This document shows positions 1-64,000 of a stretch of 64,000 nt of DNA, in pieces. A program made the translations under genes and the position numbers. Under the pieces are notes generated by a model. That model searched no databases, had not been told where the DNA came from, and worked only from the letters and a program-made list of their open reading frames with translations. Source of the DNA: Acidobacteriaceae bacterium KBS 146 (lineage in GTDB: Bacteria > Acidobacteriota > Terriglobia > Terriglobales > Acidobacteriaceae); assembly GCA_000688615.1 (NCBI GenBank), contig JHVA01000001.1:4509001-4573000 (forward strand), given 5' to 3'. Each line of letters opens with the position of its first letter. The stretch's first letter is position 1.

Positions 1-741
1 AGCTTCATTCATGGTGAGAGGAAGCTGGGGTGGATCCAGTGTCCCGACGATGTCGAGCGTGGGGACCGGACGATCTACTCCGAACAGCAGTTGGAGCTGA
101 GCGGATGCCTGTTGCAATTGAAGCTGGGCGTTGTCGAAATCTGACTCAAACTGTGCCTGCTGAAGATCGATTCGCTCAAAATCCGTTTGGGTGATGTCCC
201 CCGCGTCCAGCCGGGATCGGCTCAAGTCGACAGTTTTGCGGTAGTCGGTGAGGTTTTCCTGCGCGACCGCAAGCGACGCCTTTGCCACCAGCATTGTGGT
301 GAAGGCCTGACGAACGGCAAGCACAAGCTGCCGTTGCTGATCCCTGTACTGGCTTTGCGTTGAATCTGCCGTTGCGCTTGCTGATTCCAGACGCCAGCGG
401 CGTTTCTGTCCACGCTCGAAGAGACGGGAGACCCCAGCCGAATAAAAGAAGGGATTGCCCCCCGTATTATTCACTTCCGGCAGAGTCATCGTCTGACCCA
501 GCAGGGTGAGGTTCGGATTCAGCCGCAGTCCGGCCGTAATCTTGTTCGCCTCCACTGCTGAGACATGCTCCCGTGCCGAAAGCAGATTAGGATTTGCAGC
601 CAGCGCACGATCCACTGCCTGTTGCAGTGTGACCGGTGGAGCTGGAGCGGGGGATGGCGCAGACGGTGGTGTCTGTGCCACGAGTACAGACGCCGCAGAG
701 AAAAAAGCGGCGCCGAAAACACGAAAGGCTTTCGGTGTCAT
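1..741 (-). CDS. TolC-family outer-membrane efflux protein (5' part, runs off the left edge)
   Basis: Reading the minus strand from ATG at 741 gives 247 uninterrupted codons that leave the window at base 1, so only the N-terminal half is present. A signal peptide of about 28 residues ends in VLVAQ|TPP and has no lipobox. The mature part opens with a VTLQQAVDRALAANPNL segment and continues with helix-rich, Gln/Ala-rich sequence (for example SRLDAGDITQTDFERIDLQQ). This is the usual pattern of TolC/CzcC/NodT outer-membrane factors. Such proteins trimerise into the exit duct of RND or ABC tripartite pumps. The pump partners should lie to the left, outside the window, so the substrate cannot be told. 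A GAAGG ribosome site precedes the ATG. Confidence 0.85.
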   Translation of the reverse strand, partial: MTPKAFRVFGAAFFSAASVLVAQTPPSAPSPAPAPPVTLQQAVDRALAANPNLLSAREHVSAVEANKITAGLRLNPNLTLLGQTMTLPEVNNTGGNPFFYSAGVSRLFERGQKRRWRLESASATADSTQSQYRDQQRQLVLAVRQAFTTMLVAKASLAVAQENLTDYRKTVDLSRSRLDAGDITQTDFERIDLQQAQFESDFDNAQLQLQQASAQLQLLFGVDRPVPTLDIVGTLDPPQLPLTMNEA

Positions 742-811
742 ACCCTACCTTCAGGTTGAAACGAAGAGAGAAATCCCGTAAACGCGTACTATTTCTGAGG
801 AACGAAAGGGA

Positions 812-1231
812 TTAGGCCGTGAAGGAAATCATTGGGGGCGGACGTACGCCCGCAGTGCGGACGAGTCCGTCCATCAACTTACGTGGGGAGAGGCGCAGCG
901 TAAATCTTGACAGGCGGGAAAACAGAACCGCGAAGCCAATCAAGAGCAACACGGGAAGCATTCCTGTATCGAGAAGTGCCGCAGTATCATGGGCCAACTG
1001 CAGCAGAGGCATCTCGCTTCTTCTGACTACGTGTTCCAGTTCGATACGATTTTCCATCGCGACCAGATCATCGGTCATGGAGATCACTGGAAGTAGCAGG
1101 ACGAGAAGAAGGGAGAGCGCAATAAGTGCGGTCCAGGTTTGCTTCGTGTGTCCGTGTCGAACCGCCTGCACCCATGTCAAAACAAGAGCGAAGGAAACGG
1201 ACAGCCACAAAAAATTGAGAAGCAACTCCAC
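812..1231 (-). CDS. small hypothetical membrane protein
   Basis: 139 residues from a GTG start (no ATG fits and no strong Shine-Dalgarno is visible). Hydrophobic segments at about residues 3-22, 34-51 and 90-107 suggest three membrane helices, with a polar stretch between the second and third and a basic C-terminal tail. I recognise no family. It lies 70 bases upstream of the TolC-like gene on the same strand and may share its transcript, so a role near the efflux system is possible but only inferred from position. Confidence 0.6.
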   Translation of the reverse strand: MELLLNFLWLSVSFALVLTWVQAVRHGHTKQTWTALIALSLLLVLLLPVISMTDDLVAMENRIELEHVVRRSEMPLLQLAHDTAALLDTGMLPVLLLIGFAVLFSRLSRFTLRLSPRKLMDGLVRTAGVRPPPMISFTA

Positions 1232-1305
1232 GTTCTATCGAGTATAGAGCATCGGGTCGAGGATTCGGAAACGATACCGCTCTGCCCACTCTTGCTCAAA
1301 GCAGG

Positions 1306-1346
1306 CGTAGGTGCTCGCCCCGAGGGCTTCAGGACAGGCACCTACG
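1306..1346 (-). terminator. hairpin, candidate terminator of the HU/IHF gene
   Basis: A perfect 9-base inverted repeat (CGTAGGTGC / GCACCTACG) with a 23-base loop lies 25 bases beyond the stop codon of the HU/IHF gene on the minus strand. No long T tract follows, so intrinsic termination is plausible rather than certain. Confidence 0.4.
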
Positions 1347-1370
1347 TTGAAAGAAAAGAACTTGTATCAA

Positions 1371-1721
1371 TCACATGGCTGGCGGATGATGCGGGTCTAC
1401 GTGCGCATCTTTCCCGGTCTCCGATTTGGGAGACGACTTTATTCCCGTGGGATTCACCGAATCCCGGAGCTCTTTAGACGGCTTGAAAAAAGGCACACGT
1501 TTGGCAGGGACATCTACCTTCTCCCCCGTTTTAGGATTGCGGCCCGTTCGGGCATTCCGTTGACGGGTTCGAAAGCTGCCAAATCCACGAATTTCAATTT
1601 TGTCACCAGCTTTGAGAGCGCCGATGACAGATTCAAAGAGCGTATCGACGATCACTTCGCCATCGCGACGGGTGAGGTCGCCGAGGGAGGTTACCTTGTC
1701 GACAAGATCAGCTTTGGTCAT
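1371..1721 (-). CDS. HU/IHF-family DNA-binding protein
   Basis: Small basic nucleoid protein that bends DNA as a dimer. From the start MTKADLVDKV it has 116 residues: the helical dimerisation part (1-45), then IEIRGFGSFRTRQR and the arm signature RTGRNPKTGEKVDVPAKR, then FKPSKELRDSVN. The wording IEIRGFGSF and FKPxKELRD is closer to IHF-beta than to E. coli HU. A C-terminal extension of about 22 residues (His/Pro/Lys-rich) exceeds the usual 90-100 residues. The frame is open further upstream, to 1766, but ATG 1721 is preceded by AAAGGA at good spacing and begins where the family begins. Confidence 0.9.
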   Translation of the reverse strand: MTKADLVDKVTSLGDLTRRDGEVIVDTLFESVIGALKAGDKIEIRGFGSFRTRQRNARTGRNPKTGEKVDVPAKRVPFFKPSKELRDSVNPTGIKSSPKSETGKDAHVDPHHPPAM

Positions 1722-1952
1722 GAGCGGGGTCCTTTCAATCAGGGAGGGCCGTGCGGCTGCATCCAAATGCCGGCTTACTGACTTGATTATAAATGGGATG
1801 CATCTCTCATCGGAAAGGAAACTCCATTCCCGGTACGAAAATAGGAAATGTGATTCGTCAGGGGTGGATGGCCCCCCGGAAAGATCACAGGGGGCGACTG
1901 GCTCTCAGGACCCCGGGAGCGTGGGTCAAAACTGCTAAAAGCTGGCTGCTCG

Positions 1953-2999
1953 TCACTTCCACATAAAGTAGAAGCCCGGGGCACGGTTCAGCATCTGGCT
2001 GGGGGCTGGGAACAGGTCCTCGCCATCCTCCGTCAGAATCGAGAGCAGGCCGCGCTTGTTCTTCGCTGGCCGAACAATCGTAGGCTCCCCGGAGATTCCC
2101 ACCTGCTTGGCGGTATCGAGTAGAGCGGTACGGAAGCCTCCAATCTGATCGATCAGGCCGAGAGGAAGCGATTGTTCCCCGGTCCACACCTGGCCGGTCG
2201 CCAGTGGTTTGATCTTGTCATCGCTTGTGTGGCGGCCGGTAGCAACATCATGGACGAACTGCGAATACATATTGTCCACCAGGGACTGAAAGTAAGCCTG
2301 TTCCTTGGAGGTGAGATCCCGGCTGGGATCGCCGGCGGACTTCAATTCTCCCGCCGTGATGGTTATGTTCTTCAGCTTGGCCCACTTCAGCAGATCCCCG
2401 TAGTTCATCCACTCCATAATGACGCCGATGGAGCCGACGACTGAGGCCTGGTTGGCATAGATCCGATCACAAGCACTCGCAATGTAATAGGCGCCTGAGG
2501 CTCCCACACTTTCGACAGAGGCGACGATCTTCTTGTGTTTCTCCTGCCGGACTCGAAGGACTTCATGGTAAATCTCCTGCGAAGCCGCCGCCCCGCCACC
2601 CGGCGAGTTGATATGCAGGATGATCGCCCTGACAGAAGAATCGTCGCCGAATTTCCTGAGCTGCGCATCAACCGTCTCTGGAGAGAAGATGACACCCTCA
2701 ATGTCGATCACTGCGATCCGGTCCGTCGGCAAACCCAGCCCTGCTGAGCCCCCATCTCTAATAGACCGCATCATGAACCAGAACATACAGCCAAAGACGA
2801 GACAGATTGCCGCAAACGAACCGCCTATCGCGGCGACGTAAAACCACGGCGACCGGTTTGTCCGGGGACCAGGCCGGTAGACCGGGGGATAGGATCCCGG
2901 CGTGTAGCTATATGAGGTCGCAGGGGAACCGTATCCGCTAAATTGTGGGGGTGGCGGAGGGGGTGGGGTAGACGGCTGTTGGGAAAAATCGTCCTGCAT
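1953..2999 (-). CDS. sppA: signal peptide peptidase SppA, short 36K type
   Basis: Membrane-anchored serine protease that clears cleaved signal peptides in the cell envelope. The 348 residues hold a Pro/Tyr/Ser-rich cytoplasmic tail (1-50, including a run of seven prolines), one membrane helix (about 53-77) and the S49 peptidase domain from about 95. The serine nucleophile is in VGASGAYY (Ser168) and the general-base lysine in GELKSAGDPSR (Lys220), the Ser-Lys dyad of this family. HINSPGGG (129-136) forms the oxyanion region. The length fits the half-size bacterial form, not the 67 kDa tandem E. coli form. It is divergent from the glycosyltransferase at 3210, with a shared 200-base promoter region. 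Confidence 0.93.
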   Translation of the reverse strand: MQDDFSQQPSTPPPPPPPQFSGYGSPATSYSYTPGSYPPVYRPGPRTNRSPWFYVAAIGGSFAAICLVFGCMFWFMMRSIRDGGSAGLGLPTDRIAVIDIEGVIFSPETVDAQLRKFGDDSSVRAIILHINSPGGGAAASQEIYHEVLRVRQEKHKKIVASVESVGASGAYYIASACDRIYANQASVVGSIGVIMEWMNYGDLLKWAKLKNITITAGELKSAGDPSRDLTSKEQAYFQSLVDNMYSQFVHDVATGRHTSDDKIKPLATGQVWTGEQSLPLGLIDQIGGFRTALLDTAKQVGISGEPTIVRPAKNKRGLLSILTEDGEDLFPAPSQMLNRAPGFYFMWK

Positions 3000-3209
3000 G
3001 TTGTGGAGTGTAGCAGGGAACGGGCGGCCCCAGCCCTTTCAGAAGCAACCAAGCGTGGTCGAGAAACGGTTTAGCAATGCAATACCGCCCTTGTGGTGAA
3101 ACAGAAAGTGGTTTTCAGACGTCAAATAATTGCAGTATGATGAACGGCGTTATCCCACGGATTCACTGTCGTCATGCAGGATTTTCCCCCGGGAGGGCCG
3201 GACCGCGCC

Positions 3210-4043
3210 ATGGCGCACCCTGAATTCAGTATCGTCGTCCCCGCTTACAACGAAAGCTCGCGCATCGAGCACGCGCTCGATCGCATTCTTTCCTGCGTGG
3301 ACCAGCAGGGTTGGAACGCGGAAGTTCTGGTCGTCGATGACGGCTCTACCGATAACACCGCAGCGATCATAAAGCGCTGGATGGAAACGCATCCGCGTCT
3401 TCACCTGATTCAGAATCCCGGGAACCGCGGAAAAGGATATTCGGTCAGGAACGGACTCCTGCAGGCTGCAGGCGAAATCGTAATGTTCACAGACGCAGAT
3501 CTCTCAGCTCCCATCGAGGAAGCCGAGAGACTGTTCACAGCCATCCGCGAAGGCGCAGATGTGGCTATCGGCTCGCGCTGGCTTGACCGTGCCCGTCAGA
3601 CAATTCATCAGCCCTTTTATCGGCAGTTCTTCGGTCGCTGCTTCAATTGGATTACGCGCACTGTGATGGGGCTTCCGTTCAAAGACACACAGTGCGGATT
3701 CAAGGCCTTTCGACGGTCGGCAGCACAGATCGTCTTTCGGTTGCAGACGATCGAGCGCTGGGGCTTCGATCCGGAGATTTTGTTCATCGCCCAAAAGCTC
3801 GGCTACGAAATTCAGGAGGTTCCTGTTACCTGGGGACATGACGAGCGCAGCCGCCTCAGCTACCTGAAAGACGGTATCAAGATGCTGGAAGACATGGCGG
3901 TGATCCGGTCAAATTCGATCGCTGGACGGTACGACAAGGCGATCGCGGAGATTCGGGACACGACCTCGATGGTGACCCGGCCGGTACGACGGAACCCGCC
4001 GGTGGTTGTTCATTCTACCCAGGACTCAGGCATCACGAAATAG
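3210..4043 (+). CDS. family 2 glycosyltransferase, dolichyl/polyprenyl-phosphate glucosyltransferase type
   Basis: Transfers a sugar from a nucleotide sugar to a lipid phosphate carrier at the cytoplasmic membrane, supplying envelope glycosylation. The GT-A fold shows FSIVVPAYNESSRI at the N-terminus, VVDDGSTDNT, the metal-binding FTDADLSAPIEEAERL, and DTQCGFKAFRR. The last two are hallmark blocks of the dolichyl-phosphate beta-glucosyltransferase subgroup. There is no C-terminal membrane domain, unlike ArnC/GtrB-type proteins. The frame also has an ATG at 3174 without a ribosome site. ATG 3210 has GGGAGG 13 bases upstream and starts where relatives start, so it is preferred, though the spacing is long. 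A strong terminator follows. Confidence 0.85.
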   Translation: MAHPEFSIVVPAYNESSRIEHALDRILSCVDQQGWNAEVLVVDDGSTDNTAAIIKRWMETHPRLHLIQNPGNRGKGYSVRNGLLQAAGEIVMFTDADLSAPIEEAERLFTAIREGADVAIGSRWLDRARQTIHQPFYRQFFGRCFNWITRTVMGLPFKDTQCGFKAFRRSAAQIVFRLQTIERWGFDPEILFIAQKLGYEIQEVPVTWGHDERSRLSYLKDGIKMLEDMAVIRSNSIAGRYDKAIAEIRDTTSMVTRPVRRNPPVVVHSTQDSGITK

Positions 4044-4060
4044 AACCGGTTCAAAATCAG

Positions 4061-4098
4061 AAACGGGGGAGAGCCAAAGCTCTCCCCCGTTTTGCATG
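4061..4098 (+). terminator. strong rho-independent terminator
   Basis: A 14-base perfect stem (AAACGGGGGAGAGC / GCTCTCCCCCGTTT) with a 4-base loop, ending in TTTTGC, 17 bases after the glycosyltransferase stop codon. Confidence 0.9.
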
Positions 4099-4304
4099 CC
4101 TCGAAGGTGGGATGGTCATGAAGAATCCTTTCGATAAACTCAACTTATTCCTCTGTTGAGATTCCCCTGTAGTGTTTTTGTCTCCCGTTCATGGGAGAGA
4201 TGACGTGTGTCCGCTTCCTTGGTTACTTTGAATCGCTTTGCAGCTCTTGTTGTCCCTTTCCTTGAGTCGCCTTGCACGATAAGACGAGTTAGCTAAGGAG
4301 CGTT

Positions 4305-6359
4305 ATGCGTTGGAAGAAATGCCTGCACGGGATAAGTGCGTCTGTGGCAATCGCCACAGGAACAATGCTCATCGGTTGCGGAACCGGAACGGTTCCCGGA
4401 GCCTCCCTCATATCAACCGGTTCTAGTCTTCCCACGGGGACTGGATCATCTTCTTCAACGACCAATCCGCCGTCTACGGGAACGACGACTTCACCGTCGA
4501 CAGGCACGGGTACATCATCATCGTCCGGAACATCCGGCTCTGGTACATCAGCGACTGCTCCTCCTGTAACGACGCCCGCGAATCCTCCGGCAAGTTCGAC
4601 CACTGGATCTACAACAACTCCTCCCGTGACAACTCCTCCGTCTACGACCCCTTCGACGCCTGCGGCGACACTTTCGGGAACGGTGTTGAGCGGACAAAAT
4701 CTTCCGGTACGGGGTGCGAAGATGACTCTCTATGCTGTGGGGACTTCTGGCTACGGTGCTGGAGCGCGCTCTCTACTCGGTGGATCAGGTTCCGTGCTGA
4801 CGGATGATCGGGGAAGATTTACAGGCTCCTATGTCTGTTCTTCTGCAACAGCCCGGGTTTATCTGATTGCTGCTGGTGGGAACGCAGGGGCGGGAGCTAA
4901 TCAAGGTGCTGTGATGATGTCGGCTCTGGGCGCTTGCGGCACGATCAACGCACAGACGATCGTAGTCAACGAGATCACGACCGTCGCAAGCGTCTATGCG
5001 TTGGAGCAGTTCATGCAGCCCGGCAGCGTTGAGATCGGGGGCAGCAGTTCCAATGCGATTGGTCTCGCTAACGGCTTCAAAACTGCCGCAAATCTCTACG
5101 ACGGAACTACGGGACGTTTGCGTGCGAAGACCCCGGCTGGAAACGGGACCATTCCGCAGACAAAGCTTGATAGCCTAGCCAACCTGTTGGCCAACTGCAT
5201 TGAGTCCGCAACAGGATCGGTTGCATGCACGCGGCTTTACCAGGCCACTGCGATCGCTGGGGTCACGCCGCAGAACACGCTCACGGCGATGCTGAACATC
5301 GCCCTGCATCCTGCGATCAATTTGAAGTCGCTGACGCTGACGGGGCCTTATCAGCCCTGGCTTGCCGGTGCGCCGAATGACTGGACCCTGAGCATTGAAT
5401 ACACAGGCGGCGGTCTGAACTATGGACAGCTGATCGCGTCGGACGCCGAGGGCAATATCTGGGTTCCGAACGCGACAGATCCCGGAACTCTCAGCAAGTT
5501 CGGTCCAGCCGGGGAGCCGTTGTCAGGCGCTGCCGGGTTTGGCGGCGGCGGGCTTAGCTACCCGCAGGCCGTTGCGATCGATCAGGGCGGCAATGTGTGG
5601 GCTGCCAACCAGGGCAATGATTCGGTCAGCGAGCATAGGTCGAATGGAACTGCGAAGTCGGGAGCGGGTTTCAAGGTCAGCGGCCTGAAGCTGCCCTACG
5701 CTTTGGCCATCGATGGTAGCGGAGGCATCTTCACTGTCAACGGGGATAATTCCGTTACGAAGCTGAATTCCTCGGGTGGTTTTGCAGGCCACTTTCAGCA
5801 GGGTGGTCTGGATTTTCCTTTTGCTCTCGCGATTGATCGCTCTCCCAATGTCTGGGTTGCGAACTATGGCTTCAGCAACCGTGTCAGCAGACTTTCCAAT
5901 GCAGGCACTCCCGTGATCGCCAACGGATACTCGGGTGGAGGTATCAATGGCGCTGTTGGGGTGGCCATAGATGCCAGTGGAAATGCCTGGATCGCCAGCT
6001 TCGATCGTCCGGTGGTCAGCAAGTTCAGCACCTCGGGTTCGCCTCTCTCGGGCAGCGGTTATGTCCTTCCAGCAGGTGCGGCTTCGATTGCTGTCGACGG
6101 CGACAACACCATCTGGACGGCGAACTCGGACGGCTCGATCAGCCGGTTTGCAAACCAGGGAACCGCGATCTCGCCAGCAACCGGATATGTCTCCAATGGT
6201 GCGACGGCTGGAGTCGGAATCGCCATCGATCCTTCCGGCAATGTATGGACTTCAGACAATTACGTGAACAGCCTCTTCGAGTACATCGGAGCGGCTGCTC
6301 CAACAACGGTGCCGCTGCAGGTTGCCATCCAGAAGAACCTTATGGGCAAACGGCCCTGA
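4305..6359 (+). CDS. lipoprotein with Ser/Thr/Pro-rich stalk and NHL/Vgb-like beta-propeller
   Basis: A lipoprotein signal peptide ends in the lipobox LIGC (Cys25), so the protein should be lipid-anchored in the envelope. Residues about 38-125 are a low-complexity Ser/Thr/Pro/Gly stalk built from TSPSTGTGTSS-like units. A carboxypeptidase-regulatory-like strand set (LSGTVLSGQNLPVRGAKMTL) follows. From about residue 350 there are at least six propeller blades of the form AIDxxGNVWxANxxxxSVSxx, like NHL, SMP-30 or virginiamycin B lyase propellers. No catalytic residues can be assigned. Surface binding or scaffolding is likely, the ligand unknown. The proline dehydrogenase gene starts 13 bases after its stop, so the two may be co-transcribed. 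Confidence 0.75.
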   Translation: MRWKKCLHGISASVAIATGTMLIGCGTGTVPGASLISTGSSLPTGTGSSSSTTNPPSTGTTTSPSTGTGTSSSSGTSGSGTSATAPPVTTPANPPASSTTGSTTTPPVTTPPSTTPSTPAATLSGTVLSGQNLPVRGAKMTLYAVGTSGYGAGARSLLGGSGSVLTDDRGRFTGSYVCSSATARVYLIAAGGNAGAGANQGAVMMSALGACGTINAQTIVVNEITTVASVYALEQFMQPGSVEIGGSSSNAIGLANGFKTAANLYDGTTGRLRAKTPAGNGTIPQTKLDSLANLLANCIESATGSVACTRLYQATAIAGVTPQNTLTAMLNIALHPAINLKSLTLTGPYQPWLAGAPNDWTLSIEYTGGGLNYGQLIASDAEGNIWVPNATDPGTLSKFGPAGEPLSGAAGFGGGGLSYPQAVAIDQGGNVWAANQGNDSVSEHRSNGTAKSGAGFKVSGLKLPYALAIDGSGGIFTVNGDNSVTKLNSSGGFAGHFQQGGLDFPFALAIDRSPNVWVANYGFSNRVSRLSNAGTPVIANGYSGGGINGAVGVAIDASGNAWIASFDRPVVSKFSTSGSPLSGSGYVLPAGAASIAVDGDNTIWTANSDGSISRFANQGTAISPATGYVSNGATAGVGIAIDPSGNVWTSDNYVNSLFEYIGAAAPTTVPLQVAIQKNLMGKRP

Positions 6360-6372
6360 AGATGGATTCTCA

Positions 6373-7359
6373 ATGCAGTCTGACAGCGTGGGAGAATATC
6401 TCAGCGCAAATGATGCGGTTGCGCTGAGGTCTCAACCTTTGCTTCGATCTGCTTTTATTGCCTTGTCGCAAAACCGGCTCCTGAGAAGGTTTGCAGAACG
6501 ATCTTCGATCGGGCGCAGAATGTCCGGCCGTTTCGTGGCCGGGATGAGCATCGACGAGGCTCTCGCGGTCTGCGAACGGCTGAACCGAGAGGGCATCGCT
6601 GCGACCCTGGACGCGCTGGGTGAGAGCGTCACGACAGAGCCGGAGGCGAGAGCGTCAGCCGATGTTTACCATCGCATGCTGGATGCGATTGCAGCTCGAG
6701 GTTTGAACGCGAACGTAAGCCTCAAGCTCTCGCAGATGGGGATGGACTTTGATCCAGACCTGGCGGAGAAGATCGTCGGCGAGATGGTGGAGCACGCCTC
6801 CGCAGTGGATTCCTTCGTTCGGATTGACATGGAAGGGAGTCCGTACACCGAGGCGACGATTGCGATGACTGAGCGGTTGCAGACGCGTGGCGATGGGCCG
6901 GGCAGAGTGGGAACAGTGTTGCAGGCTTATCTTTACCGGACCGAAGGCGATGTGGAACGGCTGCTGCGGCAGGGGATTCGGATCCGGCTCTGCAAGGGAG
7001 CTTATAAGGAGCCACCAGCGATTGCGTTTCCCGACAAGCCGGACGTTGATGCGAACTACATCAAGCTCGCCGAACGGCTGATGAACTCCGGTGTCTTCTG
7101 CGGGATTGCGACGCACGACGAGGCGATTGTCGATAAGTTGCTGACCTTTACTCGCGAGCACGACGTTCCTCAGGATGCCTTTGAGTTCCAGATGCTCTAC
7201 GGCATTCGAAGAGACCTGCAGCGGCGACTGATCGAACTGGGGTTCGGCGTACGGGTCTACGTGCCCTTCGGACCGGAGTGGTATCCGTACTTCATGCGTC
7301 GGTTGGCGGAGCGGCCCGCAAATCTGTTCTTCCTGGTGAAAAACGCCCTAAAGAGCTAA
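6373..7359 (+). CDS. proline dehydrogenase, monofunctional
   Basis: FAD enzyme that oxidises L-proline to pyrroline-5-carboxylate and passes electrons to the quinone pool. It has 328 residues, matching the short Bacillus/Thermus/Deinococcus-type enzymes rather than the fused PutA. Family signatures are VSLKLSQMGMDFD, FVRIDMEGSPYTE, LQAYLYRTEGDVE, IRLCKGAYKEP, GIATHDE, FEFQMLYGIR and VYVPFGPEWYPYFMRRLAERPAN (abridged). An upstream ATG at 6322 would overlap the lipoprotein gene. ATG 6373 has a GGA ribosome site and clears the upstream stop. The partner pyrroline-5-carboxylate dehydrogenase is not in the window. Confidence 0.93.
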   Translation: MQSDSVGEYLSANDAVALRSQPLLRSAFIALSQNRLLRRFAERSSIGRRMSGRFVAGMSIDEALAVCERLNREGIAATLDALGESVTTEPEARASADVYHRMLDAIAARGLNANVSLKLSQMGMDFDPDLAEKIVGEMVEHASAVDSFVRIDMEGSPYTEATIAMTERLQTRGDGPGRVGTVLQAYLYRTEGDVERLLRQGIRIRLCKGAYKEPPAIAFPDKPDVDANYIKLAERLMNSGVFCGIATHDEAIVDKLLTFTREHDVPQDAFEFQMLYGIRRDLQRRLIELGFGVRVYVPFGPEWYPYFMRRLAERPANLFFLVKNALKS

Positions 7360-7601
7360 CCCCCGGGGTGTAGCTTTTTACGCAAAGTCTTCCAAAATAT
7401 AGACTTAGGTCTGGACTTCCATTTTTTGCCTAAGCGTAAATTGTTGAAAACACGAGGCTCACCCTCTAGATTCAACGCAAAGTCTTGAGGGGAATAGAGT
7501 TAGCTGGGCAGACAAGACTTAACCAGCGTCGGATACTTCTCGGTCTGTCACTCGCTCCAAAATACTTGCTGATTTAAGGATAGCAACTTGGAGAACCCAG
7601 A

Positions 7602-7640
7602 TCGGCAACTTATTGGCTCAATGTTCCAATAAGTTACCGG
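7602..7640. repeat. inverted repeat/hairpin in the 7360-7670 intergenic region
   Basis: An inverted repeat pairs AACTTATTGG with CCAATAAGTT, extended by CGG/CCGG bases around one mismatch, across a 9-base loop. It lies between convergent genes, but no T tract follows on either strand. The same non-coding stretch has two copies of ACGCAAAGTCTT (7380-7391 and 7475-7486). No gene is supported in 7360-7670. Confidence 0.6.
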
Positions 7641-7670
7641 TCTCCGGGGCTTGACAGCTTTTCGGCAGCC

Positions 7671-8969
7671 CTACCTTGAAGCTGTTTGGGTGGAAGGGGG
7701 CTCCTCGAGGAGTTTTTGAACGAGTTCGGTAACTTCACGCTCGAGTGCCTGATGCGCTGCAGGGTTGGCAGGACCTGCGAACCCGGCGTGGATCTCCCTG
7801 ACTCTGCCGTCGCGACCAAGGAAGAAGGATGTTGGCCAGCAGTTGAGATTATCCGCCTGCGAGATCTTCTCGTTGAGCTGATCGGGTGTTCCGGCGACGA
7901 GGACGGGGTAGGTGATGCCGTAGCGCTGGATGAAGGCACGCAGACGAGCGGGATCTTTGAGCTGATCTTCTTCCTCAAAGCTGAGGTCTACAATCTCCAG
8001 CCCTTTGGAGTGGAATCGTTTGTAGAGGCTCTGCAGCAAGGGGGCTTCGTCGTGGCAGTTGGGGCACCAGGAGCCTCCGATCGCAACGATAACAACTTTG
8101 TTGCGGAACTCAGGGTCGGAGCTGGAGACCTGTTTTCCGGCGAGGTTGGGGAAGCTGAAGGTGAAGGGAGCGGACGGGTCCTTGATCCGGGTCTGTTGCG
8201 TGGAGTCGGTTGGAGCCGCCAGGTTTTGCTTGCGGGCCTCCGCGGGCCGGCGAGCTACAAGGTCGCGGGACTGGGCCTTAGCGGCATCGGAGGCGAGGAG
8301 ATTGGAGACAAGAAGGGTGCCATCGGTATGGGGAACGATGGAATAGAGTGCCGGACCGGCGGCGGTGAAGTGGCTAACCGTATATTGATGACCGTCCCAT
8401 GAACCGTAGAGCGAACCGGTGTCTCCATCGATGCGCTGGATAACAGCACGAATGGAGTCGGGCGTGGATGGTTTCGCGATCGGTTCGACCCGAAGCAGCC
8501 AGGCGGATTCACCCTTGCCGCTGGAGACGGCGACCTCCCAATCGCCATGAATGTCGGGGCCGGACTGAGGGGAGGCGGAACCCGCCTGGGGGCGGAGAAT
8601 GACAGGAACCCGGGGAGTGGCATGAGGCGCATTCGAGGTGAGGCCGAAGGTTCCGGTGAGCTGATTGTCGGCGAGAGTCGCCTCAAGGGTACGGGCAAAG
8701 TAATTAAAGCCGAGGAGAAGCTTACCGTTCTGAAACGAGACGGAGGAGGCCGCTGCTCGTTCCGGACCATTAAGGAGAGCCGCCTGCAGATGGGATGGGG
8801 AACCGGTGATCTGAAGGCGGACGGGAACCTGCTGGCCCCGGACGGTCGCTGTCCCTTCCCAGATGCCATTGATGGGTGAGGCAGAGGCATGGAGGACGGC
8901 TGCAGAGAGCACGATTTGGCTGATGAGCACGGCCGGGGCCGATAAAAGCTTACGAGCGAGGACGTTCAT
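7671..8969 (-). CDS. exported TlpA/ResA-like thiol-disulfide oxidoreductase
   Basis: 432 residues with an N-terminal signal sequence (about 1-31). An N-terminal region of roughly 230 residues looks like two repeated beta-rich units (INGIWEGTATVRG near 33 and IHGDWEVAVSSGKG near 140). The C-terminal thioredoxin-fold domain runs from about 265 and contains WCPNC (Trp301, Cys302, Cys305) and the cis-Pro loop in NCWPTSFFLG. It should reduce or isomerise disulfides outside the cytoplasm. The beta-rich module upstream of the redox domain is typical of large acidobacterial and Bacteroidetes TlpA relatives, where it may bind a partner. It is last in a same-strand series after sigma, anti-sigma and DUF3106. 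Confidence 0.85.
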   Translation of the reverse strand: MNVLARKLLSAPAVLISQIVLSAAVLHASASPINGIWEGTATVRGQQVPVRLQITGSPSHLQAALLNGPERAAASSVSFQNGKLLLGFNYFARTLEATLADNQLTGTFGLTSNAPHATPRVPVILRPQAGSASPQSGPDIHGDWEVAVSSGKGESAWLLRVEPIAKPSTPDSIRAVIQRIDGDTGSLYGSWDGHQYTVSHFTAAGPALYSIVPHTDGTLLVSNLLASDAAKAQSRDLVARRPAEARKQNLAAPTDSTQQTRIKDPSAPFTFSFPNLAGKQVSSSDPEFRNKVVIVAIGGSWCPNCHDEAPLLQSLYKRFHSKGLEIVDLSFEEEDQLKDPARLRAFIQRYGITYPVLVAGTPDQLNEKISQADNLNCWPTSFFLGRDGRVREIHAGFAGPANPAAHQALEREVTELVQKLLEEPPSTQTASR

Positions 8970-9203
8970 AAAGGCTCGATTCCTGAGTTGTATGAGGAAA
9001 GGACGATGCAGGAGGGAGCTCTTTGAAAGCTAAGAGCGGACACGCCTCTGCGCTGGCCAGCTTAGGAGCGGCGACAGCGACAACAGAGGGTGTAAGGTGC
9101 GTTCATCCTTAATTAAGGGTAGGACGGTATGACGACGGAGTCAAGAATGATCTTTCTTCAGATGGCGCTGAGGGGGAATCTGCGGAAGGTGCTGCCGGGA
9201 CAG

Positions 9204-9821
9204 CTACTTTTCTGATGGGGCGCCGGACTCCCGGGGCATGATGACATGATAGGGCTCGATGGAGATGAGTCCTGACAGTGCATCGAGTTCCTGATCGGAG
9301 AACCTGCTGCGGTATTGATCGGAGTTGAGGAGTGCCTGGCGCTGCTGGTCTGGCATGTCGCGAAGTTCGCGGAAGGCCTGAGCCACCTGATGCCTGCGAT
9401 CTGGCGAGAGTCCTCCGAACTGCCGCATGGCGTCGCGAACCTGCTGGCGCTGCGGTGGCGTCAGTTGTGCGATGGCTTCGTTCCGCTCGAGCCAGCGGCG
9501 GCGTCGCTCGGGCGGCATGTTGTTGAGCTGGGAGAGACGTTCGTGCATTCTCTGCTGGGTCTCCGGCGGCAGATCCCGGAAGCCGGGCTCCCTCTCAAGA
9601 GCTTTCTGTTGCTGGTCGGGAGTGAGATCGCTGTGGCGGTCCATCCATTGGAGAAGGTGAGGCCCAGGGGCTACAAAATGGGGGACTGTAGTGTGAGGCT
9701 GAACAGGGGGCCTGGGAGCAGGCCGGGGTTGCTGCGCCAGAACGGGGAGACAAAGTGCAGTCATCAACAGAGCCGCAAGCACTGAAGAGCGGGTGTAGCG
9801 GGTTGTGACAAACAAGGGCAT
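9204..9821 (-). CDS. DUF3106 exported protein
   Basis: 205 residues with a signal peptide ending near VLAQ|QPR, a Pro-rich linker, then Arg/Gln/Glu-rich helices with repeated units such as LPPETQQRMHERLSQLNNMPPERRRRWLE and LTPPQRQQVRDAM (given in abridged blocks). This repeated LsPeqrqrlre pattern is what DUF3106 describes. The function is unknown. It lies downstream of an ECF sigma/anti-sigma pair, resembling periplasmic CpxP/CnrX-like helical repeat proteins, so a sensory or modulating role toward the anti-sigma factor is a reasonable but untested inference. Confidence 0.8.
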   Translation of the reverse strand: MPLFVTTRYTRSSVLAALLMTALCLPVLAQQPRPAPRPPVQPHTTVPHFVAPGPHLLQWMDRHSDLTPDQQQKALEREPGFRDLPPETQQRMHERLSQLNNMPPERRRRWLERNEAIAQLTPPQRQQVRDAMRQFGGLSPDRRHQVAQAFRELRDMPDQQRQALLNSDQYRSRFSDQELDALSGLISIEPYHVIMPRESGAPSEK

Positions 9822-9909
9822 AAACGAGATTGCGTCAGTCGAGGATCTCTATTTTGTTAAGAAGCTTACTTTGTCCGGCTCCCTTCAAGGATAGATTTCT
9901 TCGGTTGCG

Positions 9910-10413
9910 TTAGCTGGATGGAAGTTCCGAAGCTTCATCCGCCGAGTTCTCATCCTGGAAAAGCTGATCCATGGTTTGCAGGGCCTGATCGTTATTATCG
10001 AGGACCTGGAGGTCTGTAACTGTGGCTGATGTCGAAGCCTTTCTAAGGTGAACGTTGGAGAGATTAGCGAAGGTTCCCCCGCCGATCAGAAGAGCAAGGC
10101 CGAGAGCTCCAGCCAGAGCCGGACGGAACTGACGCCCGGTATTGAAGAGAAGGCGGGAGCGGACGCGCTCAAACCAGCCTGCAGGTGGCTTTTCCTGTTC
10201 TTCACGAAGCAGTACGGCGAGCTTCTGGTCGAAGTAGGGAGAAGGATTCGGAGCCTCCCAGGTATCGAGCAACGACATCGTGGCCTGAAGAGATTCGAGC
10301 TCGTGACGGCAGCTGGGGCAAGTGTCGATGTGGGCCCGAGTCGGGGCGTTTGTGGGCGCAGCGGGATCCAGCAAAAGATCCGGAAGCGCGGATTGGCAGT
10401 CAGGGCAGTTCAT
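9910..10413 (-). CDS. anti-sigma factor with zinc-finger (zf-HC2) domain
   Basis: Membrane protein expected to hold the neighbouring ECF sigma factor inactive. The N-terminal MNCPDCQSALPDLLLD plus HIDTCPSCRHELESL gives the Cys/His-X-X-X-Cys-X-X-Cys zinc motif of anti-sigma domains (His28, Cys31, Cys34). A single membrane helix at about 99-118 (ALAGALGLALLIGGG) follows, then a short acidic outer tail. ATG 10413 has a GGAGA ribosome site. A start eight codons upstream is also open but less suited. It follows the sigma gene by 69 bases on the same strand. Confidence 0.88.
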   Translation of the reverse strand: MNCPDCQSALPDLLLDPAAPTNAPTRAHIDTCPSCRHELESLQATMSLLDTWEAPNPSPYFDQKLAVLLREEQEKPPAGWFERVRSRLLFNTGRQFRPALAGALGLALLIGGGTFANLSNVHLRKASTSATVTDLQVLDNNDQALQTMDQLFQDENSADEASELPSS

Positions 10414-10482
10414 GAGATTCTCTCCAGTTTCTCTCATCGTGTCACACCGGCAAAGAACGGTATGGCAAAGGTCCTCAGCGGA

Positions 10483-11262
10483 CTAAAGAAAGCCTTTAAG
10501 CTTTCCACGCAACGTTTGGTAAGCGCGGAAGAGCAGTGATTTTGTGGCGGATTCGCTCAACTTGAGAACGTCGCCAATCTGTTTGTAATCCATACCCTCG
10601 TATTTATGCATGAGTACAGCCATGCGCTGGCGCTCGGGTAGAGCGAGGACGTGCTGACGGATAGCCTCCAGCCGCTCGCGCCGGAGTAAATTGTTTTCGG
10701 CTCCCGGCGTGGAGTCGGCAATGTCCGGCGTGGTTCCGGTTTCGGGATCAACCTGGTCGAGATATACGGTCGAAGCGTTGCGTTCGCGACGAGTATCGCG
10801 CGCGTGATTGACACCGAGGTTGGTGGCGATGCGATAGAGCCAGGTACTGAAACGGGCTTCGGCCCGGTAGGTTTCGCGGGAACGATACACGCGAAGAAAG
10901 ACTTCCTGAGCAAGCTCCTCGGCGACGGCCTGGTTGTGAACCATGCGATACATGAAATGGACGATAGGCCTACGGTATTTTTGAATCAGATAGTCGAAGC
11001 CCGCCATGTTGCCAGCGCTCAGCTGGAGCATGATGGCGGCATCGTCCATGTGGGCGAATTCACCGGGAGAACAATGCTGCTCCGCTGTCTGGAGATCGTT
11101 GAGAAGTGTCGGGCTGACTGCCAGCGTAGCCATACCCTTAGTAACCCCGTCTTCGTCTCCAGGTTGCGCTTCTTCAGGCTTTTGCAGGGGAACTTTCCTC
11201 TTCTCGGGTCCAGAAATCTGAGGGGTCTTATCTGCTTGGCCGGACTGGGGACGAAAAGGCAT
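10483..11262 (-). CDS. ECF (RpoE-like) RNA polymerase sigma factor
   Basis: Region 2 is clear: FDYLIQKYRRPIVHFMYRMV, then AEELAQEVFLRVY and FSTWLYRIATNLGVNHAR. Region 4 shows LPERQRMAVLMHKYEGMDYKQIG and SESATKSLLFRAYQTLRGKL, the helix-turn-helix that reads the -35 element. A charged N-terminal extension of about 70 residues before region 2 is longer than usual, so translation may start further in (ATG 11133 or the Met of MDDAAIM). No candidate start has a strong ribosome site. The upstream TTG at 11268 was discounted. The gene order sigma, anti-sigma, DUF3106 argues for control by the product of the next gene. Confidence 0.9.
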   Translation of the reverse strand: MPFRPQSGQADKTPQISGPEKRKVPLQKPEEAQPGDEDGVTKGMATLAVSPTLLNDLQTAEQHCSPGEFAHMDDAAIMLQLSAGNMAGFDYLIQKYRRPIVHFMYRMVHNQAVAEELAQEVFLRVYRSRETYRAEARFSTWLYRIATNLGVNHARDTRRERNASTVYLDQVDPETGTTPDIADSTPGAENNLLRRERLEAIRQHVLALPERQRMAVLMHKYEGMDYKQIGDVLKLSESATKSLLFRAYQTLRGKLKGFL

Positions 11263-11422
11263 GCTCAAACGGTTGTGCTGATTGTATCGCTAGCTCGGGG
11301 CGAAAGAACCTTGTGTCACTGGTTGCGCCGCTTCGTGAGACGTTGAGGAGCTTGGGGATCGGGGGCAGGAGTGATATTCTTAGCTGGATTAGGCGGACTA
11401 AGTGGCGGCCTAACGCAAAAAA

Positions 11423-11497
11423 GGGCGCATAACTCAGCGGTAGAGTGCCACCTTCACACGGTGGAAGTCGTAGGTTCGAATCCTGCTGCGCCCACCA
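11423..11497 (+). tRNA. tRNA-Val (anticodon CAC)
   Basis: The 75 bases fold as a full cloverleaf. The acceptor stem is GGGCGCA/TGCGCCC, the D arm ACTC/GAGT, the anticodon stem CCACC/GGTGG around TTCACAC, and the T arm GTAGG-TTCGAAT-CCTGC. The 3' CCA is encoded. The anticodon CAC reads GUG valine codons. Its 3' half is repeated at 29604-29652. Confidence 0.95.
11449..11497 (+). repeat. left copy of the 49-base direct repeat (candidate attL, inside tRNA-Val)
   Basis: Spans the tRNA anticodon arm, T arm and CCA end. It matches 29604-29652 at 48 of 49 positions (G at 11460 against T at 29615). A further shared block TCAACAACTTAG follows a few bases later in both places. Confidence 0.8.
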
Positions 11498-11645
11498 ATC
11501 CTTTCAACAACTTAGGCAGTGTGACCCTCACCTTAGAAGAGCCCGGTTTCCTTGCTTAGCGCGGAGCGCATGAAGACGTCGCTGGACTGATGTGGTGGGC
11601 GCTGCCGGAAGGCAACTAGCGATCGCTCCACCGACTGTAATGTCG

Positions 11646-12413
11646 CTATCGGCGACTCAAAGATTCAGTTTTTCGATCAATGGATTTGGCTTCCGGTTGC
11701 CGAACAGTGACGCCTTCAAGAGTAAATTTTCCTACGATGCGGAGATCCGCGATAGCACTGTAAGTAACGGGGACCCATATGCCGCCGAGTTCACCATATT
11801 GCAGGGTGATATGAAGATCCTTGAGCCAGAACGAGGGACTTCTGGCGGGTACACCTTCGATTTGGCGGATGCGGAAACTGTCGGCGTCAACCCAAATCTG
11901 TCCGCGCAAAAGGTATCTATCTTTCCGCTTCGGTGAGATTGAAAAAATGTATTCGGGAACGTCGCCGAAGTTCTGCTGTTTTAGAAAAACAAAGTCATAG
12001 TTTGCCCGGCTGATTTCCGTGCTGTGCTCTTTCCTCGTGGACGACGTTTCGCTGCTTAGAAGTTCTCGAACAATCTTTGCCCCTAAGGAGTTTCCGCTGG
12101 TTTGCACGATCTTGTATGTCTTCACGTCGGGGGGAACAAAATCGATCTGCGCGATAAGCTCCGAGGTCGGTCGCTTGTCATTGCCTCGGAACACTTTGTA
12201 TTCTCGTGTCACCTCGTAAGCCTTGGATTGACCGGGACTTTGGTGCTGGGCGTCCTCGATGTGTCGCAAGATTGAGTTGAGATCCGGAGGTTTGATCTCC
12301 GAGCTAGATAATGAGGTCTGGGACGCTAATGGGAACGCTGACAGCACAACCAGAGTTGCCAACCAGAACGCCCGTAGAGCTGGCTGAGCACGTCTCATAG
12401 CGGGAATCACCAT
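11646..12413 (-). CDS. exported protein resembling outer-membrane lipoprotein-sorting (LolA/RseB-like) proteins
   Basis: 255 residues with a signal peptide (hydrophobic about 13-30, ending near PLASQ). The mature part has the feel of the LolA/RseB half-barrel: paired strands such as YEVTREYKVFRGN, DVKTYKIVQTSGN, YLLRGQIWVDADSFRIRQIEGVP and GIWVPVTYSAIADLRIVGKF. The element 'GQIWVDADSFRIRQIEG' is typical of this fold in Acidobacteria. A lipid or polymer ligand is likely but unproven. An alternative start lies five codons in (12398). It is the first gene after the tRNA, on the opposite strand. Confidence 0.65.
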   Translation of the reverse strand: MVIPAMRRAQPALRAFWLATLVVLSAFPLASQTSLSSSEIKPPDLNSILRHIEDAQHQSPGQSKAYEVTREYKVFRGNDKRPTSELIAQIDFVPPDVKTYKIVQTSGNSLGAKIVRELLSSETSSTRKEHSTEISRANYDFVFLKQQNFGDVPEYIFSISPKRKDRYLLRGQIWVDADSFRIRQIEGVPARSPSFWLKDLHITLQYGELGGIWVPVTYSAIADLRIVGKFTLEGVTVRQPEAKSIDRKTESLSRR

Positions 12414-12544
12414 ATATACGAGAACCCTTCTGCAACCCCTGAGGGATCGATGTGACCATGTATTGCGTCAGAGCGGAGGTAACCTAGAAATCCGCAACTC
12501 GATCCTAGAACAGATACCATTGCCACTCGTCTGCTCATTATTTC

Positions 12545-12700
12545 AAACGTATTCATCGACTTCTGAATGTGCAGAGCTTCGTAGACCTCTCCTGTGTTCC
12601 AAAGATAGTGCAGCACAGCCAGCTTGCGGGCCACTGCAGTAATGGCTCACTTCTTGCCATTCTTTCCGCCGCGGCTGACTAGCTCCATATGCGGGACGTG
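12545..12700 (-). pseudogene. IS110-family transposase, C-terminal remnant
   Basis: On the minus strand a frame reads GGKNGKK*AITAVARKLAVL-HYLWNTGEVYEAL, the end of IS110-type transposases (ITAVARKLAVLLHYLWxTGEVYEPL). It has an in-frame TGA and has lost one Leu codon. Nothing of the DEDD catalytic domain is found nearby. Only the last 50 or so codons survive. This is the only trace of an insertion sequence in the window. Confidence 0.65.
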
Positions 12701-12855
12701 ATGAGGCCACCTTCTGCCTGCACGAGGAAGGAGAACTGACAGTGAAAGGTTGGGTAGTAGCCACATCCAGCCAAAATCTCAGTTAGCGTATATGCGCTTC
12801 TGCAAATCATTGATTTTGTTGAGGGCAATCAAGCGTGCTAGCCTTAGACTAACGG

Positions 12856-12888
12856 TTGAACAGATTGGTTTTCTGCAATAGCTATACT
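12856..12888 (+). promoter_or_regulatory. possible sigma-70 promoter of the cold-shock gene
   Basis: TTGAAC (12856-12861), 17 bases, then TAGCTATACT, which contains two overlapping -10 candidates. About 60 bases remain to the cold-shock start codon, consistent with a structured leader. Prediction by eye. Confidence 0.4.
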
Positions 12889-12943
12889 GTACGAGCCCCG
12901 ATTGGTCCGAGCGTCAATTCAGTATGAAGAAGGAAGAAACAAC

Positions 12944-13144
12944 ATGGAACAAGGAACAGTGAAATGGTTTAACGATGCCAAGGGGTTTGGCTTTATCAGC
13001 CGGCAGAACGGCGAGGATGTTTTCGCACATTATTCAGCGATCACCTCGAGCGGTTTCAAGAGCCTCCAAGAGGGTCAAGCGGTGCAGTTCAACGTCGTCA
13101 AAGGCCCGAAGGGCTGGCAGGCTGCCGACATCCAGCCTCTCTAA
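12944..13144 (+). CDS. CspA-family cold-shock protein
   Basis: A 66-residue OB-fold nucleic-acid chaperone that melts RNA secondary structure. It carries both RNA-binding motifs: [13 protein letters not shown] (RNP1 type) and DVFAHYSAI (RNP2 type). [10 protein letters not shown] is the standard family start, with AAGGAAG upstream. An in-frame ATG at 12902 would add 14 unrelated residues and is rejected. The length is normal. A strong terminator follows. It is intact although both flanks hold broken genes. Confidence 0.97.
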
Positions 13145-13155
13145 ATTTAGAAATA

Positions 13156-13197
13156 GCATAAAAGAGGGACGGCCTTGAGCCGTCCCTCTTTTATGCT
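13156..13197 (+). terminator. strong bidirectional terminator
   Basis: An 18-base perfect stem (GCATAAAAGAGGGACGGC and its complement) with a 5-base loop, 12 bases after the cold-shock stop codon. A-rich and T-rich arms let it work for both strands, including the small minus-strand gene at 13279-13440. Confidence 0.92.
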
Positions 13198-13278
13198 TCA
13201 TGGGTTAGCGTTTGCGGCTCTACGTCAGATTCCAATTTTCTCCACTTCATTCGAGTTGATTCTTGGTGAGTCGGACTA

Positions 13279-13440
13279 TTAACGCGGCACAGGAGACGAG
13301 GGCATTCGCTTCTTCACCTCAGACCCTTTGGCGGCAGTCTTCTTATCCTTATCTGCAGTCTTCAGGCGATCCAGAAAAATCTTCTCGTTCGAAGGGTCGA
13401 CCCCTTCTTCCACCGGTCGTGTCGGCTGATTCTTATTCAT
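13279..13440 (-). CDS. small charged hypothetical protein, 53 residues
   Basis: ATG 13440 is preceded by AGAGGTGG at 7 bases on the minus strand. The product begins MNKNQPTRPVEEG and is highly charged, with Lys/Asp clusters (LKTADKDKKTAAKG) and no hydrophobic segment or cysteine. It is probably soluble and partly disordered. The good ribosome site and the facing terminator support it as a real gene. No family is recognised. Confidence 0.5.
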   Translation of the reverse strand: MNKNQPTRPVEEGVDPSNEKIFLDRLKTADKDKKTAAKGSEVKKRMPSSPVPR

Positions 13441-13680
13441 GGCGTCCACCTCTGCTGTTTTGATGCTAGGCCTGCGATTATGGCCGTCAATTACCGAATT
13501 TGGCCGCTCAGAAGTTCATTTCCTAGATCACGCTCCGCGGCAGACGCTTTACACGCCGCTCGATCCTATGGCGTTCCGCAAGAGGTGATGCGCGACGAGC
13601 TCGACCTCGGTCGAAGCGACGCCGATCCAGGGGCGTGTGCCAGTTTGGTCGCCCGATGGCCAGCGTAACGACCTAGCACA

Positions 13681-13872
13681 CTATCTGTCCTCTATGAGTG
13701 CTCCAGGTCCGACGAGCGGATCGAGCAAGGATTGGCCGAGCGGTGCCAACCGATACTCCACACTCGGTGGTTTGGTCGGGAAGACATGGCGGGTGATCAG
13801 ACCATCGCGTTCGAGAGCACGCAGTGTTTGGGTGAGCATGCGCTTGGGAAATGTAGCGAATGGTGCGCCACA
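13681..13872 (-). pseudogene. HxlR-family transcriptional regulator remnant
   Basis: The last 57 codons before the stop at 13681 read [25 protein letters not shown], then [19 protein letters not shown]. This is the recognition helix and wing of an HxlR winged-helix repressor. The N-terminal half, including the conserved Cys and KW segment, is missing. The open frame upstream, to 14226, is unrelated sequence antisense to the DUF1080 gene, so only the remnant is annotated. Confidence 0.7.
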
Positions 13873-14014
13873 GTTGGGCAAAACATCTCGGTCCCACACA
13901 AGTGGCGCGATCACACTTCCCAGAACAGCTGTTCGCCCCGCCTTTTTTCCGTGCGGGAGTAAAGTAGGTTTGATAGGCGACAAGGACGCGAAGTGCCCCC
14001 TGAGGAAGTTCGAT

Positions 14015-14797
14015 ATGTGGAAGCTGGTCGGCTTTACAGCAGGCGTAACAATCTTTGGCATGGCCTTCTTAGCTCCTTCTGCGAGGGCAAACAGAAACTT
14101 CGTACCGGATTGGACCTTCCAGGGATCATCGCTGGCGCAGTTCCGCACGCTTGGCGACGTTGACTGGCATGCAGAGAATAGTGAGATTGTGGGTGTTCCG
14201 CGGAGTCCGGCAGGCGGCTGGCTCATCCTAGATAGGCCACTTCAGGACACGCAGTTCGCTGCGACCTTCCGCTGCACCGGCGGTTGCAAGGCGGGAGTGC
14301 TGTTGCGCACGCAGGCGACAGTGGACGGAATTCATGGCGCATACGTGGCACTTCCGGATGGACAAAACCCCGCAGGCAGCTTTGCCTTAAAACTTGATGC
14401 GCAGGGTCGCGAAATTTCACGCGAGCCGCTCAAACCTGCAGGCGGGATGGTGCGTGTCATGACGCAGCCCACGGCGCCGCGCACTTCGCCTCCGCCGACC
14501 TCAGCCCGCCCGGGCGGCGCTTCAATGCGTTTTCCCGGCAATCGTCTTCCGCCAGGTTCGCCCTACACGCGGCCGGACTACTCGTACCATCCTGGCGAAT
14601 GGACGACCTTGGAGATCATCCTCGATGCCAACATCATGCGTGTGTGGCTGCACGATGGACCTGAGGGCGGGACAACAAACGGTGAGGCCGATGACGCCGT
14701 AGCATCCTTCGGCCCGGAGGCGCTTTATGGGGGCGGAACTGGGGAGGTGGCCGCGCGCGGGAGGCAGCGTAGGCGGCGCGGAGATGGCTGTATATGA
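14015..14797 (+). pseudogene. DUF1080 (3-keto-disaccharide hydrolase-like) part of a broken exported protein
   Basis: Starts at ATG 14015 (TGAGGAAG upstream) with a signal peptide [18 protein letters not shown]...SARA. The concanavalin-like sandwich of DUF1080 follows: [53 protein letters not shown] and EWTTLEIILDANIMRVWLHDG (quoted in pieces). Near 14750 the frame runs out of homology (FGPEALYGGGTGEV, then nonsense). The FG-GAP segment continues in another frame from about 14770. The likely cause is a deletion removing the end of the DUF1080 domain and shifting the frame. Relatives carry both domains in one polypeptide. Confidence 0.65.
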
Positions 14798-15290
14798 TGT
14801 CAACGGAGACGGACTCAGCGACGTCGTCACCAGCCTAGAGGCCCATGGGTGGGGAATCGCCTGGTTCGAACAAAAGCGTGACAAAAACGGCGCGATCTCT
14901 TTTATCGAACACATGATCGTAGACGACTACTCCACAAAGAACGTCGGCGGCGTAACGTTCTCCGACCCGCATGGAGCAACGATCGCCGATGTGGATGGCG
15001 ATGGCATTCCCGATTTCATCGTGGGGAAGCGCGTCTTTTCGCACCAGGAGAGCTATACAGATCCCGACCCGTTTGGGCCGGCCGTGCTGTACTGGTTCCG
15101 CACGATTCGAAATCCGAAGGCCTCGGGAGGGGCCGAGTTTAAGCCCGAGCTGATTCACAACCGATCCGGCGCCGGGTCGACGATCCTAGCGACCGATCTG
15201 AACAAGGATGGCGCTGTCGATATCATTACGTCGACCAATCGGGGAACCTTTGTCTTCTGGGGTAAACCGGAAGCAAGGACCAAGAAGTGA
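14727..15290 (+). pseudogene. FG-GAP/VCBS repeat part of the same broken gene
   Basis: Resumes in a different frame with AEMAVYDVNGDGLSDVVTS, ATIADVDGDGIPDFIVGKR and ILATDLNKDGAVDIITSTNRG. These are three calcium-loop FG-GAP (integrin-like propeller) blades, ending at KPEARTKK. On its own the frame would start at ATG 14727 in sequence antisense-like to any domain, without a signal peptide, so it is read as the detached C-terminal portion. The PQQ dehydrogenase follows 160 bases downstream on the same strand. Confidence 0.65.
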
Positions 15291-15450
15291 CTTCGGTTTG
15301 CTGCATCACTGTGAACCCCAACTCCGTTGGAATTCCAGCTTGGAGGCAAGCAACGTAATCCGGTGACGTCGGTGCGATTGTCCCCGATGTGCTTCTGCAG
15401 AAACGAGTCATTTTCAGAGATCAATTAGCCTCAGGATGGGGAGAGAGAAT

Positions 15451-17703
15451 ATGTTGTGCTTTGCCTGCTTCGTCAGAGGATTAGCCGGGACCATCATTAT
15501 TGCAGCAGCCGTTGGAGCAAATGCACAACGGTCTACGACCGGCTGGACAGACTACCTGGGCGGTCCGGACAGCTCGCACTTTTCCCCTTTGAAGCAGATA
15601 ACGCCAGCCAATATTAGCAAGCTTGAAATGGTGTGGAACTTTCCGGCAGGCGACGGCACCTACACTTTCAGTCCATTGGTGGTGGATAACATCGCGTACG
15701 TTGCTGCACACCAGGGCGCGCTGGTTGCTTTGGATGCCACTAGTGGCAAAGAGATATGGTCGCACCCATTCGCGGGTGCCGGTGGACGCGCCGGCATCGG
15801 TGGCCAGCGCGGCTTGAACTATTGGGAGAGCAAAGATCGCTCGGATCGTCGGATCTTCGTCACCACAAATGGCTTCCTTTATGCCATCGACGCGCTCAGC
15901 GGTAAGGATATCGACTCGTTCGCCGACCATGGGCGGCTGGACCTTAAAACAGGCATCGATCGCACGCCCGTCTCTCTCGGTTCCAGAACCCCGGGAAGGA
16001 CATTCGAAAATTTGATCATCCTCGGCAGCTTTCCCGGGGAAGGATACCTCGCGCCTCCCGGGGATATTCGCGCATTCGATATTCACACGGGTAAGCTGGT
16101 CTGGATCTTCCACACCATCCCACGCCCAGGGGAGATGGGCTACGAGACCTGGCCGAAGGATGGGTACAAATATCTGGGCGGCGTAGACGTGTGGGGCGAA
16201 TTCACCATAGACGAGAAGCGCGGCATCGTATACTTCCCGGTCTCATCGACGAAATACGAGTTATATGGCGGCGACCGGCATGGGAATAACTTATTCGCCG
16301 ATAGCCTGCTGGCTCTCGACGCGCATACCGGCAAGTATCTCTGGCACTTCCAGACCGTTCACCACGACGTGTGGGACTACGACCCCAATCAGGCGCCGCA
16401 GTTAGCCACGGTCCGTCATGACGGCAAGATGGTCGACATCGTCGCTCTTGCTTCGAAGAATGGCTTCCTTTATGTCTTTGACCGCGTCACCGGCAAGCCT
16501 CTCTGGCCAATCGTCGAGCACCCGGTGCCCCAGTCCGATCTGCCCGGGGAGCAGACGTCGCCCACGCAGCCCTTTCCCACTGTGGTGCCGCCGTTTGCCC
16601 GCCAGAGCATGACTGTCAACGATCTCTACACCGGTTTTATGACGCCCGAAGAGGCAACCTGGTGGAAGGACCGGATCTCCAAGGCAAAGGGTGGTCTGTT
16701 TACCCCGCCCAGTGACAAGTACGAGACCATTCAGATTCCCAGCGTCACCGGCGGAGCGGCGTTCTTCGGCAGCGGCGCGGATGCAGCTAAGGGCATGGTC
16801 TTTATAGAGACCAGAAACCTGCCTTCAATTCTCAAGATGGTACCGTCTGGGGAGTCGACGTCCTCGAACAACGGTGGCCTGATACCGGGAAGGATTGCCT
16901 CGACTACGCCGCGGCCGACCGCAACAATAGCCGGAGGAGCGGCTATGCAGGCAAGGCTGGGCCGAACCATCTATGAGCAGACCTGCCTGATCTGCCATGG
17001 TCCGGATCTAAAAGGAGACCGCGGCCCCGCGCTCGACACAGTCGTTAGCAGGCTTGGTCTGGAAGGAGTGAGCACGATCATCACCCACGGACGAGGCTCA
17101 ATGCCGGCGTTTTCTTCCATTCCAGTGCAGGGCGTTACCGATCTGGTCGCGTTCCTGCATCAGCCGGATCTGGCGCCGCCCGGAACGGGGATCGGCGGGA
17201 ATTCCTTCACGGAACGAATTGAACCCGATTATCCGGCTGACCTGAATCCGAAGCCACAACGATACAAGACTGGGTACGGCCAGGAGGGGTACATCATCAC
17301 GCCTCCCTGGAGCACGATCACTGCCTACGATCTGAACACCGGCAAGATCGCGTGGCAGACACCCTATGGCGATATGCCACAGGCAGGTCCAAGTGATCAA
17401 CTACGCGGCAATATCTTTCCCAAGAGCGGATTTGCTGTACTCGCATCCGGACTGGTCGTCTTCGTGGATAACCAGGGAATGCTCTACGCCCTCGACCAGA
17501 AAACCGGCAAGGTCATCTTCAGCAAGAAGGTGCCCAATGGCGGAGTGGGTGTTCCGGCTGTATATGAGGTGAATGGGCGCGAATACATCTTGTTCGCACT
17601 TACTGCAGGCCCCGCATTTTCGCAGGGGCTCAGGATGGCCCCTGGTGGAGTCAATCCGCCCGCAGGGCAGAAGAGCTACGTCGCCTTCGCCCTCACTCAA
17701 TAA
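15451..17703 (+). CDS. PQQ-dependent quinoprotein dehydrogenase with an inserted cytochrome c domain
   Basis: Exported quinoprotein that oxidises a sugar or alcohol and passes electrons through PQQ to haem c. A signal peptide ends near VGANAQ. Propeller repeats run from about residue 25 (GALVALDATSGKEIW, FDIHTGKLVWIFHTIPRPGEMGYETW, ALDAHTGKYLWHFQTVHHDVWDYD). The HHDVWDYD block is typical of membrane-type glucose dehydrogenases. A c-type haem motif CLICH lies at 512-516, with GSMPAF supplying the distal Met. The propeller resumes after it (ITAYDLNTGKIAW to LYALDQKTGKVIF), so the cytochrome is inserted, not terminal. Start 15451 is chosen over 15436 because GGGGAGAG sits just upstream. Confidence 0.88.
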   Translation: MLCFACFVRGLAGTIIIAAAVGANAQRSTTGWTDYLGGPDSSHFSPLKQITPANISKLEMVWNFPAGDGTYTFSPLVVDNIAYVAAHQGALVALDATSGKEIWSHPFAGAGGRAGIGGQRGLNYWESKDRSDRRIFVTTNGFLYAIDALSGKDIDSFADHGRLDLKTGIDRTPVSLGSRTPGRTFENLIILGSFPGEGYLAPPGDIRAFDIHTGKLVWIFHTIPRPGEMGYETWPKDGYKYLGGVDVWGEFTIDEKRGIVYFPVSSTKYELYGGDRHGNNLFADSLLALDAHTGKYLWHFQTVHHDVWDYDPNQAPQLATVRHDGKMVDIVALASKNGFLYVFDRVTGKPLWPIVEHPVPQSDLPGEQTSPTQPFPTVVPPFARQSMTVNDLYTGFMTPEEATWWKDRISKAKGGLFTPPSDKYETIQIPSVTGGAAFFGSGADAAKGMVFIETRNLPSILKMVPSGESTSSNNGGLIPGRIASTTPRPTATIAGGAAMQARLGRTIYEQTCLICHGPDLKGDRGPALDTVVSRLGLEGVSTIITHGRGSMPAFSSIPVQGVTDLVAFLHQPDLAPPGTGIGGNSFTERIEPDYPADLNPKPQRYKTGYGQEGYIITPPWSTITAYDLNTGKIAWQTPYGDMPQAGPSDQLRGNIFPKSGFAVLASGLVVFVDNQGMLYALDQKTGKVIFSKKVPNGGVGVPAVYEVNGREYILFALTAGPAFSQGLRMAPGGVNPPAGQKSYVAFALTQ

Positions 17704-18140
17704 GAGAGGGGCGCGTCAGAGTCCAATCACATATATAGACGGCTCCTCGTGCGCGATTCAACAAATAGATAGGAGCTTTCTCGATGAATCCGCCATGACT
17801 GTTGTCTAAAGGGGAGGGTATTGGAACGAACTCCTAGTCCTGCGGTCTCATGATGCGCGTCAATGCGCTCATTATTGCCAATGCGCCGAATGATCGAAGG
17901 ACTTTTTTGATGAGGATCCGTCGTAGCCAATATCTCAGGAAAGTATTTCTTCTCCGCCTGGTTAATGGATGAAGCAACACGTTGGTTTACCGTGTTGGGC
18001 GTTGGCGGCCCGTACGGAACCAGGCAACGCCCATCGTCTCGAAGTAGAAGGGAGATGATAAAGGGGACTAACGATTAGGTGGATAACGGGACAAGTTACT
18101 CATCCACACTCTCTTGCTGAGTGGCATTGGCGATTGAGTC
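17704..18140. other. 437-base stretch without a supported gene
   Basis: Lies between the convergent PQQ dehydrogenase and MFS genes. It holds a small inverted repeat CAACACG/CGTGTTG near 17972-17995. The short open frames on both strands show no family signal. No clear terminator was seen. Confidence 0.5.
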
Positions 18141-19463
18141 TCACATTGCGCTTTTGGTCACACGGCTATCTTTCACGAGCGCGATCAAGCCCGCGTTCAA
18201 AATCGTGAGGCCAGCTAGAAGATACAAGCCTGCGTGTTGTGGGCCAAAATGCTGATCGGCCCAGACTTTTAGGTTCGGTGCAAGAAATCCGCCAAGATTG
18301 CCCATTCCTATCAGGGCGATACCGCCGGCTGCTGCGCGATCGGCCAGGTATCTCGTTGGAAACATCCAGAAAAGCGGTTGCACAGCAATAAATCCAGCTG
18401 CCGCCAGCGAAAGCATTGCAAGTCCTATGCGCGGCCCGGCGGTGGGAAATGCCAAACTTGCGCAGCCAGAGATCATCATGGTCAGCGACGCGAGTTGACG
18501 ATGCTTATGCAATTTATCGGCAAGGCGGGGCAGGAAACAGACAGCAACCAGCGTGCTGATCCATGGAATGGCCGACACCAAGCCAACCTCAATCCCAACC
18601 GGTCTATGTATTAGCGCCGATATCTCGGTAGGAAGATAGAAAACCACTCCATAGGTACTGATCTGGATGAGGGTGTAGATCAGCAGGAAGTGCATGACCC
18701 GGAGGTTGCGAAACATGGGAAGAAGTTTCGCGGGCCCGGTGAAGCGTCGATCCTCCTCCTCAAGCGCCAATGCATCCGCCAGCGCCTGTTTCTCTTGGGC
18801 CGGCAGCCATGAAGCATTCGCTGGCCTATTATCCAGGTACCAAAATGCGAACAGGCCGAGAACAACTGCCATGAAGCCTTCCACGAGAAACATCCACTGC
18901 CAACTTTGAAGCCCGAACGTCGGGCGTATCTCAAGCAGCAGACCTGAGAGCGGGCCGCCCAGGATGAGCGCGACCGGAACACCCAGGTAGAACAGTCCAA
19001 GAACCCGACCTCGAATGTTGTTGGGAAACCAATAAGTCAGGTAGAGAATCGCACCAGGAAAAAAACCGGCTTCCAACACGCCGAGCAGCAGCCGCAACAG
19101 ATAAAACGAAGTGGCGCCGCTCACGAACATGTTGGCCATCGACACCACTCCCCATCCCACCATAAGTAAAGCCAGCCACTTTTTCGCGCCAACCTTATGA
19201 AGGATTAAATTGCTGGGGAATCCGCATAACGAATAGCTTATGAAAAACAGACCCGCGCCCAAAGCGTAAATACTTTCGGAAATGCCTACTGATCTCTCTA
19301 GCGCCTGTTTTGCAAAACCGATATTCGAGCGGTCGAGAAAGGAAACGACGTAAATGAGCATCAGGAACGGCGTTAACCGTCTGGCAGCCCGTGAGACCGC
19401 ACAAGCTAAAATCGGATTTGATGTACTAAGGACTGCGGGCGGTAAACTCAATGCCGGCCTCAT
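18141..19463 (-). CDS. MFS transporter, anion:cation symporter (ACS) family
   Basis: About 440 residues with twelve predicted membrane helices. Signatures are LIYVVSFLDRSNIGFAKQAL in helix 1 and GAGLFFISYSLCGFPSNL in helix 2. Helices 4-5 show LLGVLEAGFFPGAILYLTYWFP. The hexuronate/galactonate/phthalate-type ACS family carries these as D-R-N-G and EAGFFPG(x)YL. The substrate is probably an organic acid or sugar acid taken up with protons. ATG 19463 with GGAAG upstream is preferred over TTG 19475. It is divergent from the GH127 gene with about 290 bases between, suggesting joint control and a common pentose-polymer substrate. Confidence 0.88.
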   Translation of the reverse strand: MRPALSLPPAVLSTSNPILACAVSRAARRLTPFLMLIYVVSFLDRSNIGFAKQALERSVGISESIYALGAGLFFISYSLCGFPSNLILHKVGAKKWLALLMVGWGVVSMANMFVSGATSFYLLRLLLGVLEAGFFPGAILYLTYWFPNNIRGRVLGLFYLGVPVALILGGPLSGLLLEIRPTFGLQSWQWMFLVEGFMAVVLGLFAFWYLDNRPANASWLPAQEKQALADALALEEEDRRFTGPAKLLPMFRNLRVMHFLLIYTLIQISTYGVVFYLPTEISALIHRPVGIEVGLVSAIPWISTLVAVCFLPRLADKLHKHRQLASLTMMISGCASLAFPTAGPRIGLAMLSLAAAGFIAVQPLFWMFPTRYLADRAAAGGIALIGMGNLGGFLAPNLKVWADQHFGPQHAGLYLLAGLTILNAGLIALVKDSRVTKSAM

Positions 19464-19753
19464 CCCTTCTTCCAACCGACGATTTTAGAAATCATAACCG
19501 AGCAACCTGGGTTCCGCTCCTGCCAGTTCCCCCTGATCAGGCTCCAAACAAAGTTACCCTCCAAGGGTGGTACAGATGGGATGAGAAGACCGGTCCTCCA
19601 GCGGGATGCGTTAAGCTCCCAAGTCCAGAACTGCCTGCTGGCAGGTTGCCTTTCCCGAGCGTGTAGGACCGCGAGATCCAAGCGATCTGACTGTGTTGAT
19701 GATGACATGCTGTGGCGGCGTATGCTGATTCCATCAAGACCACTTTTCCAGAG

Positions 19754-21730
19754 ATGCCAATGAATCAATATGCGCTATCCCGCCGGGGGCTGCTCAAGGG
19801 AATGGGAAGTCTTGGATTGGCCGCCGTGAGCTCGAACGTTTGTGCGACTAATGGAAACGCCTCTTTCGCTCAAGAACCAGAACTGGCATCGTCTCCTGTG
19901 GCCCGGGCCGTCAGTTCATTCGCCCTCAGTGATGTGGACCTCCTCGATGGCCCTTTCCTTAAGGCTCGCATTCGAAGCCAACATTACTTGTTAAGCCTCG
20001 AACCAGACCGGATGCTTCATACCTTTCGCATCAACGCCGGTCTGCCACCCAAGGCGGATGTCTATGGTGGATGGGAATCTAACCCGACTTGGGCTGAGAT
20101 TCATTGTCATGGACACACTCTTGGACACTATCTCTCGGGCTGCTCCATCATGTACGGTGCCACTCAAGACGTCCGGTTCAAGGAGCGTGCTGACTACATC
20201 GTCGCCGAGTTGCGAGACTGTCAGACAGCCAGCAAAACGGGGCTGCTCACTGCCTTTCCAGAAGGCAATTCCCTGATGGACACAGTTCTAAGCGGAAGAA
20301 AGTACACAGGCGTACCCTGGTACACCGTTCACAAAGTCTACGCGGGGCTGCGCGATGCAAGTCTTTACACGAGCAACCCGATGGCGCTGGAAGTGCTGAC
20401 TAAGTATTGCGATTGGGCTGTCACCGCAACTGCTCTTCTTACAGACGAGCAGTTCCAAAAGATGCTCGATGAAGAGCACGGCGGCATGAATGAGGTTCTG
20501 GCCGATGTCTACGAGATGACCGGAAACGTTCGCTATCTGACGCTTGCGAAGCGCTTCTGCCATCAGAAGATCCTGGATCCTCTGGCCAAGTCCCGCGATC
20601 ATCTTGACGGGCTACACGCCAACACACAGATCCCAAAGGTCATTGGATTCAGTCGGATCTATCAACAAACTGGTCAGAGAGACTATTTTGCGGCCTCTGC
20701 CTTCTTCTGGAAAACGGTAACGAACACGCGTTCGTTTGCTAACGGAAACCACGGCGATGGTGAGCATTTCTTTCCAGTGGTGGACTTCAGCGAACACGTC
20801 TTCTCCGCGAAGACCTCGGAAACCTGCTGCGACTACAACATGCTTAAACTTACTAGGATGTTATTTGAGCTTAATCCTTCCGCCGCGTATGCAGATTTCT
20901 ACGAGCGCGCACTCTACAACGATATCCTCGCATCACAGGATCCCGACACCGGCATGGTGACCTACTTCCAGGGAAACCGCCCGGGGTACATGAAGCTTTA
21001 CTGCTCTCCCATAGACTCTTTTTGGTGCTGCACAGGCACGGGCATGGAGAATCACGCGAAGTACAACGATTCAATCTATTTCAAAGGTGCCCATTCCGTC
21101 CTAGTGAACCTCTTCATTCCTTCGGTGCTTCGATTGGGACCAGGAGTGTCACTAACGCAGACAACGCAATTCCCTGACATTGCCACAACCAAGCTGCAAT
21201 GGAAGACAAATCGGCCTGTTGAAACGACGGTGAAACTACGGCATCCCCATTGGTGCCGAACCGCGACGGTCAAGATCAATGGCAAGCGATTTGTTGAGTC
21301 CAGACAAGCAAGCTCCTACATCGAATTAAAACGAGTGTGGCACGACGACGACGTGATCGAGTTCGATGTTCCAATGGAGTTACGGACTATCCCGTTGCCT
21401 GGGAATGAACGAATCATAGCGTTTGTTTACGGACCCATCGTGCTAGCCGGCGCATTGGGCCGCGAGGGTATCACGCCAGGCGGCGACCTCTGTGTCAACG
21501 AGCGTCTTTACGGAACGGTGATGAATACTCCATTCAGTCCACCGACATTGACGGGAGATCCCGCCACGCTCATCAGACTGGCGAAATCTACAACGCAGCC
21601 GCTAACCTTCGATATCCCAACAAATAGGCCGTCGACGACTGTCAGACTTGTGCCTTATTACAAGATTGCGCATGAGCGTTATGTTACCTACTGGAATCTC
21701 GACGCAGAAGAGGATAGGTTAAGAGTCTAA
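19754..21730 (+). CDS. GH127-family (DUF1680) beta-L-arabinofuranosidase-like hydrolase
   Basis: Removes beta-L-arabinofuranose or related residues. A Tat-type leader (LSRRGLLKGMGSLGLAAVS) indicates export after folding. The (alpha/alpha)6 barrel shows ALSDVDLLDGPFLKARIRS, GGWESNPTWAEIHCHGHTLGHYLSG, WYTVHKVYAGL and DYFAAS. The zinc/nucleophile cluster of GH127 is complete: Glu356 and Cys358 in SETCCDYNMLK, Cys425-Cys426 in FWCCTGTGMEN. They correspond to Glu338, Cys340, Cys417 and Cys418 of bifidobacterial HypBA1. The start is uncertain between 19754 and 19760 (weak ribosome site). A longer frame from GTG 19712 would bury the Tat motif. Confidence 0.88.
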   Translation: MPMNQYALSRRGLLKGMGSLGLAAVSSNVCATNGNASFAQEPELASSPVARAVSSFALSDVDLLDGPFLKARIRSQHYLLSLEPDRMLHTFRINAGLPPKADVYGGWESNPTWAEIHCHGHTLGHYLSGCSIMYGATQDVRFKERADYIVAELRDCQTASKTGLLTAFPEGNSLMDTVLSGRKYTGVPWYTVHKVYAGLRDASLYTSNPMALEVLTKYCDWAVTATALLTDEQFQKMLDEEHGGMNEVLADVYEMTGNVRYLTLAKRFCHQKILDPLAKSRDHLDGLHANTQIPKVIGFSRIYQQTGQRDYFAASAFFWKTVTNTRSFANGNHGDGEHFFPVVDFSEHVFSAKTSETCCDYNMLKLTRMLFELNPSAAYADFYERALYNDILASQDPDTGMVTYFQGNRPGYMKLYCSPIDSFWCCTGTGMENHAKYNDSIYFKGAHSVLVNLFIPSVLRLGPGVSLTQTTQFPDIATTKLQWKTNRPVETTVKLRHPHWCRTATVKINGKRFVESRQASSYIELKRVWHDDDVIEFDVPMELRTIPLPGNERIIAFVYGPIVLAGALGREGITPGGDLCVNERLYGTVMNTPFSPPTLTGDPATLIRLAKSTTQPLTFDIPTNRPSTTVRLVPYYKIAHERYVTYWNLDAEEDRLRV

Positions 21731-21839
21731 TTCTCCATCCACCGAGAGCCTTAGCCCGTCCCTCGGCTCTAATGGAGAAATTTAAGAAAGTCCCATCTAT
21801 CTACCGCGAGGCCTGATATTGGCTCGCAAAACCATACCC

Positions 21840-22373
21840 GACTTTTTACAGAGTCGAGGATATCGGCCACCGACCCGGCGAAACAGCAGACAGGCTAACA
21901 TGATCGTTCATGGGGGCTATTTTGTTGAGAATCTGTCGCCGCTCTGCGAGCGGAAGCTGAGTCAGATCCTTGCCTTTCAGAGCAAGAATGTCGAAGGCGT
22001 AATAGTGGATCTGAGCCTCGGCTGAGCGAAAGTTCTGCAACAGATTGAAGACGGATCGTCCCTTCGCGTCGAGGGCTACTAGCTCGCCATCCAGAATGGT
22101 CTCGTCTGGCAGTTCTAGAGCAGTAGCGATATAAGGAAACTTCGTGTTCAGGATGTTTTCACGCCGCGAGTAGAAGAGTCACTTTTCCATGCCGTTTAAG
22201 CGCTTCTACGCGAAAGCCGTCCAGTTTGATTTCGTACGTCATTCTGGGCCTTCGAGGATCTTTGGAACCGCCAAACAATCCATCGTCTCGGTGAAACCAA
22301 CTTTTTTAGCTGCTTTCGCCTGATCCGCCTTAGTTGTCCCTGACAACTTTAACCCGTCTTTGTGTGCTCTCAT
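21840..22373 (-). pseudogene. LigD-type ATP-dependent DNA ligase remnant, several frameshifts
   Basis: Minus-strand pieces in successive frames rebuild the nucleotidyltransferase part of LigD. The first is KADQAKAAKKVGF...ILEGPE, then TYEIKLDGFRVEALKRHGKVTLL with the catalytic K-x-D-G lysine. SRRENILNTKFPYIATALEL and ETILDGELVALDAKGRSVFN follow. The last are AQIHYYAFDILALKGKDLTQ and NDHVSLSAVSPG. A missing base at GAATGACG, a second shift at CTTCTACTC and a third near SPG break it. The rest of the ligase and the Ku partner are absent. It is non-functional and marks this part of the island as decaying. Confidence 0.85.
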
Positions 22374-22411
22374 CTTTTGACGCTCAACTATGAGCGGAGG
22401 GAGACTTACAC

Positions 22412-22477
22412 ATGGCAGATGACAAGTCGAATCGTGGGCCTGCGGATCGCGCTCGCCCTCCTACAGAATGTCAATAG
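22412..22477 (+). pseudogene. DUF3606 small-protein remnant
   Basis: ATG 22412 has a GGAGGGAG ribosome site and encodes MADDKSNRGPADRAR, the start of DUF3606 proteins (normally followed by an NVNEDYEVxYW segment). Here the frame goes into PPTECQ and stops after 21 codons. The rest looks deleted. It lies directly upstream of the LigD remnant on the opposite strand. Confidence 0.5.
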
Positions 22478-22651
22478 GAGATTGCGCTCAAATGACGAGT
22501 AAAGGCCGATGCACTCATTGGATGGCGCTAGGGCCGTTTGTCATTATCGAGAACTCGTTTCTCGACAGTAATGCCCCCTACCGAAGTCGAATGCAACACC
22601 ACAGTTCTTCATGCGAACTGAAAATGTGTCGCCAGACACTTCGCAATCCTT

Positions 22652-25075
22652 CTACTCCGCCCGAAGGGCTTGCATTGGTTCGACCGACGCGGCCCGACGC
22701 GCTGGAACGAGACAGGCTGTGACTGCGGTGAAGAGCAACACGATGGCGACGGAGACAAAGACGGAGATGTCAAGCTTTCCAATCCCATAGAGCGTACTCT
22801 GCATACCTCGGCCAACGAAATATGCTCCCACGAGGCCGACAGTGAGACCAACAGAGGCAAGCACCAGGCCTTCGCGAACGACGAGAGCGACGACCCGGCC
22901 CCGGTTTGCGCCGAGCGCCATACGAAGTGCAATCTCCTGCGATCGCTGCGCCACCGAAAAAGACATGACGCCGTAGACACCAAGCGCGGCCAGCAGAAGC
23001 GCGACGGCGGCGAAGCAGACGAAGAGCACAAGCGTGAATCGATCGTTGGAGAGGACGAGCCCGCGAATCTCCTCCATGGAGCGGGGCTGCGCAAGGGCGA
23101 TTTCAGGATCGACTGAGTGCACGGCGGCGGCGATGCTCTTGACCATCGTGGCAGGGTCATTGACGGTGCGAACTCCGATGCCTGCGTTGGACCATGGTAT
23201 CTGCCAGAAGGGAATCCGCATCTCGGGACGAGGTGCGTTCGTCTCTCGGCTATGCACGTTGTGATACACGCCGACGATCTGCCACTCCTGCGGCGGCCCC
23301 AGCTTAGTCACACCGGGGATGAGTTGTTCGACCGACACACGCTGCTGCAGCGGATCGACATCCTTGAGGTACTTCTTCACGAAATCTTCGTTGACGACAG
23401 CGACCTTCACGCTGGAGCCGGCGTCCTGATCGGTGAACGAGCGACCGCTCACCATGCGAATGCCGAAGGTTTTGAAGAAGTCCGGCGTGACCATGCCGAA
23501 GCCTGTATTCGGACGCATAGAGGGGTCGTTGAAGGCGGGCTTTCCGACAATCGTGAACGGCATGCCAAATCCTGCTCCGAAGAGAGGGAGCCCGGTCATC
23601 GCGGATGCCGAAGTCACTCCCGGGACCGTACTAACGCTGGAGAGAATCTGTTTGTAGTACGCGATGATCTTCTCGGGCTCTTTGGGGCGAGAGTCCGGAA
23701 CAGGTAGGAAGAACGTGAGGACGTGATCCGTGTTTAGGCCAAGGTCCACGCGGAGAAGATTGAGGAAGCTGTGAATCGCAAGACCGGCGCCGGCCAACAA
23801 GGCGAGGGCAAGCGCAAACTCTCCAATGACGAGGGACTGCCGTAGGCGGTGGCGGCCTGATCCGATGCCGGTACGACTGCCCTCCTTCAGCGCCTCGCCG
23901 GGATCGACGCGCGAAGCGTACCAGGCCGGAGCACTGCCGAAGAGGAGCCCTGCGAGTGTAGTGACGGCTAGAGCGAAGAGCAGTACAGGAAAGTTAAGGT
24001 GCAGATCGGCCTCATTCGGCAGCGTACCGCGAGGCATAATGGCCACGAGGCCCTGGAGCATGGCGTAGCCGACGCCGATGCCGAGAAGCCCACCCGTGAT
24101 GGCAAGCAACAAACTTTCCGTGATGAGCTGTTCAAAGATGGTTCTGCGACTCGCTCCAAGCGCAGAGCGAACGGCGAGCTCCTTCTGACGGGCCAGGCCG
24201 CGGGCGAGCAGAAGGTTGGCCACGTTGACGCAAGCGATGAGCAAGATGAACGCGACAGCGCCAAGGAGGAGCCAGAGCGTCTGCTTCCGTTCGCTGGGAA
24301 GGAAGTCGTTTTTGAGCGGCTCCACAAAGACACCCCAGCCCTTGTTGCTCTTGGGATTTGCCTCGGCAATGTGGGTCGCGACCGAGTCCATGTCGGCTTG
24401 CGCCTGCTGGATCGTGACGCCGGGTTTGAGGCGAGCGATCGCAAGCAGCCAATGAAAGTCGTGGTTGAGTTGTTCGGGCTTGAAGACAAGCGGCACAGCC
24501 AGCTGAGCCTCCGCGCGATCATCGAGACCGGGAGCCAGCACGCCCACCACGTTGTAGGGCTCGCCGTTGATGCGCATGGACTGACCGATGATTTTTTCGT
24601 TGCTGCCAAGGTGCGCCCACAGCTTGTGGGTGAGAATCACCACGTGGTCCTTGCCCTCGGTGCCTTCTTCCGGCAGAAAATCGCGGCCGAGGAAGAACGG
24701 CCGGCCAAACATCTTGTAATAACCTGCAGTGACCTGCCTGCCGTCAATGTTTTCGGGCTGGTCTTTGCTGGCAATATTGAAAGCGCCGCCGGTGAACGCG
24801 TTGATGTCCTGGAAGCTGGAGTTCTGACGTTTCCAGTCGGTGAAGTCGCCCGCCGAAATTCCATTATGGAAGGTCTGAATCTTCGACCACACGACCACGA
24901 GTTGATCGGGATTCGGATAGGGCAAGGGCGCGAGCAGCGTGGCGTAGTCGACCGTAAAGATTGCAGTATTTGCGCCGATCCCGAGTGCCAGGGTGAACAG
25001 AACCGTGAGGGTGAGACTGGGATTCTTCCACAACGTACGTGCGGAGTACTGCAGATTGCGCAGCAGAATAGACAT
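22652..25075 (-). CDS. MacB-like ABC permease, acidobacterial duplicated orphan permease (ADOP) type
   Basis: 807 residues with two MacB-type halves. Each has a periplasmic core domain and FtsX-like membrane helices: helix 1 at about 21-41 (LTVLFTLALGIGANTAIFTV), three helices near 270-370 (LLLGAVAFILLIACVNVANLL), another near 425-445, and three at 680-790. The ALGIGANTAIF and RELAVRSALGASR-like segments (here KELAVRSALGASR and EIALRMALGANR) define the ADOP family described from Acidobacteria. No cognate ATPase is fused. ATG 25075 has a GAGG ribosome site. It is divergent from an ABC ATPase whose partner is a different kind of permease, so pairing is unlikely. Confidence 0.9.
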   Translation of the reverse strand: MSILLRNLQYSARTLWKNPSLTLTVLFTLALGIGANTAIFTVDYATLLAPLPYPNPDQLVVVWSKIQTFHNGISAGDFTDWKRQNSSFQDINAFTGGAFNIASKDQPENIDGRQVTAGYYKMFGRPFFLGRDFLPEEGTEGKDHVVILTHKLWAHLGSNEKIIGQSMRINGEPYNVVGVLAPGLDDRAEAQLAVPLVFKPEQLNHDFHWLLAIARLKPGVTIQQAQADMDSVATHIAEANPKSNKGWGVFVEPLKNDFLPSERKQTLWLLLGAVAFILLIACVNVANLLLARGLARQKELAVRSALGASRRTIFEQLITESLLLAITGGLLGIGVGYAMLQGLVAIMPRGTLPNEADLHLNFPVLLFALAVTTLAGLLFGSAPAWYASRVDPGEALKEGSRTGIGSGRHRLRQSLVIGEFALALALLAGAGLAIHSFLNLLRVDLGLNTDHVLTFFLPVPDSRPKEPEKIIAYYKQILSSVSTVPGVTSASAMTGLPLFGAGFGMPFTIVGKPAFNDPSMRPNTGFGMVTPDFFKTFGIRMVSGRSFTDQDAGSSVKVAVVNEDFVKKYLKDVDPLQQRVSVEQLIPGVTKLGPPQEWQIVGVYHNVHSRETNAPRPEMRIPFWQIPWSNAGIGVRTVNDPATMVKSIAAAVHSVDPEIALAQPRSMEEIRGLVLSNDRFTLVLFVCFAAVALLLAALGVYGVMSFSVAQRSQEIALRMALGANRGRVVALVVREGLVLASVGLTVGLVGAYFVGRGMQSTLYGIGKLDISVFVSVAIVLLFTAVTACLVPARRAASVEPMQALRAE

Positions 25076-25207
25076 GGACGACCTCGTTATCGAAGTTCAA
25101 CTCACATGAAACCTTGGCACCCGTATCGTGAGCAGGATATTTGATTAAGGTTATTGCGAACTATTTTTTAAGCACATTGCCTCGTGTTTTTTAGACGGGT
25201 TCGTTTT

Positions 25208-25252
25208 CGACTAGACATAAATAGTCGGATGTCGATATAGTCGGATTCCGAC
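25208..25252. promoter_or_regulatory. cluster of TAGTCGGA elements and a GTCGGA-T-TCCGAC palindrome
   Basis: Between the divergent ADOP and ABC ATPase genes lie CGACTA (25208), ATAGTCGGAT (25221), a second ATAGTCGGAT (25237) and the perfect palindrome GTCGGATTCCGAC (25240-25252). Repeated half-sites just upstream of ATG 25289 look like an operator. The regulator is unknown. Confidence 0.5.
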
Positions 25253-25288
25253 CAAAATTTGGCGGTTGCCGGAAGAGAGACTCGCGTC

Positions 25289-26062
25289 ATGCTTGAATTA
25301 CAAAACCTTTCAAGAAGTTTCCGCGGTATTCCTGCTGTTCAGGATGTCAGCTTCACGCTCGCGCCTGGCGAAATCGTGGGGTTTCTTGGACCGAATGGCG
25401 CCGGCAAATCAACTACGGTCAAGATCATTACGGGAATGCTCCGTCCTAACGATGGCAGGGTACTCTTTGAAGGCCAGGATATTCGAAAAGACATGGTCGC
25501 CTTCCGCACGGTCCTTGGCTATGTTCCGGAGGAGGCGCATCTCTATACCTATCTGTCGGGCCTGGAATACCTGCAACTGGTAGGAAGACTTCGTGGCCTC
25601 GGCGAAGTGCTCCTTGAAGCGAAGGCAACTCGTCTGCTCAAACTCCTGCATCTTGAGTCCTGGCAATACTCGCCGATCTCTTCTTATTCAAAAGGGATGC
25701 GCCAGCGCGTATTGATTGCTGCGGCTCTACTGCACAATCCAAAGCTACTGATCTTCGACGAACCGCTCTCCGGGCTGGATGTCGTCTCCGCGCGGCTCTT
25801 CAAGGACCTCCTGGAGCTATTAGCGGCCGAAGGGAAGGCTATTCTCTACATCTCGCACGTGATGGAGATTGTGGAGCAGGTATGTAACCGCGTCGTTGTC
25901 ATCGCGAAAGGCCGGATCGTCGCCGACGCCCGGCCAGACGACCTTGCGAGTTTGATGAAACTTCCGAATCTGGAAAAGGTCTTCGCACAGCTGGTCAAGC
26001 AGCAGGACACCAGGACTGTTGCGCAGGAGATCGTGGAGGTGATGCGGATCAACCATGCCTAA
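25289..26062 (+). CDS. ABC transporter ATP-binding protein
   Basis: Energises the permease encoded next. All nucleotide-binding motifs are present: Walker A GPNGAGKSTT, Q-loop region GYVPEEAHLYTYLSGLEYL, signature YSKGMRQRV, Walker B LLIFDEPLSGLD and switch histidine YISHVME. The sequence resembles ABC-2 type exporters. ATG 25289 (MLELQNLSRSF) with GGAAGAGAG upstream is preferred over TTG 25259. Its stop overlaps the start of the permease gene by 8 bases, so the two are translationally coupled. Confidence 0.93.
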   Translation: MLELQNLSRSFRGIPAVQDVSFTLAPGEIVGFLGPNGAGKSTTVKIITGMLRPNDGRVLFEGQDIRKDMVAFRTVLGYVPEEAHLYTYLSGLEYLQLVGRLRGLGEVLLEAKATRLLKLLHLESWQYSPISSYSKGMRQRVLIAAALLHNPKLLIFDEPLSGLDVVSARLFKDLLELLAAEGKAILYISHVMEIVEQVCNRVVVIAKGRIVADARPDDLASLMKLPNLEKVFAQLVKQQDTRTVAQEIVEVMRINHA

Positions 26063-27887
26063 ATCCTTTCATCGCTTCTTCAGGATGTCTGAGCCGGAGG
26101 TGCTTCCCCTGAAGGCTCAGGCGGAGCGTGGCCCAACACAAGTGCCCGAGCGAAGCCAGTTCTCGCATCTGGTCCGCCATTTTCTGGCGCGGTTCTTTAA
26201 TCACGAAACCGCATCTCCAGACGCAGACGCTAAAACACGGCTGGTGCTGATCGCAGTTGCAATGGGGCTCCCAGGATTCGTCGTGGCGCTGTATCTATGG
26301 CCTGTCTATCACCCCTTTATAGCTTCCCTTCAAAAACATGGCTCCGTACCAGGACCACCGTACTGGTTGCGGGTCAATCACCATCTCTTCTTTGTGGTCT
26401 ATTCCTTTGTCGCGATGGGGATCGCCACAGTGTTTGAGTGGGACATGTTCTTTCCCGATCTCCTGGATCTCTTCGTATTGACGACATTGCCTGTCCAGGC
26501 TCGCAGGCTCTTCCTCGCGAGAATTGCGGCCATTGCCATTCTCATCGCCGGCATCCTTTTCGACGCCAATGTTTTCGCGCCGCTGGTGCTTCCGGCAGCC
26601 ATGGATCCACCCAACCTTTTACGGTTTCTAGCCGGCCATCTTCTGGCTGTCGCAGGCGGCGGACTGTTCGCAGCGGTCTTTCTTCTGGCTCTGCAGGGCG
26701 GGCTTCTTTCCGTTTTCGGCGAACGCATATTCCGCAGGTTCTCTCTTGCCTTGCAGGGCCTCCTGATCGCTGTCCTGTTCATGCTCCTGCTCCTGTTTCC
26801 AGTTCTATCCGGAACGGTTCCAGTCCTGCTTCAGTCGGGGAGCGCCTTCGCGCGGTTCTTTCCCCCATTCTGGTTCCTGGGGATCTACCAACGCCTCATG
26901 GAGGGACCATCGGCGTTGCCGATTTACACGCAGCTGGCGCAGACCGGATGTGTGGCTCTGCTTCTGGCTACTGGGCTGGCCGCGCTAACGTATCCGGTTG
27001 CCTACCTGCGCAGAGTACGCCAACTGGCTGTGGGGACCGGCACGCACGCCGCGCAAAGCTTGATTGCACGGCCGCTGCACGCGGTGGTCCATGCCATACT
27101 GGCCCGGCGCACGGTTCGTCGAGCAGTTTTTCACTTCATCAGCGAAACTCTGCTGCGCGTCCAACGCTACCGCATCTATCTTGTTCTCTGTGGAGGGGTC
27201 GGCCTTTCCGTCGTTACCGCCACCATACTTCGTCTGGCGGTTGTCCATAACCAGATTCCGATGGAAGTCTCCTCTGACGGCATTCGCGTCGCGGTCGGAA
27301 TTATGGCTTTCTGGACGATTGCTGGACTGCAGATGGCATTTGTTTCTCCCGGCAATCGGCAGGGAAATTGGGTGTTTCGCAGCATCCACGGTAGGCCGGC
27401 ACCATTCCAGACGGCGATGGATCAGTTACTGGCTGCGAAAACCTGGGCACTTCTTTGGGGTCTGCTCCTTAGCTTTGGGGCCTGCATGGCGCTTCGCGTC
27501 ATTGCTCCTCCGGAACTTCGCGGCATAACGGCTACGGCAAGCCAGTTACTCGTCGCCGCCGGCATGTCCGTGTTGCTCACTGACATCCTTTTTTTGAACG
27601 TAAAGACCGTGGCCTTCACCGGCGAGCGGACCAGGGAACAATCCAACTTCGCCATCACGGTTCTCAAGTACATCGCATTCGTTCCCGTGGTGGCATGGCT
27701 CCCGCTGATCTCTGAACCGTGGATCGAAGCCGGAACTGGACACTTCATTCTTGCTGCGGTAGCCATCGCCGCAACGCATCTCGTACTTCGCTACCAACAT
27801 CGTGCCATCATCCGGGAACACTGCAATCTGCCCGCCCTCGAAGACGACGAAGAAGATTTCCCTCTGAAGCTCGGCCTCCGCTATTGA
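26055..27887 (+). CDS. large membrane protein, presumed ABC permease partner
   Basis: 610 residues with about twelve hydrophobic segments, starting near 75 (LVLIAVAMGLPGFVVALYLW), after a polar N-terminal region of some 60 residues. No soluble domain is apparent. It overlaps the ATPase gene by 8 bases, so it is most likely the membrane part of an ABC exporter. It does not look like MacB/FtsX or a classic ABC-2 permease at the motif level, and I cannot name a family. It ends in an acidic tail (ALEDDEEDFPL). The substrate is unknown. Confidence 0.75.
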   Translation: MPKSFHRFFRMSEPEVLPLKAQAERGPTQVPERSQFSHLVRHFLARFFNHETASPDADAKTRLVLIAVAMGLPGFVVALYLWPVYHPFIASLQKHGSVPGPPYWLRVNHHLFFVVYSFVAMGIATVFEWDMFFPDLLDLFVLTTLPVQARRLFLARIAAIAILIAGILFDANVFAPLVLPAAMDPPNLLRFLAGHLLAVAGGGLFAAVFLLALQGGLLSVFGERIFRRFSLALQGLLIAVLFMLLLLFPVLSGTVPVLLQSGSAFARFFPPFWFLGIYQRLMEGPSALPIYTQLAQTGCVALLLATGLAALTYPVAYLRRVRQLAVGTGTHAAQSLIARPLHAVVHAILARRTVRRAVFHFISETLLRVQRYRIYLVLCGGVGLSVVTATILRLAVVHNQIPMEVSSDGIRVAVGIMAFWTIAGLQMAFVSPGNRQGNWVFRSIHGRPAPFQTAMDQLLAAKTWALLWGLLLSFGACMALRVIAPPELRGITATASQLLVAAGMSVLLTDILFLNVKTVAFTGERTREQSNFAITVLKYIAFVPVVAWLPLISEPWIEAGTGHFILAAVAIAATHLVLRYQHRAIIREHCNLPALEDDEEDFPLKLGLRY

Positions 27888-27953
27888 GGCGGTGCCGGGA
27901 AGGCATTTTGTCTTGTGGGCAGAGGTAGGTGAAGTGAAGCCGTTTATCGTTAC

Positions 27954-29156
27954 CTATCTCACATCGCTGGGTGGGCGCTCGGTCCGGAAGACTACGACAC
28001 CGTCCAAGAAAGTTGACCATGCGAGCTTCTGGTACGAATGGTAAAAGAAGGCTCCTGGACGCGTGCCCATAGCCGCGAGCTGCTTTGACCCGACGTAGAG
28101 GGCACCGGCGGGGGTTCCACGCAGAGCCTGCACCTCTATTGAATCTGCGGGCGGAACGGGGATGGCTGGGAACCTACCTTTCCCTTGCCGGAACGAACCG
28201 TCAAGAGCAGAGAAGCCTAGTGAGCTTGCGCGATTTCCGTATTTGCGGGAAATGAAGGAGCCAAGATTGGTTCCTGCACGATCACCCCAAATCGGGTCAC
28301 CTTGCTTCGCGATATGCACGGTTGCTGCCCAGACGATAGTCTTGTGTTTCCTCGGAAGGCGGCTCTCTAGCCAATCAAAAGTCTGGAACATGGAACGGTC
28401 GCGGTTGGCCATGTTTTCGCCATCGGGACTGAAGTCCCGGCTTATCCATCGCTCGGTCGCAGAAATCATCTCCAGCCGGTCTTCTTTCGCTCTACCGTTC
28501 AGGGTTGGATCTGCATGGGCGGCGACGTCCACCTTGGCAAGGCATGTCTCGATCTGAGACTGGTCCAATTTCGAGTAGGGCTTATCTGCCGGATAGTCAT
28601 AGTAAACACGTTGATGAAAAGCAGCCTTGCAACTTTGCTGTTCCGTCAAAGGCAGCGAACTAGTAAATTCCGCGATCATTTCATCGTTGGCGTAGTTTTG
28701 CCCGAGCTGCCCGAGCTGGTCATCGAGACCGCCAATGAAAACCTTTCCAGACCGCGCACGTTCAAGCAGAAAAGGAGCGAGTGGCGTGAATTCACGGTAG
28801 AACTTCCAAAGGCCCCCTACGGCTGTGAGCAGGTCATCTGGGGCCACCGCTTCTCCCCAACTTATCCTTTGGTTCAGATTGATGAATTCATCCTGGTTTG
28901 CCTCAAATAGAACAGCATCAAATCCACACCTATTTACAAGCCGTTCGACAAGCGCAACCTTGAAGGCAAGTGTATGTCCGTCTCCGTGGGTCGCGATCTC
29001 GCCCAGCATGACGACCTGAACCTTGCATAGCCCTCGTGTAGTCGCATCCAATGCCTTCTCATCCTCTCGCGCGGTGGATAGAGTCTGGGTGTAGGCAGGC
29101 AGAACATCAGGAGCGCGACAGCACCGAAGAGCAGGTGAGTGATACGTTTCGAACAC
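27954..29156 (-). CDS. erythromycin-esterase (Ere) family protein, N-terminus probably frameshifted
   Basis: Ere-like hydrolase (PF05139): VVMLGEIATHGDGHTLAFKVALVERLV contains the family Glu and His residues (first block quoted in part), followed by FDAVLFEANQ and, near the end, VWAATVHIAKQG. Relatives hydrolyse macrolide lactones or have unknown substrates. Activity cannot be inferred. In this frame the start is a GTG giving a poor leader. An ATG start at 29173 or 29158 in another frame encodes a good signal peptide (MCSKRITHLLFGAVALLMFCLP) and runs into it at CTGCCTGCCTACA. A one-base shift there would join signal peptide and enzyme. As it stands, export is probably lost. Confidence 0.75.
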   Translation of the reverse strand: MFETYHSPALRCCRAPDVLPAYTQTLSTAREDEKALDATTRGLCKVQVVMLGEIATHGDGHTLAFKVALVERLVNRCGFDAVLFEANQDEFINLNQRISWGEAVAPDDLLTAVGGLWKFYREFTPLAPFLLERARSGKVFIGGLDDQLGQLGQNYANDEMIAEFTSSLPLTEQQSCKAAFHQRVYYDYPADKPYSKLDQSQIETCLAKVDVAAHADPTLNGRAKEDRLEMISATERWISRDFSPDGENMANRDRSMFQTFDWLESRLPRKHKTIVWAATVHIAKQGDPIWGDRAGTNLGSFISRKYGNRASSLGFSALDGSFRQGKGRFPAIPVPPADSIEVQALRGTPAGALYVGSKQLAAMGTRPGAFFYHSYQKLAWSTFLDGVVVFRTERPPSDVR

Positions 29157-29374
29157 ATCGTCATAAGCTCCATGTTAGGTGAGAAGCTTTTGGTCTTCAC
29201 AAGTCAGGCTTGTCGTCAGCAATCCGGCAGGACAGAACGGCCGTCAGGAAGTCTCGTAACAGTCTCGTTCCCCCTTCCTGCACTTTCCCCTTTACTGTCT
29301 GCGGCGCAGGCGACGATAAGAGCGTTTATGAGGCCCCATTTCGTTTCGTGGCACACGCCAGTCATCGATTCGCT

Positions 29375-29581
29375 CTAGGACTCTTTTGCGGCAGCATACG
29401 ATCCCGGAGGTTCACGAAAGGGTTTTACGTCAATGCGCTCGTAACGCACCCCCAGCACCGTCAGACGTTCTTTGCCGCCCGGTGCTTCGAGAACGACGCT
29501 GTCCCCCTCGGCCGACCGCATCAACGCGCGACCCAGAGAACTCACCCAACTGACATGGCCGTCAAATATCTCTAATGCTAT
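29375..29581 (-). pseudogene. GreA/GreB transcript-cleavage factor, C-terminal remnant
   Basis: After a TAA, the minus strand reads DGHVSWVSSLGRALMRSAEGD, then SVVLEAPGGKERLTVLGVRYERI. This is the FKBP-like C-terminal domain of Gre factors (VSPLGRALLGKxEGDxV and APGG..YEILxVxY). The coiled-coil N-terminal domain that inserts into the RNA polymerase secondary channel is missing. The break lies only about 20 bases from the tRNA-derived repeat at 29604, as if the recombination event removed the rest. Confidence 0.75.
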
Positions 29582-29603
29582 TTACAACTTAGCTTGGGAT
29601 CTG

Positions 29604-29652
29604 CACCTTCACACTGTGGAAGTCGTAGGTTCGAATCCTGCTGCGCCCACCA
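29604..29652 (+). repeat. right copy of the 49-base direct repeat (candidate attR)
   Basis: Identical to tRNA-Val bases 11449-11497 except T for G at 29615. Upstream bases do not form a D arm or acceptor strand, so it is not a tRNA gene. It corresponds to the 3' half left at the far end of an island inserted in a tRNA. Confidence 0.8.
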
Positions 29653-29767
29653 TATAATCAACAACTTAGCGACACTGGTGGTGAGAGACTTGATGCCCTC
29701 TGGTGCCAAAGTTTGCCGGCTGGCAGCAACCTGTGCCGGTTAAATCCAGGGAACCTGAAGCTGCGAT

Positions 29768-31843
29768 CTAGCTGGTTGCGAACGAGGGTTCCATCTGCAC
29801 CTGAAGAACCTGTTCTAAATCCCTCCGCACCTCGAGGATCAGGATATCGTCCTCCTGTCCATACTGTTGCGCCTGATCTGCAATCTCTTTAGGACTGGCA
29901 TGTCGATGAAGAAGCGCGTTGGTTCGTTCGAAGCCAAACAGCACCCCTTTTGCGTTCTGAGATTCAACGATTCCGTCTGACATCGCGATCAGCGAGTCGC
30001 TCTGTTTCAGCTCGAACGACATAGTAGATAGTTCCGATTCCGGGACCATCCCGATCGGCAAAGCACCCTCCATCTCGATCTCTTTGCCGTTGAGGTAAGG
30101 AGGAAGATGGCCGGCATTTGCCAGCAGAACTTTGCCATCCGAGCTGATCCGCATGATGAGGCATGTAGCGCTGCCCTGCTGATGATCGCAGAGCTGCTTG
30201 CTGACCTCGCTCAGGATCTCTGCCGGGTCGGAACTATGCTGCGCCGCGGACTGGATGGCCCCGACGATCAACGCAACCAGCATTCCCGCTTGCAGACCCT
30301 TCCCGGTGACATCACCGACCACGACCAGTACGCTGTCTGAAGTCGTGGTTGGCAGAACCTGGAAGAAATCGCCGCCGACCTCACGCATGGGGCGATACTC
30401 GCTCTGGATTACCAATCCGCGAACCTTGGGAACTTTTCTTGGAATCAGTAACTCTTGAATATGACGAGCCTGTTGGATTTCAATCTTCCACTGCTCTTTC
30501 AAACGCTGAGCTATGATGAATCTTCGCAGCAGCATCACGGTGATCACCAGAAGCGAGAGAATGGTCGAGATGGATCCGAGGGAGACACTGAAGTCCATCA
30601 CCGTGAAGATCGTTCTGATGTGAAGCAGACGCAACTCACGCTGATAGTTTGCGACCACTACAAGCAATACCGCGACCGCAGCTATCCATCCTTCCGTGCG
30701 TTGATGAACAAATCCGCGATATGCCACGCCGCAAAGCAACAGACCCAACGCTAGTTTGGTAATCAGTAATACCGGCAGAACCGTACCGGCGAAGTGAGTT
30801 GGGACTAACTGGCCATACAAAGGCGGTCGCAACATCGCCGTTCCTGCCATCAAGATCGCGACGAGGGGCCATACGCACTGATGCAGGCGTTTGATATTCC
30901 ATATCCGGAACCAATAGCCCCAGAACAGTACCCAAAGTCCAATGCGCATCGGCGCCAGGATTATGTCCGCCAGGATGACCCCCAATGTTTGCGGGATGAT
31001 CGGTACGAAGTTGGCGGCAAGTACGATGGAGTTTCCCAACATGGTTGCTAGGCAAGCGAAGGCAAGCCAGAGATACGCCTTATCCTGTCGATCCAGCCAG
31101 AACAGAGCAATCGTCATAACCAGCGCCATGATGAGGATCAGCATCTCGAGAAAGCCTCCCCCCAGGTCGTGCGCGATCTCGTTATAGTCCAATTGGACGA
31201 GTGCACCGATAACGGAGGCGAATCCCAGCACGGGAGGTCCATGAAGGCCTCCAGCATCCGGACTATTGAAGGGAGTAGCGCTATCCATCCAGGTGCGGAT
31301 CGCGATTGTAGCTACTCCATCGCGGATACTCTTTTGTAAGGGGAAAGACAATGGCAGACTGCTATAAGCCGAAACACGATGTTCGGTGAATTTGCCAAAC
31401 TCTCCAATCTGAGTTCCGTTGACGAAGATCTGATACGCATCGTCGACGGCTGCAGGCATCTTGAGTGCAAGTCTGCGGTCTGCACCATTGACCTCCACTT
31501 TCAACCTGTACCAGGCAAAGCCGGTGTAGTTTGGGTAGCCTCGTACCGTCCAGCCAGGAACAAATCCGCTGATTCCCAGGCTCGTATCGACAGTGCCCTC
31601 AGGAGGCGACAGGTCCATCGTGCCCCAGGAAGAATCGTCGTAGTCTGCGCGTCCCCACGCAGGATCATCCCCTGTACGGAACTTCCAGGGACCCGCCAGC
31701 TCTGCCGAAGATTCTCCAAGACTAATTTTTACGACCTGCGGAGAAGCCGGTGTGGTTTTACTAGGAAGGTTTTGAGCGCAGATCGGAACGCATAGGATAG
31801 CGGGTAGAACGCACTGCATGACGGTTCGTGCAATACATGGCAT
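29768..31843 (-). CDS. membrane sensor with PP2C-type (RsbU/SpoIIE) phosphatase domain
   Basis: Probable receptor phosphatase that dephosphorylates an RsbV-type antagonist. In order: a signal peptide (MPCIARTVMQCVLPAILC), an extracytoplasmic galactose-binding-like sandwich at about 40-210 (GPWKFRTGDDPAWGRADYDDSSW, FVNGTQIGEFG), some eight membrane helices at 220-440, a short helical linker, then the SpoIIE domain from about 470. Metal ligands are in REVGGDFFQV, VVVGDVTGKGLQAGM, LANAGHLPPYL and IAMSDGIVES. This resembles 7TMR-DISM receptors. ATG 31843 has AGAGAG upstream. The TTG at 31894 is discounted. Acts on the same pathway type as the rsbU-W-V operon 1.2 kb away. Confidence 0.88.
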   Translation of the reverse strand: MPCIARTVMQCVLPAILCVPICAQNLPSKTTPASPQVVKISLGESSAELAGPWKFRTGDDPAWGRADYDDSSWGTMDLSPPEGTVDTSLGISGFVPGWTVRGYPNYTGFAWYRLKVEVNGADRRLALKMPAAVDDAYQIFVNGTQIGEFGKFTEHRVSAYSSLPLSFPLQKSIRDGVATIAIRTWMDSATPFNSPDAGGLHGPPVLGFASVIGALVQLDYNEIAHDLGGGFLEMLILIMALVMTIALFWLDRQDKAYLWLAFACLATMLGNSIVLAANFVPIIPQTLGVILADIILAPMRIGLWVLFWGYWFRIWNIKRLHQCVWPLVAILMAGTAMLRPPLYGQLVPTHFAGTVLPVLLITKLALGLLLCGVAYRGFVHQRTEGWIAAVAVLLVVVANYQRELRLLHIRTIFTVMDFSVSLGSISTILSLLVITVMLLRRFIIAQRLKEQWKIEIQQARHIQELLIPRKVPKVRGLVIQSEYRPMREVGGDFFQVLPTTTSDSVLVVVGDVTGKGLQAGMLVALIVGAIQSAAQHSSDPAEILSEVSKQLCDHQQGSATCLIMRISSDGKVLLANAGHLPPYLNGKEIEMEGALPIGMVPESELSTMSFELKQSDSLIAMSDGIVESQNAKGVLFGFERTNALLHRHASPKEIADQAQQYGQEDDILILEVRRDLEQVLQVQMEPSFATS

Positions 31844-31981
31844 AGGAGCGCTCTCTGGGATCTCACTTCTCGAATGCTGAACAATATACGACAAGCGGGC
31901 AAGCTATGCTCGTGCTCGGATCCTGAAAGGCTTCTCCCATCGAACACGGTCTGAGATGGCATGTTCGTTCAGAAAAACGAG

Positions 31982-32024
31982 AAGGGAAGAGGCGATCCGT
32001 GTCGGGTCGATCGGCTCTTCCCTT
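31982..32024 (-). terminator. rho-independent terminator of the PEP-CTERM gene
   Basis: A 16-base stem with one mismatch (AAGGGAAGAGGCGATC / GATCGGCTCTTCCCTT), followed on the minus strand by CTCGTTTTT. Confidence 0.85.
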
Positions 32025-32058
32025 TGTCTTTGAAGGTCCTTAAGATGCGGAGCCTGAG

Positions 32059-32643
32059 CTAAGACGTGCGACGTCTGGAGATAGCCGATCCGGCCAATGC
32101 AATCCCAGTGGAGAACAGCCAGAGGGTCTCGGGCTCGGGGACCGCGGAAGTTGTCGTAAAGGATGCGGTGACCTCGGGAAATTCGGAGGGATCTACACCT
32201 TGCTCAGCGATGACGAAGTTCTCATTGTTCGTAAGGAGACCACCGCTGAAGATGAGAGTGTACTGTTGATCGTCGTGAAGGTCACATGCTCCGGGCCCAG
32301 GTTCAGGGAAGATGTCCAGTCCGCCTCCGTCTAAACTGCAGTTTGCCGGAGCAGCATCAGACAGCGCTGTGTTGTTGCTGAAGTTGAGGGTCAGGCTCGT
32401 CCAGTCCTGGCCCGTGCGGTTGACGCCAGAAAAGCAGCCATCGTATGTACCCGCGGTGCCCGTAGGCAGCTGACCGACGGCACAGGGCGCAAAGGTAAAG
32501 CTGAACGGTGAATCGAAGATCGGAAAAGTGGGGAAGCTGGCCGGCGGCGGATCAAGCACAACCATACGGAAATCATCGCCTTTCGCAATTCCCGCTGTGC
32601 CACTGATTAGAACGATGGCAAGCAGATAGCGCAACATTCGCAT
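32059..32643 (-). CDS. PEP-CTERM sorting-signal protein
   Basis: 194 residues. A signal peptide (MRMLRYLLAIVLISGTAGIAKG) precedes a beta-rich Pro/Thr/Ser-rich body with few lysines. The C-terminal tripartite sorting tag is VPEPETLWLFSTGIALAGSA then ISRRRTS: the PEP motif, a hydrophobic segment and a basic tail. Such proteins are processed by an exosortase and sent to the surface or extracellular polymer. No exosortase is in the window. Four cysteines in the body could form disulfides. AAGGAG lies 8 bases before ATG 32643. The body itself matches no family I know. Confidence 0.88.
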   Translation of the reverse strand: MRMLRYLLAIVLISGTAGIAKGDDFRMVVLDPPPASFPTFPIFDSPFSFTFAPCAVGQLPTGTAGTYDGCFSGVNRTGQDWTSLTLNFSNNTALSDAAPANCSLDGGGLDIFPEPGPGACDLHDDQQYTLIFSGGLLTNNENFVIAEQGVDPSEFPEVTASFTTTSAVPEPETLWLFSTGIALAGSAISRRRTS

Positions 32644-33100
32644 CTTGAAGTCTCCTTAAACGAACAGCTCAGATCAGAAACACGCACGTCTGGATCGCAT
32701 ACAGAAGAAGAGCCCGATTGAAAGGATTAGCGTACTAACAGCATGCACGTTGAGTGCCGAAGAGAAAACAATGAATCTGGCCTATTTCCAGTGCTGCTGA
32801 ACGGAAGTATGCATAAAACTGCAGCGGGGGGGAGGAAACGTGTTCACAGCAACTGCAACAGTGCACTTAAGTTTTCGAGTACGAGGAGTTAGATCTCCGC
32901 CTCGGCGGCTTGCGCTGATGCGCATAAATGCAGCACGGATTCCACCTTCGTCACCTCGATCAAAACTCGACGTTGTTCATTTACACCGCAAACATAGTAC
33001 GTCGGAGTGTGTTTGTGGAATGAACTCTGCTTGAGATCGGATGGCTCGATGGGTTCTCAGCTTATACTCGTGCACACATCTTTATCCCAGGGAACCCACG
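32644..33100. other. 457-base divergent intergenic region
   Basis: Between the PEP-CTERM gene (minus) and the GAF-RsbU gene (plus). No coding frame is supported. It should hold both promoters, but no convincing -35/-10 pair or operator was identified by eye. Confidence 0.5.
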
Positions 33101-34267
33101 ATGGAGATAAGTGAAGCGCTTCAGGCTCAGCAGCAGGTAGTTCGTCTGCAGGCACTGTTAGAGGCCAGCCGACAGCTCCACTCGACGATCGAACTCGACC
33201 AGGTTCTTCACATCACTCTCCAGATGGTAGTTCGGGAACTGGAACTGAGTGGAGCGTTCTTCTCCACCTGGCCTCAGACTTATGGCGACGTGCCATCTGC
33301 CCTGCGGGAAGCCGCTGCTTCCGCTGCTCTCGAAGGAGATAGCAATCTATCCGACTCGGTGCTTAGGTTTCCTCTTCGCGACAAATCAGGATTTCCGTTT
33401 ACCGAGTTGATCGTGCTGATCCCCGTTGGTCGCACGCTTGATCTCGACGAAATGGATTTCCTCGAATCCCTGTGTGTCCAGGCAGCCGTGGCAATCGAGA
33501 ACGCACGTTTCCATAGACGTGCTCTTCAGTGGCAACGCGTCGAGAGCGATCTTGCTGCAGCGCGCCAGGTCCAACTTAGCCTCATACCGCAGCAGATGCC
33601 GGTGATTCCCCACTATCAGCTAGCCGCCCGTTCGGTCACTTGTTACGAGGTCGGCGGCGATTATCTCGACATCGTACCGATGCCTTCAGGAGAGGTCATT
33701 GTCGTTGTAGGGGACGTCGCTGGAAAGGGGCTGGCATCGGCTCTTGTCGGAACCTCGTTCCGTTCCGCCTTTCGTGCCATGGTGCATGCCGGTCTCAGCC
33801 TTCAGGAGACTGCTACTCGTATAAACCTGCTTCACCATGGGGAAGGCCCGGAAGCTCAGCGTCGCTATGTGACTGTTATGCTGCTGCGTCTCGATCCGAA
33901 GACGCATACACTTGAGGCGGTAAACGCGGGACACAATCCAGCCTTCCTTATCAAGAGCGACGGAACGGTGCGCAAAATCGCAGCATCGGGCACACCTGTT
34001 GGAATGTTGCCCTTTTCGAGCTATGTATCGGAGGAGTTTCCTTTCAGTCCTGGAACGAGGCTTTTGGTCTACACTGACGGCATGACGGAGGTCTTCTGCG
34101 GAGAGGAGGAGTTTGGAGAAGCTCGACTCCTGCAGACATTTGTTGCCCTCGCCGAAGCTACGGCTGAACGGGCAGTGGGGTTGCTTTGGGAGACTTTAGA
34201 AGCGTTCTCTGATGGACGAGAGCAATCTGATGATATGACCGCACTCGTATTATCCAGAGACCGATAG
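33101..34267 (+). CDS. GAF-domain PP2C (RsbU-type) phosphatase
   Basis: Cytoplasmic serine phosphatase expected to reactivate the RsbV-like protein encoded two genes downstream. A helical N-terminus (ALQAQQQVVRLQALLEASRQ) precedes a GAF-like sensor domain (about 20-145) ending in VQAAVAIENARFHRRA. The SpoIIE catalytic domain follows from about 160: ARQVQLSLIPQQMP, CYEVGGDYLDIV, VVVGDVAGKGLASAL, AVNAGHNPAFL, LVYTDGMTE and SDDMTALVL carry the metal-binding Asp/Gly residues. Start 33101 has AGGGA upstream. ATG 33041 lacks one. The kinase gene follows after 14 bases. Confidence 0.9.
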   Translation: MEISEALQAQQQVVRLQALLEASRQLHSTIELDQVLHITLQMVVRELELSGAFFSTWPQTYGDVPSALREAAASAALEGDSNLSDSVLRFPLRDKSGFPFTELIVLIPVGRTLDLDEMDFLESLCVQAAVAIENARFHRRALQWQRVESDLAAARQVQLSLIPQQMPVIPHYQLAARSVTCYEVGGDYLDIVPMPSGEVIVVVGDVAGKGLASALVGTSFRSAFRAMVHAGLSLQETATRINLLHHGEGPEAQRRYVTVMLLRLDPKTHTLEAVNAGHNPAFLIKSDGTVRKIAASGTPVGMLPFSSYVSEEFPFSPGTRLLVYTDGMTEVFCGEEEFGEARLLQTFVALAEATAERAVGLLWETLEAFSDGREQSDDMTALVLSRDR

Positions 34268-34281
34268 CGGGGTTACACCGG

Positions 34282-34722
34282 ATGGATGAGCATAAGAATA
34301 GTATCGAACTCAGGCTTCCTTCACGACTTGGCTACGAAAAGGTAGCCATGGATACTGCGGCCAGCGTTGCTCGTCTGATGGGCTTTGCCCCCGACCGTAT
34401 TGAGGACCTTAAGACTGCTGTTTCAGAGGCATGCATCAATGCCATGGAGCATGGCAACAATCTCAATGAGATGCTGTCCGTCAGTATCATCCTTTCCATA
34501 GCCGGGGATTCTCTGGAAGTAAAAGTTGTCGATAACGGGGAAGGGCCTAAAGAACACGCTGTCCGCCCTGATATCGATAAGAAGATGCATGAAGAAGAAG
34601 GGGCTCGGGGGATGGGTATGTTTTTGATCGAGTCCCTTGTCGATGAGGTGGAGTGGGTTCGCTCCACTCCTGAGGGAAGCTATGCGCGTATGATCATTCG
34701 GTTGCATCCGGGAAATAACTAG
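34282..34722 (+). CDS. rsbW: RsbW-type serine kinase / anti-sigma (HATPase)
   Basis: Partner-switching kinase that phosphorylates the RsbV-like antagonist or binds its target sigma factor. The 146 residues hold an N box DLKTAVSEACINAMEHGN (Glu and Asn for Mg-ATP), the G1 box VKVVDNGEGP, and the G2 lid ARGMGMFLIESLVDEVEW. It is the middle gene of a tight operon (14 bases after the phosphatase, 23 before the antagonist). No sigma factor is encoded beside it, so the target is elsewhere or is not a sigma factor. Confidence 0.92.
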   Translation: MDEHKNSIELRLPSRLGYEKVAMDTAASVARLMGFAPDRIEDLKTAVSEACINAMEHGNNLNEMLSVSIILSIAGDSLEVKVVDNGEGPKEHAVRPDIDKKMHEEEGARGMGMFLIESLVDEVEWVRSTPEGSYARMIIRLHPGNN

Positions 34723-34745
34723 CCATCCAGCGTGGGAGAAGCAAT

Positions 34746-35108
34746 ATGCAAGAGAAAGTAACGCAAGTGAAGATGGAAGAGGTTAGATGCGGCGAACTCC
34801 CTGTCATGGTATTGCGTTTCGCAGGCGATATAACGAGCGCATCACAAGCCGCAGTTATGGGCACTTATCAGGGAATATCCGACAAGGCGAAGCGTATCGT
34901 TCTCGACTTTTCCGCAGTGGATTATCTGAACTCAAGCGGAATCGCTCTTGTGATTCAGATGCTGATCGCCGCGAACAAGACCGGTCAGGTCATACAGACT
35001 TTTGGACTCAAGCCCCATTTTCAGAAGGTCTTCACCATGGTGGGGATTACGAAATATACGACCATTCATACTGATGAAAAAACAGCCTGCGGTGCTTTCT
35101 CGTCCTGA
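34746..35108 (+). CDS. rsbV: RsbV-type STAS anti-sigma antagonist
   Basis: 120-residue single STAS domain. The core is VLRFAGDITSAS, then KAKRIVLDFSAVDYLNSSGIAL (quoted in part). The Ser-Ser in YLNSSGIAL holds the phosphorylatable serine used in partner switching, and LKPHFQKVFTMVGI is the conserved last helix. Unphosphorylated, it would sequester the RsbW-like kinase. The RsbU-like phosphatase three genes back should supply that form. The gene order U-W-V differs from the Bacillus V-W-sigB order. Confidence 0.92.
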   Translation: MQEKVTQVKMEEVRCGELPVMVLRFAGDITSASQAAVMGTYQGISDKAKRIVLDFSAVDYLNSSGIALVIQMLIAANKTGQVIQTFGLKPHFQKVFTMVGITKYTTIHTDEKTACGAFSS

Positions 35109-35542
35109 TTCCATGTTCGAACCGGGCGGATCCCGATTATGAGGTTCCGACCCGCGACCATCAGACGGATCGCTGCTCACTGCCCAGGCTGCGGCTCGCT
35201 GTGTCCTCTATCGAACAACACAATCAAAAACAAGAACACTACAGATCCGCGGCATGCATCGCCGATCTGCGAGATTAGAGCGCTCAAGGCTCTCTGAATG
35301 GCATCAAGGTTCAGTGGAGTCATGCCTCGCGGTATCAGCAAGCATCCGAAAGATCACGCTCGAAAGCAAAAACTGGCAACCAGTCGATCCATGTTTACTA
35401 ATTGAGCAGATTGAGCGAGTTGAGTGTCAGGTGGTATACGTATTCCCGACAGAACATTCGAAGAAAAGTGGCCGCAAAACTGAGGGGAAGATTCCGTTTC
35501 TTCGAAGCCCGACAGAATTCTTCACTGCAGACCAGGATGTGA
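35109..35542. other. 434-base region without a supported gene
   Basis: Lies between rsbV and the GH54 gene. Its one long frame (35254-35571) overlaps the GH54 start in another frame, has no ribosome site or family signal, and is rejected. The promoter of the GH54 gene presumably lies here. No clear elements were seen. Confidence 0.5.
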
Positions 35543-38500
35543 ATGAAAACGAGAATCGATTTTGTGCTTAGACTCTCACTCGCGCTTATGGTAGTTGGCA
35601 CCACCTTGACGATGGCGCAACCGACTCCTTCTGCGGAACAACGCATTTCTCCACACAGGCCTCAAGGCCCCTGCGACATCTACACGGCCGCCGGTGCCCC
35701 ATGTGTCGCCGCCCATAGCACTACACGCGCGTTATATGCGACCTACAACGGTCCCCTGTACCAGGTTGTGCGCCAATCGGACGGCAAAACCCTGGACATT
35801 GGCGTTGTTCAGGCTAATGCCACGCAAGTTCCGGATGCCGGCGGATACGCGAACGCAGCCGCACAGGATAAGTTCTGCAGCGGCACATATTGCTGGATCA
35901 GCATCATCTACGACCAATCTCCCAAACACAACGACTTGGTTCAGGCTCCGCGTGGCGGATTCAGTGGTCCGGCATTGGGAGGTTTCAACACTCTACCGAT
36001 AGCGGACATGGCCCCGATCACGATCATGGGGCACAAGGTGTACGGCGTGTTCATTGAACCGGGCATGGGACTGCGCCAGAACGATGTGAAAGGCACCGCG
36101 GTCGACGACCAGGCCGAGGGACAGTACTGGGTGGTCAACGGGAAGCATTTCAACGCCGGTTGCTGTTTCGACTATGGCAACGCTGAGATTGACAGTCGCG
36201 ATGACGATAACGGCACCATGGAGACCCTCTACTTCGGTAACGCCACGCCGTGGTACAGCGGGGCCGGTAATGGGCCGTGGATTATGACGGATCAGGAAAA
36301 TAATCTTGTCGGGTGCGTCAATGATGACGGGACCAAAGGCTGTCCCAATTTACCCAGCATCCCCTGGCGCTTTGTAACCGCAATCGGCAAAGGAGAACCA
36401 CACCATTGGACGTCTATGGGTGGTGACGCGCAAAAAGGCGCGCTGTCGGTCATGTTCGATGGGCACCGTGTGAATCCAACCTATGACCCGATGCGCAAGC
36501 AGGGTGCGATTCTGCTGGGCAACGGTGGTGATAACAGTGTCGGTTCGCAAGGAACGTTCTATGAAGGAGCGATGACCGCAGCTAATACGTTCCCATCGAA
36601 CGCTACCGACCAGCTTGTCCAAGCGAATATTGTGGCTGCACGATACGACGTAACTCCACTGAGTTTGGCTCCGGCTGCGGCCGCAGGAACGCATGGAGGC
36701 CCGCAGACGTTCACTCCCGGATCGTCGCGAGAGTTCACCGTGACGTTCACGAATACAACAGGGACTCCTGCAGCGGACGTTACGTTGACCATAGCCGTAC
36801 CCAGCAAACAGTGGACCGCAGTCGTTTCAGGCACTACCCAGACATCGAAGATGTTTGCTCAGCAGGTCGCGCCGGGTGCGAGCGTAAGCGCAACTTTCAA
36901 AGTCACCTCCGCGCCAGCAGCATTCAACGGCGATCTCGTCGGCCATGCATCGTGGACGGATTCGACCAGCGGCAAGAAGCTGGTTGAGACTGCGGTTGAA
37001 AAGATTCGTAACGCCAGCCCAGTCAAAATCAACGAGTTTCGAGTCAATTCGGGCGCTCCCGGCAACCCGACGGATTCATTCATTGAGCTCTACAACGCAG
37101 GTTCTCAAAGCGTCGATCTCTCCAACTGGACATTGACTGCGCACCCAGCCCACCAGGCAATCTTTTCGACGGTAAAGATTCCTGCTGGAACGAAGCTTGC
37201 GACTGGTGGCTTCTACCTGCTCGGCCTCTCCAACTCGGGGCTGGCGATCCCCGCACGCGCAGGTGACAGCATCATCCATGTCAGAAATACCGAGGGAATG
37301 TCAGTCGGCGACACGATCAACATCAGCATTGGTTCCAGTATGGAAACGCGCAAGATCGCAAGCCTCGGCACGCCTGCCAGCAACCATACGACGGTGTGGC
37401 AATCCCTGCCTGAGGAGCTGGTGATCACAGTTCCTGCTGGTTCGACTAATGTGCCTGTTCAGGATACATCTGGGTTTGTTGTTGGCCAGAAGATTGCGCT
37501 TGGCCATGGCACGACCTATCCGGTGATTGCAAATACCGTGGAGCAGTATGAGATCGCGACGGTGACCGCGGTAGGCAAGCGAGGCACACAAGCGTATCTG
37601 GCGATGGAAGCGCCAGCGGGAGCCACCAACCTCAAGGTGACATTCCTCGCAAATGTTTCCACCGGCGACAAGATCAGGCTGGATGTCGACAGCGTTGGTC
37701 ACGGGGTCGAAACCGTAACGGTGGCGCATGTCGGTACGGCAGCGAGTCAGACCAATCTCTCAGCTGCTGCGAGCGTCGGGGCAACCCGGATCAGCGTGCG
37801 GCGGGCGGAGGGTTTCGCCGCAGGTGACAAGATCACGGTTGGCACGCCAGCGAGTCAGGAAGCTGTGACCGTCACCTCAGTGGGTACTCCAGGAGCGGAT
37901 GGTACTCCCATCGAGTTCACGCCCGCCCTTGCCAAACCTCATGTAGTCAGTGAATGGGTGGTATCCCCAGGGACCGGTCTGGATCTGTCTGCTCCCCTAC
38001 GGTTTAATCATGCGGCCAATCTTCCCTTCAGCGATCGGGGGACAGGAATCAGCTTCCAGCCGCCGACTGTGTTTGCCCATTCGAGCAACGAACCAGTCCA
38101 GGCGCTTGGGACAGGCATAACACTCGATAGACCCTTGAGCAAGAACCACGCGATCCACGAGGCCGTACGCGATGCCGCAGTCAAGACCGCGGGATACCAG
38201 GGGATGCCGACGCCCAATCAGTGGTTTGGCGGACCGGAATTGACCACCAAGTCCCCCCAGTTCGGCCGTACTCTCGTCGTCGAAGAAGGCAGCATCGTGC
38301 TCCGTGACCCGTCGGGAGCGGTTGCCGACAGCCTTAATTATGGAGGCCTCGTCGATCCGTGGGCTGCGGAAGGGGATCAAGCTGTCTCAGGAGCCCAGTT
38401 AAGCGGCTGCTACGCCCCGGCACCTGGTTCAGTTTTCAATCCCTGGTCGACAGTTGTGGCGCCTGTTGCCATCAACACGAGCGCAGGCCGGTTCCCCGAC

Positions 38501-39016
38501 GGCGCCGATACCGACAGCAACTGTAGTGACTTTTCAACGCAGGCCGCTGCTTCTTTGTCGGCTACTTCGGCAGCGGGTGCAACGAACATCAAGGTCGCCA
38601 GTACGGAAGGCTTCCGCCCCGGTCAGACAGTCCATGTTGATTCTGGTGCAAATCTTGAAACCGCCGTCATCGCCGCGGTTGGAACAGCAGGCGCCACGAC
38701 AGTACGCACTTCTACTGATGCTGGAGCAACTGTTCTCCCTGCCATGGACGTGACTGGCTTTGGTAAAGGCCAAACGATCACGATCGACGAAGGAGCAAAT
38801 TCTGAAACGGCTGTTGTTTCTTCGATTAGAGCTCGTGGCGCCACCATCACGGTCGTCGCACCCCTCGCTCGTAGTCATGCAGCGGGCGCACAGATCTCAG
38901 GTAGCGGTATCACCCTCACCGCCCCACTGACCCGGGCTCATACCGATGGAGCGCAGGTCTCCGACAACGTTCCAACGCCGGGAGCGGCGAATCGATATAA
39001 CGGTAGAAATCATTGA
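35543..39016 (+). CDS. GH54 alpha-L-arabinofuranosidase fused to NEW3-like, lamin-tail and tandem-repeat domains
   Basis: Secreted (signal peptide about 1-25, ending TMAQ). Residues 42-370 match the GH54 catalytic domain of fungal AbfB: GPCDIYTAAGAPCVAAHSTT, CCFDYGNAE and GGDNSVGSQGTFYEG. By comparison with Aspergillus AkAbfB (Glu221, Asp297), Glu215 would be the nucleophile and Asp330 the acid/base; the vicinal Cys207-Cys208 is also kept. The fungal CBM42 is absent. Instead come a NEW3-like beta domain (about 375-490) and a lamin-tail domain beginning KINEFRVNSGAPGNPTDSFI. The latter is interrupted by repeats and resumes at GSIVLRDPSGAVADSLNYGG (about 920). At least six repeats of about 45 residues (GATNIKVASTEGFRPGQTV type) fill the gap and the C-terminus. 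Releases arabinose from hemicellulose or pectin. Confidence 0.88.
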   Translation: MKTRIDFVLRLSLALMVVGTTLTMAQPTPSAEQRISPHRPQGPCDIYTAAGAPCVAAHSTTRALYATYNGPLYQVVRQSDGKTLDIGVVQANATQVPDAGGYANAAAQDKFCSGTYCWISIIYDQSPKHNDLVQAPRGGFSGPALGGFNTLPIADMAPITIMGHKVYGVFIEPGMGLRQNDVKGTAVDDQAEGQYWVVNGKHFNAGCCFDYGNAEIDSRDDDNGTMETLYFGNATPWYSGAGNGPWIMTDQENNLVGCVNDDGTKGCPNLPSIPWRFVTAIGKGEPHHWTSMGGDAQKGALSVMFDGHRVNPTYDPMRKQGAILLGNGGDNSVGSQGTFYEGAMTAANTFPSNATDQLVQANIVAARYDVTPLSLAPAAAAGTHGGPQTFTPGSSREFTVTFTNTTGTPAADVTLTIAVPSKQWTAVVSGTTQTSKMFAQQVAPGASVSATFKVTSAPAAFNGDLVGHASWTDSTSGKKLVETAVEKIRNASPVKINEFRVNSGAPGNPTDSFIELYNAGSQSVDLSNWTLTAHPAHQAIFSTVKIPAGTKLATGGFYLLGLSNSGLAIPARAGDSIIHVRNTEGMSVGDTINISIGSSMETRKIASLGTPASNHTTVWQSLPEELVITVPAGSTNVPVQDTSGFVVGQKIALGHGTTYPVIANTVEQYEIATVTAVGKRGTQAYLAMEAPAGATNLKVTFLANVSTGDKIRLDVDSVGHGVETVTVAHVGTAASQTNLSAAASVGATRISVRRAEGFAAGDKITVGTPASQEAVTVTSVGTPGADGTPIEFTPALAKPHVVSEWVVSPGTGLDLSAPLRFNHAANLPFSDRGTGISFQPPTVFAHSSNEPVQALGTGITLDRPLSKNHAIHEAVRDAAVKTAGYQGMPTPNQWFGGPELTTKSPQFGRTLVVEEGSIVLRDPSGAVADSLNYGGLVDPWAAEGDQAVSGAQLSGCYAPAPGSVFNPWSTVVAPVAINTSAGRFPDGADTDSNCSDFSTQAAASLSATSAAGATNIKVASTEGFRPGQTVHVDSGANLETAVIAAVGTAGATTVRTSTDAGATVLPAMDVTGFGKGQTITIDEGANSETAVVSSIRARGATITVVAPLARSHAAGAQISGSGITLTAPLTRAHTDGAQVSDNVPTPGAANRYNGRNH

Positions 39017-39248
39017 GCGAAAGGTGTTCTTCGAACTCCACGAATATCCGATGGTGTTTGTCGCTTAAGAGACGCGAAGACCAGAGGAAGGCTGAGTTCA
39101 GCACGCCCTGATTGACATTGGAAGGGTGGAACTCTCGTACGAAGGATGGAGGCGTGAGCGTTATCCCACGGGTACATCGAAGCGGGCCTCTTCCGCGCGA
39201 TCTCAGATAGCCTAGCGAAACAGGGGAGCGAGTATCGCGGTGCGATAC

Positions 39249-41291
39249 TCACTGCATAAAGCGGAACTCGATGCCACCATTGATGTCAGCCGGATGCCAT
39301 CGGGAGAAATAGAGGGCTGTATCTGCACTCGATAAAATGACAGCGTCCGACCCGCGCAGCCGGTCAGCGTAGTTGGCATGAACCGTACTACGCTGCTCCG
39401 GCCCGACGAATCGATACTTCATCACATTTCGCCAGTCGGTCCACGATCTTATCTCGAAGCCTCTCGTTATAAGCTCCAAAGAGGAGCCTGCAAAAACTGA
39501 CGGAAGCTTGCGATGATGTTCAGCAAGAAGTTGCTCGCCGAAGGGCGGGACCGGCTCAAGCGCTTGCGTCACACCGCGCGACACAGAGTTCAGCATAGCT
39601 TCGCGATAATCACGCGTGCGCAGCAATACGGACCACCTCTCTGCCTCTTCGGGCGACAGCCGGGTTCCATCACGAAGAGCAGCTGCCTGGATACTTTCTG
39701 CCGTAAGAAAACCTGTCTCGACGGAGATGGAGCGGTCGATGTAAATGATGTTACCCGGGTACGAATCCAGATACGACTTTCGCACAGGAGTGATGTCTTC
39801 CACGGGAAGTCCTGAGTAGAAGGTCAAAATCAAATGATCATTCGGAGCAGCATAGAGTTTCGTTGTCCGATCCATCGATTTGGACTTGAGGTAGTCCAGC
39901 GCAGCAGCATCCGTCTTCCAGTTACCTGCGGCGAATGTCTCATGAAAATTCGGTTTACGACCCATCGCCATGAAGACCACTAATAGGAGTACGGGAGCGA
40001 GGACGACAGAGTACCGCGGTACGACCGTACGAGTAATGGCCGCCGCCGTGATGGATGCTAATAGAAAAAGCGGCCCCCAGTAACTCAGATTTAGCCGGCC
40101 GCTGTCGAAACTGACTGCCGGTACAAATGCAAGAAATGTCGCGTACCCGCACGCTGCCCAAACACTCAGAAACAGGAGCACGGGAAGGAGCTTTTTAGCA
40201 GAGCCAAGACGGAGTGAAAAACCCGGCTTGATCAGAACCAAACAGACAGTCAGCACTGCGAGCACGACACCGGTTGTTGCAGACGATATTTGAACAGGTG
40301 GGTATCGCAAAAAGTCGCCCGGCAGATTCAACAGCGTCCAAGCTCGCGGAATGCGTTCCTGTTGTCGGTAGAATCCAGTTGCAATGATCCACGGCAGAGT
40401 CCCTGCGGCCACAAGTGCGGCGAAAGTACACAGTTTGCGTACACCATCCAAGTGCCTGTGGACGATCACGGGTGCAGCCAGGAGACATACGAGACCAGCC
40501 GCACTGAAACTCTGAAGGTGGGTGTGAAACAGCAATACAAAGGCGGTCGCCGTGAGGAAAACATGTTTCCACTTGCACTCTTTCACGAGAAGCCACAACG
40601 AAACCGCGCATGCGGTAGTCAGTGCAACTTCGGCCGAGTAATAGCGAGCCTGGCGGGAGATGGCAATGTGATAGGGGTAAACGGACCCTACCAGCAGTCC
40701 TGCCCAGGCCGCGTCAGGTCCAAAGAGAATTCTTCCCCCAGCAAATATCACGGCGAGAAAAAGTACGCCGAAGAGAACCCCAGGCAGACGAGCGGCCCTG
40801 GTACGACGTTTCCGTTCAGTGAGATCATGCTTTACCGCAGGTACCCCATTTGCAGAATCCGGAGTAACTCCTTGAAGGGCAAAGGACCCGGCGATCGCGT
40901 AGAGCGGAAGCCAGCCATGATAAACGGCAAGGTGCTTGTCGGAGTAACTCAGATCCCTAAACTCATACTCCGCATTTCCTGGCCACGGGTGGATCAGCGT
41001 GTTCTCGTAGATCGGAATTCCAAGATAGGTGTCGGTCGGATAGCCGTTTTGGAGAATCGTAAGTGCATTGATGGAAGACTCTGCTTCATCCACCCAAAAT
41101 GGCCGCTCGTCCAGGTAATGCATTCGGATGAGGAATCCCCCAAGCAGTACAAGGATAGCCAGCGATGTTTCGATGATCCGGCTCCGAATTAGAGGATCTT
41201 TCGCCATATCAAAAATCCTTCGGTGGAGCGGAATTACAGTACCGAGTTCCGGCGCGTAGGATTTTTCGGACGGGATGAGGGTGGGACTCAT
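39249..41291 (-). CDS. GT39/ArnT-like polytopic glycosyltransferase
   Basis: About 680 residues with an N-terminal helix (SLAILVLLGGFLIRMHYL) then FWVDEAESS, the acidic loop of GT-C mannosyl/aminoarabinosyl transferases, and about ten further membrane helices up to residue 450. A soluble C-terminal part of about 230 residues follows. It would use a polyprenyl-phosphate sugar and act on the outer face of the inner membrane. The start overlaps the upstream gene's stop (ATGA), which suggests coupling. ATG 41207 (MAKDPLIRS, with AAGGA upstream) is an equally good start. Together with the GT2 gene before it, it makes a lipid-linked sugar pathway: one loads the carrier, the other uses it. Confidence 0.82.
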   Translation of the reverse strand: MSPTLIPSEKSYAPELGTVIPLHRRIFDMAKDPLIRSRIIETSLAILVLLGGFLIRMHYLDERPFWVDEAESSINALTILQNGYPTDTYLGIPIYENTLIHPWPGNAEYEFRDLSYSDKHLAVYHGWLPLYAIAGSFALQGVTPDSANGVPAVKHDLTERKRRTRAARLPGVLFGVLFLAVIFAGGRILFGPDAAWAGLLVGSVYPYHIAISRQARYYSAEVALTTACAVSLWLLVKECKWKHVFLTATAFVLLFHTHLQSFSAAGLVCLLAAPVIVHRHLDGVRKLCTFAALVAAGTLPWIIATGFYRQQERIPRAWTLLNLPGDFLRYPPVQISSATTGVVLAVLTVCLVLIKPGFSLRLGSAKKLLPVLLFLSVWAACGYATFLAFVPAVSFDSGRLNLSYWGPLFLLASITAAAITRTVVPRYSVVLAPVLLLVVFMAMGRKPNFHETFAAGNWKTDAAALDYLKSKSMDRTTKLYAAPNDHLILTFYSGLPVEDITPVRKSYLDSYPGNIIYIDRSISVETGFLTAESIQAAALRDGTRLSPEEAERWSVLLRTRDYREAMLNSVSRGVTQALEPVPPFGEQLLAEHHRKLPSVFAGSSLELITRGFEIRSWTDWRNVMKYRFVGPEQRSTVHANYADRLRGSDAVILSSADTALYFSRWHPADINGGIEFRFMQ

Positions 41292-42079
41292 TTTGGGAAG
41301 CTTCGAAGAAGATACAGAGAGACCCCCAATGTGAGCGCCCCGGTAGTGAGAAGAACGGTTGCCAGTCGGAGGGGACGATACATGAGAGCGGCTTTAGTAA
41401 TGACTCCCAAAAAGCGGAGGCCATCCCTGCCCGCTTTCAACTTGGAATCGCCTACACGCTCGTGGTAGGGCATGTCGATTTCGATAAGCTTAGCTCCGGC
41501 TTTGCGATCGAGCAGGGCGCGTGCGCTCATGGCTGGTGTGAAGTGCAGGCCGTTGGGTAACGGACGTAGCCTGTCATAGGCTTCTCTGCGCACGATGCGC
41601 ATGCCGCTTGCAGTGTCACGGATGCGTCGGCCTGAGAGTAACGTAAGCAGGCCGGCAAATAGGAGGTTACCGGTCTGCCGAAGCAGCGGCATTTGGGTTT
41701 CGGAGTTCAGTCTGCAACCAAGCACAATGTCGGCGTGCTCGTCCCACAATGCACGAGCGAGATTGGTAAAGAAACGCGGATCGCAAGTTCCGTCAGCATC
41801 CAAAAAAGCAAGAAGATCGGCATCCGAACTTTGCCAAGCATGTTGAATGGCAGCGCCATAGCCCCGATTCTTTTCGAAGACGATCAGTTGAATTTTATCG
41901 GTATGCCGGAGGGCAAGTTCGCTTGTCCGATCGGTGGACCCGTCGCTCACGACAGTAATATCCACTTCAGTAATGTGCGAGTTACCGATAATCTCCTTCT
42001 TTGCCGCGAAACAGCGCTGAATGATGTCCTCGATACTCGCTTCTTCGTTGAGTGCTGGAATGGCGATAAGAAGCTTCAT
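41288..42079 (-). CDS. family 2 glycosyltransferase (polyprenyl-phosphate hexose synthase type)
   Basis: 263 residues. The GT-A domain shows LLIAIPALNEEASIEDII, VVSDGSTDRT, KNRGYGAAIQHAW and the metal site FLDADGTCDP. One or two C-terminal hydrophobic segments (LATVLLTTGALTLGVSLYLL) anchor it. This is the DPM1/GtrB-like pattern that makes a lipid-phosphate sugar. ATG 42079 is preceded by GGAAGGGG. The upstream GTG start is discounted. The 4-base overlap with the GT39-like gene implies one transcript. Confidence 0.88.
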   Translation of the reverse strand: MKLLIAIPALNEEASIEDIIQRCFAAKKEIIGNSHITEVDITVVSDGSTDRTSELALRHTDKIQLIVFEKNRGYGAAIQHAWQSSDADLLAFLDADGTCDPRFFTNLARALWDEHADIVLGCRLNSETQMPLLRQTGNLLFAGLLTLLSGRRIRDTASGMRIVRREAYDRLRPLPNGLHFTPAMSARALLDRKAGAKLIEIDMPYHERVGDSKLKAGRDGLRFLGVITKAALMYRPLRLATVLLTTGALTLGVSLYLLRSFPK

Positions 42080-42466
42080 CGCCCCTTCCAGGTGCAAGTA
42101 AGCGACCAAAGTGGGATAGCTTGTGTGTCACGGCGACCAATCATCGTCAATTTGGAGTAACCAGGTATGGTGACCCGATAGCCACTTATGCGGCTCCAGA
42201 TGGAGGAAAGCGAGATAAATTCGGACGCGGGCATACGTAAAGTATGCAAATAAAGGGCAGGACTTGAGCCCCCCTCTTTGCAAACATATGCAAAAAGATG
42301 GAAATCGGATGTCATCGGACTCACGGTTCGCTGATTGACAGACCAGATCTTCCGTAGAGCCTGGTCATTGGCACTCTATTTGCTCTACCTGCCTGCAAAG
42401 ACTGAGCCAGCGTCTTTTGGTGAGTTTTGCAACATCGTATCCCGGCAAAGGCAGACACGAGGTTTC

Positions 42467-43453
42467 ATGAGAGTTCTTTTGGTCGGTGGAGCAGGATACA
42501 TAGGATCTCATGTTGCTCTGCGGCTCAGCGAGCGTGGCCATATCCCGGTGATTTATGACAACTTTAGTACTGGTCATCGAAGATTTGTGGACAGATTTGA
42601 AGTCATTCACGGCGAAATGGCCGACTACGAATGTTTGCGGCACTTCCTCAAGGACATCGACGCTGTAATGCACTTTGCGGCAAAGGCTTGCGTCGGCGAA
42701 TCCGTGTCCATGCCGAGGGAGTACTACGCAACTAACATGACCGACGCGCTCACTTTGCTCAATGCAACAGTCGATGCAGGAATAGGTAAGTTTATCTTTT
42801 CGTCCAGTTGCGCTGTGTACGGTGCTCCGGAACGGCTTCCCATCACGGAAACAACGCCACGATGCCCGCTAAGTGCGTATGGCCATACGAAGGCGGCCTT
42901 CGAAGACGCTTTGAAGAGTTACTCGGCCGCATACGGCCTCAAATTTGTCGCGCTCCGGTACTTCAATGCTGCGGGTGCGGACGAGTCCGGTATGTTAGGG
43001 GAACTGCGATCGACGGAAACCCATCTCATCCCACTTGTCCTGAAGGCCGCTTCAGGACAGTCTGCAGAAGTTAGCATTTTTGGGAATGACTATGAGACTC
43101 CTGACGGAACCTGCATTCGCGACTATATCCACGTCAATGACTTGGCTTCTGCACATGTCAACGCTCTCGATCTGTTGATACACAAAGAGGAATCTGACGT
43201 TTTCAATTTGGGAACGGGCATTGGCTTTTCTGTTTTAGAAGTCATCTCAGCAGCGGAGGAAGTATCCTCTTTACCCGTCCGGCGCCTCGTCCTCCCGAGA
43301 CGACCGGGAGATTCACCGGTTCTTATTTGCGATGGGACGTACGCAAAAAACAGACTCCATTGGTATCCTCAGCGTGGCCTGACCGAGATCCTTAGAACGG
43401 CCTGGAGGTGGCAGATATCCAATACAGCGGTCGAACAGGCCATAGTTTGCTGA
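42467..43453 (+). CDS. galE: UDP-glucose 4-epimerase
   Basis: Interconverts UDP-glucose and UDP-galactose using bound NAD. 328 residues with the Rossmann motif GGAGYIGSH (7-15), VIYDNFSTGHRR, AAKACVGESV, the catalytic set SSSCAVYG and YGHTKAAFE (Tyr-X-X-X-Lys), RYFNAAGAD and DYIHVNDLA. Start 42467 (MRVLLVGG) is the family start. The longer frame from 42335 adds unrelated residues. It is divergent from the glycosyltransferase pair and may supply their nucleotide sugar. YGHTK replaces the more common YGxSK, and the Tyr and Lys are kept. Confidence 0.92.
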   Translation: MRVLLVGGAGYIGSHVALRLSERGHIPVIYDNFSTGHRRFVDRFEVIHGEMADYECLRHFLKDIDAVMHFAAKACVGESVSMPREYYATNMTDALTLLNATVDAGIGKFIFSSSCAVYGAPERLPITETTPRCPLSAYGHTKAAFEDALKSYSAAYGLKFVALRYFNAAGADESGMLGELRSTETHLIPLVLKAASGQSAEVSIFGNDYETPDGTCIRDYIHVNDLASAHVNALDLLIHKEESDVFNLGTGIGFSVLEVISAAEEVSSLPVRRLVLPRRPGDSPVLICDGTYAKNRLHWYPQRGLTEILRTAWRWQISNTAVEQAIVC

Positions 43454-43580
43454 ACTCGCCACTGCGATCCTCCAGGGGGCGGAGGATTGATTCCTGAGGT
43501 CGAAATCAGCTCGAACCAGCGCGTTGGGTTCTATGATCGATGACAAATTTCACCAGTTCTACAAGATTCCAATATGGGTG

Positions 43581-43991
43581 CTAAGGTTTCACTAAAGAAT
43601 TGATGGGCGTCGGCCTCGCATCGAGTCGCGGTTTGGGGTTGCCTTGGAGCATCTGCTCTACTACATCTTCACTTAGCGGCGCATCGTCTGAATCGCCGGT
43701 GATAAGTTGTTCTGCTGCACGGTCTAGCTGTTGTTCGACGGGTGCGACTGTCTGTAAATCACCGTTTGCGTCAGCCACTTGGTCGGCCGCCCTCCAGTGG
43801 GTTCTTTGTTCTGTATGACTTTCTACGACTATCCAATTGTTGGTGCGGAGACCGGGAGAGTCCGCGGTTAAAGTGATGCGGAGTTCCTCCTCGGTCTCCT
43901 CGATATATACCTCCTCCTGGCTGGCAACTGTCTCGTAGTAGGTTTCGGTATCGGGCGGGATGCTTCGATCGCTGCTTTCGTAGATGCCCAT
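43581..43991 (-). CDS. hypothetical acidic protein
   Basis: 136 residues, ATG at 43991 after GAGCGAAAG on the minus strand. The product is strongly acidic (EEVYIEETEEELRITL, ITGDSDDAPLSEDVVEQML). It has no signal peptide, membrane helix or cysteine. The beta-type first half contrasts with a helical second half. No family is recognised. It faces galE convergently with 128 bases between. Confidence 0.5.
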   Translation of the reverse strand: MGIYESSDRSIPPDTETYYETVASQEEVYIEETEEELRITLTADSPGLRTNNWIVVESHTEQRTHWRAADQVADANGDLQTVAPVEQQLDRAAEQLITGDSDDAPLSEDVVEQMLQGNPKPRLDARPTPINSLVKP

Positions 43992-44399
43992 CGCTTTCGC
44001 TCCTCTAAGTACTATTCATATGAATGCAGCCGCAGTGAAACCTAAGTCGGCTTACAAGGAAGACCGGTCATGCGATCAATTTGTGACAGATTGCTAATCT
44101 ATTGCGGATGCGCTTGTTGCCACATTTGGGAGGGCTCTCCTGTCATAGGAGGTAGGTGATGCCGCGGCGCTTTCGGTGGGCACTTCGTCGTACCTCAGGA
44201 CGGCCCATGTCAGAGGTCTAGCGACTGGAATCACTAGCCACGGGCAAAGAAAATGGGGAGTTCGATGAACGACAGGACCCCGCCGACTCATGGTCTGCAC
44301 AAGATGATGCCGAAATGGAGGCTGTTTATGAATCAACGGGCGTATCAGTCAGAAATTCCTGTCTATCCACGGGACGAGGTATAGGGGACGCGGTGCGGT

Positions 44400-44849
44400 G
44401 CAGAGCCCTCCCAACGTATGCTCGATTATTCACGGAACTGCCATCATTTCAGGCCGATGAACAGTTCCTGCACGTCCTCGGCCGCTCAGGCGGTATCTGC
44501 GATGCGAGATTGAAGATTTATCACTCTCTTGGAGTGCGTGGACCCTGCAGCGAAGACAAGGTGTAGGGTTACCGTCTGGCAAGGCCGTCGCGCAGCACAT
44601 CGGTGTCGTACCACTTACCGCGGAGCAAGTGGGCATCGATTTCACAGAGTGGGAAGGATACACCCTCCGTGGTACTACATTCTCAGCGAAGCTGATCTTT
44701 GTGGCGGAGGTCATCGGCTCGATCTGGATGGCTGCCGGATTGTAGCGGAAGTATTAGCGGGGCTCATTGATGGAGACGCGACATCGTTTCGTCGAAGCCA
44801 GAAGGAATGGCGGCCTACAAAGACACTGAACGAATTACTGGCCTGTTGA
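44400..44849 (+). pseudogene. animal-type haem peroxidase remnant with large internal deletion
   Basis: A first frame reads ARLFTELPSFQADEQFLHVLGRSGG, in pieces the N-terminal start of bacterial cyclooxygenase/peroxidase-family proteins. A second frame resumes at LPSGKAVAQHIGVVPLTAEQ. A third gives PPWYYILSEADLCGGGHRLD and GCRIVAEVLAGLIDGDATSF, the C-terminal end of the same family. The several hundred residues between, including both haem-ligand regions, are missing, and at least one frameshift remains. No other gene was found in 43992-45122. Confidence 0.6.
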
Positions 44850-45122
44850 TTGTGATTGAGCCCTGTCTAGATATTCGAGATGAACCTATTCATCAATAAT
44901 TTCAGTTATTGCGGATAACCGAATCGACCGTGACCTGGCGCCATCGCAAATCCTACTTCCATCATTTCGTCTCGCCGGTAAGTCGAAGCATGGATTAGGT
45001 CCCTTGATGCATTTCGGACAAGCAACAAATGATCAAGCGTCTGTCACAGGTCGGCGTGGTATCCGGTCTTACCTGATACGAGAGGCAGATGAAAATGGCC
45101 GCTCGGAGATGGAGGAACACAA

Positions 45123-45944
45123 ATGAAGATCGTAGTGATTGGTGGCACTGGCCTTATCGGGTCGAAGCTTGTTAATAAGCTTCGTGAACACGGACACGAA
45201 GCAGTACCGGCATCGCCCAACACCGGGGTCAACACGCTCACAGGCGAAGGACTAGCGGAAGTGCTGCAAGGTGCATCGGTAGTCGTGGATGTATCAAACT
45301 CGCCGTCGTTCGATGAGGCGATAGCGATGAACTTCTTCACTACTGCTACACGTAATCTTCTTCAGTATGAAAAAGCCGCGGGCGTCAAGCACCACGTAGC
45401 GTTGTCTGTCGTGGGAACGGATCGTCTGGCCGAGACAAAGCCGTCAGATGCCGAAAAGACGATTCGTGGATACTTTCGTGCGAAGCTCGCGCAAGAGAAG
45501 CTTATAGCCGAGTCTTCGATACCATTTTCAATCGTTCATGCGACCCAGTTCTTCGAGTTTGTGAAGAGCATCGCTGATGCCGCGAGCGACGGAACGACGG
45601 TTCGATTGGCACCTGTGTTGATCCAGCCTATGGCGGCTGATGATGTTGCAGCAGCGGTTGGACGGGTTGCGGTAGGTGCGCCTGCGAATGGAATTGTCGA
45701 GGTGGGCGGTCCGCAACAATTCCGCCTGGACGAGTTCGTCCTGGAAGGGCTCCGCGCACGTAACGATCCGCGTACGGTTATCGCAGATCCTGCCGCCGGC
45801 TATTTCGGAGTCGAAGTGGATGAACGTGCACTGGTTCCGGGGAAGGACGCGCGACTTGGCGAGACGCGTTTCAAAACATGGCTCAGCCAGTCCGCGAAGC
45901 CGCTTGCCCCATCCGCAGAGAACACCGTCGCGACATCCCGTTAG
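45123..45944 (+). CDS. NmrA-like / atypical SDR NAD(P)-binding oxidoreductase
   Basis: 273 residues. The dinucleotide fold opens with VVIGGTGLIGSKLVNKLREHGH (GxxGxxG at 8-14), followed by VVVDVSNSPSFDE, HHVALSVVGTDRL, RAKLAQEKLI and IVHATQFFEF. The missing Tyr-X-X-X-Lys puts it with the atypical SDRs (NmrA, YtfG/QOR2-type). These act as redox sensors or quinone reductases. The substrate is not predictable. A cupin gene follows after 65 bases on the same strand, a common pairing in soil bacteria. Confidence 0.85.
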   Translation: MKIVVIGGTGLIGSKLVNKLREHGHEAVPASPNTGVNTLTGEGLAEVLQGASVVVDVSNSPSFDEAIAMNFFTTATRNLLQYEKAAGVKHHVALSVVGTDRLAETKPSDAEKTIRGYFRAKLAQEKLIAESSIPFSIVHATQFFEFVKSIADAASDGTTVRLAPVLIQPMAADDVAAAVGRVAVGAPANGIVEVGGPQQFRLDEFVLEGLRARNDPRTVIADPAAGYFGVEVDERALVPGKDARLGETRFKTWLSQSAKPLAPSAENTVATSR

Positions 45945-46009
45945 AACAGGAGCCGAATCTGAACTCGGTTTCAACCCTAAAGCTAAGGGAAACACCAAGG
46001 AGATCAATC

Positions 46010-46399
46010 ATGAAGATCGCAAAAGTAATTTTGTGCCTGGCGTGGCTCATTTCAGGCCCGCTTTTGGCACAGGAAGCGAAGGTAACGGAGGTCCTGTCGA
46101 AAGACCTCTCGAATCTTCCTGGCAAAGAGGGTCTGATGATCACCGTGGAATACCCGCCGGGCGCTTCGGATCCTGTACATCGCCACAATGCCCATGCATT
46201 CCTTTATGTCCTGGAAGGGTCGATCGTCATGCAGGTGAAGGGCGGAAAGGAAGTGACGCTGGGGCCTGGTGAGACCTTCTATGAAGGGCCTGATGACATT
46301 CACGTGATTGGGCGAAATGCAAGTAAGACGATGCCAGCAAAATTCGTAGTATTCCTGGTAAAAGACAAAGGCGCACCGGTGCTGGTTCCCACGAACTAA
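46010..46399 (+). CDS. exported single-domain cupin protein
   Basis: 129 residues with a signal peptide (MKIAKVILCLAWLISGPLLAQ). The cupin barrel has motif 1 PVHRHNAHAFLYVLEG (His, His, Glu metal ligands) and motif 2 GETFYEGPDDIHVIG. It resembles small periplasmic cupins annotated as 'cupin domain' next to NmrA-like genes; enzymatic activity is uncertain. AAGGAG lies 7 bases before ATG 46010. The frame is open further 5' but the earlier codons overlap the NmrA-like gene. Confidence 0.9.
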   Translation: MKIAKVILCLAWLISGPLLAQEAKVTEVLSKDLSNLPGKEGLMITVEYPPGASDPVHRHNAHAFLYVLEGSIVMQVKGGKEVTLGPGETFYEGPDDIHVIGRNASKTMPAKFVVFLVKDKGAPVLVPTN

Positions 46400-46464
46400 T
46401 AGCCGAGAGCATCGGAGAATAGGGACAAACAGACAGCGATGCGTACCGCCTTCGCTGATAGTGC

Positions 46465-46498
46465 TGAATCCCGCGCCCTAGCGAGGGTGCGGGATTCA
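46465..46498 (+). terminator. terminator hairpin after the cupin gene
   Basis: A 10-base perfect stem TGAATCCCGC/GCGGGATTCA with a further inner CCCT/AGGG pairing. It lies between the convergent cupin and universal stress protein genes. Confidence 0.75.
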
Positions 46499-46532
46499 AA
46501 ATATCGGTGGTTGGCGTGATGATCTCGCGTTC

Positions 46533-47459
46533 TCAAACCAGATGACCGCGGACCCCTAATACAGGACACTTCGATTCACGAATCAGATAAGACAATGTCG
46601 AAGCGGGCGCATGATTTGCAAAAGCACGATCCCGGAGGCCAACCACGATCAAGCTCGCGGACTCCGATTGCCCAACTGTTGTGATCACTTCAGCGGCTTT
46701 CCCGTACTCCAGACGCGCCTTGACCTTGCAGTACCGTTCTGCGTCCGTCGGAATCAAGCGCATCAATTCCTGCTTCGTATGGTCTTGAGTGCGTTCGGTT
46801 TCGACAGCAGGCGTTCCAGGCTGTTTGCTTTGCACATGAAGGAAGGTCAGTTTGGCGTGGAATCGCTCAGCGAGGCTGGCGGCATACTGTGCACCGCGAA
46901 GGCCAGTCGTTTTTAAATCGGTCGCAAATAGAATCGAACGGAAAGGATGTGATTTAAATTCACAGTTTGGTCCAACGATCAAAACAGGGCATGACTGCCG
47001 GTGCAATACTGCTTCTGCTACAGATCCCAGTACCAATCGCTCCAGGCCACTTGCACCGTGGGATCCTACGATAATGAGATCTGCCTTGTCCTCTTGAGCA
47101 ACCTTATTAATTAAATCTCTCGCATTGGCGTAAGCGACAACCACGTGCGGTTCTAATTGTTTAAGCTGCGGTTCGGCAGCTATCCATTGGTCCATTTCTC
47201 TCTTGTCTACATCCAGGCTTGCCTCCAATATCTCTGTCGAGACGGGGCCCTCCGCTCCTACGTATGGGACTGGAGACGATGCATGTACTAAGGAAAGTTT
47301 CGAGCCAAAAAGTTGGCTGATCGAGATTGCCAATCTCAAAGCGTCGGTAGCTTGTTTCGAAAAGTCGGTTGCAACGAGAATGCGCGTAAAAACAATTTCA
47401 CTGGTTGCCAGGTTGGGCCCAGAAGCGGAGCTGTCTGCTGTCGCACTATCCCAATTCAT
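46533..47459 (-). CDS. tandem-domain universal stress protein (UspA family)
   Basis: 308 residues with two Usp domains. Domain 1 is FTRILVATDFSKQATDALRL to LIIVGSHGASGLERLVLGSVAEAVLHRQSCPVLIVG, whose G-X2-G-X9-G-(S/T) pattern suggests ATP binding. Domain 2 starts FRSILFATDLKTTGLRGAQY and has a degenerate loop (LIVVGLRDRAFANHAPASTL). The frame is open to 47753, but ATG 47459 (MNWDSATAD, GAGG upstream) gives the same length as the two other Usp proteins nearby. Two CRP-like palindromes lie in the 400 bases between this gene and the divergent Usp gene. Confidence 0.88.
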   Translation of the reverse strand: MNWDSATADSSASGPNLATSEIVFTRILVATDFSKQATDALRLAISISQLFGSKLSLVHASSPVPYVGAEGPVSTEILEASLDVDKREMDQWIAAEPQLKQLEPHVVVAYANARDLINKVAQEDKADLIIVGSHGASGLERLVLGSVAEAVLHRQSCPVLIVGPNCEFKSHPFRSILFATDLKTTGLRGAQYAASLAERFHAKLTFLHVQSKQPGTPAVETERTQDHTKQELMRLIPTDAERYCKVKARLEYGKAAEVITTVGQSESASLIVVGLRDRAFANHAPASTLSYLIRESKCPVLGVRGHLV

Positions 47460-47531
47460 AAGCGTACCTCTCTGAGTTCGTCGGATCGCAGTGATCTGGA
47501 TGCAGGTTACAGTTGTTCTGCCCCCGCAGGC

Positions 47532-47547
47532 CGTGATGGAGATCACA
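47532..47547. promoter_or_regulatory. CRP/FNR-family-like palindrome upstream of usp (site 1)
   Basis: CGTGATGGAGATCACA, a TGTGA-N6-TCACA type site, centred about 80 bases upstream of the Usp start at 47459. Confidence 0.5.
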
Positions 47548-47738
47548 AATGGGTTTGCCTCACCTCCTGGCTGGCCGTATTCGGGGTCAAGGTTGTCGGT
47601 AGGAATTGTCAACTGGGCGACATCGTAGAGAAAGTTACTCAGAGACTCTGTGTAGGAAGCATCGGCAAGAAGAGGAGAATCACAGATGCCGCCGCCAGCT
47701 TTGCCAACAATTGCTATACCCGCTCTTGTTTGCATGCC

Positions 47739-47754
47739 TGTGATGGACATCACT
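47739..47754. promoter_or_regulatory. CRP/FNR-family-like palindrome upstream of usp (site 2)
   Basis: TGTGATGGACATCACT, centred about 113 bases upstream of the plus-strand Usp start at 47860. It shares the GTGATGG core with site 1. Confidence 0.5.
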
Positions 47755-47859
47755 GGGGGCTGTGCATTTAGCCACTGATAGCTGTTTGAAGATACCCCTA
47801 AGCTAGTCCACGTGAGAGATCAGTTTGAGCACATATCTGCCAAGAGAGAGGTGTCCTTT

Positions 47860-48753
47860 ATGCCAGTTATCGGCGATCAGGTTGGACTGACGATAGACCG
47901 CATTGTTTTAGCGACAGAGTTCTCACCCTCTTCTGAAGCGGCTACAGATTACGCAAAGAACGTCGCGAAGCGGTTTTCATCGAGCTTAACCGTTGCTCAT
48001 GTGGTAGATCTTTCGATTGCGACCCGCTCGGAGCAGGCGGTAGTGGGAGTGCCGATTGACGATATGAGACGTGCCAGCAGCGAAAATTTGGAGCGTCTTC
48101 TCGATGATCTGAGCAACGAAGGCATTCGGAGCACAGCTCACACTTTGGAAGCTCATAATCCCGCAGCTGCCATCGTTGGGCTATCAGAACAAATCAAAGC
48201 AAATCTTATTGTCGTCGGAACACATTGTCGTCGCGGACTTAGCAAAGCAATTCTGGGATCGTGTGCAGAAGGCATTATCCGGCATGCAAGCTGTCCCGTT
48301 CTTACTATAGGGCCGAAATCCAAAGCGCCTTCGAAACAATCATTCGACTTTCATACGATTGTCTTTGCGACAGATTTCGACTCAGACGTTTCCGAAAAAG
48401 CGCATGTCGCCTTAGCGTTTGCTCAGGATAGCGCCGCCAAAATTTATTTTTGTCATTTCCTCAATCATCCGGGAAAGGACGTAGGCGAGACCTTCGAGAT
48501 GCAATTGAAGTTTGAAACGGCTTTGCAAAAGTTGGTACCTCAGCCTGCTTACGACTGGTGTTCTCCAGAATTTGTGGTGGAGTCAGGAGAAATTGCACCT
48601 CATATCCTAAGCCTGGCGCAGAGAGTAAAAGCCGATCTGATTATCCTGGGAGCGAGCCGCAGCTCTTCCTGGTTCGCGCATTTGGTCGAAGGGGTCGTTG
48701 GGAAGGTGCTTGCTTCTGCGGAATGTCCGGTGATGACCGTATGCTCGTCCTAA
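47860..48753 (+). CDS. tandem-domain universal stress protein (UspA family)
   Basis: 297 residues from ATG 47860 (AGAGAGG upstream; a GTG start at 47812 is less likely). Domain 1 is IDRIVLATEFSPSSEAATDY to LIVVGTHCRRGLSKAILGSCAEGIIRHASCPVLTIG. Domain 2 is FHTIVFATDFDSDVSEKAHV to LIILGASRSSSWFAHLVEGVVGKVLASAECPVMTV. Its glycine loop is altered (SRSSSWFAHLVEG), so only domain 1 is likely to bind ATP. Divergent from the previous Usp gene, convergent with the acyltransferase gene. Confidence 0.9.
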   Translation: MPVIGDQVGLTIDRIVLATEFSPSSEAATDYAKNVAKRFSSSLTVAHVVDLSIATRSEQAVVGVPIDDMRRASSENLERLLDDLSNEGIRSTAHTLEAHNPAAAIVGLSEQIKANLIVVGTHCRRGLSKAILGSCAEGIIRHASCPVLTIGPKSKAPSKQSFDFHTIVFATDFDSDVSEKAHVALAFAQDSAAKIYFCHFLNHPGKDVGETFEMQLKFETALQKLVPQPAYDWCSPEFVVESGEIAPHILSLAQRVKADLIILGASRSSSWFAHLVEGVVGKVLASAECPVMTVCSS

Positions 48754-48821
48754 AGCCATTCTGGAGATTCGATTCGAATTGGAAGGGATGAACGGCGGCT
48801 GCCGAGTGGCACCCGAGGCGA

Positions 48822-49817
48822 TCAGGCTAAATGGTAGTGGTAGTTCTTTTCGACGAGAAGGGATGCGATTGCACATGAAGCTACACGAGACTCGGCTGAG
48901 TCGGCGCGGCTTGTAAGTATGATAGGAACCTTCGCACCCAGAACAATACCAGCCAGGCGAGCTCCGCCGAGATATTCCAACTGCTTGGCGAGCATATTTC
49001 CCGATTCAAGATCAGGAACCACAAGAATATCTGCTATTCCAGCTACAGGGGACTGGAGCTGCTTGACATGAGCCGCTTCCGCGCTCACGGCCGTATCAAA
49101 TGCTAAGGGACCGTCAAGAGTGGCTCCGGTTATCTGACCGCGATCTGCCATCTTGCATAAAGCGGCTGCATCCAGCGTAGATGTGATCTTCGCGCAAACT
49201 GTTTCTACAGCAGAAAGGATGGCGACCTTGGGATTTTCAACGCCCAGCGTGTGAGCCAAGTCGATCGCGTTTTGGACGATATCCACCTTATCCTCGAGTG
49301 AAGGGTAGATATTGATCGCTGCATCTGTAATGAAGAGTGTTCGATCGTAGAGCGGCGCCTCCATAACGTAGACATGGCTGACACGTCGTGCGGTGCGGAT
49401 GCCACCATCCTTTTGCAAAACAGCGTGCATCAGCAGATCGGTGTGCAGGCTACCTTTCATCAGTGCGGCAGCTTGGCCTTTCTGGCATAGTCTCACGCTT
49501 GCGGCAGCTGCCTCTTCTTCGTCTTCCACTTCGACGAAGCGACTCGACGCAATGTTAAGTCCTTCTGAATATGCAATTGTTCGAACGACCGACTTTGGTG
49601 CGACCATAATCGGTTCGATATATCCTGCTTCAGCTGCTTCCAGAGCCCCTGCGAGTGAGGGGGCGTTGCATGGCCAACAAACCGCTGTAGGAATGGGATG
49701 ACGGCTGCGATTTTTGCTAAGCAGGGCGCTCAACAGGCATCGATCCACAATCTCCTCAGCTGCTTCATCGTCGTCCGCGGACAACTGGTCTGGACTTGCT
49801 GTTTCGTCATTGAGCAT
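48822..49817 (-). CDS. phosphate acetyl/butyryltransferase family protein
   Basis: Interconverts acyl-CoA and acyl-phosphate. Blocks typical of the Pta/Ptb fold are TAVCWPCNAPSLAGALEAAEAGYIEPIMVAP, AALMKGSLHTDLLMHAVL, FITDAAINIYPSLEDK, GPLAFDTAVS, ADILVVPDLESGNMLAKQLEYLGGA and VPIILTSRADS (each quoted in part). This is closer to Ptb and to the Pta half of enoyl-CoA hydratase/Pta fusions than to E. coli Pta. The frame is open to 49934, but a CRP-like palindrome at 49898-49913 and the position of homology favour ATG 49817. No acetate or butyrate kinase is adjacent. Divergent from ppsA. Confidence 0.85.
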   Translation of the reverse strand: MLNDETASPDQLSADDDEAAEEIVDRCLLSALLSKNRSRHPIPTAVCWPCNAPSLAGALEAAEAGYIEPIMVAPKSVVRTIAYSEGLNIASSRFVEVEDEEEAAAASVRLCQKGQAAALMKGSLHTDLLMHAVLQKDGGIRTARRVSHVYVMEAPLYDRTLFITDAAINIYPSLEDKVDIVQNAIDLAHTLGVENPKVAILSAVETVCAKITSTLDAAALCKMADRGQITGATLDGPLAFDTAVSAEAAHVKQLQSPVAGIADILVVPDLESGNMLAKQLEYLGGARLAGIVLGAKVPIILTSRADSAESRVASCAIASLLVEKNYHYHLA

Positions 49818-49897
49818 TGCTAGCCATCCCGATGGAATTTCCTTTGAAGCTGCGTCGACTGTTCGTCTCGAACGTAACGAATTCAGGTACATCACGC

Positions 49898-49956
49898 AGT
49901 GATGGGCATCACAGTCCTGATAAAAAGACGACAATCAAACCGTGATGCTTGTCACA
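49898..49956. promoter_or_regulatory. two CRP/FNR-family-like palindromes between pta-like gene and ppsA
   Basis: AGTGATGGGCATCACA (49898-49913) and CGTGATGCTTGTCACA (49941-49956), 43 bases apart centre to centre (four helical turns). The second is centred about 70 bases before the ppsA start codon. Confidence 0.55.
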
Positions 49957-50017
49957 TATGCTTTGCGCACGCGCGGGGTAATGTTCAAAGTGGTTTTCAG
50001 AGATTCTTGGAATTCAA

Positions 50018-52429
50018 ATGTTTACCAACTACCTACTTGATTTCTCCGATATTAGAATGGCCGATGTGCCACGCGTTGGGGGTAAGAATGCGTCTCTGGG
50101 CGAACTCTACTCTGTGTTCCACAAACGAGATGTCGGCGTACTTGACGGATTTGCTCTAACGACAGATGCGTACTGGCACCTCTTATCGGCGAATGGTCTT
50201 CAAGAGAAGCTGGAAGCAGTATTCAAAGACTTCAATCCGGAAGACATTGGCCTCCTGACAGCTACCGGCCTTGCAGCTCGTTCCTTAATTTTGCACGCGC
50301 CTCTTCCACAGGACCTTCAGGCAGTCATCCTTGACGGATATCAAAGGCTGGTGCGCCGGATTGGATACGAACCCAGTCTCGCGGTCCGTTCCTCTGCAAG
50401 TGCAGAAGATCTGCCAGAGGCCTCATTTGCTGGTGCGGCTGAAACATTCCTCAATGTAAGTGGAGAAAAGGCACTGCTGGATGCTGTTCACCAGTGCTTT
50501 GCGTCGCTATTTACAGATCGTGCTATCAACTACCGCGCACGTCAGGGATATCCGCCATTAAAGGTGGCTTTGTCTGTCGGTGTGATGCCCATGGTCCGTT
50601 CTGACAAGGCCTCCTCAGGCGTAATGTTCACCTTGGATACGGAGTCTGGCTTTCGTGATGTCATCACTCTGACGGGAGCATATGGTCTCGGAGAGTTTGT
50701 CGTCCAGGGGGTCGTCACTCCGGATGAGTGGACGATTTTTAAGTCGACATTGATAGAGGGGTTTGATGCGATCATCGGCCGCCACCTAGGAACAAAGGAA
50801 GTCAAGCTGGTATATGGTGATGGAACAAAGACGACGAAGAGCGAGGTAACTCTTCAAGACGACCGCGACCGCTATTGCCTAGCGGACCAAGAGGTAGTTT
50901 TACTTGCTCGGTGGGGCTGCATGATTGAAGAGCACTACTCGCGAATTGCCGGACGTCGGCAACCGATGGACATCGAGTGGGCTAAGGATGGAATAACGGG
51001 CAAGCTCTACATTGTTCAAGCGCGACCGGAGACAGTTCATTCCGGAAAAAATCGGGGGCATTCCACCGAAGTCTTTCGCTTGATTGAGCCGTCAGGTCCT
51101 GCGCTTTTATCTGGTCAGGCAGCTGGAGAAAAGATTGGATCCGGCAAGGCGCGAGTTGTGACAGATCTGCAGATGCTGGACGATGTGCAGCCGGGAGAGG
51201 TTTTGGTGGCCGCGAAGACTGATCCTGACTGGGAACCAGTAATGCGGCGTGTAGCCGCGATCGTCACCGATCAGGGAAGTCGCACTGCGCATGCGGCGAT
51301 CGTATCGAGGGAGTTCGGTATTCCGTGTGTTGTTGGCACGGGTAACGCTACCCAAGTGTTAAAGACCGGGCAGGAGATTACCGTTTGCTGCGCTGAGGGC
51401 AGAGAGGGCCACATCTATTCGGGACTTATTCCCTTTCAAAGGGATATGGTGACCGTGACGTCGCTTCCGGATATGCGGACGAAAATCATGCTGATAGTTG
51501 GAGATCCTTCAAGAGCATTCGATTTTGCCGCCATTCCGAACGACGGTGTGGGCCTAGTGCGGATCGAGTTCATTATTTCAAACCATGTAGGGATCCATCC
51601 GATGGCACTGGCAAGGATTGACTCGGTCCGGAATGTACATACTCTTTCCGAAATTCGAAGGCGCATTGGCGTCGGCGATCCGAAGGAGTTTTTTATACGT
51701 AGGCTAAGCGAAGGAGTAGGTCGTATTGCAGCCGCTTTTTATCCCAAGCCTGTGATCGTTCGGTTAAGCGACTTTAAAACGAATGAGTACGCCAACCTAC
51801 TCGGCGGCGGCGAGTTCGAACAACAGGAAGAAAATCCTATGATCGGATTTCGCGGGGCGTCGCGGTACTACGATGAGCGATACGCTGCCGGTTTTGCTCT
51901 GGAGTGTGCGGCTCTCGCCCGTGTTCGGAATGACTTTGGTTTGTCCAATGTAAAGCTTATGATTCCTTTTTGCAGGACGGTCGACGAAGGTCGAAAGGTG
52001 ATCGAGTTACTCAGAGAACATGGATTGAAACAGGCGGAGAATGGCCTTGAAGTCTATGCAATGTGTGAGATTCCTGCCAATGTTGTTCTAGCGGATCAGT
52101 TTCTCAGAATTTTCGATGGTTACTCCATCGGCTCGAATGACCTGACGCAGCTAACGTTGGGGCTCGACCGCGATTCGGCGGTAGTGGCGCATCTCTTCGA
52201 CGAGAACAACGATGCTGTGCGCTGGATGATCGAGCGGGCAATCAAGTCCGCGCATGCCGCTGGTAAGCCGATCGGCATATGCGGGCAAGCTCCGTCGGAC
52301 TTCCCACAATTTTCTGAGTGGATTGTCAGGGAAGGAATAGACTCCATCTCCCTTAATCCAGACACGGCTCTTCAAACCGCATTGCGAGTTGCGTGCGAAG
52401 AGGAACGGTGTCGGCCCAAAGTCCACTGA
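50018..52429 (+). CDS. ppsA: phosphoenolpyruvate synthase
   Basis: Makes PEP from pyruvate and ATP (AMP and phosphate released), feeding gluconeogenesis. 803 residues, the usual length. The ATP-grasp domain starts VPRVGGKNASLGEL and contains LAVRSSASAEDLPEASFAG. The swivelling phosphohistidine domain has QGSRTAHAAIVSREFGIPCVVG (His425; the usual GGRTSHAA has Ser for the first Gly here). The PEP/pyruvate barrel has VGLVRIEFII, VIVRLSDFKTNEYANLLGG, ENPMIGFRG, EIPANV, GSNDLTQLTLGLDRDS and the active-site Cys755 in PIGICGQAPSD. It is transcribed away from the acyltransferase, linking acyl-phosphate and PEP pools to the stress proteins around. Confidence 0.93.
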   Translation: MFTNYLLDFSDIRMADVPRVGGKNASLGELYSVFHKRDVGVLDGFALTTDAYWHLLSANGLQEKLEAVFKDFNPEDIGLLTATGLAARSLILHAPLPQDLQAVILDGYQRLVRRIGYEPSLAVRSSASAEDLPEASFAGAAETFLNVSGEKALLDAVHQCFASLFTDRAINYRARQGYPPLKVALSVGVMPMVRSDKASSGVMFTLDTESGFRDVITLTGAYGLGEFVVQGVVTPDEWTIFKSTLIEGFDAIIGRHLGTKEVKLVYGDGTKTTKSEVTLQDDRDRYCLADQEVVLLARWGCMIEEHYSRIAGRRQPMDIEWAKDGITGKLYIVQARPETVHSGKNRGHSTEVFRLIEPSGPALLSGQAAGEKIGSGKARVVTDLQMLDDVQPGEVLVAAKTDPDWEPVMRRVAAIVTDQGSRTAHAAIVSREFGIPCVVGTGNATQVLKTGQEITVCCAEGREGHIYSGLIPFQRDMVTVTSLPDMRTKIMLIVGDPSRAFDFAAIPNDGVGLVRIEFIISNHVGIHPMALARIDSVRNVHTLSEIRRRIGVGDPKEFFIRRLSEGVGRIAAAFYPKPVIVRLSDFKTNEYANLLGGGEFEQQEENPMIGFRGASRYYDERYAAGFALECAALARVRNDFGLSNVKLMIPFCRTVDEGRKVIELLREHGLKQAENGLEVYAMCEIPANVVLADQFLRIFDGYSIGSNDLTQLTLGLDRDSAVVAHLFDENNDAVRWMIERAIKSAHAAGKPIGICGQAPSDFPQFSEWIVREGIDSISLNPDTALQTALRVACEEERCRPKVH

Positions 52430-52515
52430 CGATGTCGCTGGCGGCAATGCTGATACCGCAGCGGATTATGGTTCAAAGTAGACAGGCTTGACACGGTCAC
52501 TCTGAACCCAACGGT

Positions 52516-53406
52516 CTAATGCGACTTTTGCGAGAGCCCCTGTCTCGAGAGGGAGAAGATTGGGCAATTTGCCTTCGCTAAAAGTTGTGCCACGGCACTC
52601 TGCGCTCGCGCCCTGTCGACCGACTTTCCACTTTCGAAACAAGCGTCGGTTACGATGAAATCGACGATTTGTTCTTTAGTTGACGCCAAAATGCTTTCAG
52701 CGATACGGCCTTTCTGTATTAAGTGCCTGGTTCGAACTCCCTGGTTTCTAATAAATGCGGCAACGTCATTCAAAGTTTTGCTGCACTCGACTTCGAGTTT
52801 TGTGCATGGAAAATGATCGTGATCGCAGACATGCAATAAAACCAAAATGGCCGACCAGTCGCGGGCGAGAGAGATTGCCGATGGAATAGCAGAACAGGAG
52901 GTCGCGGAGAAATCAAATGGGAAGAGAAAGGTAGTTGCTGGCCCGTAGGGAGGATGCCACGCGACGTTTGGCCCAACGGCTATCACACTGCATGGCATGC
53001 TGCTGATAGCCAATTCGGCAATAGAGTCGTGATTTCTGGCGAAGGTTGTCTCTTTTCCGCCGGACCCCACTACAACTATATCCGCAGAATACTCTTGTTG
53101 AACCTGGAACAGCACATCTCTGACATCGCCACAACGAACCACAATTTCACTTGTAATGCCTGCAGCAGCCAGAAGGCTTTGACCAATCCGACTTAACTCC
53201 GATTTGGCTGATTTTGCCTGGTCGCGAAGATAGCATGTCATAGAGTCTGCCGCCTCCAACTCAGTTGGAGCAAGCACATGGACAAGCAGAAGTTTAGCCG
53301 CATAAACATGGGCGACTTCAGTTGCATACTGGAGTGGAGGCAAGGAGCTGTCCGAGAGATCTGTCGCGAGCAAAACAGTACGAACTGATGGGTTAGCCGG
53401 TCGCAT
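52516..53406 (-). CDS. tandem-domain universal stress protein, degenerate
   Basis: 296 residues from ATG 53406 (AGGAGG 11 bases upstream). Domain 1 is VRTVLLATDLSDSSLPPLQY to DIVVVGSGGKETTFARNHDSIAELAISSMPCSVIAVG. Domain 2 begins ATTFLFPFDFSATSCSAIPS and ends QLLAKANCPIFSLS. Neither domain keeps the full G-X2-G-X9-G loop, so ATP binding is doubtful; such Usp proteins often pair with ATP-binding ones. It is convergent with ppsA and the third Usp gene within 7 kb. A weak half-matching CRP-like site lies at 53549-53564. Confidence 0.85.
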   Translation of the reverse strand: MRPANPSVRTVLLATDLSDSSLPPLQYATEVAHVYAAKLLLVHVLAPTELEAADSMTCYLRDQAKSAKSELSRIGQSLLAAAGITSEIVVRCGDVRDVLFQVQQEYSADIVVVGSGGKETTFARNHDSIAELAISSMPCSVIAVGPNVAWHPPYGPATTFLFPFDFSATSCSAIPSAISLARDWSAILVLLHVCDHDHFPCTKLEVECSKTLNDVAAFIRNQGVRTRHLIQKGRIAESILASTKEQIVDFIVTDACFESGKSVDRARAQSAVAQLLAKANCPIFSLSRQGLSQKSH

Positions 53407-54443
53407 TATGATTCTGTCCTCCTGAAGTCTCGTACGCCTCAACGTGACTACGATCGTTTACTGAGAACAAGGTCAAGCTTGGTTAGAGAACCATGCTCGA
53501 GTTCGATCTAAGATCGTGCTAATCGTACGAAGTTTTTCGAAGGCTTTCGGTGATGGCCCGCACAATAGATTTGTGAGTTGTACCCGCTATCAGTTCAAGC
53601 AATGCGGCCTCGGATTGAATTATCAAGAACTTTAAACACAGTTTTAGAAAACACAGTTTTAGAGAATGGGAGCAGATTGCAAGGCTTCATCCGTCGATCT
53701 TTGAGATATGGGAGATACAACTTAAACGCGAAGACTTACGTCTATAAAATACGTGGCAAAACTTTGCATATTAGGCGACCAGTTGATTGACGTTATGAAG
53801 TTCGCGGAGCGAAAGGCGTGGTCCGCACTTCTTGAGGATGCTGTTTATCCGGAACTTGCCGTAAGGCAGAAACCGTTGCTCTCGGCTGAGATGAACTTAC
53901 TTACCCATGCCAAGAGCTGCGAATCTTGTAGCCCTGCTGTCCATTTCTATTTTTTGCCTTAATCTAGTCTGAGGGATTCCAGTAGGCGATCCAAACTATG
54001 GCATGCAATGAAGGATGGAATAATTGTCGATCGTTATATCGACAAACTTGAGCACATAGGGACCGGGACTGGGATTTAGAGTTTTTATGGAAAGCCTGTC
54101 GCACTTGGAAGCGCTCGTTGCGAGGATATAAAGCATATCCGATCATGTATGGATTGTTCCGGCGGCAGCCTTCCGATATGTACTTCCCATCGGTGCACCC
54201 TGCCAGAATTTTCAATGGATGTGCTCAAACTGGACCTGAGCGCCGGTAAGAACTCATCGATTGGAGCGGACTTTAGCCGTAATTATGCCTGAGCCAACGG
54301 TTTGGCTGGTATCAGGCATCAGAGCTACTTGACTAGTAGCTCGTTGGTTCTCTTTCGGCGACGCCGATTCCCTAATTTTACCCATTCCAGGTATGTACAG
54401 TTTGCTCCTCCGCAAGGAGACTTCTGCCCCGAGGTTCAAGGTT
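53407..54443. other. about 1 kb without a supported gene
   Basis: A/T-richer than its surroundings by eye, with short frames on both strands that lack ribosome sites and family signal. A 15-base tandem duplication (AAACACAGTTTTAGA twice) lies near 53635-53665. It may hold degraded genes or the promoter of the Usp gene. Nothing is identifiable. Confidence 0.4.
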
Positions 54444-54704
54444 ATGAATGATTTACGGTGCCCCCACGTAGACGTGTTAGGAAACCGCCTGATTGAGGCT
54501 TATCGCAAGTTAAGTGATGCCGAAATCTTTGTTGACTCCATCTCGACCCAAGCCCAAGCTGAGATGGAAATGGTCGCAATTAAGCAGGAGATTGTAAGGC
54601 ACCGACAAGAGTGCTTTTTGTGTCAGGCAGCCCAGTGCCGACAGGAGGCCATCCGGGCTTTCGCGGTCGACGAACCGATATGGCGCGGAACGATGGCTAG
54701 TTAA
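54444..54704 (+). CDS. small hypothetical cysteine-containing protein
   Basis: 86 residues from ATG 54444 (CAAGG just upstream), or 103 from 54393. Mostly helical, with MNDLRCPHVDVLGNRLIEAY, a polar coil (TQAQAEMEMVAIKQEIVRHR) and a C-X2-C-X4-C set in ECFLCQAAQCRQEA that could bind metal. No family is recognised. Coding support is modest (good start, balanced composition). The following 420 bases (54705-55126) hold no supported gene. Confidence 0.4.
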   Translation: MNDLRCPHVDVLGNRLIEAYRKLSDAEIFVDSISTQAQAEMEMVAIKQEIVRHRQECFLCQAAQCRQEAIRAFAVDEPIWRGTMAS

Positions 54705-55126
54705 CGACTCCTCAGATAACAGATATGAGGTGCTCTAATTTGCAGGCACCTCTACTCCGCAATCTCGACACTGCGAATTCTGCAACTAAGATATGTCTTC
54801 CGTCCAATAAGGCCGCTGCAGAAGTAGCGGCTTTGGGCGGCATTCCACGCAATCTCATATTCGAACCATGCACCCCGCTGAAGAAAGCGCGGTGGAGATT
54901 GGTTCGTCAACTTGCCGAAGGAGGAAGTGAGACTCGAGGAGATGCCTTGAAGTCTTCCCCCTCGAAGAGATTGAAGGTTTCAAGTCGTAGCTGCAGGTTG
55001 CGAGCTCGCGAATGCGGTTGTTTTTGACAACGCAAAGTCTGTATTGGTATAGCCCGGATTGCGATATCAGGCGAAGCGGTTCGCCATGAAGCCTTCAAAC
55101 ACATCGTGTTACGATATGTATAAGAC

Positions 55127-55558
55127 ATGCGGGGGAAAAGTGCAGTTTCAGAGGCTCAGCTTCGTGGCCTTGCAGATTTTCGTGCGACACTTCGGGGATT
55201 CTTGCACTTCAGCGAAGCAGCGGCGGCACGTGTAGGGCTGACCTCACAACAACATCAACTTATGCTTCAGATTGCGGGAGCTCCTGAAGATGTTGTGATC
55301 ACCGTCGGTTATTTAGCAGAACGTCTAGCCTTAAGACACAATAGTGCCGTTGAACTCTGTAATCGATGCGAAGCGGCGGGATGGATCGCTCGGTATCGAT
55401 TTGCAGAGAACCGGCGCCTTGTGACCTTGCGTCTCACTTCCGCCGGGAAAGAGCTGTTGGATGAGCTTTCTATCGACCATTTTCGAGAGCTGAAACAGCT
55501 CGCACCTAAGTTGATCCGTGTCCTGAACGTGATTTCAAAACAGCAGGAGACGTCATGA
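55127..55558 (+). CDS. MarR-family transcriptional regulator
   Basis: 143-residue winged-helix dimer. A helical N-terminus (LADFRATLRGFLHFSEAAA) is followed by LTSQQHQLMLQIAG, the recognition helix region VGYLAERLALRHNSAVELCNRCEAAGWI and the wing RYRFAENRRLVTLRLTSAGKELL. The last helices make the dimer interface. It sits immediately before the CLC gene (one base between stop and the TTG start), so it probably regulates that operon. The ligand is unknown; one cysteine in ELCNRCEAAG could be redox-sensitive. Confidence 0.9.
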   Translation: MRGKSAVSEAQLRGLADFRATLRGFLHFSEAAAARVGLTSQQHQLMLQIAGAPEDVVITVGYLAERLALRHNSAVELCNRCEAAGWIARYRFAENRRLVTLRLTSAGKELLDELSIDHFRELKQLAPKLIRVLNVISKQQETS

Positions 55559-55559
55559 C

Positions 55560-56957
55560 TTGTCAGAAAGTAGACGCACGATGAATCTTCCGAGAAAGTT
55601 TTCGCAATATTCCCTATTGCGCCGTCACCTCCCCCTGGTCCATGAAGACCTCTCGACAACCTATGCACGAAATCTTCACAAATGGCTTCTGATAGCGCCA
55701 ATCATCGGAATACTTGCGGGGCTGGCCATTACCGGTATCGCCGAAGTGCTCTTACGAAAGATGTGGCCTCCGGTTTTGGCTTACTATCTACACCATCACT
55801 GGGCGATTATTCCGGGCCTGGTTGCTGGTTGCGCGCTGACCGGCTTGATCATGCAGTTTTTCACCCCCGATCCCAACCAGCATTCTACCGAGGAGATTAT
55901 TCAGTCCTATCACGAGCATGAAGGCTTCGTGGATATGCGCTCGTTTCCTCAGAAACTGCTAGCAGCCGTAACGACAGTAGGTTTGGGAGGGAGTGCTGCC
56001 CTGGAAGGGCCGAGCATCTATGGTGGAGCTGCCATAGGATCATGGCTATGGAGACGACTTAGCCGAATTCCTCGCTTCCGTCTCGATAAGCGTGATCGAC
56101 GCATTATGCTGATTTGCGGCGCGGCGGCGGGAATGTCAGCAGTCTTCCGTGCTCCTCTTACAGGTATCGTCTTTGCGCTGGAAATGCCGTACAAGGACGA
56201 TCTGGCTCACGAGGCACTTCTTCCATCCCTGATTGCTTCGGTTGTCTCCTACATGACGCTGGGAGTTTTCTTTGGGAGCGAGCCGCTCTTCAATTTTTCC
56301 AGTGCTGCGGTCTACACGATGAAGGATCTCGGATGGTCCGCACTTCTTGGACTATTGATCGGTGTCATCGCGATGGTGTTCGTCATCACCTTTCGCAGGT
56401 TGCGCCGATTTGTGGTTCAGTGGGATTTCCCCCATTGGTTGAAGCTCACTCTAGGTGGTCTGCTCACCGCGCTCTGCGGTCTTGCCTTCCTGTGGATTTA
56501 TCCCGGAACGCTTGTTCCTCTCGGGCCGAACTACGAAGCCGTGCGAGACGTTCTTGTATTTGGGCACACTTCGAGGGAACTAATTTGCTTCGGAATCCTT
56601 AAGCTTGCCGCTACCGCGTTTACGTTGGGAGCCGGCGGCGTCAGTGCGATGTTCGTTCCTCTCTTTCTTTCGGGAGGAAGTTTTGGCATCGCTTTTGCTC
56701 AATCGATCGTTCACAGCCCAGCGGTAGGTTTATACGCTGCGGTGGGAATGGCATCTTTCATCGCTGCTGCGTATAAGACTCCACTGGCTGCAGTAGTATT
56801 CGTTGCAGAAGCGACTGGTGGCCACGGTTTTATTATCCCGGCTCTGGTCGGAGCGGCAGTGGCATATGCGATCTCAGGAGATGCTTCAGTCTCTGGGGAC
56901 CAGCGCCTTCATGGCGTACGTCCGACAGTGACGGAAGAGGTTCATTTACACAGCTAA
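55560..56957 (+). CDS. CLC-family chloride channel/transporter
   Basis: 465 residues with about ten to twelve membrane segments. It moves chloride or another anion, possibly with proton exchange. The selectivity blocks are recognisable: GGSAALEGPSIYGGAAIGS contains the gating glutamate (G-x-EGP position), and GAGGVSAMFVPLFLSGGSFG the GxFxP-like block. The proton glutamate of CLC-ec1 exchangers cannot be placed with confidence. There are no C-terminal CBS domains. A TTG start at 55560 has AGGAG 10 bases upstream inside the end of the MarR gene. ATG 55581 is the alternative. Confidence 0.88.
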   Translation: MSESRRTMNLPRKFSQYSLLRRHLPLVHEDLSTTYARNLHKWLLIAPIIGILAGLAITGIAEVLLRKMWPPVLAYYLHHHWAIIPGLVAGCALTGLIMQFFTPDPNQHSTEEIIQSYHEHEGFVDMRSFPQKLLAAVTTVGLGGSAALEGPSIYGGAAIGSWLWRRLSRIPRFRLDKRDRRIMLICGAAAGMSAVFRAPLTGIVFALEMPYKDDLAHEALLPSLIASVVSYMTLGVFFGSEPLFNFSSAAVYTMKDLGWSALLGLLIGVIAMVFVITFRRLRRFVVQWDFPHWLKLTLGGLLTALCGLAFLWIYPGTLVPLGPNYEAVRDVLVFGHTSRELICFGILKLAATAFTLGAGGVSAMFVPLFLSGGSFGIAFAQSIVHSPAVGLYAAVGMASFIAAAYKTPLAAVVFVAEATGGHGFIIPALVGAAVAYAISGDASVSGDQRLHGVRPTVTEEVHLHS

Positions 56958-57018
56958 GAAGCTTAGCAACTTCATTATTTGTGATGTCCATTTTTGGACG
57001 CGCTTCCATGATTCGCCC

Positions 57019-57050
57019 AGCGCCTATCCAGCAAGTGTTGGATGGGCGCT
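57019..57050 (+). terminator. terminator hairpin downstream of the CLC gene
   Basis: A 12-base stem AGCGCCTATCCA/TGGATGGGCGCT (one wobble pair) with an 8-base loop, followed by CTTT. Confidence 0.7.
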
Positions 57051-57165
57051 CTTTACGTGAATCTCCCCGATTCAAACGTTCACGATGAAAGATTCCATCC
57101 AGCCTGTCTTTTGATCTCGCATTAATGGAATACGTGGACAGACCAATTTGTCTTTTTCATTGGTG

Positions 57166-57193
57166 TTGACAGTGTAGAAGAGGGGCTGATACC
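57166..57193 (+). promoter_or_regulatory. possible promoter of the TonB-dependent receptor gene
   Basis: TTGACA (57166-57171), a 16-base spacer and GATACC. The -35 is perfect, the -10 weak, which may mean activator dependence. Prediction by eye. Confidence 0.35.
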
Positions 57194-57268
57194 TTCCGTT
57201 CGCAGTTCAAACTATAGTTTTCGCCGGGAGGCAGTCAGTATGCCTCTCTTTCACGGGAGGACATACGT

Positions 57269-60200
57269 ATGCTTCGAAGAATTGGTTTTATTGGGATATT
57301 CCTTTGTCTGGTTGCGGTTTCGCGGCCTTCTTTCGCGCAGGCCGTAAACGCTACATTGTTAGGAACGGTAACCGATTCAACAGGAGCCTCGGTCGCGAAT
57401 GCCAAAGTTACGGCTACGGCGGCGGCGACCTCTACTTCCTATGAATCGGTTACAAACGAGGCGGGAAACTTCACGATCCCCAACCTGCCTCCGGGCACTT
57501 ATTCGGTTTCCGTAACCGCATCCGGCTTCAAAAAAGAAACCCATCAAAACATCAATATTCTTGTCAATTCTTCGACTCGTGTGGACTTCGCGATTGCGCC
57601 CGGCAGTGTTACCGACGAAGTCATGGTGACGACCGCTCCTCCGTTATTGCAAACGGATCGGGCGGATATTAGTACTAAGCTCGAAACCCATCAGCTTGAA
57701 AATCTTCCAATGTCAACGAATCGGAACTTTCAGTCGCTGTTGAATCTTGTGCCGGGATCGACGCCTGCGACCTTTGAACACTCGCAGTTCTTTAACGCGC
57801 AGGGCTCGCTTCAAACCCGCGTGAACGGAATTCCCCGCATGGGCAATCTGTACCAGATTGAAGGTATCGACGACGATGAGCGTACGGGGCTGCTGCAGAT
57901 CATCATTCCCCCGGCGGATGCGATTCAGTCGGTCGATATTACAACCAATAACTTCGACGCAGAGCTGGGTCGTGCGATTGGCGCCGTTACGAATGTTGTT
58001 CTGAAATCGGGAACCAACAAATTTCATGGTTCCGTCTTCGAGTACATCCAGAACAATGCGGTCAACGCGCGGAGCTACTTTGCACCTCCTCTGGGACACC
58101 TTTCGTACAACAATTATGGCGGATCGATCGGCGGTCCGATTTTCAAGGACAAGCTGTTCTTCTTTGGCGACTACCAGGGAAGCTCTGATCACGAGACAGT
58201 TGGCGGCACGTTCACGATTCCAGACGCCCGATACTTTACGGCGAATGCACAAGGAAACATTGATCTGAGTTCTACACTCGAAGCCTCAGGACGGGGCAAG
58301 ATCTTCGACCCTGCGACGGGAGACGGACGAGCACGCAGTTCGAGTGATCCTACGGCCAGTCCACGGACTCCATTTGTAAACAACCAGATTCCGATAAGCC
58401 GCGTAAACCCGGTCTCGTTGGATATTTTGAAGAGATTGAATGCCGCGGCTGCGCAATATGGCACGCTGACGCCTACCGCTTCACTGTTGACCCCCGCGAA
58501 CAACTACAAGACGATTTTGCCATTCACCAAAGGAACGAACAGTTGGGACACAAAGATCGATTACACGATGAATGAACGGAATCACCTCAGCGGCCGATTC
58601 AGCTGGCAAAGGGTAAATACGTTCCAGGCACCGACCTTCGGGGCGTTTCTTGGCGGCCCATTCGGAGGTGGCTTCCAAGGTGTCGGTACACAGACCTCGT
58701 ACAGCACCGGCGTGAACTATGATCATGTCTTCTCATCGACCTTGTTTACTGAGGCCCGGGTTGGCGTTGCTCACCTACGTAACAATGCGCAGCCGAGTAA
58801 CTATGGTTCGAACGACGCCGACGCGCTGGGAATTCCGGGTGTCAACATCAATCAGTTCTCAAGCGGTCAGGTGGGAATCTTCCTGACGGGCTTCGGCCAG
58901 TCTGGAGCAGATAACCCGCTGATCGGATACTCCGCTTCTGTACCTTGGATTCGCGGTGAATCGAACATCGACTTTGTAAACAATTGGACGAAGATCATTC
59001 GCAATCACACGATCAAGTTTGGAGGAGACCTTCGCAGAGTTCGTGACGATCTGCTGCAGGACCAGACGTTCAGTCCTCGCGGCATCTTCCGGTTTGCCGA
59101 TCAGCAGACATCGGATGCGTCGAGCCCAGGAACGAATCTGGGAAATAACATCGCAAGTTTCCTTCTCGATCAGCCAAGTCAGGTAGGCCGAGATGTTAAC
59201 ACGTTCTTTCCGGCATATCGCCAGTGGTGGTTCTTCGCCTTCGTCAGCGATAAGTGGCAGGTGACACCGAAGTTGACGCTGGATCTGGGAGTTCGTTGGG
59301 AGTTTTATCCTCCAGCGACGCCGAAGATCGCCAGTGGATTCACGAACTACGACCCGGTCAATAACAATCTTGTGATTGCCGGGATTGGCAAAAATCCCTC
59401 GAACCTGGGAATGCAGACCCGGTATCGCTATTGGGCGCCGCGTACGGGCTTCGCATACCGCGCTACGGATGACACAGTGATTCGCGGCGGTTTTGGCGTG
59501 AGTTACATGCCGTATGCGGACAATAACTATGCCTACAACTATCCCGTGCGCTCGAACAACGCGTACAACCCGGTGGGAGCGAGCCCTTATACACCGGCAG
59601 TGTTGACAAACGGCAATACAGCGACGTTCCAGGCTGGGTTCCCGGCGCCAGTTCCGGTTCCGATTCCTGCGAATGGCATCATCCCCGTGACGACCGCAAC
59701 GCTTGTAGCTCAGAATATGTTTTATGTTCCGCTGGATTACAAAAACCCCTACGTGGCATCGTGGAACCTTGCGATTCAACAGGCACTCCCTTATGACATG
59801 TCGATGCAGATTGCATACGTCGGCAATCACGGTACCGGCGTACCTTCCAATATCGACATCAACAATCCCTCGGATATCTATGGCGGAGGTAATGCTTCGA
59901 AGCCGGAATACAACTGCGTAGGATGTCCTTCTACAGTTCATCGCACAGCTACAACGTCGAAGATCTTCCAGGGATTTTCTTCAAACTTCCAGTCGTTGCA
60001 GTTGCAGCTGACCAAGCGATTTGCCCAGGGGCTAGGGTTTACCTCAGCGTTTACGTGGGGTAAGGGCCTCGGGTATGTGACGGGCGATGACGGCAACGTT
60101 ATCTTCCTGACGACTGCCAACCTTCGCAGGAACTATGCACCGAACGATTTCGACCGCAAGCTGAATTTCGAGCAGAGCTTTGTCTACGAGCTTCCGGCTG

Positions 60201-60763
60201 GGCGTGGGCATCGATATCTCAATTCAGGGGTGGGTGCCTATGTGCTGGGCGGTTGGAAACTCGCGGGAACCATCTCGGCGGTCTCCGGTTTGCCGTTCTC
60301 GGTGTACGCCAACGGCGGTACCTTGAACACTCCGGGAACAGCGCAGTTGGCGAACCTGAGCGGCGTCTATAAGGTGCTGGGTGGGATTGGGCCAAATAGC
60401 CCTTGGCTTGATGTGTCGGCATTCTCGCAGCCAGGAGGGTGTCCGGCGGGTTGCAATGCCTCGAACGTCCAGTTGGGCAATACGGGAAGAAATCAATTCC
60501 GTGGACCAGGCTTTATCCAGGACAACTTATCTCTCTCCAAGAGCTTTCCACTCTGGCATGACAAGGCTGCTCTTGAGACGAAACTCGATGCGTTCCAGCT
60601 GAGCAATACGCCTCAGTTCGCAGTTCCGAACTCTGGTAGCGGTAACCTGTTTACATCGGGAAGCTTTGGACGCATCACAAACACTCTGGGCAGTGGACAG
60701 GGAAGCGTAAATGGCGTGGGCGGAGGACGAAGCCTGCAGGCTTCTGCGAGAATAACGTTCTAG
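57269..60763 (+). CDS. Oar-like TonB-dependent receptor with N-terminal carboxypeptidase-regulatory domain
   Basis: 1164-residue outer-membrane transporter. A signal peptide ends at PSFAQ. A carboxypeptidase-regulatory-like domain follows (LLGTVTDSTGASVANAKVTA, NLPPGTYSVSVTASGFK). The plug region then shows TKLETHQLENLPMSTNRNFQ, TRVNGIPRMGNLYQIEGIDD, SVDITTNNFDAELGRAIGAV and VVLKSGTNKFHGSVFEY. A long 22-strand type barrel rich in Tyr/Asn/Gly follows, ending in a C-terminal aromatic-ended strand (LQASARITF). This CarboxypepD_reg-TonB type is expanded in Acidobacteria and takes up oligosaccharides or peptides. GGGAGG precedes ATG 57269. The isomerase-like gene follows by about 100 bases on the same strand. 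Confidence 0.93.
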   Translation: MLRRIGFIGIFLCLVAVSRPSFAQAVNATLLGTVTDSTGASVANAKVTATAAATSTSYESVTNEAGNFTIPNLPPGTYSVSVTASGFKKETHQNINILVNSSTRVDFAIAPGSVTDEVMVTTAPPLLQTDRADISTKLETHQLENLPMSTNRNFQSLLNLVPGSTPATFEHSQFFNAQGSLQTRVNGIPRMGNLYQIEGIDDDERTGLLQIIIPPADAIQSVDITTNNFDAELGRAIGAVTNVVLKSGTNKFHGSVFEYIQNNAVNARSYFAPPLGHLSYNNYGGSIGGPIFKDKLFFFGDYQGSSDHETVGGTFTIPDARYFTANAQGNIDLSSTLEASGRGKIFDPATGDGRARSSSDPTASPRTPFVNNQIPISRVNPVSLDILKRLNAAAAQYGTLTPTASLLTPANNYKTILPFTKGTNSWDTKIDYTMNERNHLSGRFSWQRVNTFQAPTFGAFLGGPFGGGFQGVGTQTSYSTGVNYDHVFSSTLFTEARVGVAHLRNNAQPSNYGSNDADALGIPGVNINQFSSGQVGIFLTGFGQSGADNPLIGYSASVPWIRGESNIDFVNNWTKIIRNHTIKFGGDLRRVRDDLLQDQTFSPRGIFRFADQQTSDASSPGTNLGNNIASFLLDQPSQVGRDVNTFFPAYRQWWFFAFVSDKWQVTPKLTLDLGVRWEFYPPATPKIASGFTNYDPVNNNLVIAGIGKNPSNLGMQTRYRYWAPRTGFAYRATDDTVIRGGFGVSYMPYADNNYAYNYPVRSNNAYNPVGASPYTPAVLTNGNTATFQAGFPAPVPVPIPANGIIPVTTATLVAQNMFYVPLDYKNPYVASWNLAIQQALPYDMSMQIAYVGNHGTGVPSNIDINNPSDIYGGGNASKPEYNCVGCPSTVHRTATTSKIFQGFSSNFQSLQLQLTKRFAQGLGFTSAFTWGKGLGYVTGDDGNVIFLTTANLRRNYAPNDFDRKLNFEQSFVYELPAGRGHRYLNSGVGAYVLGGWKLAGTISAVSGLPFSVYANGGTLNTPGTAQLANLSGVYKVLGGIGPNSPWLDVSAFSQPGGCPAGCNASNVQLGNTGRNQFRGPGFIQDNLSLSKSFPLWHDKAALETKLDAFQLSNTPQFAVPNSGSGNLFTSGSFGRITNTLGSGQGSVNGVGGGRSLQASARITF

Positions 60764-60865
60764 AACTCGATCATGGTTTTTCGAAGACCAGAACCCGGAC
60801 GGACCGGCTTTGTCGAAAGGCAGAGCCGGTCCTTTGATTTAAAACCAGAAGAAAGAGGAGTGAAG

Positions 60866-61828
60866 ATGAACGGGATTTCGCGAAGAGGGTTTTTGCAGGG
60901 TGCGGCTGTGATGGGAGCTGTGGGGATCGCGGGCCGCAATGCGTTCGGGTTTGCAGGGGCGCATCCCTTCAAGATCGGCGTTATTACAGATGAGATCACG
61001 CAAGACTTTGACCACGCCTGCGCCGTTGCCGCTAAGGAATTCGGGATGCAATGGGTGGAACTGCGGGCGATGTGGAAGAAAAGTCTGATGAACCTCTCGG
61101 ATACAGAACTGGCAGACGTGGAAAGGATCTTGTCCAAGTACAGTCTGCAGGTGACAGATATAGCGAGCCCACTTTTCAAGGCACACTGGCCCGGCGCACC
61201 GCGGTCCACCGAAGGGCCAAAGACCTCAGACACCGGAGATGTGCTCAAGCAGCAGGACGAGGTCCTGGAAAAAAGCATTGCTCTCGCTAAGCGATTCAAA
61301 ACCAATAAGGTCAGGTGCTTCGACTTCTGGAGAATTGAAAACGTCGGCCCATATCGTCAAGCCATTGACCACAAGCTGGCAGAGGCTGCAGATCAGTGCG
61401 GCCGGCAGGGAATTCTGTTGGTTCTGGAGAACGAGCCCGCATGCAATACCGCTACCGGGCGGGAATCGGTGCGGTTGCTCAATGCGGTGAAGTCATCGCA
61501 TTTGGCCCTCAACTGGGATCCGGGAAATGCAGTCATGCGGGGGGAGTTCGATGCTTATCCAAATGCATGGAACATGTTGCCGAAGGATCGTATCCATCAC
61601 TGCCATGTAAAAAATGCGGTTAAAGGGCCAGAAGGCAAGATTGTCTGGTCCCCTACAGGGACGGGGATCATCGATTGGACGGGACAATTTCGTGACCTTG
61701 CAAAGGCGGGCTATCGCGATGCAGTGAGCCTCGAGACGCACTGGCATGGGGGCGCGACGCCGGAAGAATCGACCCGCGTAAGTTGGAGCGGAATGAAGAA
61801 AGCGCTTCAAGACTCTGGCAATTTGTAA
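60866..61828 (+). CDS. Tat-exported sugar phosphate isomerase/epimerase-like TIM-barrel protein
   Basis: 320 residues from MNGISRRGFLQGAAVMGAVG, a Tat leader (Ser-Arg-Arg-Gly-Phe-Leu). The xylose-isomerase-like barrel (AP_endonuc_2) shows KIGVITDEITQDFDHACAVA, WVELRAMW, LVLENEP (metal Glu), ALNWDPGNAV (Asp), HHCHVKNAV (His) and SLETHWHG (Glu). Metal-binding Glu, Asp, His and Glu of the family are all in place. The substrate is unknown; relatives act on keto-sugars or inositols, and an extracytoplasmic location is common in Acidobacteria and Planctomycetes. The open frame starts at 60773, but GAGGAG before 60866 and the Tat motif fix the start. Confidence 0.87.
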   Translation: MNGISRRGFLQGAAVMGAVGIAGRNAFGFAGAHPFKIGVITDEITQDFDHACAVAAKEFGMQWVELRAMWKKSLMNLSDTELADVERILSKYSLQVTDIASPLFKAHWPGAPRSTEGPKTSDTGDVLKQQDEVLEKSIALAKRFKTNKVRCFDFWRIENVGPYRQAIDHKLAEAADQCGRQGILLVLENEPACNTATGRESVRLLNAVKSSHLALNWDPGNAVMRGEFDAYPNAWNMLPKDRIHHCHVKNAVKGPEGKIVWSPTGTGIIDWTGQFRDLAKAGYRDAVSLETHWHGGATPEESTRVSWSGMKKALQDSGNL

Positions 61829-61933
61829 AGTTTAGATCCGGTTTTTTGGGGGCTTTTTTCGCTAAACAGCCACTTCCGATAGACTTTAGGTCGAGAGTTT
61901 GAATTTGGAATCTCTCGACATAGGAGGTGGCTG

Positions 61934-62446
61934 ATGGCTTCCACAGAACGCGCAGTTCTTGCTGGTGGGTGTTTTTGGGGGATGCAGGAGTTACTGCGGG
62001 ATCGTCCAGGCGTCATCTCGACACGCGTGGGGTATACCGGTGGCGATGTGGCCAATGCGACCTATCGGAACCATGGCACTCACGCCGAAGCAATCGAGAT
62101 CCTCTTCGATCCTGAGGTGATTCGCTTCCGGCAGATCCTGGAGTTTTTCTTTCAGATACACGATCCAACTACCCGAAATCGGCAAGGCAACGATATCGGT
62201 ACGAGCTACCGTTCCGCAATTTTCTATACGACCCCAGCTCAAAAAGAGGTCGCCGAAACTACGATCGAAGATGTCAATGGATCCGGAATCTGGCCCGGGC
62301 CGGTGGTTACCGAAGTCGTACCCGCAGGACCTTTCTGGGAAGCGGAACCTGAGCACCAGGACTATCTCCAGCGCATTCCCCATGGATATACCTGCCACTT
62401 CATTCGACCTGACTGGAAGCTGCCGGTCAGGGCCGAAGTAAGTTAG
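61934..62446 (+). CDS. msrA: peptide methionine sulfoxide reductase MsrA
   Basis: Reduces methionine-S-sulfoxide in proteins. 170 residues with the active-site GCFWG (Cys13), [20 protein letters not shown], and [19 protein letters not shown], then PEHQDYLQ. No signal peptide, so it is cytoplasmic. The resolving cysteine usually near the C-terminus is represented only by the Cys of [15 protein letters not shown] lies just before ATG 61934. It has its own short promoter region and is unrelated to the flanking sugar genes. Confidence 0.95.
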
Positions 62447-62537
62447 CCCATCCTGCGACGGTGGCCAGGAATCGACCTGTCTGCCGAATGGCTGGCCCGG
62501 TCTGGAGTGGTGGCTTATATTATGATCATCGAAATTA

Positions 62538-63815
62538 ATGAAGACCTCTCCCGGCAAACGTGAAACGAATGCGTCGGTTTCCATGCAGCAATATGGGATA
62601 CGGCGGATCGATCTCTCCTCAGCTCAATTAGCGTCGAGCGAGATGGCTCGCGATATAAATCGCGACATCGTGCTGGAGTTCATTCGTTTTCGGCAGCCGG
62701 TATCCCGAGTGGATCTTTCGCGGCTCTCCGGGTTGCAGCCGAGTACCATCTCGGCCATCGTGGAAGACCTGATCGACGAAGGATGGATTAAGGAGGGAGC
62801 GATCGTCCGGGGTGGCCGCGGCCGGCCCTCGACCATGCTCTCTGTCAACGAAGATCTTGTTACGCTTGCCCTGGATATTCGGCCGAATCAGGCCATCGTT
62901 GCGGTGGTCGATCTAAGTGGTCGATTCTTGTCGCACGAAACCATTCCGACCGCGACAGCTCCCGATGCCGCAGTGGCTAAGCTTGTCCGGAAGATGAACG
63001 TTCTGCGGAGCCAGCACAAAGAGAAAACCTTTGAGGGCATAGGCGTCAGTGTTCCAGGACGGGTTGACCCGATCACACATCGCCTACTGATGGCTCCCAA
63101 CCTCAAATGGGACGGATTCGATATCAAATCTGCTCTTGAGAAAGAGATGGATCTGCAGGTCGAAATCGATAACGATGCGAATGCCTGCCTCCTCTCCGAG
63201 CTCTGGTTTGGGCGGTTGGAAGGGGTTCGAAACGCGGTATTGATCGCGGTCTCTGAAGGGCTAGGCACAGCGATTCTGGCCGGGGGGCAGCTTCATTCCG
63301 GCTTCAACGGTCTGGCTGGCGAATTTGGGCATATTCCGATTGATCCGCGAGGACCGTTGTGTGGATGCGGTCAGCGTGGCTGCTGGGAGATGTTTGCCTC
63401 GTCGCGGGCTGCTCTCAAGACGTATCGAAAGATCTCCGGCAATTTGCAGGTGAAAGATGTGCAAAGCCTATTGAAGCTTGCCCAGGATAAAGATCCTGCT
63501 GCCTTGAAGGCGATAAAAGCTCAGGCCACAGCACTGGGAAGAGGATTGCGGCTTGTTACTGCCGCCTTATCTCCCGAGCGAATCCTGATTACCGGGGAGA
63601 TCACTTCGTGCTGGGATACTGTAAGTCCTATTGTCCAGGCAGAACTTCAGGCTGGAATGCTGGCCGGCTCCGCTCCTCAGCTGACAACAGCTGGCGACGG
63701 GTATCTGGCTCGATTGAGCGGAAGTGCCGCGCTGCTAATGCAGAGGCATTCTCGTTATCATCGGTCGACCCATGTCTCACGTACGACCAAACGCGAGCGA
63801 CGATCCAAAGCCTGA
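62538..63815 (+). CDS. ROK-family (NagC/XylR-type) transcriptional regulator
   Basis: 425 residues. An N-terminal winged helix-turn-helix (INRDIVLEFIRFRQPVSRVD, SRLSGLQPSTISAIVEDLID) precedes the ROK sugar-kinase-like domain: LALDIRPNQAIVAVVDLSG, GVSVPGRVD, NDANACLLSELWFG, GEFGHIPIDPRGPLCGCGQRGCWEMF. The GHI-PID and CGCGQRGCWE zinc site are intact. XylR/NagC relatives repress sugar genes until the sugar binds. It precedes a xylulokinase-type gene by 117 bases, so pentose control is likely. The start at 62538 has no strong ribosome site. Confidence 0.9.
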   Translation: MKTSPGKRETNASVSMQQYGIRRIDLSSAQLASSEMARDINRDIVLEFIRFRQPVSRVDLSRLSGLQPSTISAIVEDLIDEGWIKEGAIVRGGRGRPSTMLSVNEDLVTLALDIRPNQAIVAVVDLSGRFLSHETIPTATAPDAAVAKLVRKMNVLRSQHKEKTFEGIGVSVPGRVDPITHRLLMAPNLKWDGFDIKSALEKEMDLQVEIDNDANACLLSELWFGRLEGVRNAVLIAVSEGLGTAILAGGQLHSGFNGLAGEFGHIPIDPRGPLCGCGQRGCWEMFASSRAALKTYRKISGNLQVKDVQSLLKLAQDKDPAALKAIKAQATALGRGLRLVTAALSPERILITGEITSCWDTVSPIVQAELQAGMLAGSAPQLTTAGDGYLARLSGSAALLMQRHSRYHRSTHVSRTTKRERRSKA

Positions 63816-63932
63816 TCAGAATTGGCCTTTTGTGGGCTTTTTCAGGCATGATGCATTGTCGGCCGGGTTTCACTATACGTTTACCTAAAAGGTGGACTGC
63901 GATGGAAAAGGGTCTCTGGGGAGGTTGTAGCG

Positions 63933-64000
63933 ATGTTTCTTGGAATTGATTGCGGTACCCAGGGCACAAAGGCGCTGCTCATCGATGAAGATGGCAAGCC
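63933..64000 (+). CDS. FGGY-family carbohydrate kinase, xylulokinase-like (5' end only)
   Basis: Runs off the right edge after 22 complete codons. MFLGIDCGTQGTKALLIDEDGK is the phosphate-1 ATP-binding start of FGGY kinases (GIDxGTxGTKA), closest to xylulokinase. GGGGAGG lies upstream. Preceded by the ROK regulator, as in many xyl loci. Specificity cannot be settled from this stub. Confidence 0.8.
   Translation, partial: MFLGIDCGTQGTKALLIDEDGK

Follow-up and report, generated by a model that had tools for sequence, protein, structure and literature searches.

A probable secreted GH54 arabinofuranosidase with a lamin-like tail predicted to host related repeat modules at two places

AkAbfB, the GH54 arabinofuranosidase of Aspergillus kawachii, has a C-terminal CBM42, which is an arabinose-binding domain. 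Unlike AkAbfB, the GH54 protein encoded at positions 35543–39016 of the window, the stretch of 64,000 nucleotides of an Acidobacteriaceae genome analyzed in this study, has a NEW3 domain, a split lamin-tail domain (LTD) and repeats. How this C-terminal part is built and what it may do for the enzyme are the questions raised by the locus. Our results indicate that the protein is probably a secreted sugar-cutting enzyme, of a kind present in many Acidobacteria, whose lamin-like tail hosts related repeat modules at two places. The domains read in the earlier note, GH54, a NEW3-like domain, a split lamin tail and repeats, were read correctly, and the structure models support them.

The catalytic domain and its active-site residues

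The open reading frame is genuine, lies on the forward strand, starts with ATG and encodes 1157 amino acid residues. The features of its N-terminal part are:

35543..35617, forward strand: putative Sec signal peptide, residues 1–25
35669..36646, forward strand: GH54 catalytic domain, residues 43–368
36161..36166, forward strand: vicinal Cys207–Cys208, equivalent to Cys176–Cys177 of AkAbfB
36296..36298, forward strand: Glu252, equivalent to Glu221 of AkAbfB
36530..36532, forward strand: Asp330, equivalent to Asp297 of AkAbfB

The signal peptide was read by eye from the translation, where a charged start is followed by a hydrophobic core and ...LTMA/Q; the same inspection revealed no lipobox, sorting signal or transmembrane tail. 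The catalytic domain matched PF09206 with an E-value of 1.4e-123 (412.5 bits against a cut-off of 25) over model positions 1–314 of 315. It was similar to that of AkAbfB (PDB 1wd3, 2d43, and 6sxr–6sxt) in sequence, with an E-value of about 1e-102 (7e-103 to 8e-102 for individual chains), as well as in structure (Z 18.3–19.6). In the alignment, Glu221, Asp297, Cys176–177, Cys21, Cys31, Cys81, and Cys86 of AkAbfB all had equivalents. Moreover, in alignment A1, whose 74 rows are the window protein and 73 close relatives, Glu252 was identical and Asp330 and Cys207–Cys208 were invariant in 74/74 rows. Going by its title, PDB entry 6sxr is the E221Q mutant of AkAbfB. We take Glu252 to be the nucleophile, and Asp330 is presumably the acid/base. 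Cys207–Cys208 form a putative vicinal disulfide pair of GH54; a search of open papers found no report combining GH54 with a vicinal disulfide.

The earlier note listed Glu215, Asp330 and the vicinal cysteine pair as retained in the catalytic domain. Asp330 and Cys207–Cys208 hold. Glu215, which was identical in 66/68 rows of a local alignment, is dismissed as a catalytic residue, since Glu221 of AkAbfB maps to Glu252 and Glu215 aligns to Glu184. The active-site assignment is thereby corrected for a bacterial GH54. In the full-length model, residues 169–229 all had pLDDT values below 50 and the catalytic geometry thus rests on sequence. Retaining alpha-L-arabinofuranosidase activity would be expected from membership of the GH54 family. 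We propose that the protein is a secreted retaining enzyme of an Acidobacteriaceae bacterium that would act outside the inner membrane, where its GH54 domain, with Glu252, Asp330, and Cys207–Cys208, would remove terminal arabinofuranose from plant polysaccharides, as family knowledge and the mapped residues suggest.

A lamin-tail domain predicted to be split by repeats

The features downstream of the catalytic domain are:

36656..37012, forward strand: NEW3/Ig-like domain, residues 372–490
37013..37240, forward strand: first half of the LTD, residues 491–566
37241..38200, forward strand: insertion 1 in the LTD core, residues 567–886, four units and hairpins
38201..38344, forward strand: second half of the LTD, residues 887–934
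38345..38548, forward strand: C-terminal LTD extension, residues 935–1002, with invariant Cys956 and Cys994
38549..38962, forward strand: insertion 2 in the C-terminal LTD extension, residues 1003–1140, two units
38963..39013, forward strand: LTD tail with a PTPGAxN motif, residues 1141–1157

The NEW3 domain was identified by a match to NPCBM_assoc (PF10633) at residues 391–464, whose score of 26.2 bits is just above the cut-off of 24.4. In structure comparison, at Z about 11, this region resembled the Ig domains found in transglutaminases and in 9fyn, and its predicted fold would link GH54 to the Ig-like lamin tail.

In the intact protein, Pfam LTD (PF00932) matched residues 491–564 with 45.3 bits against a cut-off of 34.3, covering only model positions 5–71 of 109. 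When residues 486–567 were joined to residues 887–1003, the match extended to positions 5–108 of 109, reaching position 108 at residue 934; one version of the splice scored 52.5 bits and the other 53.2 bits. In the single control, in which the second part was shuffled, 45.2 bits and only positions 5–74 were obtained. The gain in Pfam LTD score, 7–8 bits against one control, was modest.

The lamin-tail fold was also found by structure prediction of the C-terminal part, as the earlier note had supposed. In the AlphaFold2 model of this part (786 residues, model numbering plus 371 giving protein numbering), lamin A/C (1ifr) matched protein residues 491–934 (model 120–563) with Z 11.0 and rmsd 2.3 over 104 of 113 residues, and the match was repeated on the full-length model (Z 10.6). 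The fold of the joined halves was similar to the Ig-like tails of lamin A/C and B1 (1ifr, 3gef, and 3umn; Z 10.7–11.1, 104–112 residues, rmsd 2.3–2.7). However, lamin tails are uninterrupted, their identities to the LTD of this study were 12–17%, and a nuclear lamina function is not implied. The matches to lamin, 9n71, and 7w1c come from a second look with VIA-align; neither lamin nor 9n71/7w1c was among the matches listed in the best 50 of Foldseek. Two halves that lie apart in the chain, residues 491–566 and 887–934, are predicted to make up the LTD fold together. The best structural match of the C-terminal part was BT_1938 (DUF4876, 4q1z; Z 13.3, 167 residues, model 21–778). As the chain of BT_1938 has 389 residues and the model 786, BT_1938 has no room for the inserts. 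Structure matches 8vjh and 8rk3 were set aside for their large rmsd.

Insertion 1 comprises R1 (567–627), R2 (628–688), R3 (689–741), R4 (742–808), and GTGI...H hairpins (809–886), with borders set by eye, and profile comparison showed its units to be homologous. Insertion 2 comprises R5 (1003–1056) and R6 (1057–1140) and was delimited by relatives without it and by its match to R1–R4: R5–R6 matched the R3–R4 stretch at E 2.5e-10 and the R1–R2 stretch at E 1.2e-6. By sequence and profile comparison, all six units were mutually homologous. No direct repeat of at least 30 bases was reported in the DNA at 37000–39013; the repetition is at the protein level. The extension was recognized by its invariant columns, in a region where model confidence was low in parts, and the LTD tail by its position directly after the extension in the relatives L037, L100, and L093. 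A lamin tail interrupted by about 350 residues of repeats, as first described, is therefore upheld as to the split, by the splice test and the structure, and amended as to size, with an insert of about 320 residues in the LTD core and a second one of about 138 residues.

Possible roles of the repeats

The insertions varied among relatives. R4 was cut to 10 residues or fewer in 8/74 rows and to 20–23 residues in 2 further rows. Insertion 2 was missing from three relatives with closed reading frames (L037, L100, and L093), and L091 had one unit only. Such relatives show these units to be dispensable, and the aligned sequences show that whole repeat units, as modules, are present in some relatives and absent from others. 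With natural variants of this kind, which lack R4 or the second array, the function of the repeats can be put to the test. The protein is also an example of a single Ig-like domain that carries related arrays of repeats in two separate positions.

The best explanation as a whole, which we regard as likely, is a secreted GH54 arabinofuranosidase with a modular stalk or adhesin of repeats on its LTD. The LTD would be a scaffold with four units and hairpins inside its fold and two units in its C-terminal extension, and the most likely role of the repeats would be that of a projecting stalk or adhesive module holding the enzyme near its substrate or the cell surface. Alternatively, the repeats and LTD may be inert spacers or stabilizers, secreted beta-domains that make the protein longer and more stable but bind nothing. 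The absence of R4 or R5–R6 from several otherwise intact relatives, the lower conservation of R1, R4, R5, and R6 (1–10% nearly invariant columns) and a fold likeness to a structural phage tail domain are in line with inert spacers, and the low W/Y/F content of the repeat units (1.2–6.6% versus 9.8% in GH54) would also allow a mere spacer. However, nearly invariant columns made up 15–22% of R2, R3, and the hairpins, similar to the LTD halves (16%), and we consider inert spacers rather improbable. That the LTD serves to tether the enzyme to the outer membrane or the cell surface seems more doubtful still. LTDs occur on secreted bacterial proteins, and another LTD protein of the same genome (L105) begins, by eye, with a signal-like sequence, but the anchoring features sought in the translation were not seen.

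The repeats may also be a new array of carbohydrate-binding modules in place of the fungal CBM42, binding arabinan or another plant polymer. According to PMC8155123, CBM42 is present in every fungal GH54 member analyzed, and a Pfam scan of our protein to E 10 gave no match to CBM42 (AbfB, PF05270). A profile search with PF05270 matched 0/61 related genomes, with the controls silent too, and so demonstrates no absence. In addition, the repeat profile matched proteins with G8 and CEMIP domains, R4 resembled a capsule lyase domain, and R2, R3, and the hairpins were well conserved. However, the scarcity of aromatic residues does not favor a classical aromatic-platform binding site, and no CBM model matched the repeats. 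Their only named Pfam matches were RseC_MucC, below cut-off, and FliMN_C (PF01052), which at residues 736–790 reached a marginal 24.0 bits against 23.8; the enzyme context argues against FliMN_C membership, and the match probably reflects a shared small beta-barrel shape. NCBIfam yielded a single repeat model, below cut-off. We consider such a CBM42-replacing array unlikely.

The predicted fold of R4 was similar to part of the tail tube of phage Mystique (9n71; Z 11.8, rmsd 1.5, 72 residues, 29% identity) and to a domain of the Klebsiella K1 capsule lyase (7w1c/7w1d; Z 10.8). The modeled likeness to these beta-domains is by fold only, and they are single domains in other proteins, whereas R4 is one of six units. 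The repeat profile also matched proteins with a Phage-tail_3 domain. Searches of PDB sequences with R4 or R5–R6 gave no significant match, and with the unit profile the best E-value was 0.31 (9n71, 0.72, not significant). Likewise, the whole protein matched 0 families in PHROGs, tblastn with residues 689–1120 found no match in phage records, and the 137 pattern matches to R5–R6 in IMG/VR included 0 relatives. Fold matches in BFVD were to phage proteins, among them several annotated as tail or structural proteins, and were not taken as evidence (low TM-scores of 0.04–0.36, rmsd at least 19). We advance only tentatively, and with low expectation, the idea that the LTD is a docking frame for homologous beta-repeat modules at two sites and that the unit is a putative, as yet unnamed glycan- or surface-binding module that secreted enzymes of Acidobacteria have in common with G8/CEMIP proteins and with the tail proteins of phages.

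Distribution among relatives and genomic neighborhood

Among GTDB species genomes, 532/545 pattern-matching stretches encoded relatives of the catalytic domain. The aligned proteins, which were taken from among the closest relatives, matched NEW3 (at E up to 0.01) and LTD in 74/74 cases. A supported branch of the tree separated the GH54s of LTD type from six GH54s that are built otherwise, and repeat units were also present in L171 and L170, two rows that lie deeper. According to a 2021 paper, the bacterial GH54 group "Bacterium I" (Acidobacteria, Verrucomicrobia, Proteobacteria, and Actinobacteria) has ArabFuran-catal with RICIN, LTD, NPCBM_assoc, and RPT1 (PMC8155123). Our protein shares these domains except RICIN, for which Pfam gave no match. 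A split LTD, two insertion sites and homology of the repeat units are not mentioned in section 5 of that description, and no report of a domain insertion in a lamin-tail domain was found in open papers. The suggestion that the layout is unusual is weakened by these counts and by its partial publication, and a unique or chance layout is rejected, as relatives widely encode it. NEW3, LTD, and repeats are instead the usual layout among close, mainly acidobacterial relatives.

A hydrolase operon is rejected, as none of the ten neighbors scanned (26055–43450) contained a glycoside hydrolase above the Pfam cut-off. Pfam matches among them included SpoIIE (twice), HATPase_c_2, STAS, erythromycin esterase, PEP-CTERM, glycosyltransferase family 2, and epimerase, and two had no match. 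When nine neighbor genes were compared with the open reading frames of 104 loci (L001–L104, where both L001 and L009 correspond to the window) with flanks of up to 6 kb and often less, only the epimerase matched elsewhere, in L035 and L074.

Catalytic domain and its residues

The own genome (5.0 Mb, 99.9% complete) contained only one match to the gene, whose features were as follows:

35543–39016, + strand: ORF with ATG start, 1157 residues
Residues 43–368: GH54 catalytic domain (Pfam, E 1.4e-123)
Residues 391–464: NPCBM_assoc/NEW3 (Pfam)
Residues 491–564: lamin-tail domain, LTD (Pfam, model positions 5–71 of 109)

Two more rows of the Pfam scan were both below their cut-offs. The nearest named relatives were Edaphobacter modestus, Acidobacteriaceae bacterium KBS 89, Acidobacterium sp. 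S8 and Granulicella sp. dw_53, with identities of 93–95% over the catalytic part. The significant PDB sequence matches were all entries of AkAbfB, the GH54 enzyme of Aspergillus kawachii, whose E values ranged from 7e-103 to 8e-102; that of the fifth row was 0.32.

The earlier note had listed Glu215, Asp330 and a vicinal cysteine pair as retained catalytic-domain residues. Alignment with AkAbfB upheld the latter two, as Asp330 corresponded to Asp297, the acid/base, and Cys207-208 to Cys176-177. Glu215, however, aligned with Glu184, whereas Glu252 aligned with Glu221, the nucleophile; the title of 6sxr names E221Q. Glu215 is thus dropped as the catalytic residue, while the proposed combination of GH54, NEW3, split LTD and repeats mostly stood. 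Moreover, Cys44, 54, 112 and 117 matched Cys21, 31, 81 and 86 of AkAbfB. The firm part of the functional assignment, drawn from the family, is that the protein is a predicted secreted arabinofuranosidase.

A lamin-tail domain with two insertions

The AlphaFold2 model of residues 372–1157 was built with 74 rows, which were the window protein and 73 ORFs covering most of it from the 80 closest loci, and had a mean pLDDT of 83.1. That of the full-length model was 73.3, with a largely poor GH54 part. When Foldseek candidates were re-aligned with VIA-align, residues 491–934 (model 120–563) paired with lamin A/C (1ifr) at Z 11.0 and rmsd 2.3 over 104 of 113 residues (VIA-align 2), and the match was repeated on the full-length model (Z 10.6, VIA-align 2). 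The top structural match of the C-terminal part was 4q1z (BT_1938; Z 13.3), which was also among Foldseek's own top 50, where lamins were absent. Joining residues 486–567 to 887–1003 extended the Pfam LTD match to positions 5–108 of 109, ending at residue 934, with 52.5–53.2 bits vs. 45.2 for a single shuffled control; 887–1003 alone gave no Pfam LTD match. Given the lamin superposition and this independent splice test, the predicted LTD interrupted by residues 567–886 is well supported; the earlier note had proposed an interruption of about 350 residues.

Past residue 934, the LTD continues as an extension in which Cys956 and Cys994 are invariant and PTPGAxN forms the end. Two further repeat units were located between residues 1002 and 1141. 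In three relatives (L037, L100 and L093), (T)PGAPN directly followed the extension and the units were absent, and L091 had a single unit at this site; L058 also lacked them but was truncated by the contig end and was excluded from the count. The second insertion is in the LTD extension, outside the Pfam core. This nested double insertion is the novel detail.

Repeat units and their possible kin

The six units, R1–R4 of the first insertion and R5–R6 of the second, were mutually related in 15 of 15 pairs (profile comparison, pairwise E 8.3e-6 or better). R4 was shrunk to at most 10 residues in 8 of the 74 rows and to 20–23 in 2 more. No other protein of the own genome gave a clear match to the repeats (next best E 0.02), and the six significant repeat-profile matches there were all inside this gene. 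Nineteen of 61 genomes were positive, of which 14 possessed a GH54-LTD-type gene, four (G028, G040, G044 and G054) matched through other proteins only and one (G021) matched through a broken remnant. The remnant (L166, G021:C7:599500-608000, 1847–5192) has repeats and the LTD end left in two frames, and its adjoining ORF shows a Fic-like motif by eye; whole-genome search of G021 found no GH54 match. Among carriers outside the GH54-LTD type, L160 contained G8 and CEMIP, L163 and L164 Phage-tail_3 and L165 an N_methyl pilin-type motif (all Pfam); Pfam scanning of L162 gave no domain, and L161 was another such carrier.

In structure comparison, R4 matched a portion of 9n71, the tail tube of phage Mystique, at Z 11.8 and rmsd 1.5 over 72 residues (29% identity); at Z 10.8 it also matched a portion of a Klebsiella K1 capsule lyase. 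As the repeat-profile match to 9n71 was below significance (E 0.72), the modeled fold, not sequence, suggests kinship with both. A marginal FliMN_C match in the R4 stretch (residues 736–790, window 37748–37912; 24.0 vs. cut-off 23.8) probably reflects a common small beta-barrel shape.

Aromatic residues were rarer in the repeats than in GH54. R2, R3 and the hairpins (residues 809–886) were well conserved, and R1, R4, R5 and R6 less so. As the putative role of the repeats, a stalk or adhesin seems slightly more likely than either a spacer alone or a classical carbohydrate-binding module.

Distribution and neighborhood

A catalytic-domain scan of GTDB species genomes found 545 stretches, 532 of which encode relatives; the best 80 were taken forward. 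Whole-genome searches matched GH54, own genome included, in 21 of the 61 genomes and in 15 of 395 phylum genomes sampled at ≥90% completeness, one of the 15 being below the cut-off with an internal stop. Fourteen of the 15 belong to the window's own family. NEW3 and LTD were matched in all 74 rows (residues 376–620 scanned), which, given their origin from the closest loci, reflects conservation in the near group rather than a share of all GH54. The layout is the usual one in close relatives and has in part been published. In section 5 of PMC8155123, the GH54 group "Bacterium I", in which Acidobacteria are included, is reported to have sequences containing ArabFuran-catal, RICIN, LTD, NPCBM_assoc and RPT1; no split LTD is described there. 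Two other papers list GH54 for Granulicella sp. 5B5 (PMC7315648) and strain WH15 as without it (PMC7074687). Bacterial GH54 and the LTD/NEW3/repeat combination were thus already known.

Other GH54 ORFs from this phylum differed in form: L017–L019 were short (344–396 aa), and L167, L168 and L172 were fused to BNR_2, GDPD plus Big_3_5 or 3keto-disac_hyd domains. In an 82-row tree, these six were split by a supported branch (100/99) from the other 76, namely the 74 rows, L171 (Pfam LTD) and L170 (repeats found). The 76 comprised 63 Acidobacteriota, 6 Pseudomonadota, 2 Planctomycetota, 1 Verrucomicrobiota and 4 unlabelled rows. As the program warned of long branches meeting, the bootstrap was unsettled and many rows were MAGs, the tree does not support a claim of inter-phylum transfer. 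Two repeat-bearing GH54 genes were side by side at L056, L079 and L170, whose second copies clustered with L171 on a deep branch; R3 and R4 were short in those of L056 and L079.

None of ten neighbors scanned with Pfam was named as another glycoside hydrolase, and hardly any of this gene's neighbors recurred around its relatives; the neighborhood is no help on function. Directly upstream, SpoIIE, HATPase_c_2 and STAS genes in series (window 33041–35105) look like a partner-switching regulatory module. Finally, an Rfam scan of the window had just one match at gathering score, a tRNA gene (11423–11494).
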